DNA of 64,000 nt from Mycobacterium sp. SM1 (GTDB taxonomy: Bacteria; Actinomycetota; Actinomycetes; Mycobacteriales; Mycobacteriaceae), in contig NZ_JAFLNH010000001.1 of the NCBI RefSeq assembly GCF_018361265.1, positions 1,240,001-1,304,000 of the forward strand, written 5' to 3'. Positions 1 to 64,000 of this stretch are shown piece after piece. The notes under the pieces are model-generated. The model had not been told where the DNA came from and did no database searches. It saw only the letters and a program-made list of their open reading frames with translations. The first letter of the stretch is position 1. Each line of letters opens with the position of its first letter. Both the position numbers and the translations under genes were made by a program.

Positions 1-1
1 T

Positions 2-610
2 CTGCTCGATGCGATCGCCGGCGAGGTGTTCGCCCGGTTTGCGCAAGCCCTCACGGAGATCCCGCGGACCGACGATCCGGTGGCGGACTTTTTCGCCATG
101 GGCGCCTCCTATCGCCGCTTCGCGCTGGCCAACCCGCAGCGTTATCAGCTGATTTTCGGTATCTCCTCACCGGAGACGATTGCCCGAAGGCGCACCGATC
201 TCACGGTCAGCGGCAGCGTCGCCGACGGCTCTGCCCGGGCGGCCTCTTTCGAGGCGCTGCTGGCCGTGGTGCGCCGCATGATCACCGCGGGCCGCATCCG
301 CGATGACGGTGAGCTGGCGGTCGCCGGCCGGCTGTGGAGTCTCATCCATGGAGCGGTGATGCTGGAAATCGCCGGGTTTTTCGGGCACGAGGGCCACGGA
401 CTGACCCAGATCCTCGGGCCGATGACCGTCGACTTGCTCGTCGGCATGGGCGACGACCGTGCCAAGACGACCGCCTCGATGCTTAAGGCTGGCGACAGTC
501 ATCTTCGAAAGCCAGTGAACCCATGCATGTTACGCGGTCATCGGCACATCCCGGACGCCACCGACCGCGGTGCCGCTCGCCCTGGGTCATCGAAAATAGC
601 CGATCCTTGA
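2..610 (+). CDS. TetR/AcrR-family regulator, C-terminal part
   Basis: The reading frame is already open at the window edge, so the N-terminal DNA-binding helix-turn-helix lies outside. The visible part is an all-helical ligand-binding domain of the TetR_C/WHG type, with a segment reading MGASYRRFALANPQRYQLIF near the start and LWSLIHGAVMLEIAGFF in the middle. Position and orientation relative to the following GNAT, htdZ and fbpC genes match Rv0135c of M. tuberculosis; that link is inference. The last 35-40 residues are proline/arginine-rich and look unlike a folded domain, so the true C-terminus may once have been shorter. The ligand and targets cannot be told from this fragment. Confidence 0.75.
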   Translation: MLDAIAGEVFARFAQALTEIPRTDDPVADFFAMGASYRRFALANPQRYQLIFGISSPETIARRRTDLTVSGSVADGSARAASFEALLAVVRRMITAGRIRDDGELAVAGRLWSLIHGAVMLEIAGFFGHEGHGLTQILGPMTVDLLVGMGDDRAKTTASMLKAGDSHLRKPVNPCMLRGHRHIPDATDRGAARPGSSKIADP

Positions 611-715
611 GGTCGACCCCGCTCGTCGGACACCGGCCGGGTTCCCGGTGGCTACCCGAGCGTCGAACGTCTCGATCGTGTTAGCCGCGGCGGTATCCCT
701 GCGAGAATGCGCCCG

Positions 716-1321
716 TCAGCGCGGCGCCCGCCACATCGGCCATAGCGGCGGGCCGCCGCCGGGCAGCATGATCTCCCCGACGACGGTGAAGCCGAAACGC
801 TCGTAGTACGGAACGTTCTCGGGTTTGCTCGACTCCAGATAGGCCGGACAGTGCTCGGCGTCGCAACGGTCGAGCCGGGAACGCATCAGGGCTTGCCCGA
901 ATCCCCGGCCGCGAACCGTCGTGTCGCTTCCGATGATCGCCAGATACCAGTGCGGTTCTTCGGGGTGTTGGCGCTCGAGCACTTCCATCGTGCCGCGCGC
1001 CACCGCCAACCGAAACCCGAACGCGGCGATGAGCGCCGGCAACATCACCAGCTGCGCGCGCGGAGACTGCCGCCACCGGTTGGGCGGATCCCACAGTGCC
1101 GCAGCGCCGATACGCGAGCCGTCGCAGGCGACCTCCGCGCCACCGCCGGCAAGATGGTGGTGCCGCGTCAGCGTCGCGAACAACCGTGCCAGACGCACCG
1201 TGCGCGATCGCGCGTCGGGCATCATCCATGCCGCGACGGGATCGTCGTAGAACGCCCTTCCTAAAACCTGTGACAGGCCGCGGATATCGGCTTTCCGCGC
1301 CGGTCGTGCCTGGATGGCCAC
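716..1321 (-). CDS. GNAT-family N-acetyltransferase
   Basis: A 201-residue single-domain protein of the Gcn5-related N-acetyltransferase fold. It starts MAIQARPARKADI, a typical beta-1 entry. The acetyl-CoA pyrophosphate loop is visible as TTVRGRGFGQALM (R/Q-x-x-G-x-G/A type), and the last strands contain PYYERFGFTVVGEI, the usual GNAT C-terminal signature. It would transfer an acetyl group from acetyl-CoA to an amine; the substrate is unknown. By neighbourhood (TetR on one side, htdZ and fbpC on the other) it corresponds to Rv0133. It is transcribed in the same direction as the next gene but 108 bases away, so co-transcription is possible and not shown. Confidence 0.85.
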   Translation of the reverse strand: MAIQARPARKADIRGLSQVLGRAFYDDPVAAWMMPDARSRTVRLARLFATLTRHHHLAGGGAEVACDGSRIGAAALWDPPNRWRQSPRAQLVMLPALIAAFGFRLAVARGTMEVLERQHPEEPHWYLAIIGSDTTVRGRGFGQALMRSRLDRCDAEHCPAYLESSKPENVPYYERFGFTVVGEIMLPGGGPPLWPMWRAPR

Positions 1322-1429
1322 CCGGCCAGGTTAGCGACGTTCGCACCACGAGCACCACCGGCCGGACACGGCCGTGGCTGGTCAACGGGCTGATACGAGC
1401 GAGAACGCCGGCGGGTGGCTCAGAACACC

Positions 1430-1885
1430 TCAAAATACGTAGCGCACGATGCTCTCGGCGACGCACGCCGGCTTGCTGGAGTCCTCGACCTCCACGGTGG
1501 TCGACAGCGTCGCCTGTACCGCGCCGTTGCCAAGGTCCTCGACGTCGACCAGTGAGCTCTGGGCGCGCACCTTGGCGCCAACCGGCACCGGTGCCGGGAA
1601 ACGGACCTTGTTCAGCCCGTAGTTGATGGCAAGCTTGATGCCGTTGACCGTGTACATCTCCTGCCAAAACCGCGGTAGTAGCGACAGCGTCAAAAAACCA
1701 TGCGCGATAGTCCGCCCGAACGGCCCCGTGGCCGCTCTGAGCGGGTCCACATGGATCCACTGGTGATCCCCGGTCACCTCGGCGAACAGGTTGACGTCCT
1801 CCTGGGTGATGGTCACCCAGTCGCTCTGTCCGATGCTCTGGCCCTTGGCCGCGGCGAGGTCTGCGGCTGACTCGAAGGTACGCAT
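1430..1885 (-). CDS. htdZ: MaoC-like (R)-hydratase, HtdZ-type
   Basis: A 151-residue single hot-dog-fold enoyl-CoA hydratase, the same length as Rv0130 of M. tuberculosis. The hydratase-2 motif is present as the ITQEDVNLFAEVTGDHQWIH segment, with the catalytic Asp and His, followed by GPFGRTIAHGFLTLSL. It would hydrate trans-2-enoyl-CoA to (R)-3-hydroxyacyl-CoA. The ATG at 1885 is chosen because it gives the family N-terminus MRTFES and has a GAGGAGAAG ribosome-binding site directly upstream; the longer open frame to 2098 has no homology. It is divergent from fbpC across a 417-base gap. Confidence 0.9.
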   Translation of the reverse strand: MRTFESAADLAAAKGQSIGQSDWVTITQEDVNLFAEVTGDHQWIHVDPLRAATGPFGRTIAHGFLTLSLLPRFWQEMYTVNGIKLAINYGLNKVRFPAPVPVGAKVRAQSSLVDVEDLGNGAVQATLSTTVEVEDSSKPACVAESIVRYVF

Positions 1886-3295
<1,410 letters not shown>

Positions 3296-3306
3296 GGCGA
3301 AGCTCC

Positions 3307-3350
3307 CGGCAGTCGGCAGCAGCGCCTGAAGACGCTGCTGCCGACTGCCG
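3307..3350. terminator. Perfect inverted repeat between convergent fbpC and mak
   Basis: An 18-bp perfectly self-complementary stem (3307-3324 with 3333-3350) around an 8-base loop, lying 11 bases after the fbpC stop and 25 bases after (in the minus direction) the mak stop. No U-tract follows. Position between two convergent genes suggests a bidirectional terminator. Confidence 0.75.
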
Positions 3351-3375
3351 ATTCGCACCGAAGGCCACCGCAGGC

Positions 3376-4712
3376 CTATTGATCACCGCACAGCCGGCCG
3401 ATCGCCCGCAGGGGCACCGGCAGCCACCCGGGTCGATGCCGCGACTCATAGCCCGTCTCATAGACCGCCTTGTCCAGCTCGTAGGCCGCCAGCAGCAACG
3501 ACGAATCGCGCGGATCGACTCCCGAGCCGGCCGCATAGCCGTCGCAGAACGCAGCGCTGTTGCGCTCCACCCATTCCCTGGCGCGCGCGGCCCGCTGCTT
3601 GTCGGAGATCTGGTCTACCAGCGGCCCGTAGGCCGCGTAGTCGTAGGACCGCAGCACCCCGGCGACGTCGCGTAGCGGCGAATCCGGCGCACGCCGCTCG
3701 TTCAGCGGCTGACCCGGCTCACCCTCGAAGTCGATCAGCAGCCAGGTCTCCGGGGTGCGCAGCACCTGTCCTAGGTGCAGATCCCCGTGCACACGCTGCA
3801 CGGTGATCGTCTCATCGGCGAGTTTTTGGAATCGCTGCTCGATGGTGGCGACGTACTGCGCTAGCTGCGGCACCGCCGCCGCCGTTGAAAACAGCCGGCC
3901 CAGCATGGTGTCGATCGGGAAGGCGGCCTCTGAGGTGCCCAGGCGATCGGCCAGGGTGGCGTGCACCGAGGCGACGGCTTCGCCGAGCCGATAGGACTCC
4001 GCGGCGAAATCACCGCCCACCTCGTGGGCGTACAGATCGCCCTCGGCGAATAAGTCCCGCACGCTCGCGGTGGCCATCGCCCACCCTTCCGCCGCGTTTG
4101 CCGCGTATGTGGTCAGCATGCCCAACGCGTATGGGATAGCCCCGGCATCACCGGGCAAGAGCGCCTCGTAGGTGCCGAGCAGGCGCGCCACATGCGGGTT
4201 GCCGGCCCGGGCAAGCACCCGGTTTAGTTCGATGTCGGGATTAATACCGCCGGTGACACGGCGGTACACCTTGAGAATGGCCTCTTGCTCGAAGATCACG
4301 CTGGTATTGGTCTGCTCGGCCTCGGCCACCCACGACGCTGTGTCCAAGGGCAGCACGAGATCCGGCTCTTTGGTGAATGTCACCTCACCACGCACCGCCG
4401 ACGAGTCCATCAACGACAGCAGGTACTGAGCCGCGGCCGGCTCGTACAGCGCGTCGTGCGCGGTGCGGTCCCGGTCCGCTCCGATCGTGGCGATCGCGGT
4501 GTACTCCGCGATGGGCCCGGAACTCCAGCTGACGATCACCTGGTAGCGCTCCGCCGAACCGTCGGTGTAGGCGACGTCGAGCAACACCAGGTCAAGATCC
4601 TCACGAAGGGCGACGATCAGAGCGGGCTGGACGCTGGATAGCTCCCGACTTCGTCCGGCATACCACCGTTGCCGTGGTAACCATTCCGACCACGGCAAAT
4701 TGGCTGGCGAGC

Positions 4713-4716
<4 letters not shown>
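3376..4716 (-). CDS. mak: Maltokinase
   Basis: A 446-residue protein closely matching mycobacterial Mak (Rv0127, 455 residues). Mak phosphorylates maltose with ATP to maltose-1-phosphate, feeding GlgE alpha-glucan synthesis. It shows the aminoglycoside-phosphotransferase-like kinase core: the catalytic loop [11 protein letters not shown] and the Mg-binding [12 protein letters not shown]. The intermediate lobe contains the family stretch [20 protein letters not shown]. The start at 4716 is set by the ATGA overlap with the treS stop (TGA 4713-4715) and gives the family N-terminus [16 protein letters not shown]. The two genes therefore appear translationally coupled. The longer upstream open frame overlaps treS and is not used. 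Confidence 0.96.
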
Positions 4717-6479
<1,763 letters not shown>

Positions 6480-6561
6480 CACGTCCACGATGCCACGACT
6501 ACCTGAGACCGCGCGCCCAATTACGAGTGGTGCCAAACGAATTGGGTGCCGTCGGACGGTG

Positions 6562-7656
6562 TCAGCCGGGTGGGCCCGCCGCCAGCGTCACGTTCGCGGT
6601 GTGCTCGCCGGTCAGCGGGCCGTGCCAACCCAGTGAGACGGTGTCGCCGGGGTGATGCCGGTCGAGAATGTTGGTCAGCGCGGTGGCCGAGTCAACAGGC
6701 TGGCCGTCCACCGAGGTGATCACGTCGTCCGCGGTGATGCCGACCTGCGCGGCGGGTGCATCCGGCAGCACCCGCACGACCTTTGCGCCGTTGCCGCCCT
6801 GGCTGCTGACGCCGACCCCCAGGAAGGCGGTGGGACCGATGTGCACCGTGCCCGACGCGTTGCCGGACTGGATCTGCCCGGCAATGGCTCGAGCGCGGTT
6901 GATCGGGATCGCGAAGCCCTGCCCGCCGTGTGAGAAAAACTTGAAGTTGCCGGAGGCGGCGGTGTTCATGCCGATGACCTGCCCACCGCTGTTGACCATG
7001 GGCCCGCCGGAGTCGCCGGGCCGTATCGGGGCGTTGGCCTGGATCATGCCGCTCAGCGTTTCCGAACTACCGGTCAGCGAGTCGGCCGCCGAGATGGTCT
7101 GGTTCAGCGCGACCACGGTGCCGGGGACCGCGCTCGGTGTTCCGTTGGCGCCTTCGGCGTTTCCCATCGCAACGATCGGATCCCCGACCGCGACCGTAGA
7201 CGAGTCACCCAGGTTGGCGGTGGGCAGTCCGCCGGCCCCGCGCAACTGCAGCAGCGCCACATCTTGGTTGCGGTCATAGCCGATGACGTCAACGTCGTAG
7301 GTCTGGCCGTTGCCGATGTCGGTGGCCGTGATGCTCGTGGCTCCCTCGATCACGTGGTTATTGGTGAGGACCTGGCCGTCGGGGTTGAGCACGATGCCGG
7401 TCCCGGCTCCCACCGCACTTTGATAGCCCATTTTGGTGTCGATGTTGACCAGGGCCGGGCCTACCTGCGCCACCATCGCCGCGGGGTCGAGCGGGGGTGC
7501 CTCTGGTGCCTCTGGTGCCTCGGGGAACAAGTCCAGCGATAGCGTCGACGGCGATGCGTAGGCCGGTGCCGCAAGCAGACCCAGTCCCAGCACAGCCGTT
7601 AGACCAAATACCCACCACGACCGCCACCGTGCGCGGCGGTGCGATCCGCTTATCAC
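6562..7656 (-). CDS. pepA: Secreted PDZ serine protease, PepA/Mtb32A type
   Basis: A 364-residue HtrA-like exported protease. It has a signal segment (positive [10 protein letters not shown], then a hydrophobic run ending APAYA), a trypsin-like domain with His in TNNHVI, Asp in NQDVALLQ and Ser in PGDSGGPM, and a C-terminal PDZ domain with FLGVGVSS and [10 protein letters not shown]. The GTG start at 7656 is chosen because an AGGAGGT ribosome-binding site lies five bases upstream; the longer frame to 7710 lacks one. Between signal peptide and protease it carries a short repeat, EAPEAPEAP, encoded by a tandem nonamer. It is the Rv0125 counterpart and lies in the same orientation as treS-mak. 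Confidence 0.95.
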
Positions 7657-8068
7657 TGCTACCTCCTGCACAGCCTCGAAGGCCCGCCTCGACTGTCGAG
7701 TCCACCACACCGTAGACCAGACGTCAGAGCCAAGGCTAATCGCCGCACCGCTGCGGCAAACGACTCCGGCCGGTGCCGACGCCGACGGGGCCGGATGCTT
7801 CCCGGCCGGACCGCGGCCCGCTCTGTGCGACCGGGCCCGCGCCCAAAGTTACGCGCTCCACGGCGCGCACTCAAAGTTAATGGGCGAGTCCATCGCCGTT
7901 CACCGCAAATGGTTATCGTTCCCGCGTGACATCGGCTCAGGCCGGCAAACCAGGCTTTGCCTCCCCGGGGGCTCGGCCGGCGGTTGCGAGACGTCGCCAG
8001 TAGGCGACGCGATCACTCCTAGCAACAAAAGGCAAGACAACAAAAGGCAAGAACGGGGTGGTGCCGCG
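7657..8068. other. Intergenic region pepA / zinc-type ABC importer
   Basis: A 412-base divergent region that must carry the promoters for pepA and the metal importer. The only clear structure is a perfect 15-bp tandem duplication (unit CAACAAAAGGCAAGA) at 8023-8052, just upstream of the importer's first gene. No convincing Zur or MntR palindrome was found by eye. Confidence 0.6.
8023..8052. repeat. Two tandem 15-bp units
   Basis: CAACAAAAGGCAAGA occurs twice head to tail with no mismatch, ending 16 bases before the ATG of the metal-binding lipoprotein. It is A-rich in an otherwise GC-rich leader. A role in the untranslated leader is possible but not shown. Confidence 0.8.
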
Positions 8069-9016
8069 ATGATCGCAACTGTCGGGTCGCGTGGTTGCTG
8101 CGCGGCCGTCTGGGCGGCCCTAGCCGCGACGGCGCTACTCGTTTCCGGGTGCTCCGGCCCTGCGGGGACGCAGAATAACCAGGCGCCGGGGGCGAAGATT
8201 GCCGCGGTGGGGGCAGAAAACGAGTACGCCAACGTGATCAGCCAGATCGGTGGCCAATACGTGTCGGTGACGGCGATCATGAGCAACCCCAACACCGATC
8301 CACACACCTTCGAGGCGGACCCCAAGGTCGCGCAGACGGTGAGCGCGGCCCGGCTCATCGTGCAGAACGGCCTCGGCTACGACGACTTCATGACGAAGAT
8401 CGAGCGGGATTCCGGTGGTGCCAACCGCCAGGTGATCGATGTTCAGAAGCTGCTGGGCCTGCCCGACTCCACGCCCAACCCACACCTGTGGTACCGGCCA
8501 GCGACCATGCCCGCGGTGGCGAAGGCGATCGCACACGACCTCTCCGCCATCGACCCGGCACACCGGGCGTACTTCGAGCACAACGTCACCGCATTCGACG
8601 ACTCGCTGACGCCCTGGACCCGGGCGATCGCCCAGCTGAAGGCCGCCTACCCGGGCGCGGCCGTCGCGACGACCGAGCCGGTGGCCGACTACCTCCTGCA
8701 AGCCGCGGGAATCAAGAACCTGACCCCGTGGGCGTTCCAGGCCGACATCATGAACGGCACCGACCCCTCCCCGCAGGATGTGGCTATCGAGAAAAGCCTG
8801 TTCACCGAGCATAAAGTGCAGGCGTTCGTCTACAACCACCAGGTCACTGACTCGCTGACCCGGTCGCTGGAGCAACTCGCCACGCAGAGCGGCATCCCGA
8901 TTGTCGGCGTCTATGAGACCATGCCCGCCGGATACGACTACCAGACCTGGATGACCGCCGAGGTCTCCGCGCTGCGCAACGCCATCGGCCACCACCAGTC
9001 CGCGCCTTCCCTGTGA
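8069..9016 (+). CDS. Zn/Mn-type ABC transporter substrate-binding lipoprotein
   Basis: A 315-residue cluster A-I metal-binding lipoprotein. The ATG at 8069 gives a clean lipoprotein signal peptide: a hydrophobic stretch ending LLVSGC, whose Cys would be lipidated. The longer frame from 7880 would bury that signal and is rejected. Metal ligands of the ZnuA/TroA/MntC type are visible: His in NTDPHTFEADP, His in NPHLWYRP, then Glu/Asp in the second lobe. There is no His-rich loop as in classical ZnuA, so zinc or manganese cannot be decided. It is the first gene of a four-gene importer operon and feeds the ATPase and two permeases downstream. Confidence 0.9.
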   Translation: MIATVGSRGCCAAVWAALAATALLVSGCSGPAGTQNNQAPGAKIAAVGAENEYANVISQIGGQYVSVTAIMSNPNTDPHTFEADPKVAQTVSAARLIVQNGLGYDDFMTKIERDSGGANRQVIDVQKLLGLPDSTPNPHLWYRPATMPAVAKAIAHDLSAIDPAHRAYFEHNVTAFDDSLTPWTRAIAQLKAAYPGAAVATTEPVADYLLQAAGIKNLTPWAFQADIMNGTDPSPQDVAIEKSLFTEHKVQAFVYNHQVTDSLTRSLEQLATQSGIPIVGVYETMPAGYDYQTWMTAEVSALRNAIGHHQSAPSL

Positions 9017-9026
9017 TGGGCCGGTC

Positions 9027-9914
9027 ATGAGCGCCGCCGACGAGACGAGCCGCGAACCCGGTAACGGGCCCAGCGTCCTGGCTGTCGAGGGGGTCAGCGT
9101 GTCGCTGGGCGGGCGACAGATCCTCGACGAGGTGCGATTTTCCCTCGCCCCGGGGGAGTTCACCGGCCTGATCGGATCCAATGGCGCCGGCAAGACCACC
9201 ATTCTGCGGGTCATCATGGGGCTGCAGACCCCTTCCCGCGGACGCGTCCTCGTCCAGGGCCGTCCGCTGACCCGGCGTCACCGCTCGGTCGGCTATGTCC
9301 CCCAAAAGCTGCTTATCGATCCCGACGCCCCGGTGCGCGCCCGTGACCTGGTCGCCCTGGGGTTGGATGGGGAGCGCCTGGGCTTCCGGGTCCCGTCCCG
9401 GCAGCGCCGACGGCTCACCGACGAGATGCTGGAGGCCGTGGACGCCACGCGCTTCGCCGACTCCCGGGTGGGCACGCTCTCCGGCGGCGAGCAGCAGCGG
9501 GTGCTCATCGCGCACGCGCTGATCGGCCGTCCCCGGCTGTTACTTGCGGATGAGCCGCTGGCGAACCTCGACATCCACAGCGCCCAGGAGATCGTGGACC
9601 TCCTGGCCCGGATCGCCGCCGAGCAGCGCATCGCCGTCCTGCTCTCCGCACATGACATGAACCCGCTGCTGCCGGTCATGGACCGGGTCGTGTATGTGGC
9701 CGGTGGGCGCGTGGCCAGCGGACCGTGCGAGGAGGTGGTGCGCAGCGAGGTGCTGAGCAGGCTGTACGGACACCCGGTTAACGTCCTGCGGGTCGATGGA
9801 CGGGTTCTGGTCGTCTCCGGCTCGCATGTCAGCGCCGAGGCTAATCCCCCGGTCCCGGTAACCGAGCCGACCCGCCACCGCGACATCGATATCGAGCACG
9901 CGGTGACGGTGTGA
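9027..9914 (+). CDS. Metal ABC transporter ATP-binding protein
   Basis: A 295-residue ABC ATPase with Walker A GSNGAGKTT, signature LSGGEQQR and Walker B LLLADEP. It starts ten bases after the lipoprotein stop and overlaps the next gene, so it belongs to the same operon. It energises metal uptake through the two permeases. A C-terminal extension after about residue 245 may be regulatory. Confidence 0.93.
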   Translation: MSAADETSREPGNGPSVLAVEGVSVSLGGRQILDEVRFSLAPGEFTGLIGSNGAGKTTILRVIMGLQTPSRGRVLVQGRPLTRRHRSVGYVPQKLLIDPDAPVRARDLVALGLDGERLGFRVPSRQRRRLTDEMLEAVDATRFADSRVGTLSGGEQQRVLIAHALIGRPRLLLADEPLANLDIHSAQEIVDLLARIAAEQRIAVLLSAHDMNPLLPVMDRVVYVAGGRVASGPCEEVVRSEVLSRLYGHPVNVLRVDGRVLVVSGSHVSAEANPPVPVTEPTRHRDIDIEHAVTV

Positions 9915-10843
9915 TGACAGCCGTGCTGCAGGCCGTCTTCGCGCCCGGCTTCTTCCACAGCCAGCCCGTGCGGCAGGCGCTTCTCGTCGGTGCCGTCGTG
10001 CCGGTTGTCTCCGGCGCGGTGGGGGTGATCACCGTGCTGCGCGGGCAGTCGTTCGCGGGGCACGCGCTCGGAGCCCTGGGCACCCTCGGTGGCTCCGGCG
10101 CCTTCCTGCTCAACATCGGCCCGCTGTGGGGCTTCCTGGGCTCCGGGTTCCTCGTCGCGGGGGTCATGGAGATGGCGGGCACGCAGCGGCGAAGCGGTCG
10201 CGACGTGGCCACCGGCCTGGTGTTGAGCACCGCGCTGGGCGTGTCGGCGTTGTTCCTCTACCTCATCACCATGGCCGACACCACGACCGGCGTGACCATG
10301 ACCATCCTGTTCGGGTCGCTGTTCGCGCTCAATGGCGTCACCGCGCCGGCCATGATCGTGCTCGGGCTGATCTGCCTGCTGCTGCTCGCCCTGCTCTACC
10401 GGCCGCTTTTGCTCAGCACTATCAGCGCCGAGCTGGCGGTTGCCCGGGGGATCGCGGTGCGGCCGCTCGGGCAGGCCTTCCTCATGCTGCTGGCCCTGGC
10501 GGCGGCGCTGTCCTCGGTGGCGGTGGGCACGATCCTGAGCACCGCGCTGCTGATCGGCCCGGCGGCGACCGCGCTGCGCCTGACCAGGAGACCCGCGATG
10601 GCGATGGCGGCGGCCGCGGCGGTCGGGGTGGCGTCGACGTGGCTGGGGATCGTCCTTGCCTACGACAGTTTCACCTGGCCGCCGACCGGAAAAGGGTGGC
10701 CGGTGAGCTTTTTCGTGGTGGCCGTGGTCTTCGCGCTGTACCTGCTCGCCCAACTCGCCAGCCGCATCCCCGGAGCATGTAGCCGCGCCACGAACACCGG
10801 CGAACCGGCGGCCGCGCGGCTGGCGGCCACCGGGCGGGGCTGA
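9914..10843 (+). CDS. Metal ABC transporter permease, first copy
   Basis: A polytopic protein of about 309 residues from the ABC-3 permease family (ZnuB/MntB type), with some eight hydrophobic helices. The conserved early segment reads RGQSFAGHALGALGTLGGSG. The start ATG at 9914 overlaps the ATPase stop (TGATG); a GTG one codon earlier is the alternative. It forms half of the membrane channel, either as a homodimer or with the second permease. Confidence 0.9.
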   Translation: MTAVLQAVFAPGFFHSQPVRQALLVGAVVPVVSGAVGVITVLRGQSFAGHALGALGTLGGSGAFLLNIGPLWGFLGSGFLVAGVMEMAGTQRRSGRDVATGLVLSTALGVSALFLYLITMADTTTGVTMTILFGSLFALNGVTAPAMIVLGLICLLLLALLYRPLLLSTISAELAVARGIAVRPLGQAFLMLLALAAALSSVAVGTILSTALLIGPAATALRLTRRPAMAMAAAAAVGVASTWLGIVLAYDSFTWPPTGKGWPVSFFVVAVVFALYLLAQLASRIPGACSRATNTGEPAAARLAATGRG

Positions 10844-10844
10844 C

Positions 10845-11702
10845 GTGTTCGCCGACTACCTGCTCAACGCGTGGCAGGTCGCGACGATCGTGGCGCTTGT
10901 CGCCCCGGTGGTCGGCTTTTTCATTGTTTTGCGCGGCTCGGCGTTCGCCGCTCACGCGGTGCCGGAGGCCGCCTTCGCGGGAGCCGCCGGGGCGAGCCTG
11001 CTCGGCCTGAGCACCATCTGGGGGCTGGGGGTGTTCGCGCTGGGCGCCGCGCTCGCCATCGGCATGCTTGGCCGGCGTGGGCGCCACGACGTGGTGATCG
11101 CCCTGGCCCTGGTGCTGATGCTCGGCCTCGGGTCGCTCTTCCTCAGCTGGAGCTCCGAGTACTCCCTGGAGATTTACTCCCTGCTCTTCGGGGAAGTGCT
11201 CGGGGTCAGCGGCAGCGAGATCGGTATCACCGCGGTGCTCGGCGGTGTGTGTCTGGTCGCGGTCGCCGTGCTGTACCGCCCGCTCCTGCTCAGCTCCCTT
11301 GTCCCCGAGATCGCCGCGGCGCGCGGGGTACGCGGCCACCGGATGGACATGGCGTTCCTCGTGGTCGTCGCGCTGGCCACCACCGCGGCCGTCCCGGTCA
11401 CCGGGGCGCTGCTGATGGTCAGCCTGTCGGTCGGGCCGCCGGCCACCGCACGCTGTCTTACCAGCGAGCCACTGCGAGCCATGGCGGTGTCCGTGGCCAT
11501 CGCCCTGGCGACCGTGTGGGCGTCGATCGCCGCTGCATACCAAACGAACTGGCCGATCGGTTTCTTCGTCACCGCTTTCGCGTTCGGCTGCTACGTCCTG
11601 GCCCACCTGGTCCGCGTTGTTCGCGGGCGCGGCCTTGTGACTCGTGCGCGGCTCGAAACCCGCGGCGCCGCCGCGGGCCATGCTGGCACGGTCATCACCT
11701 GA
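10845..11702 (+). CDS. Metal ABC transporter permease, second copy
   Basis: A 285-residue ABC-3 family permease starting at a GTG one base after the previous stop. It shares the family segment (RGSAFAAHAVPEAAFAGAAG) and helix pattern with the first permease but is clearly diverged, so the importer probably uses a heterodimeric channel, as in Azt/Mts-like systems with two permeases. It is the last gene of the operon. Confidence 0.9.
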   Translation: MFADYLLNAWQVATIVALVAPVVGFFIVLRGSAFAAHAVPEAAFAGAAGASLLGLSTIWGLGVFALGAALAIGMLGRRGRHDVVIALALVLMLGLGSLFLSWSSEYSLEIYSLLFGEVLGVSGSEIGITAVLGGVCLVAVAVLYRPLLLSSLVPEIAAARGVRGHRMDMAFLVVVALATTAAVPVTGALLMVSLSVGPPATARCLTSEPLRAMAVSVAIALATVWASIAAAYQTNWPIGFFVTAFAFGCYVLAHLVRVVRGRGLVTRARLETRGAAAGHAGTVIT

Positions 11703-11715
11703 CTAAGCTGGCCCG

Positions 11716-12123
11716 GTGGTCGACTTCGACCCCAGGGCCAGGTTCGCACAGGCCTCGGTAGCCCGACTGGCCACCGTCACGCCTCAGGGCATGCCCCATG
11801 TGGTGCCCGTGGTGTTCGCGTTGCACGACGATGTGGTCTACACCGCCGTCGACGCAAAACCGAAGACTACGCACCGGCTGCGCCGACTGACCAATATCGA
11901 ACACAACCCGCGGGTCAGCGTGCTGGTCGACCACTACACCGACGATTGGACACAGCTGTGGTGGGTCCGCGTCGACGGGATAGCCGCCGTCCACCGCGCC
12001 GGCCGGGCAATGCACATCGGATACCAGCTGCTGCGCGCCAAATATCCTCAATACCAGGGCGTTTCACTGGATGGTCCAGTGATCGCGGTTGCGGTGCACC
12101 ACTGGGTCTGCTGGCACGCCTAA
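11716..12123 (+). CDS. PPOX-class F420/FMN-dependent oxidoreductase
   Basis: A 135-residue split-barrel protein of the pyridoxamine-5-phosphate-oxidase-like (FDOR/PPOX) group. Visible family features are the N-terminal [20 protein letters not shown] strand pair and the later [19 protein letters not shown]. It resembles Rv0121c in length and context (near fusA2). Such proteins use F420 or FMN; the substrate is unknown. It starts at GTG 11716, 14 bases after the importer operon, and its end overlaps the end of the convergent slipin gene by four bases. Confidence 0.85.
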
Positions 12124-12956
12124 TCCGGGGATGCGCTCACCGAACCCGCACCGTTGGCCACCGCCACCGGTTCCGGCGACTCGGCGGCCGCCGGCGTTCC
12201 CCGTTCCAAGAACCTCAGCAACTCAACCGGGAACGGCAACACCAGGGTGGAGTTCTTTTCGGCCGCAACCTCGACCACCGTCTCCAGCAACCGTAGTTCC
12301 AGCGCGGCCGGGTGCTCGGCCATGACGTGCGCGGCTTCGGCCAGCTTGCGGGAAGCTTGCAGTTCGCCGTCTGCGGTGATGACCCGGGCGCGCCGCTCGC
12401 GCTCGGCCTCGGCCTGGCGCGACATCGACCGCTTCATCGAGTCGGGCAGCACCACGTCCTTGATTTCCACCCGGTCGATATGGATTCCCCAGCCCAGTGC
12501 CGGGCTGTCGATCATCAATTCCAGACCCTGGTTGAGACCTTCGCGGTTGCACAGCAAATCATCGAGGTTGCTCTTCCCGATGATCGACCGCAGCGAGGTC
12601 TGCGCGACCTGCCCGATAGCCGACATATAGTCCTGCACGTCGACCACGGCCCGCACCGGATCTGACACCTTGAAGTAGATGACCGCGTCCACGCGGACGG
12701 TGACATTGTCGCGGGTGATGCCGTCCTGGGCGGGCACGGGCATCGTGATGATCTGCATGTTCACCTTTTGCAGCCGGTCGGCCACCGGAATCAGCCAGGT
12801 AAGCCCCGGGCTGCGAACGTGCGGTTGCACCCGACCGAACCGGAACACCACGCCTTGCTCGAATTGCTTGACGACGCGAACGGATGTCGCCAGCCATAGC
12901 GCCCCAACGCCGAACGCGCTGGCCAGCACGTAAAAGGTGATCATTTGCGTCTCCAC
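12120..12956 (-). CDS. Slipin/stomatin-like SPFH membrane protein
   Basis: A 278-residue protein with an N-terminal membrane anchor (about residues 5-25) followed by an SPFH/band-7 domain. The anchor leads directly into [15 protein letters not shown] and [15 protein letters not shown]. The middle has the slipin stretch [21 protein letters not shown] charged helical region ([15 protein letters not shown]) is the usual coiled oligomerisation segment. Slipins form large membrane rings and often pair with an NfeD partner or protease; no NfeD gene is adjacent. It is convergent with the PPOX gene and divergent from fusA2. Confidence 0.9.
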
Positions 12957-13344
12957 TTCCGGGCGTCACCGCCAGATGCGCATCGGCGGGTGCCCCGGCC
13001 ACGCTCGCGCCGCAACTCGGGCCCGAGCTCATGCCTTCGATTCTGGCACCGGCATTTATGCGCCTTCAACAAGAACCCGCGGCGGGCGAGCACCACGGGT
13101 CCGCTGAGACCGGCGACGCCACCCGGCATCGTCGTCTGCAGGCGCCGCTCGCGGTGCGCCGACAGGCGGTGGTCGGCCCGCTGGCCCACTGATCCGGCAA
13201 CTCGTGTTGCCGCCCCGACTTGAACAGTATTTGCCCTTGTGCTGAACGGCGCTTGAGGGAATGGTGACTTACTAGGTCCCTAGGTCCGAGAGCTTGGGCG
13301 CACCCGGCAAGCGAAACTACGCAGGGTAGAAGGAGAGGAACCCC
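12957..13344. other. Intergenic region slipin / fusA2
   Basis: A 388-base divergent gap. A GAAGGAGAGG ribosome-binding site precedes fusA2. The open frames across the rest have no ribosome-binding site or homology, and I see no RNA gene or clear operator. Confidence 0.6.
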
Positions 13345-15492
13345 ATGGCAGACAAGACGACTAATTCCCAGGGCGGCAAAGGCGCTCCCGCCGCAGAGAG
13401 TCCTGCCGCTATTCGCAATGTGGTGTTGGTGGGACCATCGGCCGGCGGCAAGACCACCCTTGTCGAGGCCCTGCTGGTCGCTGCCGGCGTGTTGAGTCGG
13501 CCCGGCTCTATCGTGGATGGCACCACAGTCTGCGACTACGAGGAGGTGGAGATCCGGCAGCAGCGGTCGGTCGGTCTAGCCGTGGCGCCGCTGGTGCATG
13601 ACGGCGTCAAGGTCAACCTGATCGACACGCCCGGATACGCCGACTTCGTGGGCGAGCTGCGGGCGGGGTTGCGAGCCGCAGACTGTGCCCTTTTCGTGAT
13701 CGCGGCGAACGAAGGCGTCGACGAGCCCACCAAGTCCCTCTGGCAAGAGTGCAGCCAGGTCGGCATGCCGCGCGCCGTGGTGATCACCAAACTCGACCAC
13801 CCCCGGGCGAACTACCAGAACGCGCTTTCTTCCGCCCAGGAAGCGTTCGGCGACAAGGTTTTACCGCTTTATCTGCCCGCCGGCGACGGGCTGATCGGAC
13901 TGCTGTCACAGACACAGTACGAGTACGCCGGGGGCACCCGGACCGCGCACTCACCGGACGCGTCATACGCCGATCAGATCGAAGAGGCCCGTGGGACATT
14001 GATCGAGGGGATCATCGAGGAGTCTGAAGATGAGTCGCTCATGGAGCGCTATCTGAGCGGTGAAAAGATTGACGAGTCGGTCCTGATCAAGGATCTGGAG
14101 ACGGCGGTTGCCCGGGGGTGCTTCTTCCCGGTGATCCCGGCGTGCAGCACCACCGGTGTCGGCACGCTGGAACTGCTGGAGATCGCCACCAGAGCATTCC
14201 CCCCTCCGCTGGAACACCCACTGCCGGAGGTCTTTACGCCCAACGGCGCGCCGCGCACCAACCTTAAATGCGATGTGGACGCGCCGCTGCTCGCAGAGGT
14301 GGTGAAAACGACGTCAGACCCTTATGTCGGCAGAATCAGCCTGGTCCGGGTGTTCTCCGGGACTATCAGGCCCGACACCACGGTTCATGTGTCGGGTCAT
14401 TTTGCATCCTTTTTCGCGCCGGCCGCGGGCGCCGCGGGCAGCCACGCCGACCACGACGAGGATGAGCGCATCGGTATCCTTACCTACCCGCTCGGCAAGC
14501 AGCAACGGCCGGCCGCCGCCGTCGTGGCGGGTGACATCTGCGCAATCGGCCGGCTCAGCAACGCCGAGACCGGGGATACGCTGTCCGACAAATCCGACCC
14601 TCTCGTGCTTAAACCGTGGACGATGCCCGAACCGCTGCTGCCGGTGGCGGTGCAGGCGCACGCGAAGGTCGACGAGGACAAGCTCTCGGTCGGGTTGGGA
14701 CGGCTGGCCGCCGAAGACCCGACCCTGCGGATTGAGCAGAACCAGGAGACCCACCAGGTGGTGCTCTGGTGCATGGGCGAGGCCCATGCCGCTGTGGTGC
14801 TCGACGCGCTGGCCAACCGGTACGGGGTCACCGTGGACACCGTGGAGCTCCGGGTGCCCCTTCGGGAAACGTTCGCCGGCAAGGCAAAAGGCCACGGCCG
14901 CCATATCAAGCAGTCCGGCGGGCATGGCCAGTACGGCGTCTGCGACATCGAAGTCGAGCCGCTGCCGGAAGGCTCGGGATTCGAGTTCGTCGACAAGGTG
15001 GTCGGCGGTGCGGTGCCACGGCAGTTCATCCCCAGCGTGGAGAAGGGCGTTCGCGCGCAGATGGAAAAAGGGGTGCTCGCCGGTTATCCGGTGGTCGACA
15101 TTCGTGTCACCCTGTTCGATGGCAAGGCCCACAGCGTGGACTCCTCAGACTTCGCGTTCCAGATGGCCGGCGCGCTGGCATTGAAGGAGGCCGCGGCGGC
15201 CACCAAGGTGATCTTGCTCGAGCCGATCGACGAGATCTCGGTGCTGGTGCCCGATGACCTGGTCGGCGCGGTGATGAGCGACCTGTCCGGTCGTCGCGGA
15301 CGTGTTCTCGGTACCGACACCGCCGGACATGAGCGCACGGTGGTCAAAGCCGAAGTGCCACAGATTGAGCTCACCCGCTATGCGATCGACTTGCGTTCGC
15401 TGTCGCACGGCGCGGCATCCTTTACCCGATCGTTCGCTCGCTACGAACCCATGCCTGAGTCCGCTGCCGCCCGGGTGAAATCCACCGCCTAG
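13345..15492 (+). CDS. fusA2: Elongation-factor-G-like protein FusA2
   Basis: A 715-residue translational GTPase of the second EF-G subgroup found in mycobacteria (Rv0120c). GTP-binding motifs are G1 GPSAGGKTTLVEA, G3 DTPGYADF and G4 as TKLD rather than NKxD. Domain 2 lies around residues 310-400, and domains IV-V follow with SGGHGQYGVCDIEVEPLP and the C-terminal EF-G domain. Canonical EF-G translocates tRNA and mRNA; the role of this paralogue is unclear, and its N-terminal switch regions differ from EF-G. Its context next to the Rv0121c-like gene matches M. tuberculosis and marks the end of the syntenic block. Confidence 0.93.
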   Translation: MADKTTNSQGGKGAPAAESPAAIRNVVLVGPSAGGKTTLVEALLVAAGVLSRPGSIVDGTTVCDYEEVEIRQQRSVGLAVAPLVHDGVKVNLIDTPGYADFVGELRAGLRAADCALFVIAANEGVDEPTKSLWQECSQVGMPRAVVITKLDHPRANYQNALSSAQEAFGDKVLPLYLPAGDGLIGLLSQTQYEYAGGTRTAHSPDASYADQIEEARGTLIEGIIEESEDESLMERYLSGEKIDESVLIKDLETAVARGCFFPVIPACSTTGVGTLELLEIATRAFPPPLEHPLPEVFTPNGAPRTNLKCDVDAPLLAEVVKTTSDPYVGRISLVRVFSGTIRPDTTVHVSGHFASFFAPAAGAAGSHADHDEDERIGILTYPLGKQQRPAAAVVAGDICAIGRLSNAETGDTLSDKSDPLVLKPWTMPEPLLPVAVQAHAKVDEDKLSVGLGRLAAEDPTLRIEQNQETHQVVLWCMGEAHAAVVLDALANRYGVTVDTVELRVPLRETFAGKAKGHGRHIKQSGGHGQYGVCDIEVEPLPEGSGFEFVDKVVGGAVPRQFIPSVEKGVRAQMEKGVLAGYPVVDIRVTLFDGKAHSVDSSDFAFQMAGALALKEAAAATKVILLEPIDEISVLVPDDLVGAVMSDLSGRRGRVLGTDTAGHERTVVKAEVPQIELTRYAIDLRSLSHGAASFTRSFARYEPMPESAAARVKSTA

Positions 15493-15562
15493 CGGCGCGT
15501 CGGGCCATCCGGCTGCGACAGGCGGCCGACGCCGCCGCTCGATCGGTGACCAAGGAGGATCC

Positions 15563-16051
15563 TTGTCGACACTGCATGGGCTACCCGCCCACATCCTGCT
15601 GAACCATTTCATCATCGTTTTGGCCCCACTGACCGCGCTCCTGGTGATCATCTGCGCGTTGTGGCCGGCGGCCCGCCGGCGACTGGTCTGGGCCGTTTTG
15701 GCACTGGCCACGGTCACGCTTTTCTTGACTCCGCTCACCACCAGTGCAGGTTGGTGGTTGCAGGAGCGAGTCCCCCAGTCGCCCGCTGTGGATGCCCACA
15801 CGGCACTCGGCAACACCACGATCTACTTCTCCGCTGCGTTGATGGCCGCGGCCGTCCTGCTGGGCTTGACTCACCTGTACCAGGAGCGCGGCCACACTGT
15901 TAAACCCGTCGTGCAGCTGCTGATCACCGTACTGCTGCTCACTGCCGCCATAGCCGTGACGATCCAGGTCTACCGCATCGGCTTCTCGGGTGCGAGAGCC
16001 GTCTGGGGACTTCCCGGGCCGCACAATGCGCCTGGCACACAACATGCATAA
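15563..16051 (+). CDS. DUF2231-like four-helix membrane protein
   Basis: A 162-residue integral membrane protein with four hydrophobic helices (about residues 13-33, 40-58, 85-105, 118-138). It starts MSTLHGLPAHILLNHFIIV, and the conserved histidines in the first helix are typical of DUF2231. The TTG start follows an AAGGAGGA ribosome-binding site. The family is often found near redox or metal genes; function is unknown. It is the first gene after fusA2 and marks entry into accessory DNA. Confidence 0.75.
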   Translation: MSTLHGLPAHILLNHFIIVLAPLTALLVIICALWPAARRRLVWAVLALATVTLFLTPLTTSAGWWLQERVPQSPAVDAHTALGNTTIYFSAALMAAAVLLGLTHLYQERGHTVKPVVQLLITVLLLTAAIAVTIQVYRIGFSGARAVWGLPGPHNAPGTQHA

Positions 16052-16261
16052 TGCGCACGGCACAATGCACGGGCGCAGGTCGCTACGCTTCCCCCCAGCG
16101 ATCGGTCTTGCGACCGGTCGGCTTCCGGCCTGTTTTTCTTCGCTGTCGGCCGACGAAATCCCCGCCGCGCCCTCGGGGTCGCTGTCGCCGGGGAATAACT
16201 ACCCCGATCATTGGGACCAAAGACACTGTGCGCAGCTCGACGGCAAAGGCATCATCTCCCC

Positions 16262-16738
16262 ATGACCGAAACACCCCGACCCAACACGGGAACGACCAAA
16301 GACTCACGTGCCGGCGCTGCGGTGCCGCGAAATGACCGAACCAGCCGGCTGAACCAGGTGTTGGCCTGGGTGGGAATCGTCGCCGGTGTCGCCTTTGTTG
16401 TCGCGCTGATTTTCTTTTCCGGGTTCTTCGTTTGCGCGTATTCGCATCGCGGCCCAGGTGCACCCATGGACTATCGCCACCAGATGGGACCCGGCGGCAT
16501 GATGGGGCCCGGGGGCATGGGGCCCGGCGGCATGGGGCCCGGCGGCATGGGGCCCGGCGGCATGGGGCCCGGGGGCATGGGGCCCGGCGGCATGGGACCC
16601 GGCGGCATGGGACCCGGCGGCATGGGACCCGGCGGCATGGGGCCCGGCGGCATGGGACCCGGCGGCATGGGACCCGGCGGCATGGGACCCGGTCATCGGT
16701 CGCCGACAACCATGGCCCCGAGCACACCTCGCCCGTAA
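16262..16738 (+). CDS. Membrane-anchored protein with MGPGG repeats
   Basis: A 158-residue protein with a basic cytoplasmic N-terminus, one transmembrane helix (LAWVGIVAGVAFVVALIFFS, about residues 34-55), then an extracytoplasmic region of thirteen MGPGG units plus a final MGPGH. A His/Met cluster (YRHQM) sits just before the repeat. Met- and Gly-rich low-complexity tails occur in some copper-handling proteins, and methionine could bind Cu(I), but this is inference from composition and from the copper island about 5 kb away. No ribosome-binding site is strong; ATG 16262 gives the best N-terminus. Confidence 0.7.
   Translation: MTETPRPNTGTTKDSRAGAAVPRNDRTSRLNQVLAWVGIVAGVAFVVALIFFSGFFVCAYSHRGPGAPMDYRHQMGPGGMMGPGGMGPGGMGPGGMGPGGMGPGGMGPGGMGPGGMGPGGMGPGGMGPGGMGPGGMGPGGMGPGHRSPTTMAPSTPRP
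16502..16696 (+). repeat. 15-bp tandem repeat encoding MGPGG
   Basis: Twelve uninterrupted 15-bp units (type ATGGGGCCCGGCGGC) run from 16502 to 16681, followed by a final partial unit. Units differ only at third positions (GGG/GGA, GGC/GGG). One more unit lies just upstream at 16484. Such near-identical repeats change copy number readily by slippage while keeping the frame. Confidence 0.95.
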
Positions 16739-17015
16739 CCTGTCCGCAAGGGTGTGTCGGTAAAGGGTGATTCCGGCGCCTGTGGCGGACACCGCAAACC
16801 TGTCAAACCCGAACAGCGCGGCTACAATCCAACCGGTAGCCCGCCTAACCCCTGCTTCTCACCCAAGGTGCCCTGACAATCCTGTGACCTTGGCCGTGAT
16901 CACCGCGCGTGCGAGCCCCAGGCCCACGAGCGCCTCATTTCAGCGCCGCCGCGACATGTCGCCCAAGCCCCCTGAGGTTCGTGCAGAAAAGCCAGTTTGG
17001 CTTCACACTCGTCGA

Positions 17016-17321
17016 TCACGGCATGTGATGGGCGCCCCAGGGCATACATTTAGGCGGCGTTGTCAGGACCAATTTCGTCACCGGTGGACATTCGTAGTGG
17101 TGCTGCGGCACTCCATCCACACAGAGGTCGTACGCATTCGAGTTGTCGGGATCCGCCACGTAATTGATCCCCGCGATGTCCGGGCAGCTGAAATTGACAT
17201 CCTGAGGCGCGCGCGCCGGCTGCGCGCGCGCCGCGTCCGGACCCACAACGGCCACCCACCCGAGACCGGCGACGGCGATCCCGATCGCGGTCACCTGGAT
17301 AACCTTGGCGAGCATGAGCAT
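17016..17321 (-). CDS. Small secreted protein, chitin-binding-type-2-like cysteine pattern
   Basis: A protein of about 101 residues with an N-terminal signal sequence (MLMLAKVIQVTAIGIAVAGLG, cleavage probably after RAQP/ARA). The mature part of about 65 residues has four cysteines in the order FSCPD...YDLCVDG...YECP...PKCMPW, which resembles the peritrophin-A/CBM14 fold. It is probably exported; the ligand is unknown. A methionine two codons further in is an alternative start. A 15-bp direct repeat lies just upstream of the gene. Confidence 0.6.
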   Translation of the reverse strand: MLMLAKVIQVTAIGIAVAGLGWVAVVGPDAARAQPARAPQDVNFSCPDIAGINYVADPDNSNAYDLCVDGVPQHHYECPPVTKLVLTTPPKCMPWGAHHMP

Positions 17322-17335
17322 TCCTAACTTTCTGT

Positions 17336-17368
17336 AGCCGTCGGGCTTACCGGAGCCGTCGGGCTTAC
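17336..17368. repeat. 15-bp direct repeat upstream of the small secreted gene
   Basis: AGCCGTCGGGCTTAC occurs at 17336-17350 and 17354-17368, an 18-base period. It lies upstream of the minus-strand gene starting at 17321, inside the 310-base gap before the 538-residue gene. No other element is visible in that gap (17322-17631). Confidence 0.75.
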
Positions 17369-17631
17369 TGGTATTCGACGCCGCGAGGGGATGGTTCGAC
17401 GAGGGTCATTCGGCCCGACGTGATCGCCGAAAGTCAGCTGTGACTACCGAAGTCGGATAAGCCCTAAGCCGGGCTTCGCCCCATCCCGACGGGCATGTTG
17501 TCTGGTGGCGCTTTGGGGGCTCCGACCCGGGCGGGATGAAGACCCTGGTCGATTGGTGTCGATCGGGTGTATGAACCGCATAACGCGGTTGGTAGGCCAA
17601 TGCTGGCCGCCCGTCCGAACCGGAGCCCATC

Positions 17632-19248
17632 ATGACCGTAGCGCGCAGTGCCGGTGATGTCTTGTCCGAACACACGCTGTTCGAGGTCGAGTCCATCGAC
17701 CGGGTGTATCTGAACGTGTGGATGCCACGGCTGGCCTATGGCGGCGGGGTTCAGGGCTTCTTCGTCGGCCACCGGGGCCACCACTACGCCTCCACTGCGT
17801 TGAGGGATCCGATGACGAAGGCGTTCGTCGCCGATATCCACGGTTTCGTTGCTGCGCGGGGCCTGGAGGTGGTGTCGTTCGGCAAGGAACGCAAAGACGA
17901 TTTGGCCCAGCGGTTCCTGGCCCGGTTCACCGATCCGGAAGGGGTCCTGTTCGTGGGCCGGGCCCAGGAGAAGGCACTGGTCTGGCGTACTCAGCGCCGC
18001 TACAGCCGCGACGGTTCTTCCTACGCATGGCTCGTGCGATCCACCGCGTTCGTCAACCACTTCTATTTCTACTGCGTCGATGAGGACTTCGGCCCGTTCT
18101 TCATCAAGTTCTGCACCTACTTCCCCTACACCGCCAAGTTGTGCATCAACGGAAACGAATGGGCTAAACGCCAGGCCGCCAAGGCGGGGATCGCATTCGA
18201 AGCCCTCGACAACGGGTTCGCCTCGGTCGCCGACGTCGACCGGCTGCAGGCGATCTGCGACAGTCTTGGCCCCGACCAGATCGACGCGCTGCTACGTAAA
18301 TGGCTGCGGATCCTGCCCAACCCATTCACCGATGAGGACATCACCGCCGGCTACCGCTACGAATTGTCGATTCTGCAGGCCGAATTCTCGCTGACCCAAA
18401 TGCTGGACCGCCCGGTGTCGGGCCGGATCTTCTTCGAGCAGGTCATCCGCGACAATCTCGACATCGGCCGACCCGACCATGTCTCGTTGATCTTCAACCG
18501 CCGCATCGTGGGCAGCGGCAAACGCAAGACCCCGGGCCAGTTTCGCACCCGGGTGATCACCGACGGTGTCGTCCCGTCACTGCACGTGGACTACAAGACC
18601 AGCAAAGTCAAGCAATACCAGAAAGAAGGGAGAGCGCTGCGCACCGAAACCACCATCAACAATCCCCGCGACTTCGGTATCTGCAAACGGCTGACCAGCC
18701 TGCCCGACCTGCGGCAGCTCGGCTTTTCGGCCAACCGGCGCCTGCTCGGCGTCCAAACCATCAGCCACGACCCGATCCGCGGCGCCAAAACATTCACCGA
18801 CCTGACCACACCAGTCTTCACCGACTCCGGTACCCGCATACCCGGGCTGCGTTTCGGTGACATCCGAGTACACGCCCTGCTGCAGGTTTTGCTCGTCCAC
18901 CGGCTCCTGGTCCACGGCTTCACCAGCCGTGACCTGCGCACCCTGATCGCGCCCCTGCTCGGCAAGACCGCCGAACACATCACCGCCGGCCAGATGACCT
19001 ACGACCTGCGACGCCTGCGCGCCCACGGCCTCATCCAACGCGTCCCCCACACCCGCCGCTACACCGTCACCGCAACCGGACTGCAACACGCATTCTTATT
19101 CACCCGCGTCCACGACCACCTGCTGCGCGCCGGACTCGCCCAGGTCAGCGACCCCAGCCCACCGCGAAAATCCAAGCTGCACAACGCCTCCCGCGCATAT
19201 CAAGCCGCCATCGACGAACTCACCCGACAGGCCCTACACGCCGCCTGA
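17632..19248 (+). CDS. Large conserved protein of unknown function (538 residues)
   Basis: I recognise this as a type of protein recurring in many bacteria without an assigned role, but I cannot name a domain. It opens with DRVYLNVWMPRLAYGGGVQGF. A dense invariant-looking aromatic/cysteine patch follows at about residues 140-175 (HFYFYCVDEDFGPFFIKFCT, FPYTAKLCINGNEW). Later comes DRPVSGRIFFEQVIRDNLDI, then a basic stretch with RVITDGVVPSLHVDYKTSK. The last 120 residues look like a winged helix (HALLQVLLVHRLL, DLRTLIAPLLG, MTYDLRRLRAHGLI), suggesting DNA or RNA binding. ATG 17632 is the first start in frame. It stands alone and is convergent with the PPE gene. Confidence 0.85.
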   Translation: MTVARSAGDVLSEHTLFEVESIDRVYLNVWMPRLAYGGGVQGFFVGHRGHHYASTALRDPMTKAFVADIHGFVAARGLEVVSFGKERKDDLAQRFLARFTDPEGVLFVGRAQEKALVWRTQRRYSRDGSSYAWLVRSTAFVNHFYFYCVDEDFGPFFIKFCTYFPYTAKLCINGNEWAKRQAAKAGIAFEALDNGFASVADVDRLQAICDSLGPDQIDALLRKWLRILPNPFTDEDITAGYRYELSILQAEFSLTQMLDRPVSGRIFFEQVIRDNLDIGRPDHVSLIFNRRIVGSGKRKTPGQFRTRVITDGVVPSLHVDYKTSKVKQYQKEGRALRTETTINNPRDFGICKRLTSLPDLRQLGFSANRRLLGVQTISHDPIRGAKTFTDLTTPVFTDSGTRIPGLRFGDIRVHALLQVLLVHRLLVHGFTSRDLRTLIAPLLGKTAEHITAGQMTYDLRRLRAHGLIQRVPHTRRYTVTATGLQHAFLFTRVHDHLLRAGLAQVSDPSPPRKSKLHNASRAYQAAIDELTRQALHAA

Positions 19249-19296
19249 GCATTCGCGACTCGTTCGCCATACTTGACTCAATATTCACGGCGAGGA

Positions 19297-19316
19297 CGCC
19301 TAAGCTAGCTAAGGCG
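19297..19316. terminator. Possible bidirectional hairpin between convergent genes
   Basis: A short inverted repeat (CGCCT...AGGCG around AAGCTAGCTA) lies between the 538-residue gene and the end of the PPE gene. The stem is only five base pairs plus a self-complementary loop, so the call is weak. Confidence 0.3.
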
Positions 19317-19317
19317 T

Positions 19318-20709
19318 TTAGCGGCCGAAAAGGCGGCGCTTCTCCTCGCTGAATTCCTCGTCGGTTAAAATCCCCGAGTCGCGAAGTGCGGCTAGTTCAC
19401 GCAGGAGTGCGGCGCGTTCGCGTAGCTCGGCCGTGATCCCCGTCGCCGCGCCGCTCGCCGAGTGCTTGGGCGCTTCTAGGGTGCCACGGGCAATCGCCGT
19501 CGTCAGCGGCGCCGCGCGTTCGCCGGCGGCCGTGTGGAACCGCTGCCGCCGGGGGCCGACGGTGCCGGCAATCGCACGCCCGGCCATGCTCGCCACCGCC
19601 AGCTCGCCGACCAAGCTCGCCTGACTACCCGCGACGACCTCCGCCGCGGCACTCAGGCTGGCGACGGGCAGCGCCACCGCGACGGGGCGAATCGCCGGGA
19701 CCGCCACGGCCCAGCCCATCGGCACCGACAACCCCCCGATCGAGGCCGCCTCCCCCATGCCTGCCGACACCGCCGAGCGCACCGCTCCCAGCTGACCCAA
19801 TCGTTCCATAATTTGACCCTCCACGCGGGTGATTTGACCCAGTGTGCCGCCGATTAAATCGTGAGTGTCGACAATTTCGCTGTGCGAGGCAAGAATTCTT
19901 GCGTCGGCCTCCGATGCTGACCCCCAGGCCCCCGACGTCGTCCCGATGTCAGCCGACGCCAGGCCCGCACCCGCGTAGCCCGCAAGGTCCAGGCCCTGCA
20001 GGATTCCGGTGAGTCCTGCCGCGGACGATGTGACCACCGGCGTCGACTGCAAGGGAGATGCAAGCCCTTGCAGGGCCACGGGCACCGCGGCGGGCAGTTG
20101 CGACAGCACCGTCTGCGTGGTTGACGCTACCGAAGTGCCGCTGGCCTGGGTGACCGTAGCGGCTTGGCCGGCCAGTCCCCCCGGATTGGTGGTGCTAGCG
20201 GGCGGGTCGAAGGGTGTCAGCGTGGCCGCCGACGCCGATGAGGCCGCATAGCCGTACATGGCGGCGGCGTCCTGGGCCCACATCTCGGCGTACTGTGCCT
20301 CGGTAGGCGCGATCGCCGGGGTGTTTTGCCCGAGAACGTTTGTCGCCACCAGGGCCATCAGCACGCTGCGATTGGCAGCGATCACCGGTGGGGGCACCGT
20401 CGACATGAATGCCGTCTCATAGGCGGCCGCCGCCGCTTTGGCCTGGGCGGCGGTCTGCTCGGCCCGCGCGGCGGTGGCGGAAAGCCACACCACGTAGGGC
20501 GCTGCCGCGGCCGTCATCGACGCCGATGACGGGCCCAGCCAAGACCCGGCAGTTAGTCCCGAGATCGCCGATTCATATGATGCCGCAGCCGAATACAGCT
20601 CGGCAGCCAGCCCATCCCAGGCCGCCGCGGCGGCCAGCATCGGCCCCGAGCCCGGACCCGCATACATGCGCGCGGAGTTGATCTCCGGTGGTAATGTCGC
20701 AAAATCCAT
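19318..20709 (-). CDS. PPE-family protein (SVP subgroup) with C-terminal SHOCT-like motif
   Basis: A protein of about 463 residues. Residues 1-180 are a PPE domain (start [20 protein letters not shown]; helical region to about [19 protein letters not shown]). A low-complexity Ala/Thr/Gly region follows, then the SVP hallmark [14 protein letters not shown]. The unusual part is the end: [20 protein letters not shown] followed by EKRRLFGR, a SHOCT (short C-terminal) motif. PPE proteins pair with PE proteins and are exported by type VII systems to the cell surface. ATG 20709 is chosen for the PPE N-terminus and the AGGTGGGG site upstream. The PE gene lies 17 bases upstream in the same operon. Confidence 0.93.
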
Positions 20710-20726
20710 TGCCGCACCCCACCTCA

Positions 20727-21038
20727 CTAACCGACGGCGCTCGCATTGGCGGACTCGGTGAGCGCGTACGAATCGGCGCTGACGCCCAGGGTGGTCACAA
20801 ACAGTTCGTGAACCGCCGAGGCTTGGGTGCTGGCCACCCTGTACATGCGTGCGTGCGCAGCGAATTGAGCTGCAGTCAGCGCTGACACCTCGTCCGCGGC
20901 CGCCGGCATCACCCCGGTCGTCGGGGCTGCCGCAGCCGCATTCGCCGCGGTGACCGCAGAACCGATATCGCTTAAATTGCTCGCGGTCGCTGCCAGCTGT
21001 TCCGGTCGTGTCGTCACAAAAGACTCACAAAACGACAT
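20727..21038 (-). CDS. PE-family protein
   Basis: A 103-residue PE-domain-only protein, partner of the PPE gene directly downstream. It starts [20 protein letters not shown] at ATG 21038, preceded by an AAGGAGAAG ribosome-binding site; the much longer open frame to 21554 is not coding upstream of this. The helical hairpin ([20 protein letters not shown]) contains the family YxxxD/E-like export region near FAAHARMY and [13 protein letters not shown] heterodimers are substrates of ESX secretion. No esx genes are visible here. Confidence 0.92.
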
Positions 21039-21765
21039 TGGCTTCTCCTTACGGTAAACAGAATTGATGCGCGACTGAATCGCCGTTTGCCCAAGTGCGG
21101 TTAAGCAACGGCTGCACCGACGCCGCCGCTGTCTCCCCTCGAAAACACCTCTAGCCGTTGCCCGCATGATCTGCGGCCTGGCCGGACGTATGTCGCGTAA
21201 TCTGGCTGGGTAACGGGATCTGTTGGCAGGTAAAGTATTCCGTTCCCCTGGGGGTGCTCGGCATTGCCCGGCACGTCCACGGCTGCGACGCTGAGCTCTT
21301 CGTGTTCTTCGCGGTGAGCTTCTTTGATCCGCGCACGACGCGGTACCTGGCCAGGGGAAGGCCGCATTGCCGAACGGCAGATACACGTGCGCGCCAAGAC
21401 ATGAAAGGCTGTGCCTGCGCGGCGTCGGGGCGGTAATTGGTCGATTACGCGGTGAAAGGCCGTTCATCTCAGCTACCTCTCGCCTGCGCGCAGGGTGGCG
21501 ACCTGCACTGTCACTGACTGCCACAGCTGCGGGTAACGGCGTCTTGTTCGCCATCCGGCAACCCCGCCGTTACCCCCAGGGGGTATATTATCGGTTGCCG
21601 GTGACACGTGCCCCTCGTTTGGGGATATTGGCGTGCAACCGCGACCTGCCGGTCGCAGACGGATGGAATAACCGCTCTGTGGCTGGCATCCTGAACATCC
21701 TCGCAACACGGCGGTTGAGCACCTGGCCGGTAGCGAGATGAGTGCGTAGCGATGAGGAGGGTGCG
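21039..21765. other. Intergenic region PE / copper ATPase
   Basis: A 727-base divergent gap. It contains the pseudo-palindromic copper operator at 21570-21586 about 180 bases before the ATPase gene. Several overlapping open frames in both strands lack ribosome-binding sites and homology. No RNA gene is evident, though the long leader between operator and start (about 170 bases) is large enough for one. Confidence 0.6.
21570..21589 (+). promoter_or_regulatory. RicR/CsoR-type operator upstream of the cupredoxin-ATPase gene
   Basis: TTACCC-CCAGG-GGGTAT is a 6-5-6 inverted repeat like the TACCC/GGGTA core bound by mycobacterial RicR/CsoR repressors. A TATATT -10-like hexamer overlaps its right arm (21584-21589). 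The same geometry recurs before the regulator and metallothionein genes in this island. Confidence 0.75.
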
Positions 21766-24243
21766 ATGTCCAGCGCCGACGTTGTCGTCCCGATGAGCGC
21801 GGCCCTGGCCATTGCCGTGCTGGCGTGGTTTTTCTTCGCTCCGCGCCGCGGCCGCGCCGCCGCGGTCACCGACGGGGTGCAGCGTGTCCACATCACCGTG
21901 CTGGGTGGCTACAGCCCCAATGTCGTCGAGGTCCGTCAGGGCGTTCCGGTGGAAATCGAGTTCGACCGAAAGGAAAGCGGGGACTGCACGTCCCGGGTGG
22001 TTTTTCCGGACCTGCAGTTATCGGCGGCCCTACCGGCGCGCCAGCGCACGCGGGTACGGTTCACCCCTCCACGGGCGGGGTCGTTCGAATTTGCGTGCGG
22101 CATGAACATGACTCACGGCACGCTCGTCGTCGCCCCCAACGGCGCGGCCACCTCGCCACCCGAACGAGAGCAGCACATCATCCCTGGCGTGCGGCCGGCG
22201 TCAGCGGAGATCGCCGCCGAGCCGGGCGCGGCCGAGACCGAAGCCGCCGAGACCGCGGAACGGCGGGCCGAGATCACCGACCTGACACGCCGGGTGCTGA
22301 TCGGTGCGCTGCTCACCATTCCGGTGCTGTACGCGGTGATGGCCCAACCACTGGGCGGTCGCTGGGTGCCCGCCGTGCTGCTCAACCACTGGCTGCAGCT
22401 GGCGCTGATCACGCCGGTGATGGTCTACGTGGGTTGGCCGATCCATCGCAGCGGCTGGCTCGCTTTGGCTCATCGCAGCGCGGATATGAACAGCCTGATC
22501 ACCCTGGGCACCGTCGCGGCCTACGGCTACAGCCTGCTGGTGACGGTCGCCGCTTCGGCCCTGCCCGCCGGACTACGCAATGTGTATTTCGAAGCCGTCG
22601 GGGCGATCCTCACCTTGATCATGGCGGGCCGGCTACTGGAAGCCCGGGCCAAGGCCGGCACCGGTGAAGCCATTCGCGCCCTGCTGGGCCTGCAGGCACG
22701 CACGGCCCGCGTCGTGCGCCGGGGCGCCGAAACCGAGGTCCCCGTCGACGAGGTCGTGGTCGGCGACGAGATCCACATCCGCCCCGGCGAGAAAATCCCG
22801 GTCGACGCCATCGTGTTGTCCGGTCAGTCCGCGGTGGATGAATCCATGGTGACCGGCGAACCGATGCCCGTCATCAAACACGCCGGCGACACCGTCATCG
22901 GCGCGACCGTCAACACCACCGGCTCGTTGCGGGTACGCGCGGGCAAGGTGGGCGCGGACACCCTGCTGGCGCAGATCATTCGCATGGTCCAGCAGGCTCA
23001 GGCGTCGCGGGCGCCGATCCAGCGGCTGGCCGACGCGGTCTCGGCGTATTTCGTGCCGGCGGTGATCGCCATCGCTATCGCCACTTTCGCGATCTGGTTC
23101 GTCGCCGGCCCGGCACCCGCGTTGACGCCGGCGCTGGTGTCGTCGGTTGCGGTGCTGATCATCGCCTGCCCGTGCGCGCTGGGCCTGGCCACCCCGCTGT
23201 CGATCATGGTCGGCACCGGAAAGGGTGCGCGCGCAGGCATTCTGATCCGCTCGGCACAAGCTCTGGAAACCGCGCACCGGCTCGACACCATCGTGCTGGA
23301 CAAGACCGGCACCATCACCGCCGGCAAACCGGTGCTCACCGGGGTGCACGCGAACGGGACGCTGCCGGAGAACGAGCTTCTAGCGCTGGTCGCCGGGGCC
23401 GAAGCCGACAGCGAGCATCCGCTGGCCGCCGCCGTGGTCGCCGGGGCCCGCAGCCGCGGCATCGGTGTTCCTGCGGCCACCGACTTCGACTCGATCACCG
23501 GCAAGGGAGTCCGGGCCGCGGTCGCGGGCCACACCATGCTCGTGGGGACCGTGGCACTGTTGGCCGACAACGGCATCGACACCGAGGAACTCGAGCGAAT
23601 CGGCGTCGACCTCGCGAGCACGGGCAAAACCCCGATCCTCGCCGCTGCCGACGATCAACCGGCCGGGGTGCTCGCCGTTGCCGACACCGTCAAGGACGAC
23701 TCGGCCGCGGCGATCGCCGCCCTGCGCAAGCTGGGCCTGCGGGTCGTGATGATCACCGGGGACAACGCCCGCACCGCCGCGGCGATAGCCCGCCAGGTCG
23801 GCGTCGAGGGGGTGCTCGCCGAGGTTCTGCCCGAGCACAAAGCGGGCGCGATCCGCCGGCTGCAAGCCGAGGGACGCCGGGTCGGCATGGTGGGCGACGG
23901 CATCAACGACGCACCTGCCCTCGCCCAAGCCGATGTCGGGTTTGCCATCGGGACCGGCACCGACGTCGCCATCGAAGCCGCCGACATCACGCTGATCTCC
24001 GGGTCGCTGGCCGGGGTGGTCACCGCGATCCGGCTCTCCCGCGCCACCATGCGCAATATCCGGCAGAACCTGTTTTTTGCCCTGATCTACAACGCCATCG
24101 GCATCCCCGTTGCGGCCGGGGCGCTGTACCCCCTGCTGGGGCTGCGGCTCTCACCGATGATCGCGGCCGCCGCGATGGCCCTGTCCTCGCTGTCGGTGGT
24201 CGGCAACGCCAACCGCCTGCACCGCTATCATAGCGAACCGTAA
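21766..24243 (+). CDS. Cupredoxin-fused P1B-type copper-exporting ATPase
   Basis: An 825-residue fusion. An N-terminal hydrophobic helix (about residues 10-27) precedes a cupredoxin-like domain to about residue 125, with candidate copper ligands in [14 protein letters not shown] and an earlier Cys in SGDCTS. A full P1B ATPase follows: MVTGEP actuator, CPC in [16 protein letters not shown] phosphorylation site, SEHPLAA and GDGINDAP. The last helices carry YNAIGIP and [14 protein letters not shown], as in P1B-1 Cu(I) pumps. It would export Cu(I) from the cytoplasm. ATG 21766 follows GAGGAGG and gives MSSADVVVP. No CxxC heavy-metal domain is present; the cupredoxin appears to replace it. The operator upstream suggests copper-responsive derepression. 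Confidence 0.9.
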
Positions 24244-24435
24244 CCCGCGGCCGCGCCGTCGATGATAGCGCCGTGGGTGAAAACGCCTGGCGCCCAAAGT
24301 GAGTCAATCGCTTATCGGGAGTAAGGCATTGGCGTTTTTGGTGATTGCGCCGGGCCGGCACCAGCCCGGCACCTCTCGGCACTCATCGTTGGTGGGCGCC
24401 ACGCCGGCGGCCTCCGGTGACGCACATCGCTTCAC

Positions 24436-24463
24436 CTACCCCCGTAGGGTAGCTAGCTATAGT
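24436..24463 (+). promoter_or_regulatory. RicR/CsoR-type operator and leaderless promoter
   Basis: CTACCC-CCGTA-GGGTAG (24436-24452) is a perfect 6-5-6 palindrome. A TATAGT -10 hexamer at 24458-24463 places the expected transcription start on the A of the ATG at 24470. The operator sits between the -35 and -10 regions, the right place for repression. Confidence 0.75.
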
Positions 24464-24469
24464 GGTTAC

Positions 24470-24667
24470 ATGCCGCCCACCGTGACTCGAGGTTCCGCCG
24501 TCTCGGGGCACCCATGCCCGGAGATGCCGGGGCGGCGACCGACGATCTGCCACCCGGGCGCCATCGCGACGGCCGCGGCCGGGATCGGCGACGCCGACAA
24601 CCACAAACGCGTCGGTGGGCGACGGGAATGTCGCCCCTCAGCAGGAAGGCAGGGTCCAGCCCGATGA
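24470..24667 (+). CDS. Leaderless 65-residue upstream ORF coupled to the repressor gene
   Basis: The ORF begins seven bases after a TATAGT -10 element, so its mRNA probably has no leader, which is common in mycobacteria. It ends in an ATGA overlap with the repressor start (TGA 24665-24667, ATG 24664). The predicted peptide starts MPPTVTRGSAVSGHPCPEMP and has three cysteines (HPCPEM, TICHPG, RECRPS). I know no homologue. It may be a translated leader that couples or tunes repressor synthesis; it could also be chance read-through of a GC-rich leader. Confidence 0.5.
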   Translation: MPPTVTRGSAVSGHPCPEMPGRRPTICHPGAIATAAAGIGDADNHKRVGGRRECRPSAGRQGPAR

Positions 24668-24978
24668 CGAAGACGCTGGAGCACCAGGGGCACGCCACCT
24701 ACGGATATGTCGCGCACAAGGACAGCTACGCTAAGCGGCTGAGCAAAATCGAGGGTCAGGTCCGCGGCATCGCGAAGATGATCGAAGAAGACAAGTACTG
24801 CATCGACGTTCTCACCCAGATCAGCGCCGCCAGCAGCGCGTTACGGTCGGTGGCGTTAAACCTGCTCGACGAGCACCTTGATCACTGCGTGAGCCACGCG
24901 CTCGCCGAAGGCGGCAAGGAGGCCGAGGTGAAGCTCGCCGAGGCCTCGGCGGCTATCGCACGTCTGGTGCGCTCCTGA
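24664..24978 (+). CDS. CsoR/RicR-family copper-sensing repressor
   Basis: A 104-residue all-helical DUF156 repressor. It has the family opening KRLSKIEGQVRGIAKMIEED and the Cu(I) ligand set Cys-His-Cys: Cys in DKYCIDVL, then His and Cys in LLDEHLDHCV. Copper binding releases these repressors from GC-rich TACCC/GGGTA palindromes. The extra N-terminal segment HQGHATYGYVAHKDSY resembles RicR more than CsoR. An AAGGCAGGG-like site precedes ATG 24664. It probably regulates itself, the cupredoxin-ATPase and the metallothionein-like gene through the three matching operators. Confidence 0.92.
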   Translation: MTKTLEHQGHATYGYVAHKDSYAKRLSKIEGQVRGIAKMIEEDKYCIDVLTQISAASSALRSVALNLLDEHLDHCVSHALAEGGKEAEVKLAEASAAIARLVRS

Positions 24979-25102
24979 CCGCTGCCGCCCACCGAGCCGA
25001 CACAGGTGAGCACTCGTCGCGAAAACCCGCCAGCGGCGAGGACGGGCGGCCGACGGGTCAACGCGTGGACGGGGGTATCGAACGCGTGGACGGTGCTATC
25101 GG

Positions 25103-25131
25103 TTGACGTATATACCCTACCCGGGTATCGT
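25103..25131 (+). promoter_or_regulatory. RicR/CsoR-type operator with promoter for the metallothionein-like gene
   Basis: ATACCC-TACCC-GGGTAT (25112-25128), a perfect 6-5-6 palindrome, lies between a TTGACG -35 (25103-25108) and a TATCGT -10 (25126-25131) spaced 17 bases. Layout matches the other two copper operators in this island and the general shape of RicR sites in mycobacteria. Confidence 0.8.
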
Positions 25132-25179
25132 AACTATCCGGTGCTGGGTTGGTGAGCACCTTGACAGGAAGGATGACGG

Positions 25180-25296
25180 ATGAAAGAGACCGGGAGCTGT
25201 CACTGTAAATCTACTGGCTGCCAGTGCGCCGACCACGCGTGCACCCAGGCACCCGGCTGCAAGTGCGGTCATGCCGAGTGCCGGTGCGGCGACTGA
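25180..25296 (+). CDS. Metallothionein-like cysteine-rich small protein
   Basis: A 38-residue peptide with nine cysteines, mostly as Cys-x-Cys: SCHCKS, GCQCAD, HACTQ, GCKCGH, ECRCGD. Three histidines add further ligands. It has an AGGAAGGA ribosome-binding site, its own operator and promoter, and a strong terminator nine bases after the stop, so it is a complete transcription unit. It would bind Cu(I) in the cytoplasm, as MymT does in M. tuberculosis, but its spacing of cysteines differs from MymT, so homology is uncertain and the symbol is withheld. It is too short for usual gene-calling thresholds. Confidence 0.85.
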   Translation: MKETGSCHCKSTGCQCADHACTQAPGCKCGHAECRCGD

Positions 25297-25304
25297 CCCC
25301 CTCA

Positions 25305-25343
25305 AGCCAGGGCCTCGATTCGCATCGAGGCCCTGGCTTTTTC
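25305..25343 (+). terminator. Intrinsic terminator after the metallothionein-like gene
   Basis: A 15-bp perfect stem (AGCCAGGGCCTCGAT with its complement) around a TCGC loop, followed by a run of T. This is a textbook Rho-independent terminator and closes the short copper-responsive unit. Confidence 0.92.
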
Positions 25344-25580
25344 GGCTTTTTCGCGGCGTGGCCCACGGCAGCCCAAACGGTTGCGCCGATACCGCCCGCG
25401 GGGGCCGTCAGAAGAAGGGACCGCCGCCCGATACTCCCCGCCCGATATGCGCCGTCCGCCAAAGACATGCGGTTACACAGCGGGCTGCACTCGTGTGCAC
25501 GAAAATATTCGACAGGGGTTGTCAACTGTTGCGGCGTGGGTGGTCGGTAGTTGTCGGTGGTGTGCTGTAGGAACAGGGGT

Positions 25581-26171
25581 ATGAATCTTGCGGTGTGGGC
25601 TGAGCGCAACGGTGTTGCGCGGGTGGCCGCGTATCGCTGGTTTAGCGCCGGGCTGCTGCCGGTGCCCGCCCGGCGAGTGGGTCGGCTGAATCTGGTGGGT
25701 GAGCCGACCGGCGAGGCTGGCCGAAGATCACGCACGACCGTGTACGCGCGCGGCTCCTGGGCTGATCAGAAGGCTGATTGGGATCGGCAGGTGGCGCGGG
25801 TGACCGCGCGGGCCACGGCAAAACAGATCCCGGTCGACACGGTGGTGACCGGGGTTGGTTTCGCGCTCAACGGGCACCGCCGGAAGTTTCTCGCCGTACT
25901 GGGTGACCCGACGGTGAGTCGGATCGTGGTCGAGCGCCGGGATCGGTTCTGCCGGTTCGGCTCGGAGTACGTGCAGGCGGCGCTGGGCGCCCAGGGCCGT
26001 GAGCTGGTGGTGGTCGATTCCGCTGAAGTCGATGACGACCCGGTGGGCGATATGAGCGAGATCCTCACCAGTATGTGCGCTCGGTTGTATGGCAAACGCG
26101 CTGCGCAGAACAGGGCCAAGCGTGCGCTTGCTGCTGCGGCAGCGGCGTCCGACGAGGTGGAGGTGGCCTGA
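25581..26171 (+). CDS. tnpA: IS607-type serine recombinase (TnpA)
   Basis: A 196-residue small serine recombinase with the IS607 layout: an N-terminal MerR-like helix-turn-helix (MNLAVWAERNGVARVAAYRW) before the catalytic domain. The catalytic motif reads VYARGSWADQKADWDRQ; the Arg and Ser are retained but neighbouring positions (normally VSSxDQ) are changed, which may weaken activity. The stretch ALNGHRRKFLAVLGDP and the C-terminal MSEILTSMCARLYGKRAA are typical. It cuts and joins DNA through a phosphoserine intermediate. It is followed two bases after the stop by tnpB. Confidence 0.92.
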   Translation: MNLAVWAERNGVARVAAYRWFSAGLLPVPARRVGRLNLVGEPTGEAGRRSRTTVYARGSWADQKADWDRQVARVTARATAKQIPVDTVVTGVGFALNGHRRKFLAVLGDPTVSRIVVERRDRFCRFGSEYVQAALGAQGRELVVVDSAEVDDDPVGDMSEILTSMCARLYGKRAAQNRAKRALAAAAAASDEVEVA

Positions 26172-26172
26172 G

Positions 26173-27552
26173 ATGCCGCGTTTCGAGGTGCCCGACGGCT
26201 GGTGTGTGCAGGCGTTGTGTTTCACCCTGGACCCGAACGGGGGCCAGGCCCGCGCGCTGGCGCGCCATTTCGGGGCCCGCCGCAAGGCCTACAACTGGGC
26301 CGTCGCCACGCTGAAAGCCGATATCCGGGCGTGGCACGCCGCCGGTGTCAAGACCGCGAAGCCCTCGCTGCCGGTGCTGCGGAAACGCTGGAATCAGGTC
26401 AAAGACGAGGTGTGCGTCAACGCCGAGACGGGCCAGCCGTGGTGGAGTGAGTGCTCCAAAGAGGCCTACGCGGGCGGGATCGCCGCCGCGGTGGACGCCT
26501 ACTGGAACTGGCAGAGCTCCCGATCGGGCAAACGCGACGGCAAGCCGATGGGCTTCCCCCGGTTGAAGAAGAAAAGACGCGACGCCGACCGCGTGACATT
26601 CACCACCGGGGTGATGCGCGTCGAACCCGACCGCCGGCATGTCGCCTTGCCGGTGATCGGCACCGTCCGCACCCATGAGAGCACCCGCCGCATCGAGCGA
26701 CTCATCGCCAAGGGCCGCGCGCGGGTGCTGGCGATCAGCGTGCGGCGCGACGGCGCCCGACTCGACGCGAGCGTGCGGGTGCTGGTGCAGCGGCCGATTC
26801 AGCCCGGCGTGGCGCTGCCCGAGTCGCGGGTCGGTGTCGACGTCGGGGTGCGCCGGCTGGCGAGCGTGGCCACCGCCGGCGGCGGCGTGATCGAACAGGT
26901 GGCTAACCCGCGCCCGCTTGAGGCGGCGCTGCGCGAATTACGGCGGGTGTCGCGGGCCCGTTCACGCTGTGTGAAAGGCTCCCGCCGGTATCGGGAGCGC
27001 ACCACGCAGATGTCTCGGCTGTATCGCCGGGTCAACGATGCCCGCACCCATCACCTGCACGCTCTGACAACACGATTGGCCAAAACCCACGGCCGGGTCG
27101 TGCTGGAGGGATTAGACGCCGCCGGGATGCTGCGGCAAAAGGGCCTGCCGGGGGCTCGCGCCCGGCGGCGGGGACTCTCCGATGCCGCCCTGGGCACCCC
27201 GCGGCGGCACCTGGCCTACAAAACGGGCTGGTACGGGTCACGGCTGGTGGTCGCTGACCGCTGGTTCCCGTCGTCGAAAAAATGCCATGCCTGCGGGCAT
27301 GTCCAGGACATCGGATGGGACGAAAAGTGGCAATGTGCCACGTGTTTGGCGGTCCATCAGCGCGATGACAACGCCGCGATCAACCTCGCGCGCTACGAGG
27401 AAACCATTAGCGTCGTCGGCCCAGTTGGGGCCGCCGTCAAGCGTGGAGCCGACCGTAAGACCCGGCCTGGCCGGGCAGGTGGCCGTGAAGCGCGGAAGGG
27501 ACGCGGCCGCAAGGCCGCCGAACAACCCCGAGACGGGGTGCAAGTCGCGTGA
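26173..27552 (+). CDS. tnpB: TnpB, RNA-guided nuclease of IS607
   Basis: A 459-residue TnpB with an intact RuvC active site by eye: Asp in GVDVGVRRLA, Glu in VVLEGLD and Asp in RDDNAAINLA. The Cys4 zinc ribbon (CHACG ... CATC) lies between the second and third motifs. TnpB proteins are guided by an omega-RNA transcribed from the element's 3-prime end and cut the empty donor site, helping retention. The omega-RNA would overlap the end of this gene and the right end near 27552-27590. Start ATG 26173 is two bases after the tnpA stop. The protein ends in an Arg/Gly/Lys-rich tail. Confidence 0.93.
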   Translation: MPRFEVPDGWCVQALCFTLDPNGGQARALARHFGARRKAYNWAVATLKADIRAWHAAGVKTAKPSLPVLRKRWNQVKDEVCVNAETGQPWWSECSKEAYAGGIAAAVDAYWNWQSSRSGKRDGKPMGFPRLKKKRRDADRVTFTTGVMRVEPDRRHVALPVIGTVRTHESTRRIERLIAKGRARVLAISVRRDGARLDASVRVLVQRPIQPGVALPESRVGVDVGVRRLASVATAGGGVIEQVANPRPLEAALRELRRVSRARSRCVKGSRRYRERTTQMSRLYRRVNDARTHHLHALTTRLAKTHGRVVLEGLDAAGMLRQKGLPGARARRRGLSDAALGTPRRHLAYKTGWYGSRLVVADRWFPSSKKCHACGHVQDIGWDEKWQCATCLAVHQRDDNAAINLARYEETISVVGPVGAAVKRGADRKTRPGRAGGREARKGRGRKAAEQPRDGVQVA

Positions 27553-27596
27553 CCACTAAAGATCACTCACTTGCAACGGTATGAAAGGATGCGCCG

Positions 27597-27863
27597 ATGA
27601 TGTATGACGGGGACGGCTGGATGTGGGATGGTGGCGGCTGGGGAGGCTGGATCGTGATGGCCATCGTCATGGTGTTGTTCTTGACGGCGGTGATCGCCGC
27701 CGTTGCTCTCGCGATCCGTTATTTGGGGAGTTCACCTCCCTCCGAACAGCCCGGCTACGGGCTCTCACGCGCGGAGGAGGTGCTCGCCGAACGCTTCGCT
27801 CGCGGTGAGGTCGACGAAGAAGAATACCGGCGGCGCATGGCGGCGCTTCGCGAACACCGCTAA
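27597..27863 (+). CDS. Small SHOCT-domain membrane protein
   Basis: An 88-residue protein: a Gly/Trp/Asp-rich N-terminus (MMYDGDGWMWDGGGWGGW), one transmembrane helix (about residues 19-43), then a C-terminal SHOCT motif (AEEVLAERFARGEVDEEEYR). SHOCT proteins with a single helix are frequent beside metal ATPases in actinobacteria; function is unknown. An AAAGGA site precedes the ATG. The IS607 element directly upstream probably separated it from its former promoter in the copper island. Confidence 0.8.
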   Translation: MMYDGDGWMWDGGGWGGWIVMAIVMVLFLTAVIAAVALAIRYLGSSPPSEQPGYGLSRAEEVLAERFARGEVDEEEYRRRMAALREHR

Positions 27864-27973
27864 GCGCGAGGCACTACCACCACCGCCGACCGACCTAAGT
27901 TTCGCTATCGCCTCGCCGGTGGGACAAGTCAGGGACGGGCAGGCCTACACACGATGCGGAAGGGGTGAACGTC

Positions 27974-28726
27974 ATGCTCAGAGCAGCCAGGTCGCTAGTC
28001 GTCCCCGCAGGGATCATCGCGATGGCCGTGGCGCTATCAACCGGGCCAAGCTCGGCGGCCGTTGCGACCCCCAACGCGGTTCCCGGCGTTGCCTCGATTC
28101 AGCCAGCGGGCGGCGAGGTGGTTGGTGTCGCGCATCCGGTCATCGTCACCTTCAGTCGTAAAGTCACCGATCGCACCGCCGCCGAACGGACCATCAAGAT
28201 CATTTCTCCCAGCGTGCCCGGGCGCTTCACCTGGATGGCCGATAATGCCGTGCAATGGGCTCCGGTGGGATACTGGCCCGCCCATACGAAGGTGACCGTG
28301 CGGGTGCACGGCTTCTCCACCGGCTTCGAAACCGGCGACGTGGTGAAGGCCGTTGCCAGCATCTCTGCGCACACGTTCACCGTCAGCATCAACGACGAGG
28401 TCGTCCGCACAATGCCGGCATCGATGGGCAAGCCCAGTCGTCCTACGCCGGTCGGTCATTTCAGCGCGTTGTCCAAAGAGCGGACCGTCACGTTCGATTC
28501 GCGAACCATCGGCATCCCGCTCAGTTCTCCTGAGGGCTACCTGATCCAGGGTCAGTACGCCGTCCGGGTCACCTGGAGCGGCGTGTACGTGCACTCGGCC
28601 CCGTGGTCGGTGGACTCGCAGGGCTACGCGAACGTCAGTCACGGCTGCATCAATCTCAGCCCGGACAACGCCGCCTGGTATTTCGACGCCGTGCATGTCG
28701 GTGATCCGATCATCGTGGAGAGCTAG
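27974..28726 (+). CDS. L,D-transpeptidase with Ig-like domain
   Basis: A protein of about 250 residues: signal sequence (RSLVVPAGIIAMAVALSTG, cleaved near SSAA), an Ig-like domain (about residues 40-125) and a YkuD catalytic domain with SHGCINLSPDNAAWYF, the Cys being the nucleophile. Such enzymes form 3-3 crosslinks in mycobacterial peptidoglycan and are inhibited by carbapenems. ATG 27974 is preferred because GAAGGGG lies 9-10 bases upstream; an in-frame GTG at 27965 overlaps that site. It is shorter than LdtMt2 and lacks an evident second Ig-like domain. The next gene starts ten bases downstream. Confidence 0.9.
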   Translation: MLRAARSLVVPAGIIAMAVALSTGPSSAAVATPNAVPGVASIQPAGGEVVGVAHPVIVTFSRKVTDRTAAERTIKIISPSVPGRFTWMADNAVQWAPVGYWPAHTKVTVRVHGFSTGFETGDVVKAVASISAHTFTVSINDEVVRTMPASMGKPSRPTPVGHFSALSKERTVTFDSRTIGIPLSSPEGYLIQGQYAVRVTWSGVYVHSAPWSVDSQGYANVSHGCINLSPDNAAWYFDAVHVGDPIIVES

Positions 28727-28736
28727 GAGCCACGAG

Positions 28737-29700
28737 TTGGGCGATGGCCGCGAACCACTTGAGTCGGGAAAAGCACGCGCGGTACGTTTCGACCGCTACG
28801 GGGGGCGTGATGTGTTGTACGTGACCGACATTGACATGCCGTCGCCTGACCCCGGCGAAGTGCTCGTCGAGGTTCGTGCCGCCGGGATCAACCCGGGCGA
28901 GGCTGCTATCCGCGTCGGCGTGCTGCACGAGATGTTCCCGATTACGTTTCCGTCCGGCGAGGGCATTGACCTCGCCGGCGTGGTGACCGCGGTCGGGCCT
29001 GAAGTGACCGAGTTCTCGGTCGGCGACGAGGTCATGGGGTTCAGCTTGCGCCGATCCAGCCACGCCACCCACACCGTCGTTCCAGTCGGCCAGCTGATCC
29101 GCAAGTCTCCCCAGTTGAGTTGGGAAGTCGCGGGCTCGCTCTACGTCGTCGGCGTGACCGCATACGCCGCCGTGGCGGGCGGTGTCGCCGCAACCGGGCG
29201 AGACGGTAGCAGTCTCGGCGGCCGCGGGCGGGGTCGGCAGCCTTGTGGTCCAATTGCTGGTCCGCCACAAGGCGCGGGTGCTCGGTATCGCATCGGAGCG
29301 CAACTTCGATTGGTTGCGAGCCCACGGTGTCACCCCGGTGCCCTACGGTGACGGGCTGGCCACGCGACTGAGGGAGGCCGCGCCCAACGGAATCGACGCT
29401 TTCATCGACTTGTTCGGCCCCCAGTACGTGCAGCTCGCCGTGGACCTCGGCGTGGCGCCCGAGCGGATCAACACCATCATCGCGTTTCAGAAAGCTGCAG
29501 AAGTCGGCGCCAAGACCGAAGGCAGGGCCGAAGCGTCAACCCCGCAGGTGCTGGGTGAAATGGCCGAGCTGGTCGCCAGCGGTGCCATTGATTTCGACGT
29601 CGCCGCAACCTACTCCCTCGACCGGGTCGCGGACGCTTTCGAACAACTCGAAAAGCGGCACACCCACGGCACAATCGTTCTGCTACCGCAAGCGTGGTAG
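28737..29700 (+). pseudogene. Frameshifted quinone-oxidoreductase/MDR-family gene
   Basis: Two overlapping frames together encode one medium-chain dehydrogenase/reductase. The N-terminal half (GRDVLYVTDIDMPSPDPGEV to about VGVTAYAAV) and the C-terminal half (PGETVAVSAAAGGVGSLVVQ onward, the NADPH-binding Rossmann motif) switch frame near 29165-29190. A single-base change there would restore about 320 residues. TTG 28737 with an AGGAG site seven bases upstream is the likely start, coupled to the L,D-transpeptidase. The stop codon TAG (29698-29700) is partly supplied by the transposon: the last G is the transposon's first base. It may be a true pseudogene or a sequence error. Confidence 0.75.
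29695..29699. repeat. Left target-site duplication TGGTA
   Basis: TGGTA immediately precedes the left inverted repeat and is repeated exactly at 41018-41022 after the right one. A 5-bp duplication is the Tn3-family signature. Confidence 0.93.
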
Positions 29701-29737
29701 GGGTCGGCTTAGTAACGGAACGAATTTGGTTGTTTTG
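29700..29737 (+). repeat. Left terminal inverted repeat (IRL) of the transposon
   Basis: A 38-bp Tn3-type end beginning GGGGTC and containing GGAACGAA, as in many Tn3-family ends. It differs from the right end only at positions 8, 27 and 38. Confidence 0.93.
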
Positions 29738-29751
29738 TGATCTCGCTATGG

Positions 29752-32700
29752 CTACGCGGGGATGCGTAGCGGCCGGTGGCCTTCGCGCCGGCGCTGGGCG
29801 TCGATGTCGAACGAGTACGTGCCATAGAAGGTGATGTGATCATGCTGGGCAGGGCTCAAGTGTGCCGCAGTCTCGTCGCTGACCTCCATGCCGTTTGACC
29901 GCAGGTTGTCGATCGTGTCGGCGAGGTAGGTGGTGGTCCACAGCACGCAGGCGTTGGTGACCAAGGTGAGGCACAGTGCCTGATCGATTTGGTCATCGAG
30001 ATGACGTCGGCGGACGTGGCCTTGATGCGCGAAGAATAGGTCGCGCCGCAGCGCATGCAGACTCTCGCCCTTGTTGAGCTGACGGCGCACGCGGCGCCGG
30101 AGTTCTTCGTCGGCGATGTAATATCGGCAGGCGTAGAGGGTGCGGACGAGTCGCCCGTACTCGTGCAGCGCCTTCGCGAGCGTGCTCTGCCGACTGCTGG
30201 CGTGAAGCTTGGCAATGAGCAGGCTGGCCGTAGTGTGCCCGAACTTCATCGAGGCAACCAGGCGCAGCAGATCATCCCAGTGGTCGGCGATCAGCTGCGT
30301 CTGGATCGGCTGGCCGAGCAACCGCCCGGCGTGCGGGTATCGAGCGCGCCAAGCCGAGGCGGTTCCGGGGCGGTAGAGCTAGAGGCGGCCGATGTCGCGG
30401 ATGCGCGGAGAGAACTGCAACCCGGCCAGGTGGAAGATCGCGAATATCGCGAGGGTTTGTCCGGCGGTGTCGACGGTGTGCTCACTGAGCGGCAAATCTG
30501 TTGGGTTGCCGAAGATTTCGTCCAGAACTGCGACCGCCTCGCGCCAGCTGGTCGGTATGACCTTGGTGCCGTGGGTCGAATGTTGATCGGAGACATGGGT
30601 ATACGTGGTGGTGCCTTCGTCAACGAAATACCGTGACAGCGCGCGGGTAGTGAGGCTGTGTCCCCGTTGTGGGAACCGCTGGCCGTCCGACGACGAGAGC
30701 ATCCCGCCGCCCCACAGCGCGGCGAGGGGGTGCGCGTGGTGTGCGTTGACCAGACGCGTGTGCGCCGCCCGCAGCGTGTCTTGGCTTAGGTACCACTGCG
30801 ACGTCCAGGCCAGGGCGTCCTCGGAGATGCCCGAAGCGTCGGCTATCCCGGCGTAGCCGAGGTTGCAGGCGTAGGCATCAGCGACGCGTACGGGTTGCGG
30901 GTGAGGTCGGGGTTGCGTGGTTGCGCGCCGCCGGCGTGGGTGAACTCTTCGCTGAACCCGGTCAGTTGGTCAACCTCGATCAGCAGTGCCGGCAATTGCA
31001 CCCTGGGCAGCCGAGCTGATGTGGCGGCGGCGAGCGTATCCGCCTCGGCCGGAAGCTGTTCGGCAGGCAGCGGCGACACGATCGGCTCACCGTCATCACC
31101 GAGACGTGCGAGTCCCTCAGCGCCTGGGTCCGTCAAGACTGTCTCCAATGCCGCGACTGCCGCGTGCAGCTGGGCCTGGAGTCGATCGAGTTGCCGGGAC
31201 GCGGCGGGCTCGGTGCCGGTGACGGTGCAGAAGTCGTCGCGGGTGCCCGGCCCACCGATCCGGCGGTAGCAGCAGGGTGGACGGGTTGGTGTAGCGGCGT
31301 GAGCCGGGCACCCATAGGTCGCCGGAGCGCAGCCCGGCCTGCACCCCGTAGAGGACGCTCAGTTCCCAGTAGGGGCGGTAGGCGGCGCCGCGGCCTTGAC
31401 CACGCGCGGTGTCGAGGTAGCCACGCCAGCGCGTTGGCACGAACACCGTCGCCGCGGCGGTGGTCGCCTTGTCCGGGACAGCGGTGCGGGCGGCGGTGTT
31501 GAGCCCGCGCAGCACCTCGACGGCAGTGAGCAGCGCCGTGACCGACGCGCTGGCGGTGTTCCTGGTCAGTGAAAGCGCAGCAATCACTAGCGGGGTGAAA
31601 GTGCGCGTGTACTTGTAGCGGGCGGCGAGCAGGTCAAAGTGACCATGGTCGCGCTGCCCGCGATCTTCAGGTGGGCGGCGGGCGGCGATCAGGCGTTGCA
31701 TGCCGACCCGCTGGCGGACGACCCGCCCGGCCTGCTCGTCGGGAACGGTCGGGTCGGCGAGCACGTCGAGGATCTCATCGAGCAGCCTGCCGCGGTCCAC
31801 CTCGGCTTTGGCGCGGTCGACGAGCCGCTGTGAAAGTTCATGCCGGGCTCGGGAATCCGCGCCGCCAAGCGCTTGGTCGAGCAGTTGCACCAGCTCGTCG
31901 AGCACCTCGATGTAGGTTTCGGCCAGTGTGGCCAACAGGACCGGGTGACGCCGGTCGACCGCGGCGCGCTGCAACGCCTGATTGGTCGAGCGCCGGCCGA
32001 TCTCGGCAAGCATGCGCTGGCGCCCGACCGGGAGCTGGGACAAGTCGAGGCGATCGGCGCCGTGGCGTCGCAGGAATTCCAGCTTGTCCAGCTCGGCCTT
32101 GAGCAGCTCGGGTGTGGCAACGGTGGCCCCGCGGCGCAGCCACGCCAGGCGGGTCAAGCCGAGGTCGGGGTCGACATCGAGCAGGCTGTCGAGCTGCATG
32201 GGCCGCGGTGGTTGTAGCAGCGGCCCAAGCCGGTGGTAGGTCTCGGCGCGAGCCGCATCGCGTGCCGCGGCCACCCTCCGGGTCAGGCTGTCGGCCGGTG
32301 GGCGGACGATCCGTTCGGCGCGCAACCAGTCACAGGCCAGCTGGGGCAGGACGCCGGGGGCATCGTGTTCGAGCGCCCGGGCCAGCAGGAACTCGTCGAG
32401 CAGCTTGCGTTCGCCGGTGGCGCATAACCGCCAACCCAGCCGTGCCAGCACTCGTGTGCGGTGTTCCCGACGGGTTCGTCCCTGCCAGCCGCCGTACTCC
32501 GCCAGCAATGCCGACGAGGTATCCGGTCCAATACCTAAAGCCTGCGCGAGACGATGCAGTGCGAGGGGCGGGCAGCCGGCCAGGTCGTCGGGAATCCAGC
32601 CCAGCCACGGCAGCGTCGACAGTTGAACGGCGACGCCGAGACGGTTGTGCTGGCGTTGAAGCCCGCCAGCCACGACAGATTGACGCAAAACAAGATCGTC

Positions 32701-32802
32701 GGCGGAGAGGGTGAAGTAGGTGACCGCGTCCTCGACCGCGATCTCGTCCGGCCAACTGCTCAGCCGGGCGAGCTCGGGATCAGACAGATAGCGGACCGGC
32801 AT
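29752..32802 (-). pseudogene. tnpA: Tn3-family transposase, degraded
   Basis: Pieces in three frames line up as one transposase of about 1,015 residues. The N-terminal piece (start 32802, MPVRYLSDPELARLSSWP) runs to about 31254, where a one-base insertion shifts frame after LLLPPDRWAG. A second shift lies near 30870-30890. An in-frame amber codon (complement of 30379-30381) interrupts IRDIGRL / LYRPG. DDE residues are still recognisable: Asp in YTHVSDQHSTHG, Asp in HTVDTAGQ and Glu in LNKGESLHALRRDLF. With three lesions it should be inactive; movement would need a related transposase in trans, unless the lesions are sequence errors. Confidence 0.9.
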
Positions 32803-32917
32803 TTGGCCTCCGAGGGGCCCGCGGTTCGGGCTATCACCGCAGCGACGCTAACCCCGAGCGAAGCGGCCGGGAAAGACCTTGGTCGTCACCCGTAAGGGGA
32901 TCCCCTTGTGGGCTTAC

Positions 32918-32955
32918 GAAAACAATCAGATTCGTTCGGTTGCTAAGCTTCGATC
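32918..32955 (-). repeat. Internal relic of a third transposon end
   Basis: Between tnpA and the cargo, oriented like the right end. The inner 30 positions (9-38) match the right end at 27 of 30, but the outer eight bases (GGGGTC part) are almost fully changed. It encloses, with the left end, a 3.25-kb unit holding only tnpA. Confidence 0.85.
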
Positions 32956-33002
32956 TGAGCATGGCCGGGCGCCGGGCTGCCGGCGGGTCATGCCTCCCGT
33001 TC

Positions 33003-33635
33003 CTACAGCATCACACCGAACATGATGGCCATACCGGAGGCCATGAACGCGTGGCATAGCGTCCCCCAGTCCCCGAGGCGCGTGGCGTGCGGCACGGGGT
33101 TCGCTTTCTGCTGCGCGAGATACCGGTAGAGCCAATACACCGCGGCGCTTGCGAATCCGACAGCCGCGATCCAGTTGAGGGCGGTAATCCACCCGGGTTC
33201 GGTTGTCGCGGCTACGGACATGTCCATGCCGGACATCTTCATATCCGGCGAGCTAGACATGGTGTGGCCGGGTGAGTTACCGCGCGGGCCCAGTGGGCCG
33301 CCGGTCATCACCGCGTACATCCAAGCTACCGCCGCCATCATTATTGCGTGGTAGCCGTTGGTCAGTCGGCCATCGTCGCCGGAGAACACGTGGGCAGCCA
33401 CAAGCACGAACCAGACAGCCGCCGCTAGGAAGAAGACCATCGGCCCGAGTGTCGGGAGTCCCATTCCAACGGGCCAGGCCATCACGACCATTGCCGCACA
33501 CATCACTATGTGCAGCAGGCGTTCGATTGTGCATATCCAGCGTTCACGTTGCGCGACAAGGCCATACAGGTGTCCCGCGAAGCTGGCGCCGAACAGGACG
33601 GTAACCGTCCACCGCAGCGCGAGGTCGCCGATCAA
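33003..33635 (-). CDS. DUF5134-like membrane protein, Rv0970-type
   Basis: A 210-residue protein with about five to six hydrophobic helices and a Met/His-rich loop (GHTMSSSPDMKMSGMDMS) that could contact copper. It is the last gene of the minus-strand copper operon; the same place in the M. tuberculosis cso operon is held by Rv0970. A final helix near the C-terminus (LCHAFMASGMAIMFGVML) is also Met-rich. Function is unknown; a periplasmic copper-handling role with the ATPase is inferred. Confidence 0.82.
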   Translation of the reverse strand: MIGDLALRWTVTVLFGASFAGHLYGLVAQRERWICTIERLLHIVMCAAMVVMAWPVGMGLPTLGPMVFFLAAAVWFVLVAAHVFSGDDGRLTNGYHAIMMAAVAWMYAVMTGGPLGPRGNSPGHTMSSSPDMKMSGMDMSVAATTEPGWITALNWIAAVGFASAAVYWLYRYLAQQKANPVPHATRLGDWGTLCHAFMASGMAIMFGVML

Positions 33636-33701
33636 GATCCGCTACCTCGCATACTCGGGAATCTTCCGTGCTGCGCTGACATCGTTGATTGTCTCCTTTG
33701 G

Positions 33702-33974
33702 CTAGATTCGCGATTTAAGGTCGGAGGGTTCGATCGCCACATCGGTGCTCTCGCCGATCACCTTTGCGCCGGCAACGTGGTAGCCCTGGTCCTCGATGGC
33801 CTCGACCAGCCGCCCCGCGGGTGCTCCGTCGTCGCGATGGATGATAGTGGCCGTCTTCGCTGGCACGTCGACCTCCACCGCGGCAACGCCCGCAATGGCG
33901 GCGACTATGCCTTCGATCGCGGGCTCGCAACTCTGGGACGAAATCCCCGGAAGCGTCAAGACCGTGGTCGTCAT
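33702..33974 (-). CDS. Heavy-metal-associated (HMA) domain protein, atypical
   Basis: A 90-residue ferredoxin-like HMA fold. The metal-binding loop reads LPGISSQSCEPAIEG instead of GMTCxxC, so the first Cys is replaced by Ser and only one thiol remains. The rest is typical: VAAVEVDVPAKTATI and LVEAIEDQGYHV. HMA proteins hand Cu(I) to P1B ATPases; with one Cys the affinity or partner may differ, for example by dimer bridging. It lies between the ATPase and the DUF5134 gene in one operon. Confidence 0.82.
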   Translation of the reverse strand: MTTTVLTLPGISSQSCEPAIEGIVAAIAGVAAVEVDVPAKTATIIHRDDGAPAGRLVEAIEDQGYHVAGAKVIGESTDVAIEPSDLKSRI

Positions 33975-34111
33975 GAGCTACTCCTTCATCTGTGCCGAAG
34001 ACCCCGCAAACGTGCGAGTGCCGAATCGCACATTCACGTAGTGGCCTTACCTTTGCCTAGTCGGCGACGGCACTGGATGCGGGGTCAAGGTGCTGGTTCT
34101 GCTGTCGTTGC

Positions 34112-36526
34112 TCATTTCGCCTCGGGCAATGCGCGCCGCGCGTGCTCCTGTCGGGTGTCCGCCCCAATGCGGCGGAGCCGCAACGAGTTGGCGACCACGC
34201 TGACCGAGGAGAACCCCATCGCCGCACCCGCGACGATGGGGTTCAGCACGCCGAGCGCGGCAAGCGGGATCGCGGCGGTGTTGTAGCCGAAGGCCCAGCC
34301 CAAGTTCTGATGGATCGTGCGCAGGGTCTGCCGCGACAGCTCAATCGCCTGCACGACACCGTCGAGGCGGCCGGACATCAGCGTGATGTCGGAGGCCTCG
34401 ATGGCCACGTCGGTGCCGGTTCCTATTGCGATGCCCAGATCGGCTTGCACCAGGGCGGGCGCGTCGTTGACGCCGTCGCCGACCATCGCCACCACCCGGC
34501 CCTCGTCTTGGAGTCGGCGAACCTCGGTGACCTTGTCTTCGGGTAACACCTCGGCCAGCACCTGACCGATGCCGACCTGGTTGGCGATCGCGGCCGCCGT
34601 GGGGGCGTTGTCGCCGGTGATCAGTGCGACCTGCAGCCCCATGGCGCGCAGCTTGCGGACCGTGTCGACGGCGTCGTCCTTGATGGTGTCGGCCACCGCC
34701 AGCACACCCACAACCTGGCCGCTGCGGCCGACGAACACCGCGGTGCGACCCTGCTCTTCGAGCTCGGCGGCCGCCGTCGCGAGGGGCTCAGGGAGAACCA
34801 AGTCGTGGTCGTCGACGAGCTTGCGCCGCCCGACCAGCACGGGCACGCCCTCGACCTCACCCTGCACTCCACCACCGGCGAGCTTGGCGAACTCGGTAGC
34901 GGCCGGAATCTCCAACCCGCGCGCGCGGGCGGCGGCGACGATCGCCGCGCCGATCGGGTGTTCTGAGCCCGCCTCGACCGCGGCCGCGATCCGCAGCACC
35001 AGATCAGGCCGCCGCCGCTTGTCGGCAATCACGTCGGTGAGCCGCATCCGGGCGCGGGTGAGGGTGCCGGTCTTGTCGAACACCACGGTGTCGATCTTCT
35101 TCGAGGCTTCCAGCACCTCTCCGCCCTTGACCAGGATCCCCAGGTCGGCGCCGCGGCCGGTGCCGACCATGATCGCCGTGGGGGTGGCAAGGCCGAGCGC
35201 GCACGGGCACGCGATGATCAGCACCGCCACCGCCGCGGTCATGCCAGCGACCGGGTCGGCGGCCAACAGCGTCCACCCGGCAAACGTCGCCACGGCAACA
35301 CCGAGCACCGCAGGCACGAACACCGCCGAGACCCGGTCCGCCATTCGCTGTATCGGGGCCTTGCCGCCCTGTGCCTGCTCAACCAGGCGCACGATCTGCG
35401 CTAGCGCGGTGTCGGCCCCGACGGCGGTAGCGCGCACGGTCAGCAGCCCGTCGGTGTTGACCGTTGCTCCGGCGACATGGTCACCCACCGTTTTCTCGAC
35501 CGGGACGGACTCGCCGGTCAGCATCGACTCATCGACGGCGGCTCGCCCGTCGATGACCTCGCCGTCGACCGGGATCTTCTCCCCTGGCCGCACCAGCACC
35601 AGGTCTCCGACTTGCACCTGATCAACCGGCACGAGGAGCTCCTGGTCGTCGACCAGCAGGCAGGCTTCCTTGGCGCCCATCTCCAGCAGCTTGCTGATCG
35701 CCTCCGACGCCTTACCCGTGGCTCTGGCCTCGAAATAGCGGCCCAGCACCACGAACGCAATAATCAATGCTGCGGTATCGAAGAACAGCGGCCCGCCAAC
35801 GAACAGCTGATAGACGGAGTAGGCAAACGCGGTCAGGGTGCCCAGCGCGATCAGCGTGTCCATGCCCGCGGACCCTGCACGCGCTTGCTGCACGGCCCCC
35901 TTCAGGAACGGCCACCCGGATATGAACTGCACGGGCACCGTCGCGGCGAACGCCAACCACCCCGCCCACGGGTAAGCGCCGAACAACATCGGCGCCGCCA
36001 TCACCGCCACTCCCAACGGGAATGCCAACAACACCCGCCGCAACCATTTGCGCTGCTCGCGCTTCCTCTGCTCAGCCGGCGACAACTCGCTCCCGGTGAC
36101 CGGTCCGGACCCGCAGCTGCCGCAACTCTCGCTGTCCGCCAAACCGTCCAGCGGGCGACGGCACATCCCCACCAGCGCCAGTCCGATCCCGCTGGCAATC
36201 CTGCGCACCACACCGATCCTGAGAATTGCAGCCGAGTGCGGGGCACGCGTGGGCACCAACTCTGCAGGAATGTGCTCGGCTTCGCCGATCGCGGACAGCA
36301 CAGCAGCGGTGTCGCACTGCTGGGGCGAATACCAGATCACCACCGATGCCGTTCGCGGATAGGCGTGCACGGCTTGCACGCCGGTCACTTGCGAGACCGT
36401 CTCTTCGATCGCTACGGCCCGAACCGCGTCGACATCAAACCCGCTGACGTGCACCCGCATGCGCCCTGACGCGTCGGAAACAACCTTCAGCGCGGCGTCG
36501 GCACCAGGAAGGACATCAGTGGTCAT
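34112..36526 (-). CDS. P1B-1 copper-exporting ATPase, CtpV-like
   Basis: An 804-residue ATPase. A divergent N-terminal HMA-like domain (about residues 15-90, no CxxC) leads to a Cys cluster ESCGSCGSG. The pump core is complete: TGES in [12 protein letters not shown] in [23 protein letters not shown] and GDGVNDAP, with [12 protein letters not shown] and [14 protein letters not shown] in the last helices, the Cu(I) P1B-1 signature. The gene overlaps the upstream DUF1490 gene by 11 bases. Gene order matches Rv0968-ctpV-Rv0970, but here the block is transposon-borne with MerR-type promoters and without a csoR gene. Confidence 0.93.
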
Positions 36527-36830
36527 GATCGCCAGAGTCCACCACGGTCATCGGTGAAACATCCTGTTCGGCACGCTCTTTAGCCTCAGCCACCACGTCG
36601 GCGACCGTCAGCCGTGCGTGCTCAGCGCTCGCCCCGGCCTTGCGCTCGGCCTCACGGGCAACGCGCATGCCCCAGGCGGTAACGATGACTGTTGCCTTCC
36701 GCAGCGGGGCCTTCGCCACCACCTTGCGCACCGCCTCATAAGCCGCAACCCCAACCGCGCCGGTCACCACCGCGGGTACCGCCTTTGCCATTAATGCGTG
36801 CAACACCATCTTCTCGAACGCCCCCTTCAC
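36516..36830 (-). CDS. DUF1490-family protein, Rv0968-type
   Basis: A 104-residue protein starting [20 protein letters not shown], with a Gly/Ala-rich hydrophobic segment (about residues 17-40) and a charged C-terminus with a terminal DSGDHDH. It resembles Rv0968, which lies between csoR and ctpV in M. tuberculosis. Function is unknown. It is the first gene of the copper operon, about 70 bases downstream of a MerR-type promoter. Confidence 0.85.
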
Positions 36831-36905
36831 AATCGTTGGCCCATCGTTGGCTCACGCTCTGGGAGGCGCGCGTGTCGCGCGACGCGTTAGCCGACGGGCA
36901 ACCCC

Positions 36906-36936
36906 AAGGTATTGGTTGGCCCTGGGGCAAGGTCAA
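36906..36936 (-). promoter_or_regulatory. MerR-type promoter driving the copper operon
   Basis: On the minus strand: TTGACC, then a 19-base spacer beginning TTGCCCCAGGGCC, then TACCTT. The over-long 19-bp spacer with a dyad in it is diagnostic of MerR/CueR-activated promoters. It points toward the DUF1490-ATPase-HMA operon. Confidence 0.7.
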
Positions 36937-37128
36937 GGGTTAGGCGACACCGGTGCGGTGGATGGATTCATCGGGTTCACCGGGTCCGAGCTGGACCTGA
37001 TTGTTCGAAGCACTGGCGCTTCTGCCTAAACGCCTTGGCATGCAATTACTTACGCAATTTAATGGAGGCTGGACCAACAGCCGGTGCCCCGCGACGCGGT
37101 GGGCGGCAAAAAATTACGGCACTGCGTC

Positions 37129-37159
37129 TTGACCTTGCCCCCGAGGCAATCCCTAACGT
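37129..37159 (+). promoter_or_regulatory. MerR-type promoter driving the small ORF/merR side
   Basis: TTGACC, 19-base spacer beginning TTGCCCCCGAGGCAA, then TAACGT. The -35 and start of the spacer are identical to the promoter facing the other way, so one regulator could control both. It lies about 50 bases before the small ORF at 37211. Confidence 0.7.
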
Positions 37160-37210
37160 TGGAGTCACCGGCGGTGATGCCTCCACCGCATTCAGGCAAA
37201 GGAGGCGAAC

Positions 37211-37357
37211 ATGAGCCGAGCCGCAACCTCATTGGCTCAGGTTTCCCAGATGGTGGCTATGCGGCGCACCCAAGGCCAACAACCATCAACACCAGGATTC
37301 ACCTTGACGGGCGTTCTCACCACAGAAGAGTTGGGTCGGGAGCTGGAGAAGCAATGA
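37211..37357 (+). CDS. Small ORF downstream of the MerR-type promoter
   Basis: A 48-residue ORF (MSRAATSLAQVSQMVAMRRT ... EELGRELEKQ) with an AAAGGAGG ribosome-binding site seven bases before ATG 37211 and a MerR-type promoter upstream. It ends in ATGA, suggesting a second, coupled ORF that the group II intron now disrupts. I do not recognise it. Good signals make translation likely. Confidence 0.55.
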   Translation: MSRAATSLAQVSQMVAMRRTQGQQPSTPGFTLTGVLTTEELGRELEKQ

Positions 37358-37463
37358 GCACTGGCGGTAGGACCCAGGGCCTTGGTGCCGCCGGTTTCCC
37401 GGTCGGTTGTCCGTCCCCTGGTGCCCCTGGTCAGGTCGGTGCCGCTCCAGCTCCCGCCACCTC

Positions 37464-37496
37464 GAACCGTGCATGCGGTTCTCCCGCACACGGCTC
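37464..37496 (-). ncRNA. Group II intron domain V
   Basis: A 33-nt hairpin: GAGCCGTGTGCGGG, a GAA-type loop region, then CCGCATGCACGGTTC. This is the catalytic core of group II ribozymes. The stop codon of the intron protein overlaps its first bases. Confidence 0.9.
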
Positions 37497-38879
37497 ACCG
37501 ACGCCGTTCACCGCCGGCATTCGGTTTCTCCCGCCAGGGCTTGTTAGCCCTGGGTGCGATGACGGTTCCGTTCAGGCTGTACAACCCGCAGTAATCGGTG
37601 GACTGGTAGGCAAGCACGGACAGGCCAAAGCCGCGCCCGCGCTTGTGCTGCCTACCGATAAACAGCGCCAACCGGTCTTGGGCGTGCTGCTGGATCTTGT
37701 GGAAGCGGATCGCGGAGTGGCCGTAGCGAAAATAGTTCGCCCAGCCACGCAGGAACCTGTTCAGGTCCTCCACCACCACCTCGACCGGCAGCAGCAGCCG
37801 AGACCGGATCGTCAACTGCCTGATCCGATCGCGTGCACGGTGCATCGCCCGATCACTGGGCCAGCGGGCCAAGAACGCCACACCACGTCTGCCGTGCACA
37901 CCCCGCGAGCGCACCATCTGATGATGAAAGCCGAGAAAGTCGAAACCTTCTCCGCCCACCACCAATTCGACGATGCGGGTCTTGGCCTCCTTGGGCACCA
38001 AGCCCAACTCGGCCAGCAGCGCCCGCAGCCGCGCGAGCGCGGCGTGGGCTTGCTGTTCGGATTCGCGCATCACCAGCAGATCGTCGGCGAAGCGCACCAG
38101 CACCCCGAAAGCGCGGGTGTCCCAGGACCGGTCGAGCCGGTGCAGGTACACGTTGCACAGCAAGGGGCTGATCACAGCACCTTGCGGGGTTCCGGTGTCT
38201 GGATGACGGACGACGCCGGATTCCATCACTCCCGCACGCAGCATCGCGCGCAGCAGCTTAAGCGCCGACTGGTCGCACACCCGTTCCTTGACCGCTGCCA
38301 TCACCCGGTCATGCGGTATCACCGAAAAACAATCGGCGATATCGGTCTCCACCACCCACCGCCTGCCCCGAAAGTTCTCGTCGACGAGCACCTGCAGGGC
38401 ATCGTGCTGACCCCGCTTCGGGCGAAACCCGAAACTGCACGGGGCAAAACCCGCTTCGAAGATCGGCTCGAGCACGATCTTGGTGGCGGCCTGCACGATG
38501 CGGTCACGCACAGCAGGAATCGACAGCGGCCGCTGCTCGGTCGTTCCCGGCTTGGGGATATAGACCCGCCGCGCCGGAAGCGGCCGATACGACCCATCCC
38601 GCAGTTCGGAGAACACCGGTCGATGCCGTACTCCTTTTCGATCCAGTCCAAGGTGGTCCGGTCAATGCCCGGTGCGCCGTTGTTGGTGCGCACCGCGACC
38701 CAGCCGCGCCACAGGACATCTCTGCGCAAGATTTTGTCCCACAACGCATGAAACCGTCGCCCGGGATCGGCCTTGGCCGTCCGGTACAGCGTGTGTTGCA
38801 GGGCACGCACCTTGTCCAACGGAACCTTGTCAGCGACAACAGTTCCGCTGTCGGCGGGACTAGCCGAAACGGCACTCAC
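37495..38879 (-). pseudogene. ltrA: Group II intron reverse transcriptase/maturase, frameshifted
   Basis: The N-terminal part (MSAVSASPADSGTVVADKVP; start 38879) and the rest (SELRDGSYRPLPARRVYIPK onward) are in different frames; one G seems missing near 38617-38620 at IDR / VFSEL. Together they give about 461 residues. The RT core has the metal motif FADD in VRFADDLLVM, and domain X/maturase follows with FLRGWANYFRYGHS. No HNH endonuclease domain is visible, which fits short intron proteins. The active sites are intact, so only the single shift would inactivate it. Confidence 0.88.
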
Positions 38880-39460
38880 CGGGCACCTCCACAGTCACCC
38901 ACACGCATCGACGAAGCAGTGGCCCTTCCCTCACCGGCGGTTGTGTTGTCCGCTCGGCTCAACCGGTACTACGACCACCTCCGACGCCCCCCCGGCTGGC
39001 TTCCACTTCCCGGCTCGTCGCCGGTTATAGGTCGCCGCGCTCCAACCGCTCTACGCAGTCGGTTGGGCCGGGGAGGGCCTCTCCAGTTCCCGTCACCACT
39101 ATCCGAACGTTCCGAGCCCCTTACGCCGGGGAGTCCTTCACGGCTGCACTTCCAGGATCTTCACCGCTTCCATGGCCTTCGCCCTTCTCCTCCGGGCTCG
39201 GCACTCCCTGATCGCTTAACGACGCGGCAGGCTTCACTTCACGTTACGGACCGTTCGGTTGCACACCCCGATAACCGGGGCGTTCGACGCTGGGCTTCGA
39301 CCCCGCCCGTTTCCAGACGACACCGCCAGCCTGCTACCGGGCCTCCTGACAGCTACCCGGACCGGACTTTCACCGGCAAGCGACGACGAGCTTACGAATC
39401 AGCCGCCAACCATTTACATGATCAACCACCTTTCACTACTGGACGCACAGGAGGAGCCCG

Positions 39461-40142
39461 ATGAAATCTCACGCCAAGAAGGCAATCGCGCTGTCCGGTG
39501 GTGCAGCTATCCTCGTCTTAGGAGTCGGGTTCGGCGGCGGCGATCTGTCGCCGAGTCGCGGGACGACAACGCGTTCGTCCAGCATTGCACTGACATTCCG
39601 ATCTCCGTTGCCCCCACAGGAACACTCCGCGCATCTCGGCGCCGCCGTCCATGAACGAAACCTTGTGACGCATACCGTCGGTGATGCCGCCAAAGTTATC
39701 GGCTTCTCGGCCAAGGCCATTCGGATCTGGGAAGCCAAAGGGCTGCTGCCACCAGCCGAGCGCACCGATGCGGGCTACCGGCTGTTCAGCGACGATGACG
39801 TCGGCGATCCTGCGATTCATCGTGCGGGCCCGGACCCTCGGCTTAACCCTGTCGGAGATCAAAGGCATCCTCGACCTGCATCGCCACGGCATGGCGCCTT
39901 GTGAGCAGGTTACCGCGCTGCTCGACAAGCACATTCGCGACATCGACCGCGCCATTGCAGACCTCCACGCCTTACGTACCATCCTCGCCGCGGCGCTACA
40001 GACCGCCCGCATCGATCAACGACGCGGACAAGCTGCCACGGTCTCGAGGAGCTTTTCCCGGTCACCCGCTCGACGATCTACTGGGCGGTCGCGCGCGGGC
40101 GGGCGAACAACCGGGACGTCAATACATAGCACAGCACGATGA
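39461..40142 (+). pseudogene. MerR-family regulator, frameshifted
   Basis: The HTH part reads HTVGDAAKVIGFSAKAIRIW and EAKGLLPPAERTDAGYRLF (GTG start at 39665 likely). After FSDDDV a single extra G (near 39803) shifts the frame; the rest (ILRFIVRARTLGLTLSEIKG, CEQVTALLDKHIRDIDRAIA) is in the next frame. The dimer helix with its first Cys (APCEQV) is CueR/ZntR-like, suggesting a Cu, Zn or similar sensor. In front, in the same frame from ATG 39461 behind AGGAGG, is MKSHAKKAIALSGGAAILVL, a membrane-anchor-like leader that may be a separate small protein. It is the likely activator of the two 19-bp-spacer promoters. Confidence 0.8.
40043..40129 (+). pseudogene. Possible resolvase C-terminal helix-turn-helix relic
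   Basis: A third frame after merR reads LEELFPVTRSTIYWAVARGR followed by ANNRDVNT and a stop. This looks like the C-terminal HTH of a serine resolvase (pattern xLFxVSRSTIYR). Only about 28 residues remain. It may be the trace of the transposon's lost tnpR, or chance similarity. Confidence 0.4.
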
Positions 40143-40957
40143 CCGATCTCGTAGGGCGCACCACGCGCGGCCTCTTCCGCGACTTGATGACCAACAGCAC
40201 GGTCGGCGCGATCAGCACCGCGCTTCAAGACGAAGGGTTCGCGGCCGATCCCGACTGCCGCTACGAAGACAGCAGCGTGCGCCGGCAGACAACGCAGTCG
40301 TACCTGGATGCGGTCGACTGGACCGACCCACGACACGTCGGCCGATTTCTCCGGGTCGCCGAACGGTTGCTCAATGGCTGGGAACCTCAGGGCCTGAGCC
40401 AGTTTCACCAATCGCTACGCCGCGACGGCTACCAGGTCGATGAGCAGACCGGCCAGATCACGCCACTCGCGTCACAGCTGTCGATCGAATCGAATGCGAG
40501 ACTCGCCGACCCGTCAGCCATTCGCGAGGGCTTCGAGCGCATCAGGCGCGCAATCGGCGACGATCCCGCGCTCGCGGTCGGCAGCGCCAAGGAACTGATC
40601 GAAAGCACCGCCAAGGTTGTCCTCAGCGAACGTGGCCAGCCGTTCGACGATAAGTCTGGCCTACCCAAACTGGCGCGCGCAGCACAGCTTTCGCTCGGGC
40701 TGGACCCCTCGAAAGGTTCCGGACCGGATGGCAGCGAAGGTGTTAGGCGCATCCTCGGTGGGGTCACCACCATCGCCAACGGACTCGCCGAGCTGCGCAA
40801 CCGCGGGATGGGCACCGGACACGGTCCGGCAACCGCACGCGTTGGTCTGGGGACCCGGCACGCACACCTCGCGGTCAATGCGGCGCTCACTTGGTGCCAG
40901 CTGATGCTCGACACCCTCGCCGACCCCGAAGCGCCCTTTCGCAAAGCTCATTCGTAA
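40139..40957 (+). CDS. Abi-C (abortive infection C-terminal) domain protein
   Basis: A 272-residue soluble protein. The C-terminal 150 residues fit the abortive-infection C-terminal domain: DDPALAVGSAKELIESTAKV, then AELRNRGMGTGHGPA, the most conserved patch, ending in HLAVNAALTWCQLMLDTL. The N-terminal 120 residues are unassigned. Proteins with this domain occur in phage-defence settings; action on phage is inferred, not shown. It lies 22 bases inside the right inverted repeat and is intact, unlike its neighbours. Confidence 0.78.
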   Translation: MTDLVGRTTRGLFRDLMTNSTVGAISTALQDEGFAADPDCRYEDSSVRRQTTQSYLDAVDWTDPRHVGRFLRVAERLLNGWEPQGLSQFHQSLRRDGYQVDEQTGQITPLASQLSIESNARLADPSAIREGFERIRRAIGDDPALAVGSAKELIESTAKVVLSERGQPFDDKSGLPKLARAAQLSLGLDPSKGSGPDGSEGVRRILGGVTTIANGLAELRNRGMGTGHGPATARVGLGTRHAHLAVNAALTWCQLMLDTLADPEAPFRKAHS

Positions 40958-40979
40958 GCCGCCGCCAAACGAAGACCAC

Positions 40980-41017
40980 GAAAACAACCAGATTCGTTCC
41001 GTTACTAAGGCGACCCC
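40980..41017 (-). repeat. Right terminal inverted repeat (IRR) of the transposon
   Basis: Read on the minus strand it begins GGGGTCGCCTTAGTAACGG and matches the left end at 35 of 38 positions. Confidence 0.93.
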
Positions 41018-41022
41018 TGGTA
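41018..41022. repeat. Right target-site duplication TGGTA
   Basis: Exact copy of 29695-29699. Joined to the left flank it restores TGG-TAA, the original last codon and stop of the oxidoreductase gene. Confidence 0.93.
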
Positions 41023-41072
41023 ACGGCCGAGCCGCCGCCGCGCCGCTGAACGCTACATGGCCGGCGGGCCGG

Positions 41073-43142
41073 CTATCGGATCGATTCCTCGAGCCATGGG
41101 GTCAGCCACCTCACCCCCTCGGGGGTAAGGTGCACGCCGTCGCTGCGCACCGGTACGCCATCGACTTTCGCGGTGTAGCCCCCGTCAGGGGCAAGCTTTT
41201 TGTTCAAATCCAGTACTGCGACGTTGGGGCGATCGCGCACCGTGCGGCGAAGCAACCCGTTCCATCGATCGACCCGCTCCGGCTGGTCCTCGGGATACAA
41301 GCTGCCGTCCGGTTTTTCGCCGCGCCGGCTATACGGTGCGGTGGCCACCACCACCCGGGCCCCGGTGGAGCCCAAGATGTCCAGTGCTCGCTGAAGTTCT
41401 GCAGCCAGGTAGGAGTCGAACTCCGGGTTGCCGATGTGTGTCCAGCGCCCCTCATTGACCCGGTCAATCGTTTCCCAGCGGCCGATGACCAGCAGCACGA
41501 CGTCGGGCCGGTCCCGGCTGACTTGCGCGGCCCATCGGGCGGGCCAGGTGTCGCATTCGGGCTTCTGGTCGATGACCTGGCCGAAATACCGGTATGGGCC
41601 GCCGCGGACGATGCTGCACCCGATGATGGTGTGGTCAACAAAATTAAACCCCGGTGTGGCGGGAAGGTAGTGCATCAACGTCCAGGCGATCGAGTCGCCG
41701 AAGACCGAAACGGTGAACGCCCGAGCGGGATCTCGCCGCCCGACAGCCGGCACGGGCCGAGAGCCGGCCGGTGGCGCCGGTGAAACCACGGCCACCGGCG
41801 ACACCCCGGGCGGCAGACTGGTGCCGGACACCGCGACCCGACCGACCCCGGCGGGCACGACTAACACCGTCACCGCGGCGGCCGTGACAACCGTGGCGCC
41901 CGCCAACCGCAGCAGGGGCACCCTAACCGGCCGCCACCGCCGGATGGGCTGTTCAACCAGCCACCAGGACACAGCGGCCACCGCTACGGTGGTAACACAG
42001 CGAACCGCAAGCAACCGCCAGCCGGACCATCCGGTTCGCTCCCCGTTGAGCACCAAAAAGATCGGCCAATGCCACAGGTAGATCCCGTATGAGATGGTGC
42101 CCAGCCGCACCAGGGGATGCCAGGCCAGCGCCCGGGCGATCGGCCCGCGCTGATCCAGCGCCACCGGGGCGATCACCAAAACCGCCGCGACGGCCACCGC
42201 GGCCAACAGGCCCGCGCGCAGTTCCCGCGCGCTGCCCGTCGCGTAGTGAGCACCCGCCGCCAACCCCGCCACGCCGATGATCGGTAGCACCCGGGCGGCC
42301 CACCGGGCCGCCCGGGAGCGGATCACGCAGCAGCCGCGGTTCAGCGCCGGCCAATCACGCACCAGCAGAGCCGCCGCCGCCGCGCCGATCAATAGGGCCT
42401 GCGCCCGGGTATCGGTGCCGAAGTAGAGGCGGTGGTGCGAGGCCTCGGGCAAGAAGACCGCGACCGCGGCGGCCGAGGCCAACGCACCCAGCGCTGCCAT
42501 CACGAACACGATGAGCCGAACGCCGCTCACCGTTGCCCACAGCCGATAACGCCGGGCCCACGCCGCCAATACCACGGCCACCGTGATCAACACCAGCGGC
42601 CAGACGAAGTAAAACTGCTCCTCTACACCGAGCGACCAGGCGTGCTGCAGCGGTGAGGGTGCGGCGCCTTGCGTGAAATAGTCCGTTTTCTGCGCGATGA
42701 ATCTCCAGTTCGCCACCCACAACAACGTGGCGATGGCGTCATCTCGCAGCCCGGTGACGGCTTCCTGCGGAAACAGGTCGCGAGCCATCCCGAGCGTGAC
42801 CACCAGCAGCACCAGCGCCGGCAACAACCGCCGCGCCCGGCGAACCCAGAAACCTGCCGGGTCGACCCGACCCGTCCGCCCCAGCTCGTCGAGCAGCAGC
42901 GAGGTAATCAAGAAACCACTCAGGACGAAGAACACGTCCACGCCGATGAAGCCGCCACCCAGGGCGGGGATGCCGCCATGCTCGGCAAGCACCAGCGCGA
43001 CCGCCACGGCCCGCAGCCCATCCAATGCCGGGATGCCGCGGCCGGCCCGTGGACCGGACGAGGACCGGACGGGGGCGACCCATCGGGCCCGGCGTGCATA
43101 GTGAACTGGCGCAGGGTAGGCCCTCGCCGGTTCACCGCCCAC
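41073..43142 (-). CDS. Membrane acyltransferase-3 with SGNH domain, Rv0111-like
   Basis: A 689-residue two-part protein. The first 400 residues are an acyltransferase-3 (OafA-like) domain with about ten helices; the conserved start is IPALDGLRAVAVALVLAEHG, with GVDVFFVLSGFLITSLLLDE and WSLGVEEQFYFVWPLVL. The C-terminal part is an extracytoplasmic SGNH hydrolase with Ser in FGDSIAWTL and Asp/His in SDGVHLTPEG. Such proteins O-acylate cell-wall or lipid glycans. Length and the context next to fusA2-region genes match Rv0111. The first 30 residues are poorly conserved, so the start may lie further in. Confidence 0.88.
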   Translation of the reverse strand: MGGEPARAYPAPVHYARRARWVAPVRSSSGPRAGRGIPALDGLRAVAVALVLAEHGGIPALGGGFIGVDVFFVLSGFLITSLLLDELGRTGRVDPAGFWVRRARRLLPALVLLVVTLGMARDLFPQEAVTGLRDDAIATLLWVANWRFIAQKTDYFTQGAAPSPLQHAWSLGVEEQFYFVWPLVLITVAVVLAAWARRYRLWATVSGVRLIVFVMAALGALASAAAVAVFLPEASHHRLYFGTDTRAQALLIGAAAAALLVRDWPALNRGCCVIRSRAARWAARVLPIIGVAGLAAGAHYATGSARELRAGLLAAVAVAAVLVIAPVALDQRGPIARALAWHPLVRLGTISYGIYLWHWPIFLVLNGERTGWSGWRLLAVRCVTTVAVAAVSWWLVEQPIRRWRPVRVPLLRLAGATVVTAAAVTVLVVPAGVGRVAVSGTSLPPGVSPVAVVSPAPPAGSRPVPAVGRRDPARAFTVSVFGDSIAWTLMHYLPATPGFNFVDHTIIGCSIVRGGPYRYFGQVIDQKPECDTWPARWAAQVSRDRPDVVLLVIGRWETIDRVNEGRWTHIGNPEFDSYLAAELQRALDILGSTGARVVVATAPYSRRGEKPDGSLYPEDQPERVDRWNGLLRRTVRDRPNVAVLDLNKKLAPDGGYTAKVDGVPVRSDGVHLTPEGVRWLTPWLEESIR

Positions 43143-43288
43143 TCGCCGCGCGCCCGGCCGGTTCGCGCGGACAGCGCTGTTCGTGCTGCCGATACGTCGA
43201 TTCCCCCTGCCTGTCGGGTCGCAGCAAGCTTAAGCCGCGACCGTCCCTCCGCAGCGGAAGACACGGCGACACAACCACCACTGGGGCG

Positions 43289-44713
43289 CTACTCGAGCGC
43301 GTAGCCCAGGATCGCCTTGGTTTCCAGGTATTCGTGGAAGCCGAAACTGCCCCATTCGCGACCGTTGCCGCTTCGTTTGTAGCCCCCGAATGGAGCCTGG
43401 ATGTCGAAGGCATGGTTGATCGTCACCCAGCCGGCGCGAATCCTGGCGGCCACCGCCCGCGCTTTCGCCAGGTCGGCTCCCGAAACATAGCCCGCCAGAC
43501 CGTAATCGGTGTCGTTGGCGATGTCGATGGCCTCATCGAGGTCGCTATAGCCCTGGATGCACAGCACCGGCCCGAAGATCTCCTCACGGGCGATGGTCAT
43601 CTCATTGGTGACACCGGCAAAGACGGTGGGCTTGACGTAGTAGCCGGTATCCAAGCCGTCAGGTCGGCCGGTGCCGCCGGTGACCAGCGTGGCGCCCTCG
43701 TCGATACCCCGCTGGATCAGGCGCTGCACCTTGTCGAACTGCGCCCGTGAGGCCAGCGGGCCGATGGCACGGCTGGCCTCGGGGTTACCGACCTCCACCC
43801 GCTCGGCGGCGTCGCGCGCGATAGCGACGGCCTCCGCCAGGCGCGAGTTCGGCACCAGCATGCGCGACGGCGCGTTACAGCTCTGGCCGGTGTTGAGCAT
43901 CATGTTGACCACACCGGCACGCACACTGCTGTCGAATTGCGCATCGTCGAGGACGATGTTGGGGCTCTTGCCCCCCAGCTCCTGGGTGACCCGCTTCACG
44001 GTCGGGGCGGCCTTCGACGCCACGTCGATGCCGGCACGAGTCGAACCGGTGAACGAAATCATGTCGATACCGGGGTGGCTGGACAGCGCCGCGCCCACGC
44101 CCGCGCCGTCGCCGTTGACCAGGTTGTACACGCCGGCCGGCACCCCCGCCGCGTCAAGGACTTCCGTGAAGATGTATGCGGAGTACGGCGCCACCTCGGA
44201 GGGCTTCAAGATCATCGTGCACCCGGTCGCCAGCGCCGGATACACCTTGACCGCGATCTGGTTGAGCGGCCAGTTCCACGGCGTTATCAGACCGCACACC
44301 CCTATCGGCTCCCTGACCAGCAGGGTTGGTCCGTGTCGTTCCTCGAACGCAAAGTTTTTCAGTACCTCGATGGCGGTCACCAGGTGACTAAGGCCAAGCT
44401 TCACCTGCGGCCCGGCCGCCAACGACGGCGGCGCCCCCATCTCCTCGCTCACAGCTTCCGCCAGATCTCCTGCCCGCTTTTGGTATTCGGAGCGGATCGC
44501 CTGCAGCAGATCAAGGCGGTCCGCACGGCTGCTCTGCGACCACGTGGCGAAAGCCCGTCGGGCGGCGTTGACCGCCGCGTCGACATCATCCGCCGAGCCG
44601 AGTGAGATTGTGCCCGTGATCTGTTCGGTGGCGGGATTTTCGACGTCCAAGAGGTTAGGCCGAACCGGATCGGCCCAACGGCCATCGATGTAGAACTTCA
44701 CATACTCGCGCAT
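43289..44713 (-). CDS. NAD(P)-dependent aldehyde dehydrogenase
   Basis: A 474-residue enzyme of the ALDH superfamily with catalytic Cys in NTGQSCNAPSRM, general base Glu in TQELGGKSPN and the cofactor Asn/Lys in TPWNWPLNQ and LKPSEVAP. It oxidises aldehydes to acids; the substrate is unknown. ATG 44713 is chosen because GGGGAGGAGG lies about seven bases upstream and gives MREYVKFYIDGRW. The alcohol dehydrogenase module at the other end of the window is too far away to imply an operon. Confidence 0.93.
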   Translation of the reverse strand: MREYVKFYIDGRWADPVRPNLLDVENPATEQITGTISLGSADDVDAAVNAARRAFATWSQSSRADRLDLLQAIRSEYQKRAGDLAEAVSEEMGAPPSLAAGPQVKLGLSHLVTAIEVLKNFAFEERHGPTLLVREPIGVCGLITPWNWPLNQIAVKVYPALATGCTMILKPSEVAPYSAYIFTEVLDAAGVPAGVYNLVNGDGAGVGAALSSHPGIDMISFTGSTRAGIDVASKAAPTVKRVTQELGGKSPNIVLDDAQFDSSVRAGVVNMMLNTGQSCNAPSRMLVPNSRLAEAVAIARDAAERVEVGNPEASRAIGPLASRAQFDKVQRLIQRGIDEGATLVTGGTGRPDGLDTGYYVKPTVFAGVTNEMTIAREEIFGPVLCIQGYSDLDEAIDIANDTDYGLAGYVSGADLAKARAVAARIRAGWVTINHAFDIQAPFGGYKRSGNGREWGSFGFHEYLETKAILGYALE

Positions 44714-45097
44714 GACGCCATCCTCCTCCCCTACCGGGCTCCCCGGGATTGCCAGGTGCGCACGCGGCCCAGTCCGGCGAGGTGCTGCGTCGTCACCGTC
44801 GTGTCCCGTCGCGTCGCGCAGACCTCCGCGACGGCCGCCCGTAGCCCCGCCACTCCCGCCCGCATACCGGGCCCGCCAGCCAGCCCAGACGGCGGCCACG
44901 GCGCTCGGTGCCCTGGCCCACGTGGTTGCCGCCCTCGTTGCCGCGGCGTCTTAGCCCGGGCGGTTGTCGCGCGGTATGTGGTGTCACCGAAACCACCACC
45001 CGGATGCGCAGCGTGTGAATAATGGGCGAACGTACAACGACACGATGTGGGCGCCCCGCGACAGCCCTCGCGGTCGCGCCCCGAAAGGCTGGCGGAC
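44714..45097. other. Intergenic region aldehyde dehydrogenase / Rv3788-like gene
   Basis: A 384-base divergent gap. It joins gene blocks that are far apart in M. tuberculosis, so a rearrangement junction lies near here. No inverted repeat, tRNA or insertion-element scar is visible. Open frames in it lack ribosome-binding sites and homology. Confidence 0.6.
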
Positions 45098-45589
45098 GTG
45101 GGTGAGGAACTCGAACCAAGACGGCTATCCGATACCACCCGGGACCGGCTAGCGGCTGAGCTGGCCCGGCTGCGCGAACGACGTCGCCGTCTGGAGGTCG
45201 AGGTCAAAAGCGACCGGGGGATGGTGGGCGATCACGGCGACGCCGCCGAAGCGATACAGCGCGCTGATGAGCTGGCCCTGCTCGATGAGCAGATCATCGA
45301 ACTCGACCGGATCTTGCGGACGGGGCGCGGACCGTTGCTGGCGGACGAGGCTGAGACGTTGCCCGCCGGCACCGAAGTCACCCTACGGTTTCTCGACGGC
45401 ACGGTGGCCACGATGCACGTGATATCGATCGTGGAAGAGACCCCGGCCGGCGGCGAAGCCGAGACGCTGACCGCCGGCAGCCCGCTGGGGCGGGCCTTGG
45501 TGGGGCACAAACCCGGTGACGTCATCACCTACACGACGCCACAGGGCGAAAACCGCGTCGAGTTGCTCGACGTCAAATTCCCGGCGTAA
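45098..45589 (+). CDS. GreA/GreB-family transcription factor, Rv3788-like
   Basis: A 163-residue protein with an N-terminal coiled coil (ELARLRERRRRLEVEVKSDR, with GDHGDAAEAIQRADELALLD) and a C-terminal FKBP-like GreA domain (TEVTLRFLDGTVATMHVISI, SPLGRALVGHKPGDVITY). It binds the RNA-polymerase secondary channel by family. The coiled-coil tip has GDHGDAAE, with acidic residues as in cleavage factors. GTG 45098 is chosen: GAAAGG eight bases upstream and a length matching Rv3788; the frame to 45047 is longer but unsupported. It starts the Rv3788-Rv3793-like block. Confidence 0.85.
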   Translation: MGEELEPRRLSDTTRDRLAAELARLRERRRRLEVEVKSDRGMVGDHGDAAEAIQRADELALLDEQIIELDRILRTGRGPLLADEAETLPAGTEVTLRFLDGTVATMHVISIVEETPAGGEAETLTAGSPLGRALVGHKPGDVITYTTPQGENRVELLDVKFPA

Positions 45590-45640
45590 CCACGCCGCGC
45601 CGGCTCACGCGCTCGGCGCACGGCCCGTAAACTGCCCGCG

Positions 45641-46069
45641 ATGACTGACCCACCCGCCGAGGTCGCCGCCCCGCGCGCACGCCCGAGATTGACGACACAG
45701 GTGTGGCGGTTCATTCTCACCGGCGCTGGGGCGGCGGTGATCGATTTCGGTCTTTACGTGCTGCTCTACCGGGTTGCTGGGGTGCAGGTCGATCTGTCCA
45801 AAGCCACCGGCTTCGTCGCCGGCACGGTCACCGCCTATCTGGTCAACCGCCGGTGGACGTTTCAGGCATCGCCGAGCACCGCGCGTTTCGCCGCCGTCAT
45901 GGCGCTCTACGGGCTCACCTTCACCGTGCAGGTCGGGCTCAACCACCTGTGCCTGGCGCTGTTGGCCTACCGGGCCTGGGCGGTACCCGTCGCGTTCGTC
46001 ATCGCGCAGGGAACCGCGACGGTGATCAACTTCGTCGTGCAGCGGTCCGTGATTTTTCGGGTCCGCTAG
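45641..46069 (+). CDS. GtrA-family membrane protein, Rv3789-like
   Basis: A 142-residue protein with four helices and the GtrA features [36 protein letters not shown] and [16 protein letters not shown]. Rv3789, its positional counterpart, has been proposed as a flippase for decaprenylphosphoryl arabinose or as an AftA-associated protein. It lies between the Gre-like gene and dprE1. Confidence 0.92.
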
Positions 46070-46166
46070 GCCGGGGCCAGCGCACCGGCGCGGGGCTGAA
46101 CGACCCGGCTGCCTCCCGGGGCGCTGCGCGTCCCGCATCGCCGCCGGCGCGGGCGCGGTACCCTCT

Positions 46167-47537
46167 GTGACGATGTTGACGACAGAACGGCTCAGTGGCT
46201 GGGGCCGCACCGCTCCCTCCGTGGCCACGGTGCTTTGCGCCCGCGACCCCGAGGAAATCGCCGCGGCTGTGGTCCGGGCCGCCGACACCGGAGGCCGGGG
46301 CGTGATCGCGCGGGGCCTGGGCCGCTCATATGGCGACAACGCCCAGAACGGCGGCGGCTTAGTGATCGACATGACCGCGCTGAACACCATCCATTCGATC
46401 GACGCCGACACCCGACTCGCCGATGTCGACGCCGGTGTCAGCCTGGACCAGCTGATGAAGGCGGCGCTGCCGTTCGGGCTATGGGTTCCGGTGCTGCCGG
46501 GCACCCGCCAGGTCACCGTCGGTGGGGCGATCGCCTGCGACATCCACGGCAAGAACCATCACAGCGCAGGCAGCTTCGGCAACCATGTCCGGTCGATGGC
46601 ACTGCTGACCGCTGACGGGCGGATACGTCACCTGACCCCCGACGGCGAGGAGTCCGAGCTGTTCTGGGCCACCGTCGGCGGTAACGGCCTGACCGGCATC
46701 ATCTTGCGAGCCACCATCGAGATGACACCAACCCAGACGGCTTATTTCATCGCCGACGGCGACATCACCGCCGGCCTGGATGAGACGATCGCCTTTCACA
46801 GCGATGGCAGCGAAGCCCGTTACCCGTACTCCTCGGCCTGGTTCGACGCCATCAGCGCGCCACCGAAACTAGGACGCGCCGCGATCTCGCGCGGCTCGCT
46901 GGCCACCGTCGACCAGCTGCCAAAAAAGCTCCGGAAAAATCCATTGAAGTTTGATGCGCCACAACTATTTACGTTCCCTGACATCTTTCCCAGCGGCCTG
47001 ACGGGCAAGTACACGTTTGCGGCGATCGGTGAGCTATGGTACCGCAAGGCCGGAACATACCGCGGTGCAATCCAAAACCTCACCCAGTTCTACCACCCGC
47101 TGGACATGTTCGGAGCATGGAACCGGGCCTACGGACGGGCTGGATTTTTGCAGTACCAGTTCGTGGTGCCGACCACGGCGGTCGCCGAGCTCAAGGCGAT
47201 CGTCCGGGATATCCAGGCCAGCGGCCACTATTCATTTCTGAACGTGTTCAAGCTGTTCGGCGAGGCCAACCGGGCGCCACTGAGCTTTCCGCTCCCGGGC
47301 TGGAACATCTGCGTCGATTTCCCGATCAAGCCCGGTCTTAACGAATTCCTCAACAAACTTGACCGCCGTGTCCTGGAATTCGGCGGCCGGCTGTACACCG
47401 CCAAAGACTCCCGCACCACCGCTGCTACTTTCCACGCCATGTATCCCCGCGTCGACGAGTGGATTACGTTGCGGCGCAAGGTTGATCCTGTCGGAGTCTT
47501 CGTGTCCGACTTAGCCCGGCGTCTGGAGCTGCTGTAA
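46167..47537 (+). CDS. dprE1: Decaprenylphosphoryl-beta-D-ribose 2-oxidase
   Basis: A 456-residue FAD-linked oxidase. It has the N-terminal FAD-binding motif [17 protein letters not shown] and the [17 protein letters not shown] segment. The active-site Cys is in [10 protein letters not shown] (about residue 382; Cys387 in M. tuberculosis), the residue covalently hit by benzothiazinones; it is wild type, so sensitivity is predicted. With DprE2 it epimerises DPR to DPA, the only arabinose donor of the cell wall. GTG 46167 and ATG 46173 are both possible starts. Its stop overlaps the dprE2 start by one base (TAATG). Confidence 0.97.
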
Positions 47538-48301
47538 TGGTGCTCGACGCTCTGGGAAACCCGCAGGCCATCCTGCTGCTCGGCGGCACCTCCGAGATCG
47601 GGCTGGCCATCTGCAAGCGTTACCTGCAAAACGCGCCCGCGCGCATCGTGCTGGCCGCACTGCCCGATGACCCCGGCCGCGGCGATGCGGTGGCACAGAT
47701 GACGGCCGCGGGCGCTAAGACGGTGGAGCTGATCGACTTTGACGCGCTCGACACCGACAGCCATCCGAAGGTGATTGAGCAGGCTTTTGCTAACGGCGAC
47801 GTCGACGTGGCTATTGTCGCCTTCGGGCTGCTCGGCGATGCCGAGGAGCTGTGTCATGACCAGCGCAAAGCGGTACAGATCGCTGAAATCAATTATACTG
47901 CAGCAGTTTCCGTGGGAGTCCTCCTCGCTAATAAAATGCGGGCCCAGGGTTTCGGTCAGATCATCGCGATGAGCTCGGTGGCCGGCGAGCGGGTGCGACG
48001 GGCCAACTTCGTCTACGGCTCCACCAAGGCGGGTCTGGACGGATTCTACCTGGGACTATCAGAAGCGTTGCGTGAGTTCGGCGTTCGTGTGCTGGTGGTT
48101 AGGCCAGGGCAGGTACGTACCCGGATGAGCGCGCACCTCAAAGAGGCGCCGTTGACCGTCGACAAGGAACATGTCGCCGAATTGGCGGTCACCGCATCCG
48201 CAAGAGGCAAGGAATTGGTTTGGGCACCACCAGCACTGCGTTACGTCATGATGGTCTTACGGCATATCCCGCGCAGCGTCTTCCGCAAGCTGCCCCTTTG
48301 A
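47537..48301 (+). CDS. dprE2: Decaprenylphosphoryl-D-2-keto-erythropentose reductase
   Basis: A 254-residue short-chain dehydrogenase/reductase completing DPA synthesis with DprE1. Cofactor motif [13 protein letters not shown] near the N-terminus, catalytic Ser in IAMSSVAGE and Tyr/Lys in YGSTKAG. It overlaps dprE1 by one base and aftA by about 80 bases, so the cluster is translated as a unit. Confidence 0.96.
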
Positions 48302-50238
48302 TCGTACGCGAGGCACTGGCCAGCCTGGGCCAGATGGCTGTAGCGGTAGTGGCGGCGGTGGTGGTGGCGGTGATCTCGCTTCGGGCCATCGCCGGGGTTA
48401 ACTGGCCCGCCTATCCGTCGTCTAACCAGCTGCACGCGCTGACCACCGTCGGTCAAGTCGGCTGCGTCATCGGGTTGATCGCCGCCGGTTGGATGTGGCG
48501 GCGGGGGCAGACCGCTCCCGGTGGGTGGTGGCGCCTTTCGGCGCAGCTCGGGGCGCTGGTGTTTATTTCGGCGTTTTGCGTGGTCACGCTCGCCATGCCG
48601 CTGGGCGCCACCCGGCTGTATCTGTTCGGCATCTCCGTGGACCAGCAGTTCCGCACCGAATATCTGACGCGGCTGACCGACACCGCCGCCCTTCGTGACA
48701 TGACCTACATCGGCCTGCCTCCGTTTTATCCGCCGGGCTGGTTCTGGATCGGCGGGCGCGTCGCGGCGCTGACCGGCACACCGGCCTGGGAGATGTATAA
48801 GCCGTGGGCCATCACCTCGATCACCATCGCTGCCGCGGTGGCGCTGGTGTTGTGGTGGCGGCTGATCCACTTCGAGCACGCGCTGATGGTCAGCGCGGCC
48901 ACCGCGGCGGTGACCCTGGCCTACGGCTCACCGGAGCCCTACGCGGCGATGATCACGGTGCTGCTGCCGCCGGTGCTGATCCTCGCCTGGTCGGGTCTGC
49001 GCGCGGGCAGCCGCTCCGGTGGGTGGGCCGCGGTCACCGGCGCCGGGATGTTCCTGGGCTTCACGGCGACCTTCTACACCCTGCTGCTGGCCTTCACCGC
49101 CTTCACGATGACGGTGATGGCGGTTTTGCTGGCCGGATCCCGCCGGCGCCAGGGGCTGCGCAGCGCGGCCGACCCGCTGGTTCGGCTGAGCGTCATCGCC
49201 GTTATCGCGGTGGGTATCGCGTCGATCACCTGGCTGCCGTTTGTGCTGCGGGCCGCGCGCGACCCCGTCAGCAATACCGGCAGCGCACAGCACTACCTGC
49301 CCGCCGACGCCGCCGTGCTGCCCTTCCCGATGTTGCAGTTCACCCTGCTGGGGGTGATCTGCATGCTGGGCACCCTGTGGCTGGTGGTGCGGGCTCGCTC
49401 ATCAGCCCGGGCGGCCGCGTTGGCGATCGGCGTGATCGCGGTGTACCTGTGGTCGCTGCTGTCGATGCTCACCACGCTTGCGCGCACCACGCTGCTGTCG
49501 TTTCGGCTGCAGCCGACGTTGACCGTGCTGCTCGCCGCCGCCGGTGTGCTCGGGTTCATCGAGGCGGTTCTCGCGCTCAGCGCGCGCGCACGCGACCGCG
49601 GCCAGGAGCGCTCCTGGGGGCGCCGCGTCGTCCCGGTGGCCGCCGCGGTGGGATTGGCCGGGGCGATTGGGTTCAGCCAGGACATCCCGGAAGTGTTGCG
49701 ACCGGACCTCACCGTCGCCTACACCGACACCGACGGCTTCGGCCAGCGCGGCGATCGCCGCCCCCCCGGCGCCGAGAAGTACTATCCGGCCATCAACGCC
49801 GTCATCGCCCGGACAACGGGCAAGCCGCCCGACCAGCTCGTTGTGCTGACGGCCGACTACAGCTTCCTTTCCTATTACCCCTATTGGGGCTTTCAAGGGC
49901 TGACGTCGCATTACGCCAACCCGCTGGCGCAATTCGACCGGCGGGCCGCCCAGATTGAAAGCTGGTCCGGGCTCCAGACCGCCGACCAGCTCCTGCACGC
50001 GCTCGACACGCTGCCGTGGCAGCCGCCGACGGTGTTTTTGATGCGCCGCGGTGCCGGCTCTGGCTCGGGGACCACCTACACGCTGCGGCTCGCCGCCGAC
50101 GTCTACCCCAACCAGCCCAATGTCCGGCGCTACACCGTGGACCTGAAGGCCGCCCTGTTCGCCGACCCGCGGTTTGTCGTCGAGCACATCGGTCCGTTCG
50201 TGCTCGCGATCCGCAAGCCCGCACCGGGATCTCGATGA
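48220..50238 (+). CDS. aftA: Arabinofuranosyltransferase AftA
   Basis: A 672-residue integral membrane GT-C glycosyltransferase that adds the first arabinofuranose to galactan, using DPA. The N-terminal ten or more helices include [20 protein letters not shown] and [20 protein letters not shown]; the soluble C-terminal half has [23 protein letters not shown] 48220, inside dprE2, is preferred because AAGGAA lies close upstream and the length suits; TTG 48298, overlapping the dprE2 stop (TTGA), is the alternative. Confidence 0.93.
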
Positions 50239-50284
50239 CAACCGAAACCGCACGTGACGGGCCGCACAATTACCATCTAGGTCC

Positions 50285-53200
50285 GTGACCACCGCGGGCG
50301 CGAACTACCGGACCACCGGGGATGACCGGATTGCCGGCGACGGCCAGATCATCGGGGTCGACGGGGCCGACCCCGCCGCCGGGGTGACCCGCGATGGCCG
50401 GGCCGCCGGGGATTACCGCATCGCCCGCAGGGTCGCTATCGTCGCCGGCTTGCTCGGCGCCGTGCTCGCGCTGGTCACACCGCTGCTACCGGTCAAACAG
50501 ACCACCGCCCAACTGACCTGGCCGCAAAACGGCGTCTTCGACAGCGTGGAGGCCCCACTCATCGGCTACGTGGCCACCGACCTGTCCGTCAGCATCCCGT
50601 GCCGGGCCGCCGCCGGGCTGGTGCCCGGCACCACCAAAACGGTGCTGCTGTCGACGGTGCCCAAGCAAGCGCCCAACGCCGTCGATCGCGGCCTGCTCAT
50701 CGAGCGCGCCAACGGTGATCTCGTGGTGGTGGTGCGCAACACCCCGGTGGTCAGCGCCCCGATGAGCCAGGTCCTTAGCCCGGCCTGCCGACGGGTGACC
50801 TTCACCGCGCATGCCGACAAGGTGACCGGCGAGTTTGTGGGGCTCACTCAGGGCCCGCACGCCGACCACCCCGGTGCGCCGCTGCGCGGCGAACGCGGCG
50901 GCTATGACTTTCGGCCACAAATCGTCGGGCTGTTCACCGACCTGTCCGGGCCGGCGCCGCCGGGAGTGTCATTCTCGGCGACCGTTGACACCCGCTACAG
51001 CAGCACACCCACGCCGCTGAAACTGGCCGCGATGGTCCTCGGGGTGACGCTGACCGTGATCGCGCTGGTGGCGCTGCACATCCTGGACCGCTCCGACGGT
51101 CTGCGGCACCGGCGATTCCTGCCGCCGCGCTGGTGGTCGTTCAGCGCCTTGGACGGCCTGGTCGCCGCGGTGCTGGTGTGGTGGCACTTCGTCGGTGCCA
51201 ACACCTCCGACGACGGCTACATCCTGACCATGGCCCGGGTGTCCGAGCACGCCGGGTACATGGCCAACTACTACCGCTGGTTCGGCACGCCCGAGGCACC
51301 GTTCGGCTGGTACTACGACCTGCTGGCGCTGTGGGCCCATGTCACCACCGCCAGCATCTGGATGCGGCTGCCGACCCTGGCCATGGCGCTGACCTGCTGG
51401 TGGGTGATCAGCCGGGAAGTCATCCCCCGGCTGGGCCACGCCGTCACCCATAGCCGGGCCGCGGCATGGACGGCGGCGGGCATGTTCCTGGCGGTCTGGC
51501 TGCCGCTGAACAACGGGTTGCGGCCCGAGCCGATCATCGCCCTGGGCATCCTTTTGACGTGGTGTTCGGTGGAGCGCGCGGTGGCCACCAGCCGGCTGCT
51601 GCCGGTGGCGATCGCTTGCATCATCGGCGCGCTGACCCTGTTTTCCGGGCCGACGGGCATCGCGTCCATCGGCGCCCTGCTGGTCGCGATCGGGCCGCTG
51701 CGCACGATCATCCACCGTCGCTCCAAGCGGTTTGGCGTGCCGGCGCTGCTGGCACCCATCATGGCCGCGGTCACCGTCACCGTGATCCTGATCTTCCGGG
51801 ATCAGACCCTCGCGGGCGAGGTCCAGGCGAGCATGCTCAAACGGGCCGTGGGACCCAGCCTGAGCTGGTTCGACGAGCACATCCGCTACGAGCGGTTGTT
51901 CATGGCCAGCCCCGATGGGTCGGTGGCGCGGCGATTCGCCGTGCTGGCGCTGGGGGTCGCGCTCGCGGTGTCGGTGGCGATGTCGTTGCGCAAGGGCCGG
52001 ATTCCGGGGACCGCCGCGGGCCCGAGCCGGCGCATCATCGGCATCACGATCATCTCCTTCGTCGCGATGATGTTCACCCCCACCAAGTGGACACACCACT
52101 TCGGGGTGTTCGCCGGGCTGGCCGGATCCCTGGGAGCACTGGCCGCGGTCGCGGTGACCCCGGCCGCGATGCGCTCCCCGCGCAACCGCACGGTGTTCGC
52201 CGCCCTGGTGCTGTTCGTGACGGCGTTGTCATTCGCCAGCGTCAACGGCTGGTGGTACGTGTCCAATTTCGGTGTGCCGTGGTCGAACGCGTTCCCGCAA
52301 TGGAAGTTCGGCTTCACCACCGTGCTGCTCGCGCTGACGGTGCTGACCCTGCTGGTGGCCGCATGGTTTCACTTCGCCTATGACGGTGGCGCCCCGCCGC
52401 CCCGGAGGTCTTGGACCCTGGCGCGTATCACCCGGTCCCCGTTGGCGATCGCCTCCTGGGTGCTGGTCTTTTTCGAGGTGCTGTCGCTGACCTTGGGGAT
52501 GACCGAGCAATATCCCGCGTGGTCGGTCGGGCGGTCCAATCTGCAGGCGGTGCCGGTTTTGGGAACCGGCGAGACCTGCGGGATGGCCGACGACGTGATG
52601 GTGGAGCAGGACCCGAACGCCGGCATGCTGGCACCCATCGGGGTTTCGGTGAAGGACGCCCTGGGCGCGAACCTCGACGAGGGTTTCCAGCCTAACGGTA
52701 TTCCCGCCGACGTCTCCGCCGACCCGGTGATGGAACGCCCGGGTGACCGCAGCTTCGTGGCCGACGACGGGCTTGTGACCAGTAGCGAGGCCGGCACCGA
52801 AGGCGGCACCACCGCCGCCCCGGGCATCAACGGCTCCCGGGCCCGGCTGCCCTACGACCTGGACCCGGCCCGCACACCGGTGCTGGGCAGCTGGCGGCCC
52901 GGGGTGCAGATCCCGGCCCGGCTGCGATCGGCCTGGTACCGGCTGCCGCCCCGCGAGCACGCCGGGCCGCTGCTGGTGGTGTCGGCCGCCGGGCGATTCG
53001 ATCCGGGCGAAGTCCAGGTGCAGTGGGCCGGTGATGACGGAAAGCCAACCGGCGCAATGGGATTCGCAGATGTCGGGGCGGCACCGGCCTGGCGTAACCT
53101 GCGGGCGCCGATGGCCGCCGTCCCGCGCAGCGCCACCCGGGTTCGGCTGATCGCCGACGACGACGACCTGGCGCCGCAGCACTGGATCGCGCTTACCCCC

Positions 53201-53596
53201 CCGAGGATTCCTCGTCTTCGCACCCTGCAGAGTGTGGTCGGCTCGACCGACCCGGTGTTGCTGGACTGGTTGGTTGGTCTGGCGTTCCCGTGCCAACGGC
53301 CGTTCGGCCATCAAAACGGTGTCATCGAAACGCCGAAGTGGCGCATCCTGCCGGACCGGTTCGGCGCCGAAGCCAACTCGCCGGTCATGGATAAAAACGG
53401 TGGCGGGCCACTGGGGATCACCGAGCTGCTGCTACGCGCAACCACCGTCGCCAGCTATCTGAAGGACGACTGGTTCCGGGACTGGGGCGCGTTGCAGAGA
53501 TTAACGCCCTATTATCCCGACGCCCAACCCGCCCGCCTCCGCCTGGGCTCGGTGACACGCAGCGGACTGTGGAGCCCGGCACCGCTGCGACACTAA
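50285..53596 (+). CDS. embC: Arabinosyltransferase EmbC
   Basis: A 1,103-residue GT-C arabinosyltransferase with about 13 helices. The catalytic Asp pair is in HFVGANTSDDGYILTMARVS, the ethambutol region follows, and a C-terminal carbohydrate-binding part ends in RSGLWSPAPLRH. EmbC extends the arabinan of lipoarabinomannan. In M. tuberculosis embA and embB follow directly; here neither does. Assignment to EmbC rather than EmbA or EmbB rests on position after aftA and on sequence similarity seen by eye. Start GTG 50285 lies 46 bases after aftA. Confidence 0.93.
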   Translation: MTTAGANYRTTGDDRIAGDGQIIGVDGADPAAGVTRDGRAAGDYRIARRVAIVAGLLGAVLALVTPLLPVKQTTAQLTWPQNGVFDSVEAPLIGYVATDLSVSIPCRAAAGLVPGTTKTVLLSTVPKQAPNAVDRGLLIERANGDLVVVVRNTPVVSAPMSQVLSPACRRVTFTAHADKVTGEFVGLTQGPHADHPGAPLRGERGGYDFRPQIVGLFTDLSGPAPPGVSFSATVDTRYSSTPTPLKLAAMVLGVTLTVIALVALHILDRSDGLRHRRFLPPRWWSFSALDGLVAAVLVWWHFVGANTSDDGYILTMARVSEHAGYMANYYRWFGTPEAPFGWYYDLLALWAHVTTASIWMRLPTLAMALTCWWVISREVIPRLGHAVTHSRAAAWTAAGMFLAVWLPLNNGLRPEPIIALGILLTWCSVERAVATSRLLPVAIACIIGALTLFSGPTGIASIGALLVAIGPLRTIIHRRSKRFGVPALLAPIMAAVTVTVILIFRDQTLAGEVQASMLKRAVGPSLSWFDEHIRYERLFMASPDGSVARRFAVLALGVALAVSVAMSLRKGRIPGTAAGPSRRIIGITIISFVAMMFTPTKWTHHFGVFAGLAGSLGALAAVAVTPAAMRSPRNRTVFAALVLFVTALSFASVNGWWYVSNFGVPWSNAFPQWKFGFTTVLLALTVLTLLVAAWFHFAYDGGAPPPRRSWTLARITRSPLAIASWVLVFFEVLSLTLGMTEQYPAWSVGRSNLQAVPVLGTGETCGMADDVMVEQDPNAGMLAPIGVSVKDALGANLDEGFQPNGIPADVSADPVMERPGDRSFVADDGLVTSSEAGTEGGTTAAPGINGSRARLPYDLDPARTPVLGSWRPGVQIPARLRSAWYRLPPREHAGPLLVVSAAGRFDPGEVQVQWAGDDGKPTGAMGFADVGAAPAWRNLRAPMAAVPRSATRVRLIADDDDLAPQHWIALTPPRIPRLRTLQSVVGSTDPVLLDWLVGLAFPCQRPFGHQNGVIETPKWRILPDRFGAEANSPVMDKNGGGPLGITELLLRATTVASYLKDDWFRDWGALQRLTPYYPDAQPARLRLGSVTRSGLWSPAPLRH

Positions 53597-53828
53597 TCCG
53601 GACCCGGCAGACGGCCAACGGGCCATCGCCCGAGGGACATCATCTGCCGCTCTGGCGTTGCCGGCCGATGCGATGGCCGCCAGCCAACGGGGTGAGCTTT
53701 GCTCACCCGGCGCTCACCCAGCGGCAACCGATCGGCCGGAGCCGTCCGGGCGGCGAGCACACCACCGGGATTGCCCCACAATGTGCCGAGGCAGAATTCG
53801 ATTACTTCACCTCAGCAATGGAATTTCG

Positions 53829-53975
53829 CTACCCGGCCGTCGCCACCTGCTTCATCTGCTGCTCACAGCAGACCTCGCGATGCTCCATCTCGGGTGGGCA
53901 CGGACACGGCTTTTCGTACACGAGCACCGCACCGCAAGACTCGCACTCGTATCGGTCTCCGGCGCTGCGAGACAT
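53829..53975 (-). CDS. Small desulforedoxin-like cysteine-rich protein
   Basis: A 48-residue protein, MSRSAGDRYECESCGAVLVY then EKPCPCPPEMEHREVCCEQQ and MKQVATAG. Cysteines CxxC ... CC match the desulforedoxin metal site (two CxxC-like half sites, the second as Cys-Cys), with an extra CPC between. It would bind iron or zinc as a tetrathiolate. A GGGAGG ribosome-binding site sits six bases before the ATG. It lies alone between embC and acs. It is short and easily missed. Confidence 0.75.
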   Translation of the reverse strand: MSRSAGDRYECESCGAVLVYEKPCPCPPEMEHREVCCEQQMKQVATAG

Positions 53976-54378
53976 CTTGACCTCCCTGAAGGTTTCGGCA
54001 TATCACCACTCGACCGCGCAATCGCTTCGACAAAGGCTGCGCAGTCGTAAGCGCATCGTACACATATTGGGTTTGAAAAATCCCAGGTTTCGTGGCACTC
54101 CTTGTTTCCGGGGGGTTTGCTCTTCGATCCGGCCTTGGCGGGCGGGCACAGCACCTGGATGCAGCTGTGCCGCGTGTTGACGTCGTGCCGTGCCGTCGGA
54201 TACGACATGGAGGGTGGCCGCGGCACACCCTGCGGCACAGCCCAATCGACGATCAGCTATTCAGTGATCACCCTGCCCGGAATCGTCAGGCGCCGCGGAA
54301 ACGCCGAAAGCCGATGAGATCGGTTAGCGGGTAGACCGCGGGCTTCTCATCTCTCAGGAAAAGGCTCCGGCGCCGATG
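53976..54378. other. Intergenic region upstream of the desulforedoxin-like gene
   Basis: A 403-base stretch before the end of acs. Base composition is less GC-biased and open frames in it have no ribosome-binding site or homology. I see no RNA gene. The promoter of the desulforedoxin-like gene should lie in its left part. Confidence 0.5.
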
Positions 54379-56343
54379 TCACGGCTGCGCCTTGGTCTTC
54401 CTGCTGGCGCAAATCGCTTCGAACACGCTGGGATCCAACAACGTCGACGTGTCGCCGAGGGGGCGGCCGTCGGCGACGTCACGCAACAACCGCCGCATAA
54501 TCTTGCCGCTGCGTGTCTTCGGCAGTTCGGGCACCACGTGAATCTCCCGGGGCTTGGCGATCGGTGAGATCTCCCTCGCCACCTCGGCCCGCAGTTCCTC
54601 CACGATGTCTGCATCCCGGTGTTTGGCATGCTCTTCTAGAATCACAAATGCGATGATCGCCTGCCCGGTCTGCTCGTCGCTGGCGCCGACGACCGCCGCC
54701 TCGGCCACATGCGAATGGCCCACCAGTGCCGACTCGACTTCTGCGGTGGAAATCCGGTGCCCGGAAACGTTCATCACGTCGTCGATGCGGCCCAGCACCC
54801 AGATGTTGCCGTCGTCGTCATAGCGCGCCCCGTCACCCGCGAAATACCACCCTTGCTCGGCGAATCGTGACCAGTACTGCTCGCGGTATCGCTCCGGATC
54901 CCCCCACACGCCCCGCAGCATGGCCGGCCACGGCTCGTCCAGCACCAGATACCCCTGCGCGTGCTCACCGAATTCGTGGCTGCGCTCAACGGTGTTGCCG
55001 TGATCGTCGACGACGCGCGCGGAGATGCCGGGCAATGGCGCGATCGCCGAACCGGGCGTTAAGGTGCTGACCCCGGGCAGCGGCGCGATCATCGCGGCGC
55101 CGGTCTCGGTCTGCCACCAGGTGTCAACGATCGGAGTCCGGTTGCCGCCGAGCACTTCTCGATACCAGCGCCACGCCTCGGGGTTGATCGGTTCGCCAAC
55201 GCTGCCAAGCAGCCGCAGGCTGGACAGGTCATGCGCGTCGGCGAACTCGCGGCCCCACTTCATGAATGTGCGAATCAATGTCGGCGCCGTGTAATAGATA
55301 GTCACACCGTACTTTTCGATCACCTGGAAATGCCGGTGCTCGTCCGGGAAGGCCGGGGTTCCCTCATAAACCACCTCGGTGGCGCCGTTGGCCAGCGGTG
55401 CATAGACGATGTAGGTGTGCCCGGTGACCCAGCCGATGTCCGCGGTGCACCAGTAGACGTCGGTCTCGGGTTTGATGTCGAACACGCAGTGGTGGGTATA
55501 GGCCGATTGGGTCAGGTACCCGCCTGAAGTATGGATGATTCCCCTCGGCTTGCCGGTGGTGCCCGAGGTGTAGAGCAAAAACAGCGGATGTTCGGAGTCG
55601 AACGCCGCCGGCGCGTGCACCGGCGATGCCGCGTCGACCGTGTCATGCCACCACAGGTCACGACCGTTGGTCCACGGGACGTCGATTCCGCAGCGCCGCA
55701 CCACCAGGACATGCTCGACCGACTTTTGATCGGCCACCGCTTCGTCGACGGCCGCCTTGAGCGGCGCCGCGCTGCCGCGCCGGTACTGGCCGTCGGTGGT
55801 GATCACCAGCTTCGCCTGGGCGTCCTGGATACGGGCCCGCAGCGCCGTCGCGGAAAACCCGGCGAACACCACGCTGTGCAGCACCCCCAACCGCGCGCAC
55901 GCCAGCATGGCCACGATCGCCTCGGGCACCATCGGCATGTAGATCACCACGCGATCGCCGGGGACCACTCCCAGGTCGCTCAGCGTGTTGGCGGCCCGGC
56001 ACACCTCGGCCAGCAGCTCAGCGTAGGTCAGGGTGCGACGATCCCCGATCGGCTCACCCTCCCAGTGAATCGCCACCCGGTCGCCGTGGCCGGCCTCGAC
56101 ATGACGGTCAACGCAGTTATAGGCCACGTTGAGCTTGCCGCCGACGAACCACCTCGCAAATGGCGCGTTCGACCAGTCCAGCACCTCGCTGAACGGGGTG
56201 TCCCAGGTTAAACGGCCGGCCTGTTTGGCCCAGAACGCCAAACGGTCCCTCTCGGCATCGCGGTACAGCTCTTCCGTCGCGTTCGCGTCGGCGGCGAACT
56301 CTGCCGGTGGCGGATAAGACGTTGCGGTGTCAGTCTCGGCCAT
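54379..56343 (-). CDS. acs: Acetyl-coenzyme A synthetase
   Basis: A 654-residue AMP-forming ligase converting acetate, ATP and CoA to acetyl-CoA. Motifs in order: WFVGGKLNVAYNCVDRHV, P-loop LLYTSGTTGKPRG, VDTWWQTETG, GDGARYDDDGNIWVLGRIDD and the C-terminal PKTRSGKIMRRLLRD, whose Lys is the acetylation switch in this family. Start: ATG 56343 (MAETDTATSY) is likely; an in-frame ATG at 56361 is an alternative. The Rv3667 counterpart. Confidence 0.96.
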   Translation of the reverse strand: MAETDTATSYPPPAEFAADANATEELYRDAERDRLAFWAKQAGRLTWDTPFSEVLDWSNAPFARWFVGGKLNVAYNCVDRHVEAGHGDRVAIHWEGEPIGDRRTLTYAELLAEVCRAANTLSDLGVVPGDRVVIYMPMVPEAIVAMLACARLGVLHSVVFAGFSATALRARIQDAQAKLVITTDGQYRRGSAAPLKAAVDEAVADQKSVEHVLVVRRCGIDVPWTNGRDLWWHDTVDAASPVHAPAAFDSEHPLFLLYTSGTTGKPRGIIHTSGGYLTQSAYTHHCVFDIKPETDVYWCTADIGWVTGHTYIVYAPLANGATEVVYEGTPAFPDEHRHFQVIEKYGVTIYYTAPTLIRTFMKWGREFADAHDLSSLRLLGSVGEPINPEAWRWYREVLGGNRTPIVDTWWQTETGAAMIAPLPGVSTLTPGSAIAPLPGISARVVDDHGNTVERSHEFGEHAQGYLVLDEPWPAMLRGVWGDPERYREQYWSRFAEQGWYFAGDGARYDDDGNIWVLGRIDDVMNVSGHRISTAEVESALVGHSHVAEAAVVGASDEQTGQAIIAFVILEEHAKHRDADIVEELRAEVAREISPIAKPREIHVVPELPKTRSGKIMRRLLRDVADGRPLGDTSTLLDPSVFEAICASRKTKAQP

Positions 56344-56423
56344 GCGAGCAAGGGTAGCCATCCAAGGTTGTCGCAACGTTGGCCGTCGCGTCGGCCAGTG
56401 CCCGGCCGTGGCGCGGGCAAAAC

Positions 56424-56482
56424 CGGCCCCATAGGGCCGATCGGCCGGGTTGCCACCACCGGCGGCCCCATAGGGCCGATCG
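56424..56482. repeat. Two 20-bp direct repeats containing a GGCCC-cata-GGGCC dyad
   Basis: CGGCCCCATAGGGCCGATCG occurs at 56424-56443 and 56463-56482, 39 bases apart, in the gap between mftD and acs. Each copy holds a small hairpin. It may act as an mRNA element in the mftD-acs intergene. Confidence 0.7.
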
Positions 56483-56493
56483 CTCGGCGCTGC

Positions 56494-57660
56494 TCACAGG
56501 TTTCTGGTGAAGCCCGGCAGCACAACAACGTCTTGGCTGCTCAATTCGGTGACCGAGGAGCGCGCCAGGCCCCGCATGGCCGAATCGATGCCGCCGCGAA
56601 TGACGTCCAGGACGTTTTCCACCCCGCTCTGGCCGGCGGCGGCCAGCCCCCACAGGTAAGCACGCCCGATCATCACCGCGCGGGCGCCGAGCGCGAGCGC
56701 CTTGACCACGTCGCTGCCGCGCCGCACCCCCCCGTCGAGCAACACCTCGACCTCGGCGCCGACCGCCTCGGCCACGGCCGGCAACGCCCGCACCGAAGCC
56801 GGCGTGGTGTCGAGGTTATTGCCACCGTGGTTGGAGACCGAGATCGCGGTGGCTCCGGCGTCCACGGCTCGCTTGGCATCATCGACCCGCATCACGCCCT
56901 TCAGCATCCACGGCCCGCCCCACGACTCGCCGAACCACCTGATGTCCTCCCACGTGGGAGGCGGGGTTTGCATCCACTCACCGTAGGCGCCGAAAAAGGT
57001 CGGCGGCGCCTGTCCGGGGGCAGCCATGTTGGGAACGGTCAAATCGGGCATGCTGCGGGCCCGGGCAAACGACGCCAGCCAGCGCGGGTGGGACAACGCC
57101 TCCGGGGCGTAGCGCAGCAGGGCGCGGAAATCCATCCGCTCGGGAATCGCGGGACTGCCCCAGTCCCGGCCATGCGAGAAGGACCAATCCAGCGTCAAGA
57201 TGAGCCCTGCGACACCGGCTGCGCGCGCTCGATCAATCCGTTGCGTGATCTGTTCTTTGCCCCCCGACCAGTAGATCTGTAAAAACGTCTTCGGGTTTGC
57301 CGCAACGATTTGCTCGACCGGTCTGCTCGCGAACGAGCTGAGGCCCATCGCGGTGCCCCGGGACGCGGCTGCGCGCGCCGCCGCCAGCTCTCCATCGGGG
57401 TGCACGGCTTGCACGCCGACAGGCGAGATGATCACCGGCAGCGCGATCTCCTGACCCATCACGGTCGTCGTCAGATCACGCTGCGCGGACTGGCCGGCCA
57501 CATGCGGGGCGAACTGCACTTCATTGAACGCGGCGACGTTGTCCTTGAGGGTAAAGCCGGCTTCTGACCCCGCGATCAACGCCGCATAAACCGACTTCGG
57601 CAATCGGCGCCGGGCCAACCGCTGAGCCTGCGCGACCGTTTCGAACCAACCACCGCTCAT
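56494..57660 (-). CDS. mftD: FMN-dependent alpha-hydroxy-acid dehydrogenase MftD-like
   Basis: A 388-residue TIM-barrel flavoenzyme of the L-lactate dehydrogenase/glycolate oxidase family. FMN-binding and catalytic motifs include SNHGGNNLD (catalytic His) and DGGVRRGSDVVKALALGARA. In mycobacteria the close paralogue next to the mycofactocin genes is MftD (Rv0694). Assignment rests on that family and on the adjacent mftF. The ATG at 57660 overlaps the mftF stop (ATGA). Its role in mycofactocin redox metabolism is still unclear in the literature I know. Confidence 0.85.
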   Translation of the reverse strand: MSGGWFETVAQAQRLARRRLPKSVYAALIAGSEAGFTLKDNVAAFNEVQFAPHVAGQSAQRDLTTTVMGQEIALPVIISPVGVQAVHPDGELAAARAAASRGTAMGLSSFASRPVEQIVAANPKTFLQIYWSGGKEQITQRIDRARAAGVAGLILTLDWSFSHGRDWGSPAIPERMDFRALLRYAPEALSHPRWLASFARARSMPDLTVPNMAAPGQAPPTFFGAYGEWMQTPPPTWEDIRWFGESWGGPWMLKGVMRVDDAKRAVDAGATAISVSNHGGNNLDTTPASVRALPAVAEAVGAEVEVLLDGGVRRGSDVVKALALGARAVMIGRAYLWGLAAAGQSGVENVLDVIRGGIDSAMRGLARSSVTELSSQDVVVLPGFTRNL

Positions 57661-59210
57661 GGCCGATGTCCTTTACGTCGAACTCTTCGGTGAATCGTTA
57701 GCAATCTCGGCAAGGCGCACCACGGCGGCCGGATGACGGCCGGCCGAACGGCAATGAGAGTACGCTGTCGCAGGCACCCGGCCCAGACCCCGGCGCCGTA
57801 GCTGATGTTCGCGGCCAGGTGTCCGGCAAGAAATCGGATGGGATCCGGCTGGGCTGCACCGGAGAACAGCGCCCGAAGGGGTGCGGCCAGCAACAGGGCG
57901 GCGATCACCGTGCGCCGATGCCGTCTCGGGCCGCGCCCCGCAAAGACCGCCGGCACGAGCACCGGCCCGGCGAATTGCGTGCAGTAGCGCCCGATGGCGA
58001 ACCACGTTTGCGCGATGCCGTCGAAAGCCAGCCTGATGACCGCCGAACGCGGCAGCCCGCAGCGGCGCCGTCGACCGGTCGCCGGCAACACGGACAGCAT
58101 CGCGATCAGGGCGGCCGGCGCCGGGCGGCGGGCCATCAGACACAGCAGCACTGCGGTCGGCCACGGGTGCAAGACCAGCGGGGCGATCGCCGAGGGGTGC
58201 CGCCGCCCGAGCGGCGCCGCGGACGTGCCGTAGCGGAATCGCCGCGCCAGCAGGCCGGCCCAGTGCTCGGGTTCGGAGTGCATGACACGAACTTCGGGCT
58301 GATAGCGAATCAGTTTGCCCGCTTCGTGGATGCGCCAGATCAGATCCACGTCCTCGCCGTAGCGCAGGCGTTCGTCGAAGGCACCGATCTCCTGCAGCAC
58401 GGCGCGGCGCACCAGCAGCGCCGCCGTGGGAACGTACGCCACCGCCGTCCCCGGCATGACGCGACATTCCCGATCGCCCATGTCCAGCGCGCCCAGGCTC
58501 GACGCGAACCGCCCGGCCGAAGTCGACGACGCCATCGCCACGATCCGGGGGGCCACCGCTGCGACCAGGGGGTCGGCGAAATAAGCGGCCAGCGGCTCGA
58601 TCCAGTCATCCGCGCAGACGCAGTCGCTATCCAAAAAGGCGATCAATTCGGTCCCGACCGCCTCGACGCCCGTGTTTCGAGCTGCGGCCGGACCACCTCT
58701 TTCCCGCCGAATCACTGTTGCGCCAAAGTCTTTCCCCGCGGCAGCGATCTCCGCCGGGTCGGCTGACCCGTCGTCGACGACGATCGTCGGATAGCGGGGC
58801 GGCAGCGAGGCAAGACAGCGCCGCAACATTTGGGCACGATCACGCACCGGGATGATGACCGTCACCGCGGGCAGCACGGGCGCCGCCGGCGGGCGGGGAT
58901 GGGCCACGCCGGCGTCGGTCAGTTGTCGCCCCAGAACGCGTGCGCCCGCGGAGTGGGCCGGGCCTTGGGCCAACTCGGCCCAGGCCTGCTGCCCCGCCGG
59001 GGTGAGCCGCAGCACCCGCGGCGGTGAGCCCCCAAGTAGCGTCTGGGCGTCGACAAGCGTGGTTCTCGTATCCAGGGCAACCGAAAAGCCTGCCGGCAGA
59101 GGGCATCTCACTGCAATTATCCCCCATCGACGGGAAAGACGGCGAAGACGCGCCGCATACGACGGTACCCGGCCGGTCAGACGCCATGGTTCTGCGGTGG
59201 ACATGCGCAC
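57657..59210 (-). CDS. mftF: Mycofactocin glycosyltransferase MftF-like
   Basis: A 517-residue protein with an N-terminal PqqD-like region (about residues 25-95) and a GT2 catalytic domain: VTVIIPVRDRAQMLRRC, VDDGS, LDSDC and GEDVDLIWR. C-terminal hydrophobic helices follow. MftF adds beta-1,4-glucose units to mycofactocin. Start GTG 59210 or ATG 59204 (MSTAEPW); neither has a strong ribosome-binding site. It is followed directly by mftD; in M. tuberculosis mftE lies between D and F and D comes first, so this order is reversed and incomplete. Confidence 0.85.
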   Translation of the reverse strand: MRMSTAEPWRLTGRVPSYAARLRRLSRRWGIIAVRCPLPAGFSVALDTRTTLVDAQTLLGGSPPRVLRLTPAGQQAWAELAQGPAHSAGARVLGRQLTDAGVAHPRPPAAPVLPAVTVIIPVRDRAQMLRRCLASLPPRYPTIVVDDGSADPAEIAAAGKDFGATVIRRERGGPAAARNTGVEAVGTELIAFLDSDCVCADDWIEPLAAYFADPLVAAVAPRIVAMASSTSAGRFASSLGALDMGDRECRVMPGTAVAYVPTAALLVRRAVLQEIGAFDERLRYGEDVDLIWRIHEAGKLIRYQPEVRVMHSEPEHWAGLLARRFRYGTSAAPLGRRHPSAIAPLVLHPWPTAVLLCLMARRPAPAALIAMLSVLPATGRRRRCGLPRSAVIRLAFDGIAQTWFAIGRYCTQFAGPVLVPAVFAGRGPRRHRRTVIAALLLAAPLRALFSGAAQPDPIRFLAGHLAANISYGAGVWAGCLRQRTLIAVRPAVIRPPWCALPRLLTIHRRVRRKGHRP

Positions 59211-59540
59211 GGCATCGTCGAGTCGTGGCGCAACTTTACCGGTGCGGGTGCCTCGCCCCGATTACCCGCGGGCCGAGGCAACCAGGCCCGCCGGCCGGTT
59301 GTTGTCTCGGGCCATCCGGCCCAAAGACCTAGCCGACGGACCCGTGCGGGACGGAATTTTGGCAAAAGTCTTTCCCGGAGTCTTCCCCGGAGAATGGGGC
59401 AGGCTATAGGTTAGAACGCGCCCAGCGAGGCGCGTAGGCGTCGGTGGTGCGCAGCCGTCACGAAAATGTCGGGACGCTTGACGACTTCGACACGACGCGC
59501 GTCGCGACATTGGTGTCGCACAGAAAGGTCCGATGAGACA
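59211..59540. other. Divergent region mftF / methanol-dehydrogenase-type gene
   Basis: A 330-base divergent promoter gap. An imperfect tandem (GTCTTTCCCGGA / GTCTTCCCCGGA) lies at about 59368-59391, and short dyads with GTCGCGAC-type arms near 59500. These could be regulator sites for both genes; I cannot assign a regulator. Confidence 0.5.
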
Positions 59541-60833
59541 ATGCAGGTCGAGGAACTCCTCAAGCCGTTTCCGATCAAGGAATTCCATCCCTTCCCCCGG
59601 GCGCTTCTCGGGCCCGGTGCGCACGAATTGATCGGCCCCGAGGCGCTCAAGCTCGGTTTCAAGAAGACGCTGGTGATGACGAGCGGGCTGCGTGGTTCGG
59701 ACACCGTGCACAAGATCGTCGAATCGTGTAAGTGGCACGGGCTGGAAGTCGTCGTCTACGACAAAGTGGAATCGAATCCCAAAGACTATAACGTCATGGA
59801 CGCGGTCGAGCTGTACCAGAAAAATTCATGCGACAGCTTCATTTCGATCGGCGGCGGGTCATCGCACGACGCCTGTAAGGGTGCCCGGATTTCGGTGGCG
59901 CACGACGGTCGCAACATCAACGAATTCGAGGGATTCAACAAATCCGAGAACCCCAAGAACCCGCCGCACATCGCGGTGTCCACGACGGCGGGAACGGGCT
60001 CGGAGACCTCGTGGGCGTATGTGATCACCGACACCACCACGAACCCCGACAAACCGCACAAATATGTCGCGTTCGACGACGCGTGCGTGACCACGCTGGC
60101 AATCGATGACCCCGTGCTCTATTACGATTGCCCGATCGCTTTCACCGCGCAGTGCGGCTTCGATGTCTTGGCCCACGCCTCGGAACCCTACGTGTCCCGG
60201 CTGAATTTCGCGCCGTCGCTGGGCAGCGCCCTCTACGCGATCAAGCTCACGGCCGAAAACCTGCGGGAGGCGACCTGGAACGGTCAGGACCTGCCCGGCC
60301 GGGAGGGCATGATGTACGCCCAATACATCGCCGCCCAAGCCTTCAACTCCGGTGGTCTTGGCATCATCCACTCGATCTCGCACGCCGTCAGCGCCTTCTA
60401 CGACACCCATCACGGGCTCAACAACGCCATCGCGCTGCCCCGGGTCTGGGCCTTCAACATGCCCGTCATGTACAAGCGCTTCGCCGAGATCGCCGACGCG
60501 ATGGGTGTCGACACCTCGGGCCTGACCGACGTGCAGGCCGCCGATCAGGCGCTGGCCGCCGCGGTTCGGCTGCTGCGCGATGTGGGCATTCCCGAGAAGT
60601 TCACCGACGTCAAACAGGACAGCTACCTCAAGAATCGCCTGGGGCAAGGGCCGACGAAGTTCTACGAGCAGCGCAAGGTCATCAAGGGTGACAAGGAGGA
60701 TATCGACAACATCACCAACCACGTGCTAGGTGACGCGTGCACGCCGGGGAACCCCAAAGAGTGTACTTTCGAGACCGTACGACCCGTGGTGGAGCATTGC
60801 CTCAACGGCGACCTCGACGATCTGCTTAGCTGA
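59541..60833 (+). CDS. Iron-type alcohol dehydrogenase, NDMA-dependent methanol dehydrogenase (Mno/Mdo) family
   Basis: A 430-residue group III metal-dependent alcohol dehydrogenase. NAD motif GGGSSHDACKGARIS, TTAGTGSETSWAYVIT, and metal ligands His/His in HSISHAVSAFYDTHHGLNNA. It resembles the actinobacterial methanol:NDMA oxidoreductase, whose tightly bound NADH is reoxidised by mycofactocin or, in vitro, NDMA. ATG 59541 gives MQVEELLKPFPIKEF; the longer frame upstream has no homology. Divergent mftF-mftD supports a mycofactocin link. Confidence 0.9.
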   Translation: MQVEELLKPFPIKEFHPFPRALLGPGAHELIGPEALKLGFKKTLVMTSGLRGSDTVHKIVESCKWHGLEVVVYDKVESNPKDYNVMDAVELYQKNSCDSFISIGGGSSHDACKGARISVAHDGRNINEFEGFNKSENPKNPPHIAVSTTAGTGSETSWAYVITDTTTNPDKPHKYVAFDDACVTTLAIDDPVLYYDCPIAFTAQCGFDVLAHASEPYVSRLNFAPSLGSALYAIKLTAENLREATWNGQDLPGREGMMYAQYIAAQAFNSGGLGIIHSISHAVSAFYDTHHGLNNAIALPRVWAFNMPVMYKRFAEIADAMGVDTSGLTDVQAADQALAAAVRLLRDVGIPEKFTDVKQDSYLKNRLGQGPTKFYEQRKVIKGDKEDIDNITNHVLGDACTPGNPKECTFETVRPVVEHCLNGDLDDLLS

Positions 60834-60931
60834 TGGTCGCCGCCCCGGGGTCGCCGATCGGTTGATTGGCGCCCCCGGGGCATCCCGGGCGCATCCCCGG
60901 GTCGCCGTGACGACTAGCGAAAGGACTTTGG

Positions 60932-62086
60932 GTGGAAGCCCTAGTGCGAGCCCCGTTCGACACCGTCGACGATGTCATAGCGGCGTTGGCCGAACACGGC
61001 TACATCGCGGATCGCGCGCTGGCCACCACCGTGTTCCTGGTCACCCGCATGGACAAGCCCGTGCTGCTGGAGGGACCGGCGGGGGTCGGCAAGACCGAGC
61101 TGGCGAAGGCGCTGGCGCTCGCGACGGGGCGGCGCTTACTTCGGCTGCAGTGTTACGAGGGCCAGGACGAGACGAAGGCGCTCTACGAGTGGGACTATGG
61201 CAAGCAGCTCCTCTACACCCAAATCCTGCGGGAGAAAATCGGGCAAGTCATCGCCGATGCCGAGGACCTGAAAGAAGCCGTCGAGCGGATCGGCGCACAA
61301 GAAAGCGTCTTTTTCTCCGAGCGGTTCCTTGCCCCTCGCCCCCTCTTGGAGGCGATTCGCTCCGAGCAACCGGTGGTGCTGCTGATCGACGAGATCGACC
61401 GGGCCGACGAAGCCCTGGAGGCGGTGCTGCTGGAAATGCTCGGCGAATACCAGGTCTCGGTGCCGGAAATCGGAACCTTCTCCGCAAAGCAACCACCGTA
61501 TGTGGTGCTGACGTCCAACAACACCAGGGATCTCGCCGCGGCGCTGAAACGGCGATGCCTGCATTTGTTTCTCGACTATCCCTCCGCCGAGCGTGAGCTG
61601 CAGATCGTCAAAAGCAAAAAAACCGGGTTACCCGATGCCCTGGCGGCGCAATTGGTCGACATCGTGCGCGCCCTGCGCGAATTGGACCTGCGTAAGGCGC
61701 CCAGCATCTCCGAGACCATTGATTGGGCCCGCACGCTGGCGGTGCTGGGCGCCGAGGAGATAACCGCGTCGACCCTGGCCGCGACGATATCGGTGGTGGC
61801 CAAGTACGAAAGGGACGTCGACAAGGCGCTGCAGGCGCTGCCGCGGCTGGTGGACCCGAACGCGAAAATCCCCGACTCGCTGGCCGCGCACCACCACCAC
61901 GACCATCACAATCACCACCACGTGCACGACGACGCTGCCGGCGTCCCGGCGATCCGCACCGCTGCCGGCCATCCTGACCCGCCGGGCACCCCGGCTGCGC
62001 CGGCGGCGGCACCGCGTCGCGGATCGAATGGGCAGGTCAGCTCGGGGCAGGCGAACCTCTCATTTGCCCGTCGCCGGAAGTTTTAA
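60932..62086 (+). CDS. MoxR-type AAA+ ATPase with His-rich tail
   Basis: A 384-residue AAA+ protein: Walker A EGPAGVGKTELAK, Walker B VVLLIDEIDRAD, sensor ELTSNN-type VVLTSNNTRDLA. MoxR proteins work with vWA proteins to insert metals or mature enzymes, as in methanol and CO dehydrogenases. After about residue 310 it carries a His/Asp-rich stretch (HHHHDHHNHHHVHDD) likely to bind metal, then a Pro/Ala-rich tail. GTG 60932 follows GAAAGGA. It is followed closely by the vWA gene and probably matures the alcohol dehydrogenase upstream. Confidence 0.9.
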   Translation: MEALVRAPFDTVDDVIAALAEHGYIADRALATTVFLVTRMDKPVLLEGPAGVGKTELAKALALATGRRLLRLQCYEGQDETKALYEWDYGKQLLYTQILREKIGQVIADAEDLKEAVERIGAQESVFFSERFLAPRPLLEAIRSEQPVVLLIDEIDRADEALEAVLLEMLGEYQVSVPEIGTFSAKQPPYVVLTSNNTRDLAAALKRRCLHLFLDYPSAERELQIVKSKKTGLPDALAAQLVDIVRALRELDLRKAPSISETIDWARTLAVLGAEEITASTLAATISVVAKYERDVDKALQALPRLVDPNAKIPDSLAAHHHHDHHNHHHVHDDAAGVPAIRTAAGHPDPPGTPAAPAAAPRRGSNGQVSSGQANLSFARRRKF

Positions 62087-62099
62087 AGGCCGACCGGCC

Positions 62100-63611
62100 G
62101 TGGAAGCCGCGATTCACCGCTTTGTTCGGCTGCTTCGGCTCTCCGGGTTACGCATCTCCGTTTCCGAGGCGCTGGACGCGATGCGCTGTTCGGGCCAGCC
62201 GGGGATGCTGGCCGACCGGGACGCCCTGCGATGCGCTTTGCGCCTGGCGCTGGTGAAGGATCGCCGCGACCTACCGACATTCGAATCGGTCTTCGAGGCG
62301 TTTTTCGCGCTGATTCGCGTCGGTGTCCCCGACGAGCACACCCATGCTCACCGCCATGACGACCTGGCAGACACCGGCCAGCTGGAGTCGGTCACGATGT
62401 CCGAGCGGCCCAGCGACCTGCCCCTGCAGACCCATCAGCATGGGCCGCCCGTTGACATTCGGGAGTTTTTCGATCCCGATGACCTGGCGGAGCAATTCAA
62501 CCTGCACCAAGAAGCCAACACGATCGACCTGGCGGCGCTCACCGAGGAGGTGATGCTCACGAAGGGCGGCGACCCCGCGGGGGCGGAGCTGCCCCGGGTG
62601 CAGTTGGAGACCAACCGGCTGCACGGTGCCGGCCCGCCGGGAAAGCTGTCCCAGGCATCCGGCACGAAAGTCGATGCCGATCTAAGCGTCGCGCAGCAAG
62701 AGATCCTGCTGTCGTGGCTGAACGCGATCGACGACGAGGCCGATAGCGGCGACGGCCAGGCCGCGCGGCAGCGGCTCGCCGGCGCGCTGGCCAATCTGCC
62801 GGAGGCAATCAAGCGGTACTTGGAGGCATTGCTGGCCCTGGAGCGCCGCATCGTCGAGTCCGCCCAGCGCCATCAAACGACCGCGGCGGCTCTCGGCGAA
62901 GCCGAGCGCGCCGCGCTCGAGGAGTCGCTGCGGCGCCTGACGCGGACCTTTCACGGCGCGCTGACCAGCCGGGTGTCGCCCGGCCGCGGCCGTATCGATC
63001 CGTGCCGAACCATGCGCCGCAACATGCGCTACGACGGGATCCCGTTTACCCCGATCACCGTCAGGCACACCGAAGACAAGCCCCGGCTGGTCGTCCTGGC
63101 GGACGTGAGCTTGTCGGTGCGGGCAACCGCCCGCTTCACCCTGCACCTCGTGCACGGGCTGCAGCACCTGTTCTCGCAGGTCAGGTCGTTTGCCTTCGTC
63201 GCCGACATCATCGAGCTCACGGACCTGTTCACCGACCGCGCCGCCGACGAGGCGCTGGCCGCGGTGTTCGGCGGTGAGCTGCTCGACGTGGACGCCAACT
63301 CGAACTATGGACTCGCGTTCGGCCAGTTCCTGGCCGAGCATCGGTCGGCCGTCACCCGCCGCACCACCGTCCTGGTGCTCGGGGACGGCCGCGGCAACGG
63401 CAACGACCCCAATCTGGCCGCCTTCGAGGCGATCGCGCGGGCCGCCCGGGAAGTCATCTGGCTCACCCCGGAGCCACGGCATTCGTGGCGGCTCGGCGGC
63501 TGCGACTTGCCGGCCTACGCGCAGCGCTGCAGCCGGGTCGAGGTGGTGCGCGACCTCTCCGGGCTGGAGCGCGCCGCGTTCGCCATCGCCGACAGGACCG
63601 CGCCCAAGTAG
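62100..63611 (+). CDS. vWA-domain protein, CoxE-like
   Basis: A 503-residue protein with a C-terminal von Willebrand A domain (about residues 340-500). The MIDAS motif is Asp-x-Ser-x-Ser in VVLADVSLSVRA, and NSNYGLAFGQF with ERHRSAVTRRTTVLVLGDGR follow. The N-terminal part is helical with GLRISVSEALDAM. It pairs with the MoxR ATPase. GTG 62100 is chosen (AAAGG ten bases upstream, family N-terminus); the frame opens earlier at 62028 overlapping moxR. Confidence 0.85.
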   Translation: MEAAIHRFVRLLRLSGLRISVSEALDAMRCSGQPGMLADRDALRCALRLALVKDRRDLPTFESVFEAFFALIRVGVPDEHTHAHRHDDLADTGQLESVTMSERPSDLPLQTHQHGPPVDIREFFDPDDLAEQFNLHQEANTIDLAALTEEVMLTKGGDPAGAELPRVQLETNRLHGAGPPGKLSQASGTKVDADLSVAQQEILLSWLNAIDDEADSGDGQAARQRLAGALANLPEAIKRYLEALLALERRIVESAQRHQTTAAALGEAERAALEESLRRLTRTFHGALTSRVSPGRGRIDPCRTMRRNMRYDGIPFTPITVRHTEDKPRLVVLADVSLSVRATARFTLHLVHGLQHLFSQVRSFAFVADIIELTDLFTDRAADEALAAVFGGELLDVDANSNYGLAFGQFLAEHRSAVTRRTTVLVLGDGRGNGNDPNLAAFEAIARAAREVIWLTPEPRHSWRLGGCDLPAYAQRCSRVEVVRDLSGLERAAFAIADRTAPK

Positions 63612-63649
63612 CCGCGCGTGCAGCGTCAACCCCGAATCTGGTGTCCGTC

Positions 63650-64000
63650 ATGTCCGTATGTCCGGAGCCGTTTCGGGCGTTCCCGCCCGGGGTGTACCAC
63701 GATGCCCGGGTGGACGTCCGCCACCGCCGGGCGGGCTACCCGGGTGCCACGCTGGTCGCCCGGACCGCGCACTTTGAGCTGTACCGACGCCCGGGGCGGT
63801 GGTGCGTGGTCCATGAGCTGCAACCACACCAGGTGAGCGCCGAGCTCACCGCCGTGCTCGTCGATGAGTTGTTCGCCCCCGGCTGGCTGCAGGGCAACCC
63901 GATGTTCGAAAGCGTGTTCACCGGGTTGGTGCGCTCCACAATCGACGATCCGCTGCAGGCATGGCTGGTGTTCTACCGGAACACCCTCGGCGCGCTTCGT
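63650..64000 (+). CDS. Unknown protein in the MoxR/vWA cluster, 5-prime part
   Basis: An open frame of 117 codons running off the window, starting MSVCPEPFRAFPPGVYHDAR (ATG 63650; GTG 63641 possible). It continues RVDVRHRRAGYPGATLVART and ARTAHFELYRRPGRWCVVHE with no stop. Codon use and position 38 bases after the vWA gene support coding. I do not recognise the family; it would be the fourth member of the alcohol-dehydrogenase maturation cluster. Confidence 0.6.
   Translation, partial: MSVCPEPFRAFPPGVYHDARVDVRHRRAGYPGATLVARTAHFELYRRPGRWCVVHELQPHQVSAELTAVLVDELFAPGWLQGNPMFESVFTGLVRSTIDDPLQAWLVFYRNTLGALR

What the first reader, a model, noticed from the sequence alone, without database searches (positions are those of the whole stretch)
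29700..41017. Complete Tn3-family transposon carrying a copper operon and an Abi-domain gene
The sequence shows 38-bp ends matching 35/38, an exact TGGTA duplication outside both, and 11.3 kb between them. The cargo is a cso-like copper operon (DUF1490, CtpV-like ATPase, HMA, DUF5134), MerR-type control, an Abi-C-domain protein and a group II intron. Copper export plus a possible phage-defence gene on one mycobacterial transposon is an unusual package. Family assignments are established knowledge; mobility is inferred.
Basis: partly seen in the sequence, partly recalled or inferred. Interest (0 to 1): 0.88.

Follow-up and report, generated by a model that had tools for sequence, protein, structure and literature searches.

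The report
Copper transposon with resolvase-linked Abi gene
A mycobacterial chromosome holds an 11.3-kb unit of the Tn3 jumping-gene family that carries copper-pump-type genes and a gene predicted to make an RNA-cutting protein, which several relatives keep overlapping a resolvase gene; its transposase is broken here, so it likely no longer jumps by itself.

Summary
Observation confirmed. The 38-bp ends (29700, 41017) match 35/38, are flanked by identical TGGTA, and one relative (G060) has the uninterrupted site. "Complete" holds only for the ends: the transposase is in pieces, merR and the intron maturase frames are broken, and of the resolvase only a ~30-codon tail remains. Relatives show the missing backbone: M. 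gordonae and M. nebraskense have intact 1010-aa TnpA; M. nebraskense has an intact serine resolvase whose stop overlaps the Abi start (ATGA), then the right end. The same 4-bp resolvase/Abi overlap occurs in four other actinobacterial genomes (Abi 63-66% identical; resolvase as low as 32%). Thirteen of 18 outside Abi loci lack it, nearly all at or below 56% identity. So the Abi gene is most likely backbone; the copper operon (cso-like, without CsoR) is cargo that displaced most of tnpR. The Abi protein models as a HEPN domain with a conserved R-x5-H motif. A third, decayed end lies upstream of tnpA. Toxin-antitoxin pairs beside Tn3 resolvases are published; a lone Abi_C gene overlapping the resolvase did not turn up in my searches. 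RNase activity, phage defence and mobility are untested.

The parts
29695..29699 (.). left target duplication TGGTA
29700..29737 (+). left terminal inverted repeat
29752..32802 (-). tnpA, Tn3 transposase, broken (ORF pieces 31117-32802, 30843-31148, 30379-30702, 29752-30321)
32888..32913 (.). palindrome around GGGGATCCCC between tnpA and the inner end
32916..32955 (-). third, inner transposon end, outermost bases changed
   Evidence: 30/40 to the right end; relatives
33003..33635 (-). DUF5134 membrane protein
33702..33974 (-). HMA metallochaperone-like protein
34112..36526 (-). CtpV-like heavy-metal P-type ATPase, 804 aa, intact
36516..36830 (-). DUF1490 protein
36906..36936 (-). predicted MerR-type promoter of the copper operon (TTGACC, 19 bp, TACCTT)
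   Evidence: sequence; motif recalled
37129..37159 (+). second predicted MerR-type promoter, divergent (TTGACC, 19 bp, TAACGT)
   Evidence: sequence; motif recalled
37329..39448 (-). group II intron (limits approximate), maturase frame broken
39645..40044 (+). merR, frame-shifted; a signal-peptide-like ORF start (39461) is fused in front
40044..40142 (+). tail (~30 codons) of the resolvase gene tnpR; its stop overlaps the abi start
40139..40957 (+). abi: Abi_C / HEPN-like protein, 272 aa, intact
40980..41017 (-). right terminal inverted repeat
41018..41022 (.). right target duplication TGGTA

Best explanation
This is a Tn3-family transposon that inserted as one 11.3-kb block, and its Abi_C gene most likely belongs to the transposon's own backbone, as the overlapping downstream partner of the resolvase gene, while the copper operon is likely exchangeable cargo. 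Shown here: ends, 5-bp duplication, an uninterrupted site in a relative, related ends at other sites, intact transposase and intact resolvase-Abi pairs in relatives, and broken transposase, merR and maturase frames in this copy. Inferred: (1) the ancestral backbone was transposase, resolvase and Abi between two ends, with Abi translation coupled to resolvase translation by the 4-bp stop/start overlap; (2) the Abi protein would act as a HEPN-type RNase that arrests or kills the cell, during phage infection or when the element arrives or is lost, as proposed for Tn3-borne toxin-antitoxin pairs; (3) the tnpA side once had its own inner end, and decay of that end would make the transposase use the far end, so that what lies between, here the copper operon, travels with it; (4) acquisition of the copper block removed most of tnpR, and tnpA and merR decayed, leaving a copper locus likely fixed in place with an intact abi. 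Copper would switch the operon on through a MerR-type promoter, probably by MerR supplied in trans from a second copper locus of this genome.
For: Ends and TGGTA. Uninterrupted site in G060, 75% identity over 1,941 columns. M. gordonae: left and right end both flanked by TGGTA at another site, intact TnpA. M. nebraskense: intact TnpA, intact resolvase overlapping abi, right end, matching CATAG flanks on two contigs. Ca. M. methanotrophicum: both ends, resolvase tail and Abi (91% aa) with a different middle. Resolvase directly before abi in 5 of 18 outside loci; exact 4-bp overlap in the 4 intact ones, families confirmed; Tn3 transposase matches nearby in 4 of the 5. dN/dS 0.14-0.28 in three abi pairs. 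HEPN. Inner end. Second copper locus with merR in one frame.
Confidence: 0.68

Rival explanations
1. The Abi gene is ordinary phage-defence cargo; its overlap with resolvase is tight packing at the end of the element, without a functional link.
For: Abi_C genes are listed as cargo of Tn7-like transposons (48 cases, PMC8649781, passages). Solo relatives lie on plasmids beside PIN, NACHT or HEPN genes. Resolvases without abi occur.
Against: The same 4-bp overlap with resolvases as divergent as 32% identity in four further genomes; abi is still the terminal gene in elements with different middles.
Confidence: 0.2
2. Two separate elements, a tnpA unit with its own two ends and a resolvase-Abi unit, lie side by side by chance and the 11.3 kb never moved as one.
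For: A third end upstream of tnpA; tnpA-side ends without Abi elsewhere.
Against: Identical TGGTA exactly outside the two outer ends (about 1 in 1,000 by chance) and the uninterrupted site in G060; the inner end has lost its outermost bases.
Confidence: 0.08
3. The frame breaks are sequencing errors and the element is intact and active.
For: Several frames here, and the neighbouring alcohol-dehydrogenase gene, are broken.
Against: The indels are not in long homopolymers and include 16-bp and 13-bp events; one break is an in-frame TAG; abi and the ATPase are intact, most of the window tiles with long ORFs, and the genome is rated 99.92% complete in 7 contigs.
Confidence: 0.1

Closest known systems
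Toxin-antitoxin pairs in the Tn3 transposition module (Lima-Mendez et al. 2020, PMC7157771; outline, passages, sections 14 and 16 seen)
   Same: Toxin-type gene kept next to the resolvase while other passengers change; one of their cases is a HEPN toxin.
   Different: There: 39 of 190 Tn3 transposons, two-gene type II pairs, usually upstream of tnpR; HEPN only as HEPN-MNT. Here: one Abi_C gene without a recognised antitoxin, downstream of tnpR and overlapping it.
AbiJ and other HEPN abortive-infection proteins (PMC3710099, passages seen)
   Same: C-terminal domain, R-x4-6-H type motif, helical fold.
   Different: PADLOC AbiJ match is weak (40 bits); the N-terminal half has no Pfam family; the resolvase coupling.
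cso copper operon of M. tuberculosis (csoR, Rv0968, ctpV, Rv0970; recalled)
   Same: DUF1490, ATPase, DUF5134 in the same order.
   Different: No csoR in the block; an HMA gene inserted; divergent broken merR and an intron in front.
Related transposon on an M. intracellulare subsp. chimaera plasmid (NZ_CP015275.1)
   Same: Ends match the window's at 31/38 and 29/38; transposase 77% DNA identity.
   Different: Other cargo (ArsR-type regulator, MFS, MATE, amino-acid enzymes); no Abi among its listed genes.
Abi_C cargo of Tn7-like transposons (PMC8649781, passages seen)
   Same: Abi_C on a transposon.
   Different: Different transposon family; listed there as cargo.

Membership tests
Tn3-family transposon | about 38-bp terminal inverted repeats and 5-bp target duplication | tested here: met
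   35/38 and TGGTA
Tn3-family transposon | Tn3 DDE transposase | tested here: met
   PF01526 and PF13700 on the pieces; gene broken here, intact in relatives
Tn3-family transposon | own resolvase | tested here: not met
   Only a tail in the window; intact in M. nebraskense. Some Tn3 members lack one (recalled), so membership stands
Tn3-family transposon | transposition through a cointegrate | not testable with these tools
   needs an experiment
cso operon | DUF1490, CtpV-type ATPase, DUF5134 in this order | tested here: met
cso operon | CsoR repressor in the operon | tested here: not met
   No PF02583 among the ORFs scanned in the element; one lies outside it at 24514-24978
HEPN / AbiJ-type protein | Abi_C or AbiJ sequence profile | tested here: met
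   Abi_C 75.8 bits; AbiJ 40 bits
HEPN / AbiJ-type protein | R-x4-6-H motif | tested here: met
   R222-x5-H228 in 45 and 47 of 48 sequences
HEPN / AbiJ-type protein | HEPN fold | tested here: inconclusive
HEPN / AbiJ-type protein | RNase activity or phage defence | not testable with these tools
   needs an experiment
Tn3-borne type II toxin-antitoxin pair | toxin and antitoxin genes together beside tnpR/res | tested here: not met
   One Abi gene; no second small gene between tnpR and abi or between abi and the end

The most novel reading that the evidence does not exclude
Actinobacterial Tn3 transposons have a conserved two-gene resolvase-HEPN module: the Abi protein is made only together with resolvase and acts as a one-gene arrest or addiction switch of the transposon itself (resolvase as its timer, perhaps its antidote), with phage resistance as a by-product; in this genome the effector has outlived the resolvase and transposase that once controlled it.
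Probability: 0.38. Interest if true: 0.78.

Novelty: new variant of a known kind. Interest (0 to 1): 0.6.

Why it matters
It would move an abortive-infection gene from passenger to part of the transposon machine. If a resolvase and a HEPN RNase are translated together in actinobacterial Tn3 elements, the open question why Tn3 transposons keep toxin genes beside their resolvase can be tested on a single-gene case. It also suggests a route, decay of an inner end, by which a tnpA unit gains cargo such as copper-export genes.

Tried and rejected
Palindrome as resolution site: its centre is the break point in 3 of 9 loci looked at (L084, L107, L066), it is whole in 5, and the M. gordonae contig ends there. 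Suggestive only; not part of the main claim.

Phage origin of abi: 4 of 50,697 phage records match, all under 60% identity and none over 80% cover; 5 viral contigs at 31-38%. Not pursued.

Empty plasmid site in M. gordonae: the joined flanks matched 25 plasmid records, none over 80% of the query; the 12 listed match the EccA side only. Not shown. In NZ_CP015268.1 the two flanking regions lie about 1.6 kb apart.

Solved structures by sequence: 2 rows, best E 0.1. Viral structure library: no E under 0.001. Arthrobacter plasmid: no end pair found.

Literature searches (PMC open library only): 54 papers, 20 listed; 77, 15 listed; 489, 10 listed. No listed title or abstract start describes an Abi_C gene coupled to a Tn3 resolvase; I opened three papers only (PMC7157771, PMC3710099, PMC8649781).
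Full report
Observation. Terminal repeats 29700-29737 and 40980-41017 match 35/38; TGGTA stands at 29695-29699 and 41018-41022. The 26-base core (up to 3 mismatches) is found only at these two places in the window; 0 of 100 shuffles had two matches. The contents are as described but not intact. TnpA aligns to an intact relative in three stretches (residues 1-516, 513-639, 637-1010), the last with one in-frame TAG; against M. gordonae it has five indels, the largest 16 bp, with no homopolymer longer than 4 at any of them. MerR is frame-shifted, and an ORF start that belongs to another protein in the genome's second copper locus is fused in front of it. The maturase has a 13-bp deletion relative to a 99.6% identical copy in the same genome. 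The ATPase (804 aa) and the Abi_C gene (272 aa) are intact.

Insertion as a unit. The joined flanks matched 94 of 248 genus genomes; one, G060, aligns in one piece over 3-493 of 500 bases, G147 over 3-263. Over 1,941 alignment columns G060 is 75% identical, with the alcohol-dehydrogenase and acyltransferase genes side by side and a few dozen intergenic bases unaligned at the junction. In many other listed genomes the two matches lie roughly 0.75 to 3.5 kb apart on one contig, so this space varies. TGGTA falls on the stop codon of the dehydrogenase gene, so the insertion regenerates a stop. An Emb arabinosyltransferase gene lies in the same window, so this looks like core chromosome.

Relatives. 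The end core occurs in 10 of 248 genus genomes, this one included, and in 10 stretches of the species collection: M. gordonae (4 contigs), M. nebraskense, M. persicum, Ca. M. methanotrophicum and three MAG contigs. G119 is M. gordonae DSM 44160 by its contig lengths. It has a single 1010-aa TnpA ORF, 92% identical in DNA, left ends at two sites, and a left and a right end both flanked by TGGTA on contigs with EccA, EccE and T4SS genes. The right-hand contig resembles mycobacterial T4SS plasmids (27 records, best 78.8% over 68%). M. nebraskense has an intact TnpA beside a multicopper oxidase gene and a DUF326 gene, and on another contig an intact serine resolvase, the Abi gene (87% aa) and the right end; the outer flanks (CATAG) match across the two contigs. 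Ca. M. methanotrophicum has a 6.6-kb relative with both ends, a transposase with an internal deletion, a resolvase tail and Abi (91% aa), an integrase-core gene in the middle, no copper-operon match and no matching 5-bp flanks. Of six elements with both ends seen, three (window, M. gordonae, M. nebraskense, the last two across contigs) have matching 5-bp flanks. Among 248 genus genomes, Abi at 80% or more was found in this one and, N-terminally truncated, in M. persicum; five others are at 37-39%. So the element is rare.

The Abi gene and the resolvase. In M. nebraskense the resolvase ORF ends at 10333 and abi starts at 10330 of L085 (ATGA). The window keeps about the last 30 codons of this resolvase, itself frame-shifted, including the overlap; DNA similarity to M. 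nebraskense and Ca. M. methanotrophicum begins at 40043, where similarity of the merR region to the second copper locus ends (40044). Eighteen Abi loci from other taxa were tested with two resolvase queries. Five have a resolvase directly in front: G372, G829, G844, G891 and Nonomuraea gerenzanensis, the last a damaged pair. Thirteen do not. In the four intact cases the overlap is again exactly 4 bp, GTGA or ATGA, and Pfam confirms resolvase and Abi_C, although the G372 resolvase is only 32% identical to that of M. nebraskense. The five are 59-68% identical to the window's Abi per matched stretch; the uncoupled ones are at or below 56% over their main stretch, except an Arthrobacter piece, 61% over residues 103-269, which lies near a Tn3 transposase and a resolvase without overlapping it. 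Tn3 transposase matches lie in the fetched stretch of 4 of the 5 coupled loci. A tree of 16 Abi proteins (7 coupled, 9 solo; 5 split or partial loci of the 18 left out) needs two changes of state, reached by 2 of 500 shuffles; a single origin appears in 22% of bootstrap trees, so it is neither shown nor excluded. Against the reading: the four resolvase relatives found in 396 genus genomes have no abi in the fetched stretch, and in two of them the end follows tnpR directly. Abi implies resolvase in this clade; resolvase does not imply Abi.

Copper block. DUF1490, ATPase, HMA and DUF5134 read leftwards from 36830; a predicted MerR-type promoter (TTGACC, 19 bp, TACCTT) lies at 36936-36906 and a divergent one at 37129-37159 (motif recalled). 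The group II intron sits between operon and merR, antisense to merR. A second copy is at G000:C1:1887804-1893365 (92% DNA) with merR in one frame. Identity between the copies is patchy, 68-82% over 35868-36867 and 96-100% over 36868-39617, as recombination between them would give. For another transposase copy in this genome, which scored 30 of 274 and 3 of 6 candidates, listed none.

Third end. 32916-32955 matches the right end at 30/40; the best other non-end stretch of the window scores 23/40. Its outermost bases are changed. In Ca. M. methanotrophicum the equivalent is 32/38; in a Mycolicibacterium MAG (L065) a full end stands just before a short tnpA-like start. I infer a tnpA unit that once had two ends of its own, whose inner end was lost by mutation (window) or by breakage at the adjoining palindrome (L084, L107), so that the far end beyond abi is used.

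Verdict. A real, singly inserted, decayed Tn3-family transposon; new variant of a known kind. The closest published idea is that toxin-antitoxin pairs are part of the Tn3 transposition module (PMC7157771, outline, passages, sections 14 and 16).

Noticed in passing
21742-24978: Another copper-type locus 5 to 8 kb left of the transposon: a P-type ATPase with a cupredoxin-like N-terminus and a CsoR-type repressor. The genome has several further ATPase matches.
   Followed up: partly
25551-27552: Serine recombinase and OrfB/TnpB pair, IS607-like; the TnpB also scores with PADLOC Cas12f/Cas12u4 models.
   Followed up: no
32888-32913; L084, L107, L066, L017: Break points of related elements fall at the centre of the GGGGATCCCC palindrome: 3 of 9 loci, plus one contig end.
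   Followed up: partly
34118-39638 and L087: Patchwork identity (68-100%) between the two copper blocks of this genome, highest around the shared group II intron.
   Followed up: partly
37329-39448: Group II intron with 98-99% identical copies elsewhere in the genome, one of them split in two.
   Followed up: partly
L084 839-2380 and 4586-4906: The M. nebraskense element has a multicopper oxidase gene and a DUF326 (copper-storage-like, recalled) gene next to tnpA: copper cargo again, but different genes.
   Followed up: partly
L086 972-4618: M. nebraskense 3.6-kb element with two ends, a resolvase N-terminal domain gene, a universal stress protein gene and a decayed abi start, no tnpA match.
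   Followed up: partly
28695-29700: The alcohol-dehydrogenase gene at the insertion site is itself split between two frames.
   Followed up: no
G000:C1:1721800-1721825: A lone partial transposon end elsewhere in the genome, without a tnpA or Abi match in the 17 kb around it.
   Followed up: partly
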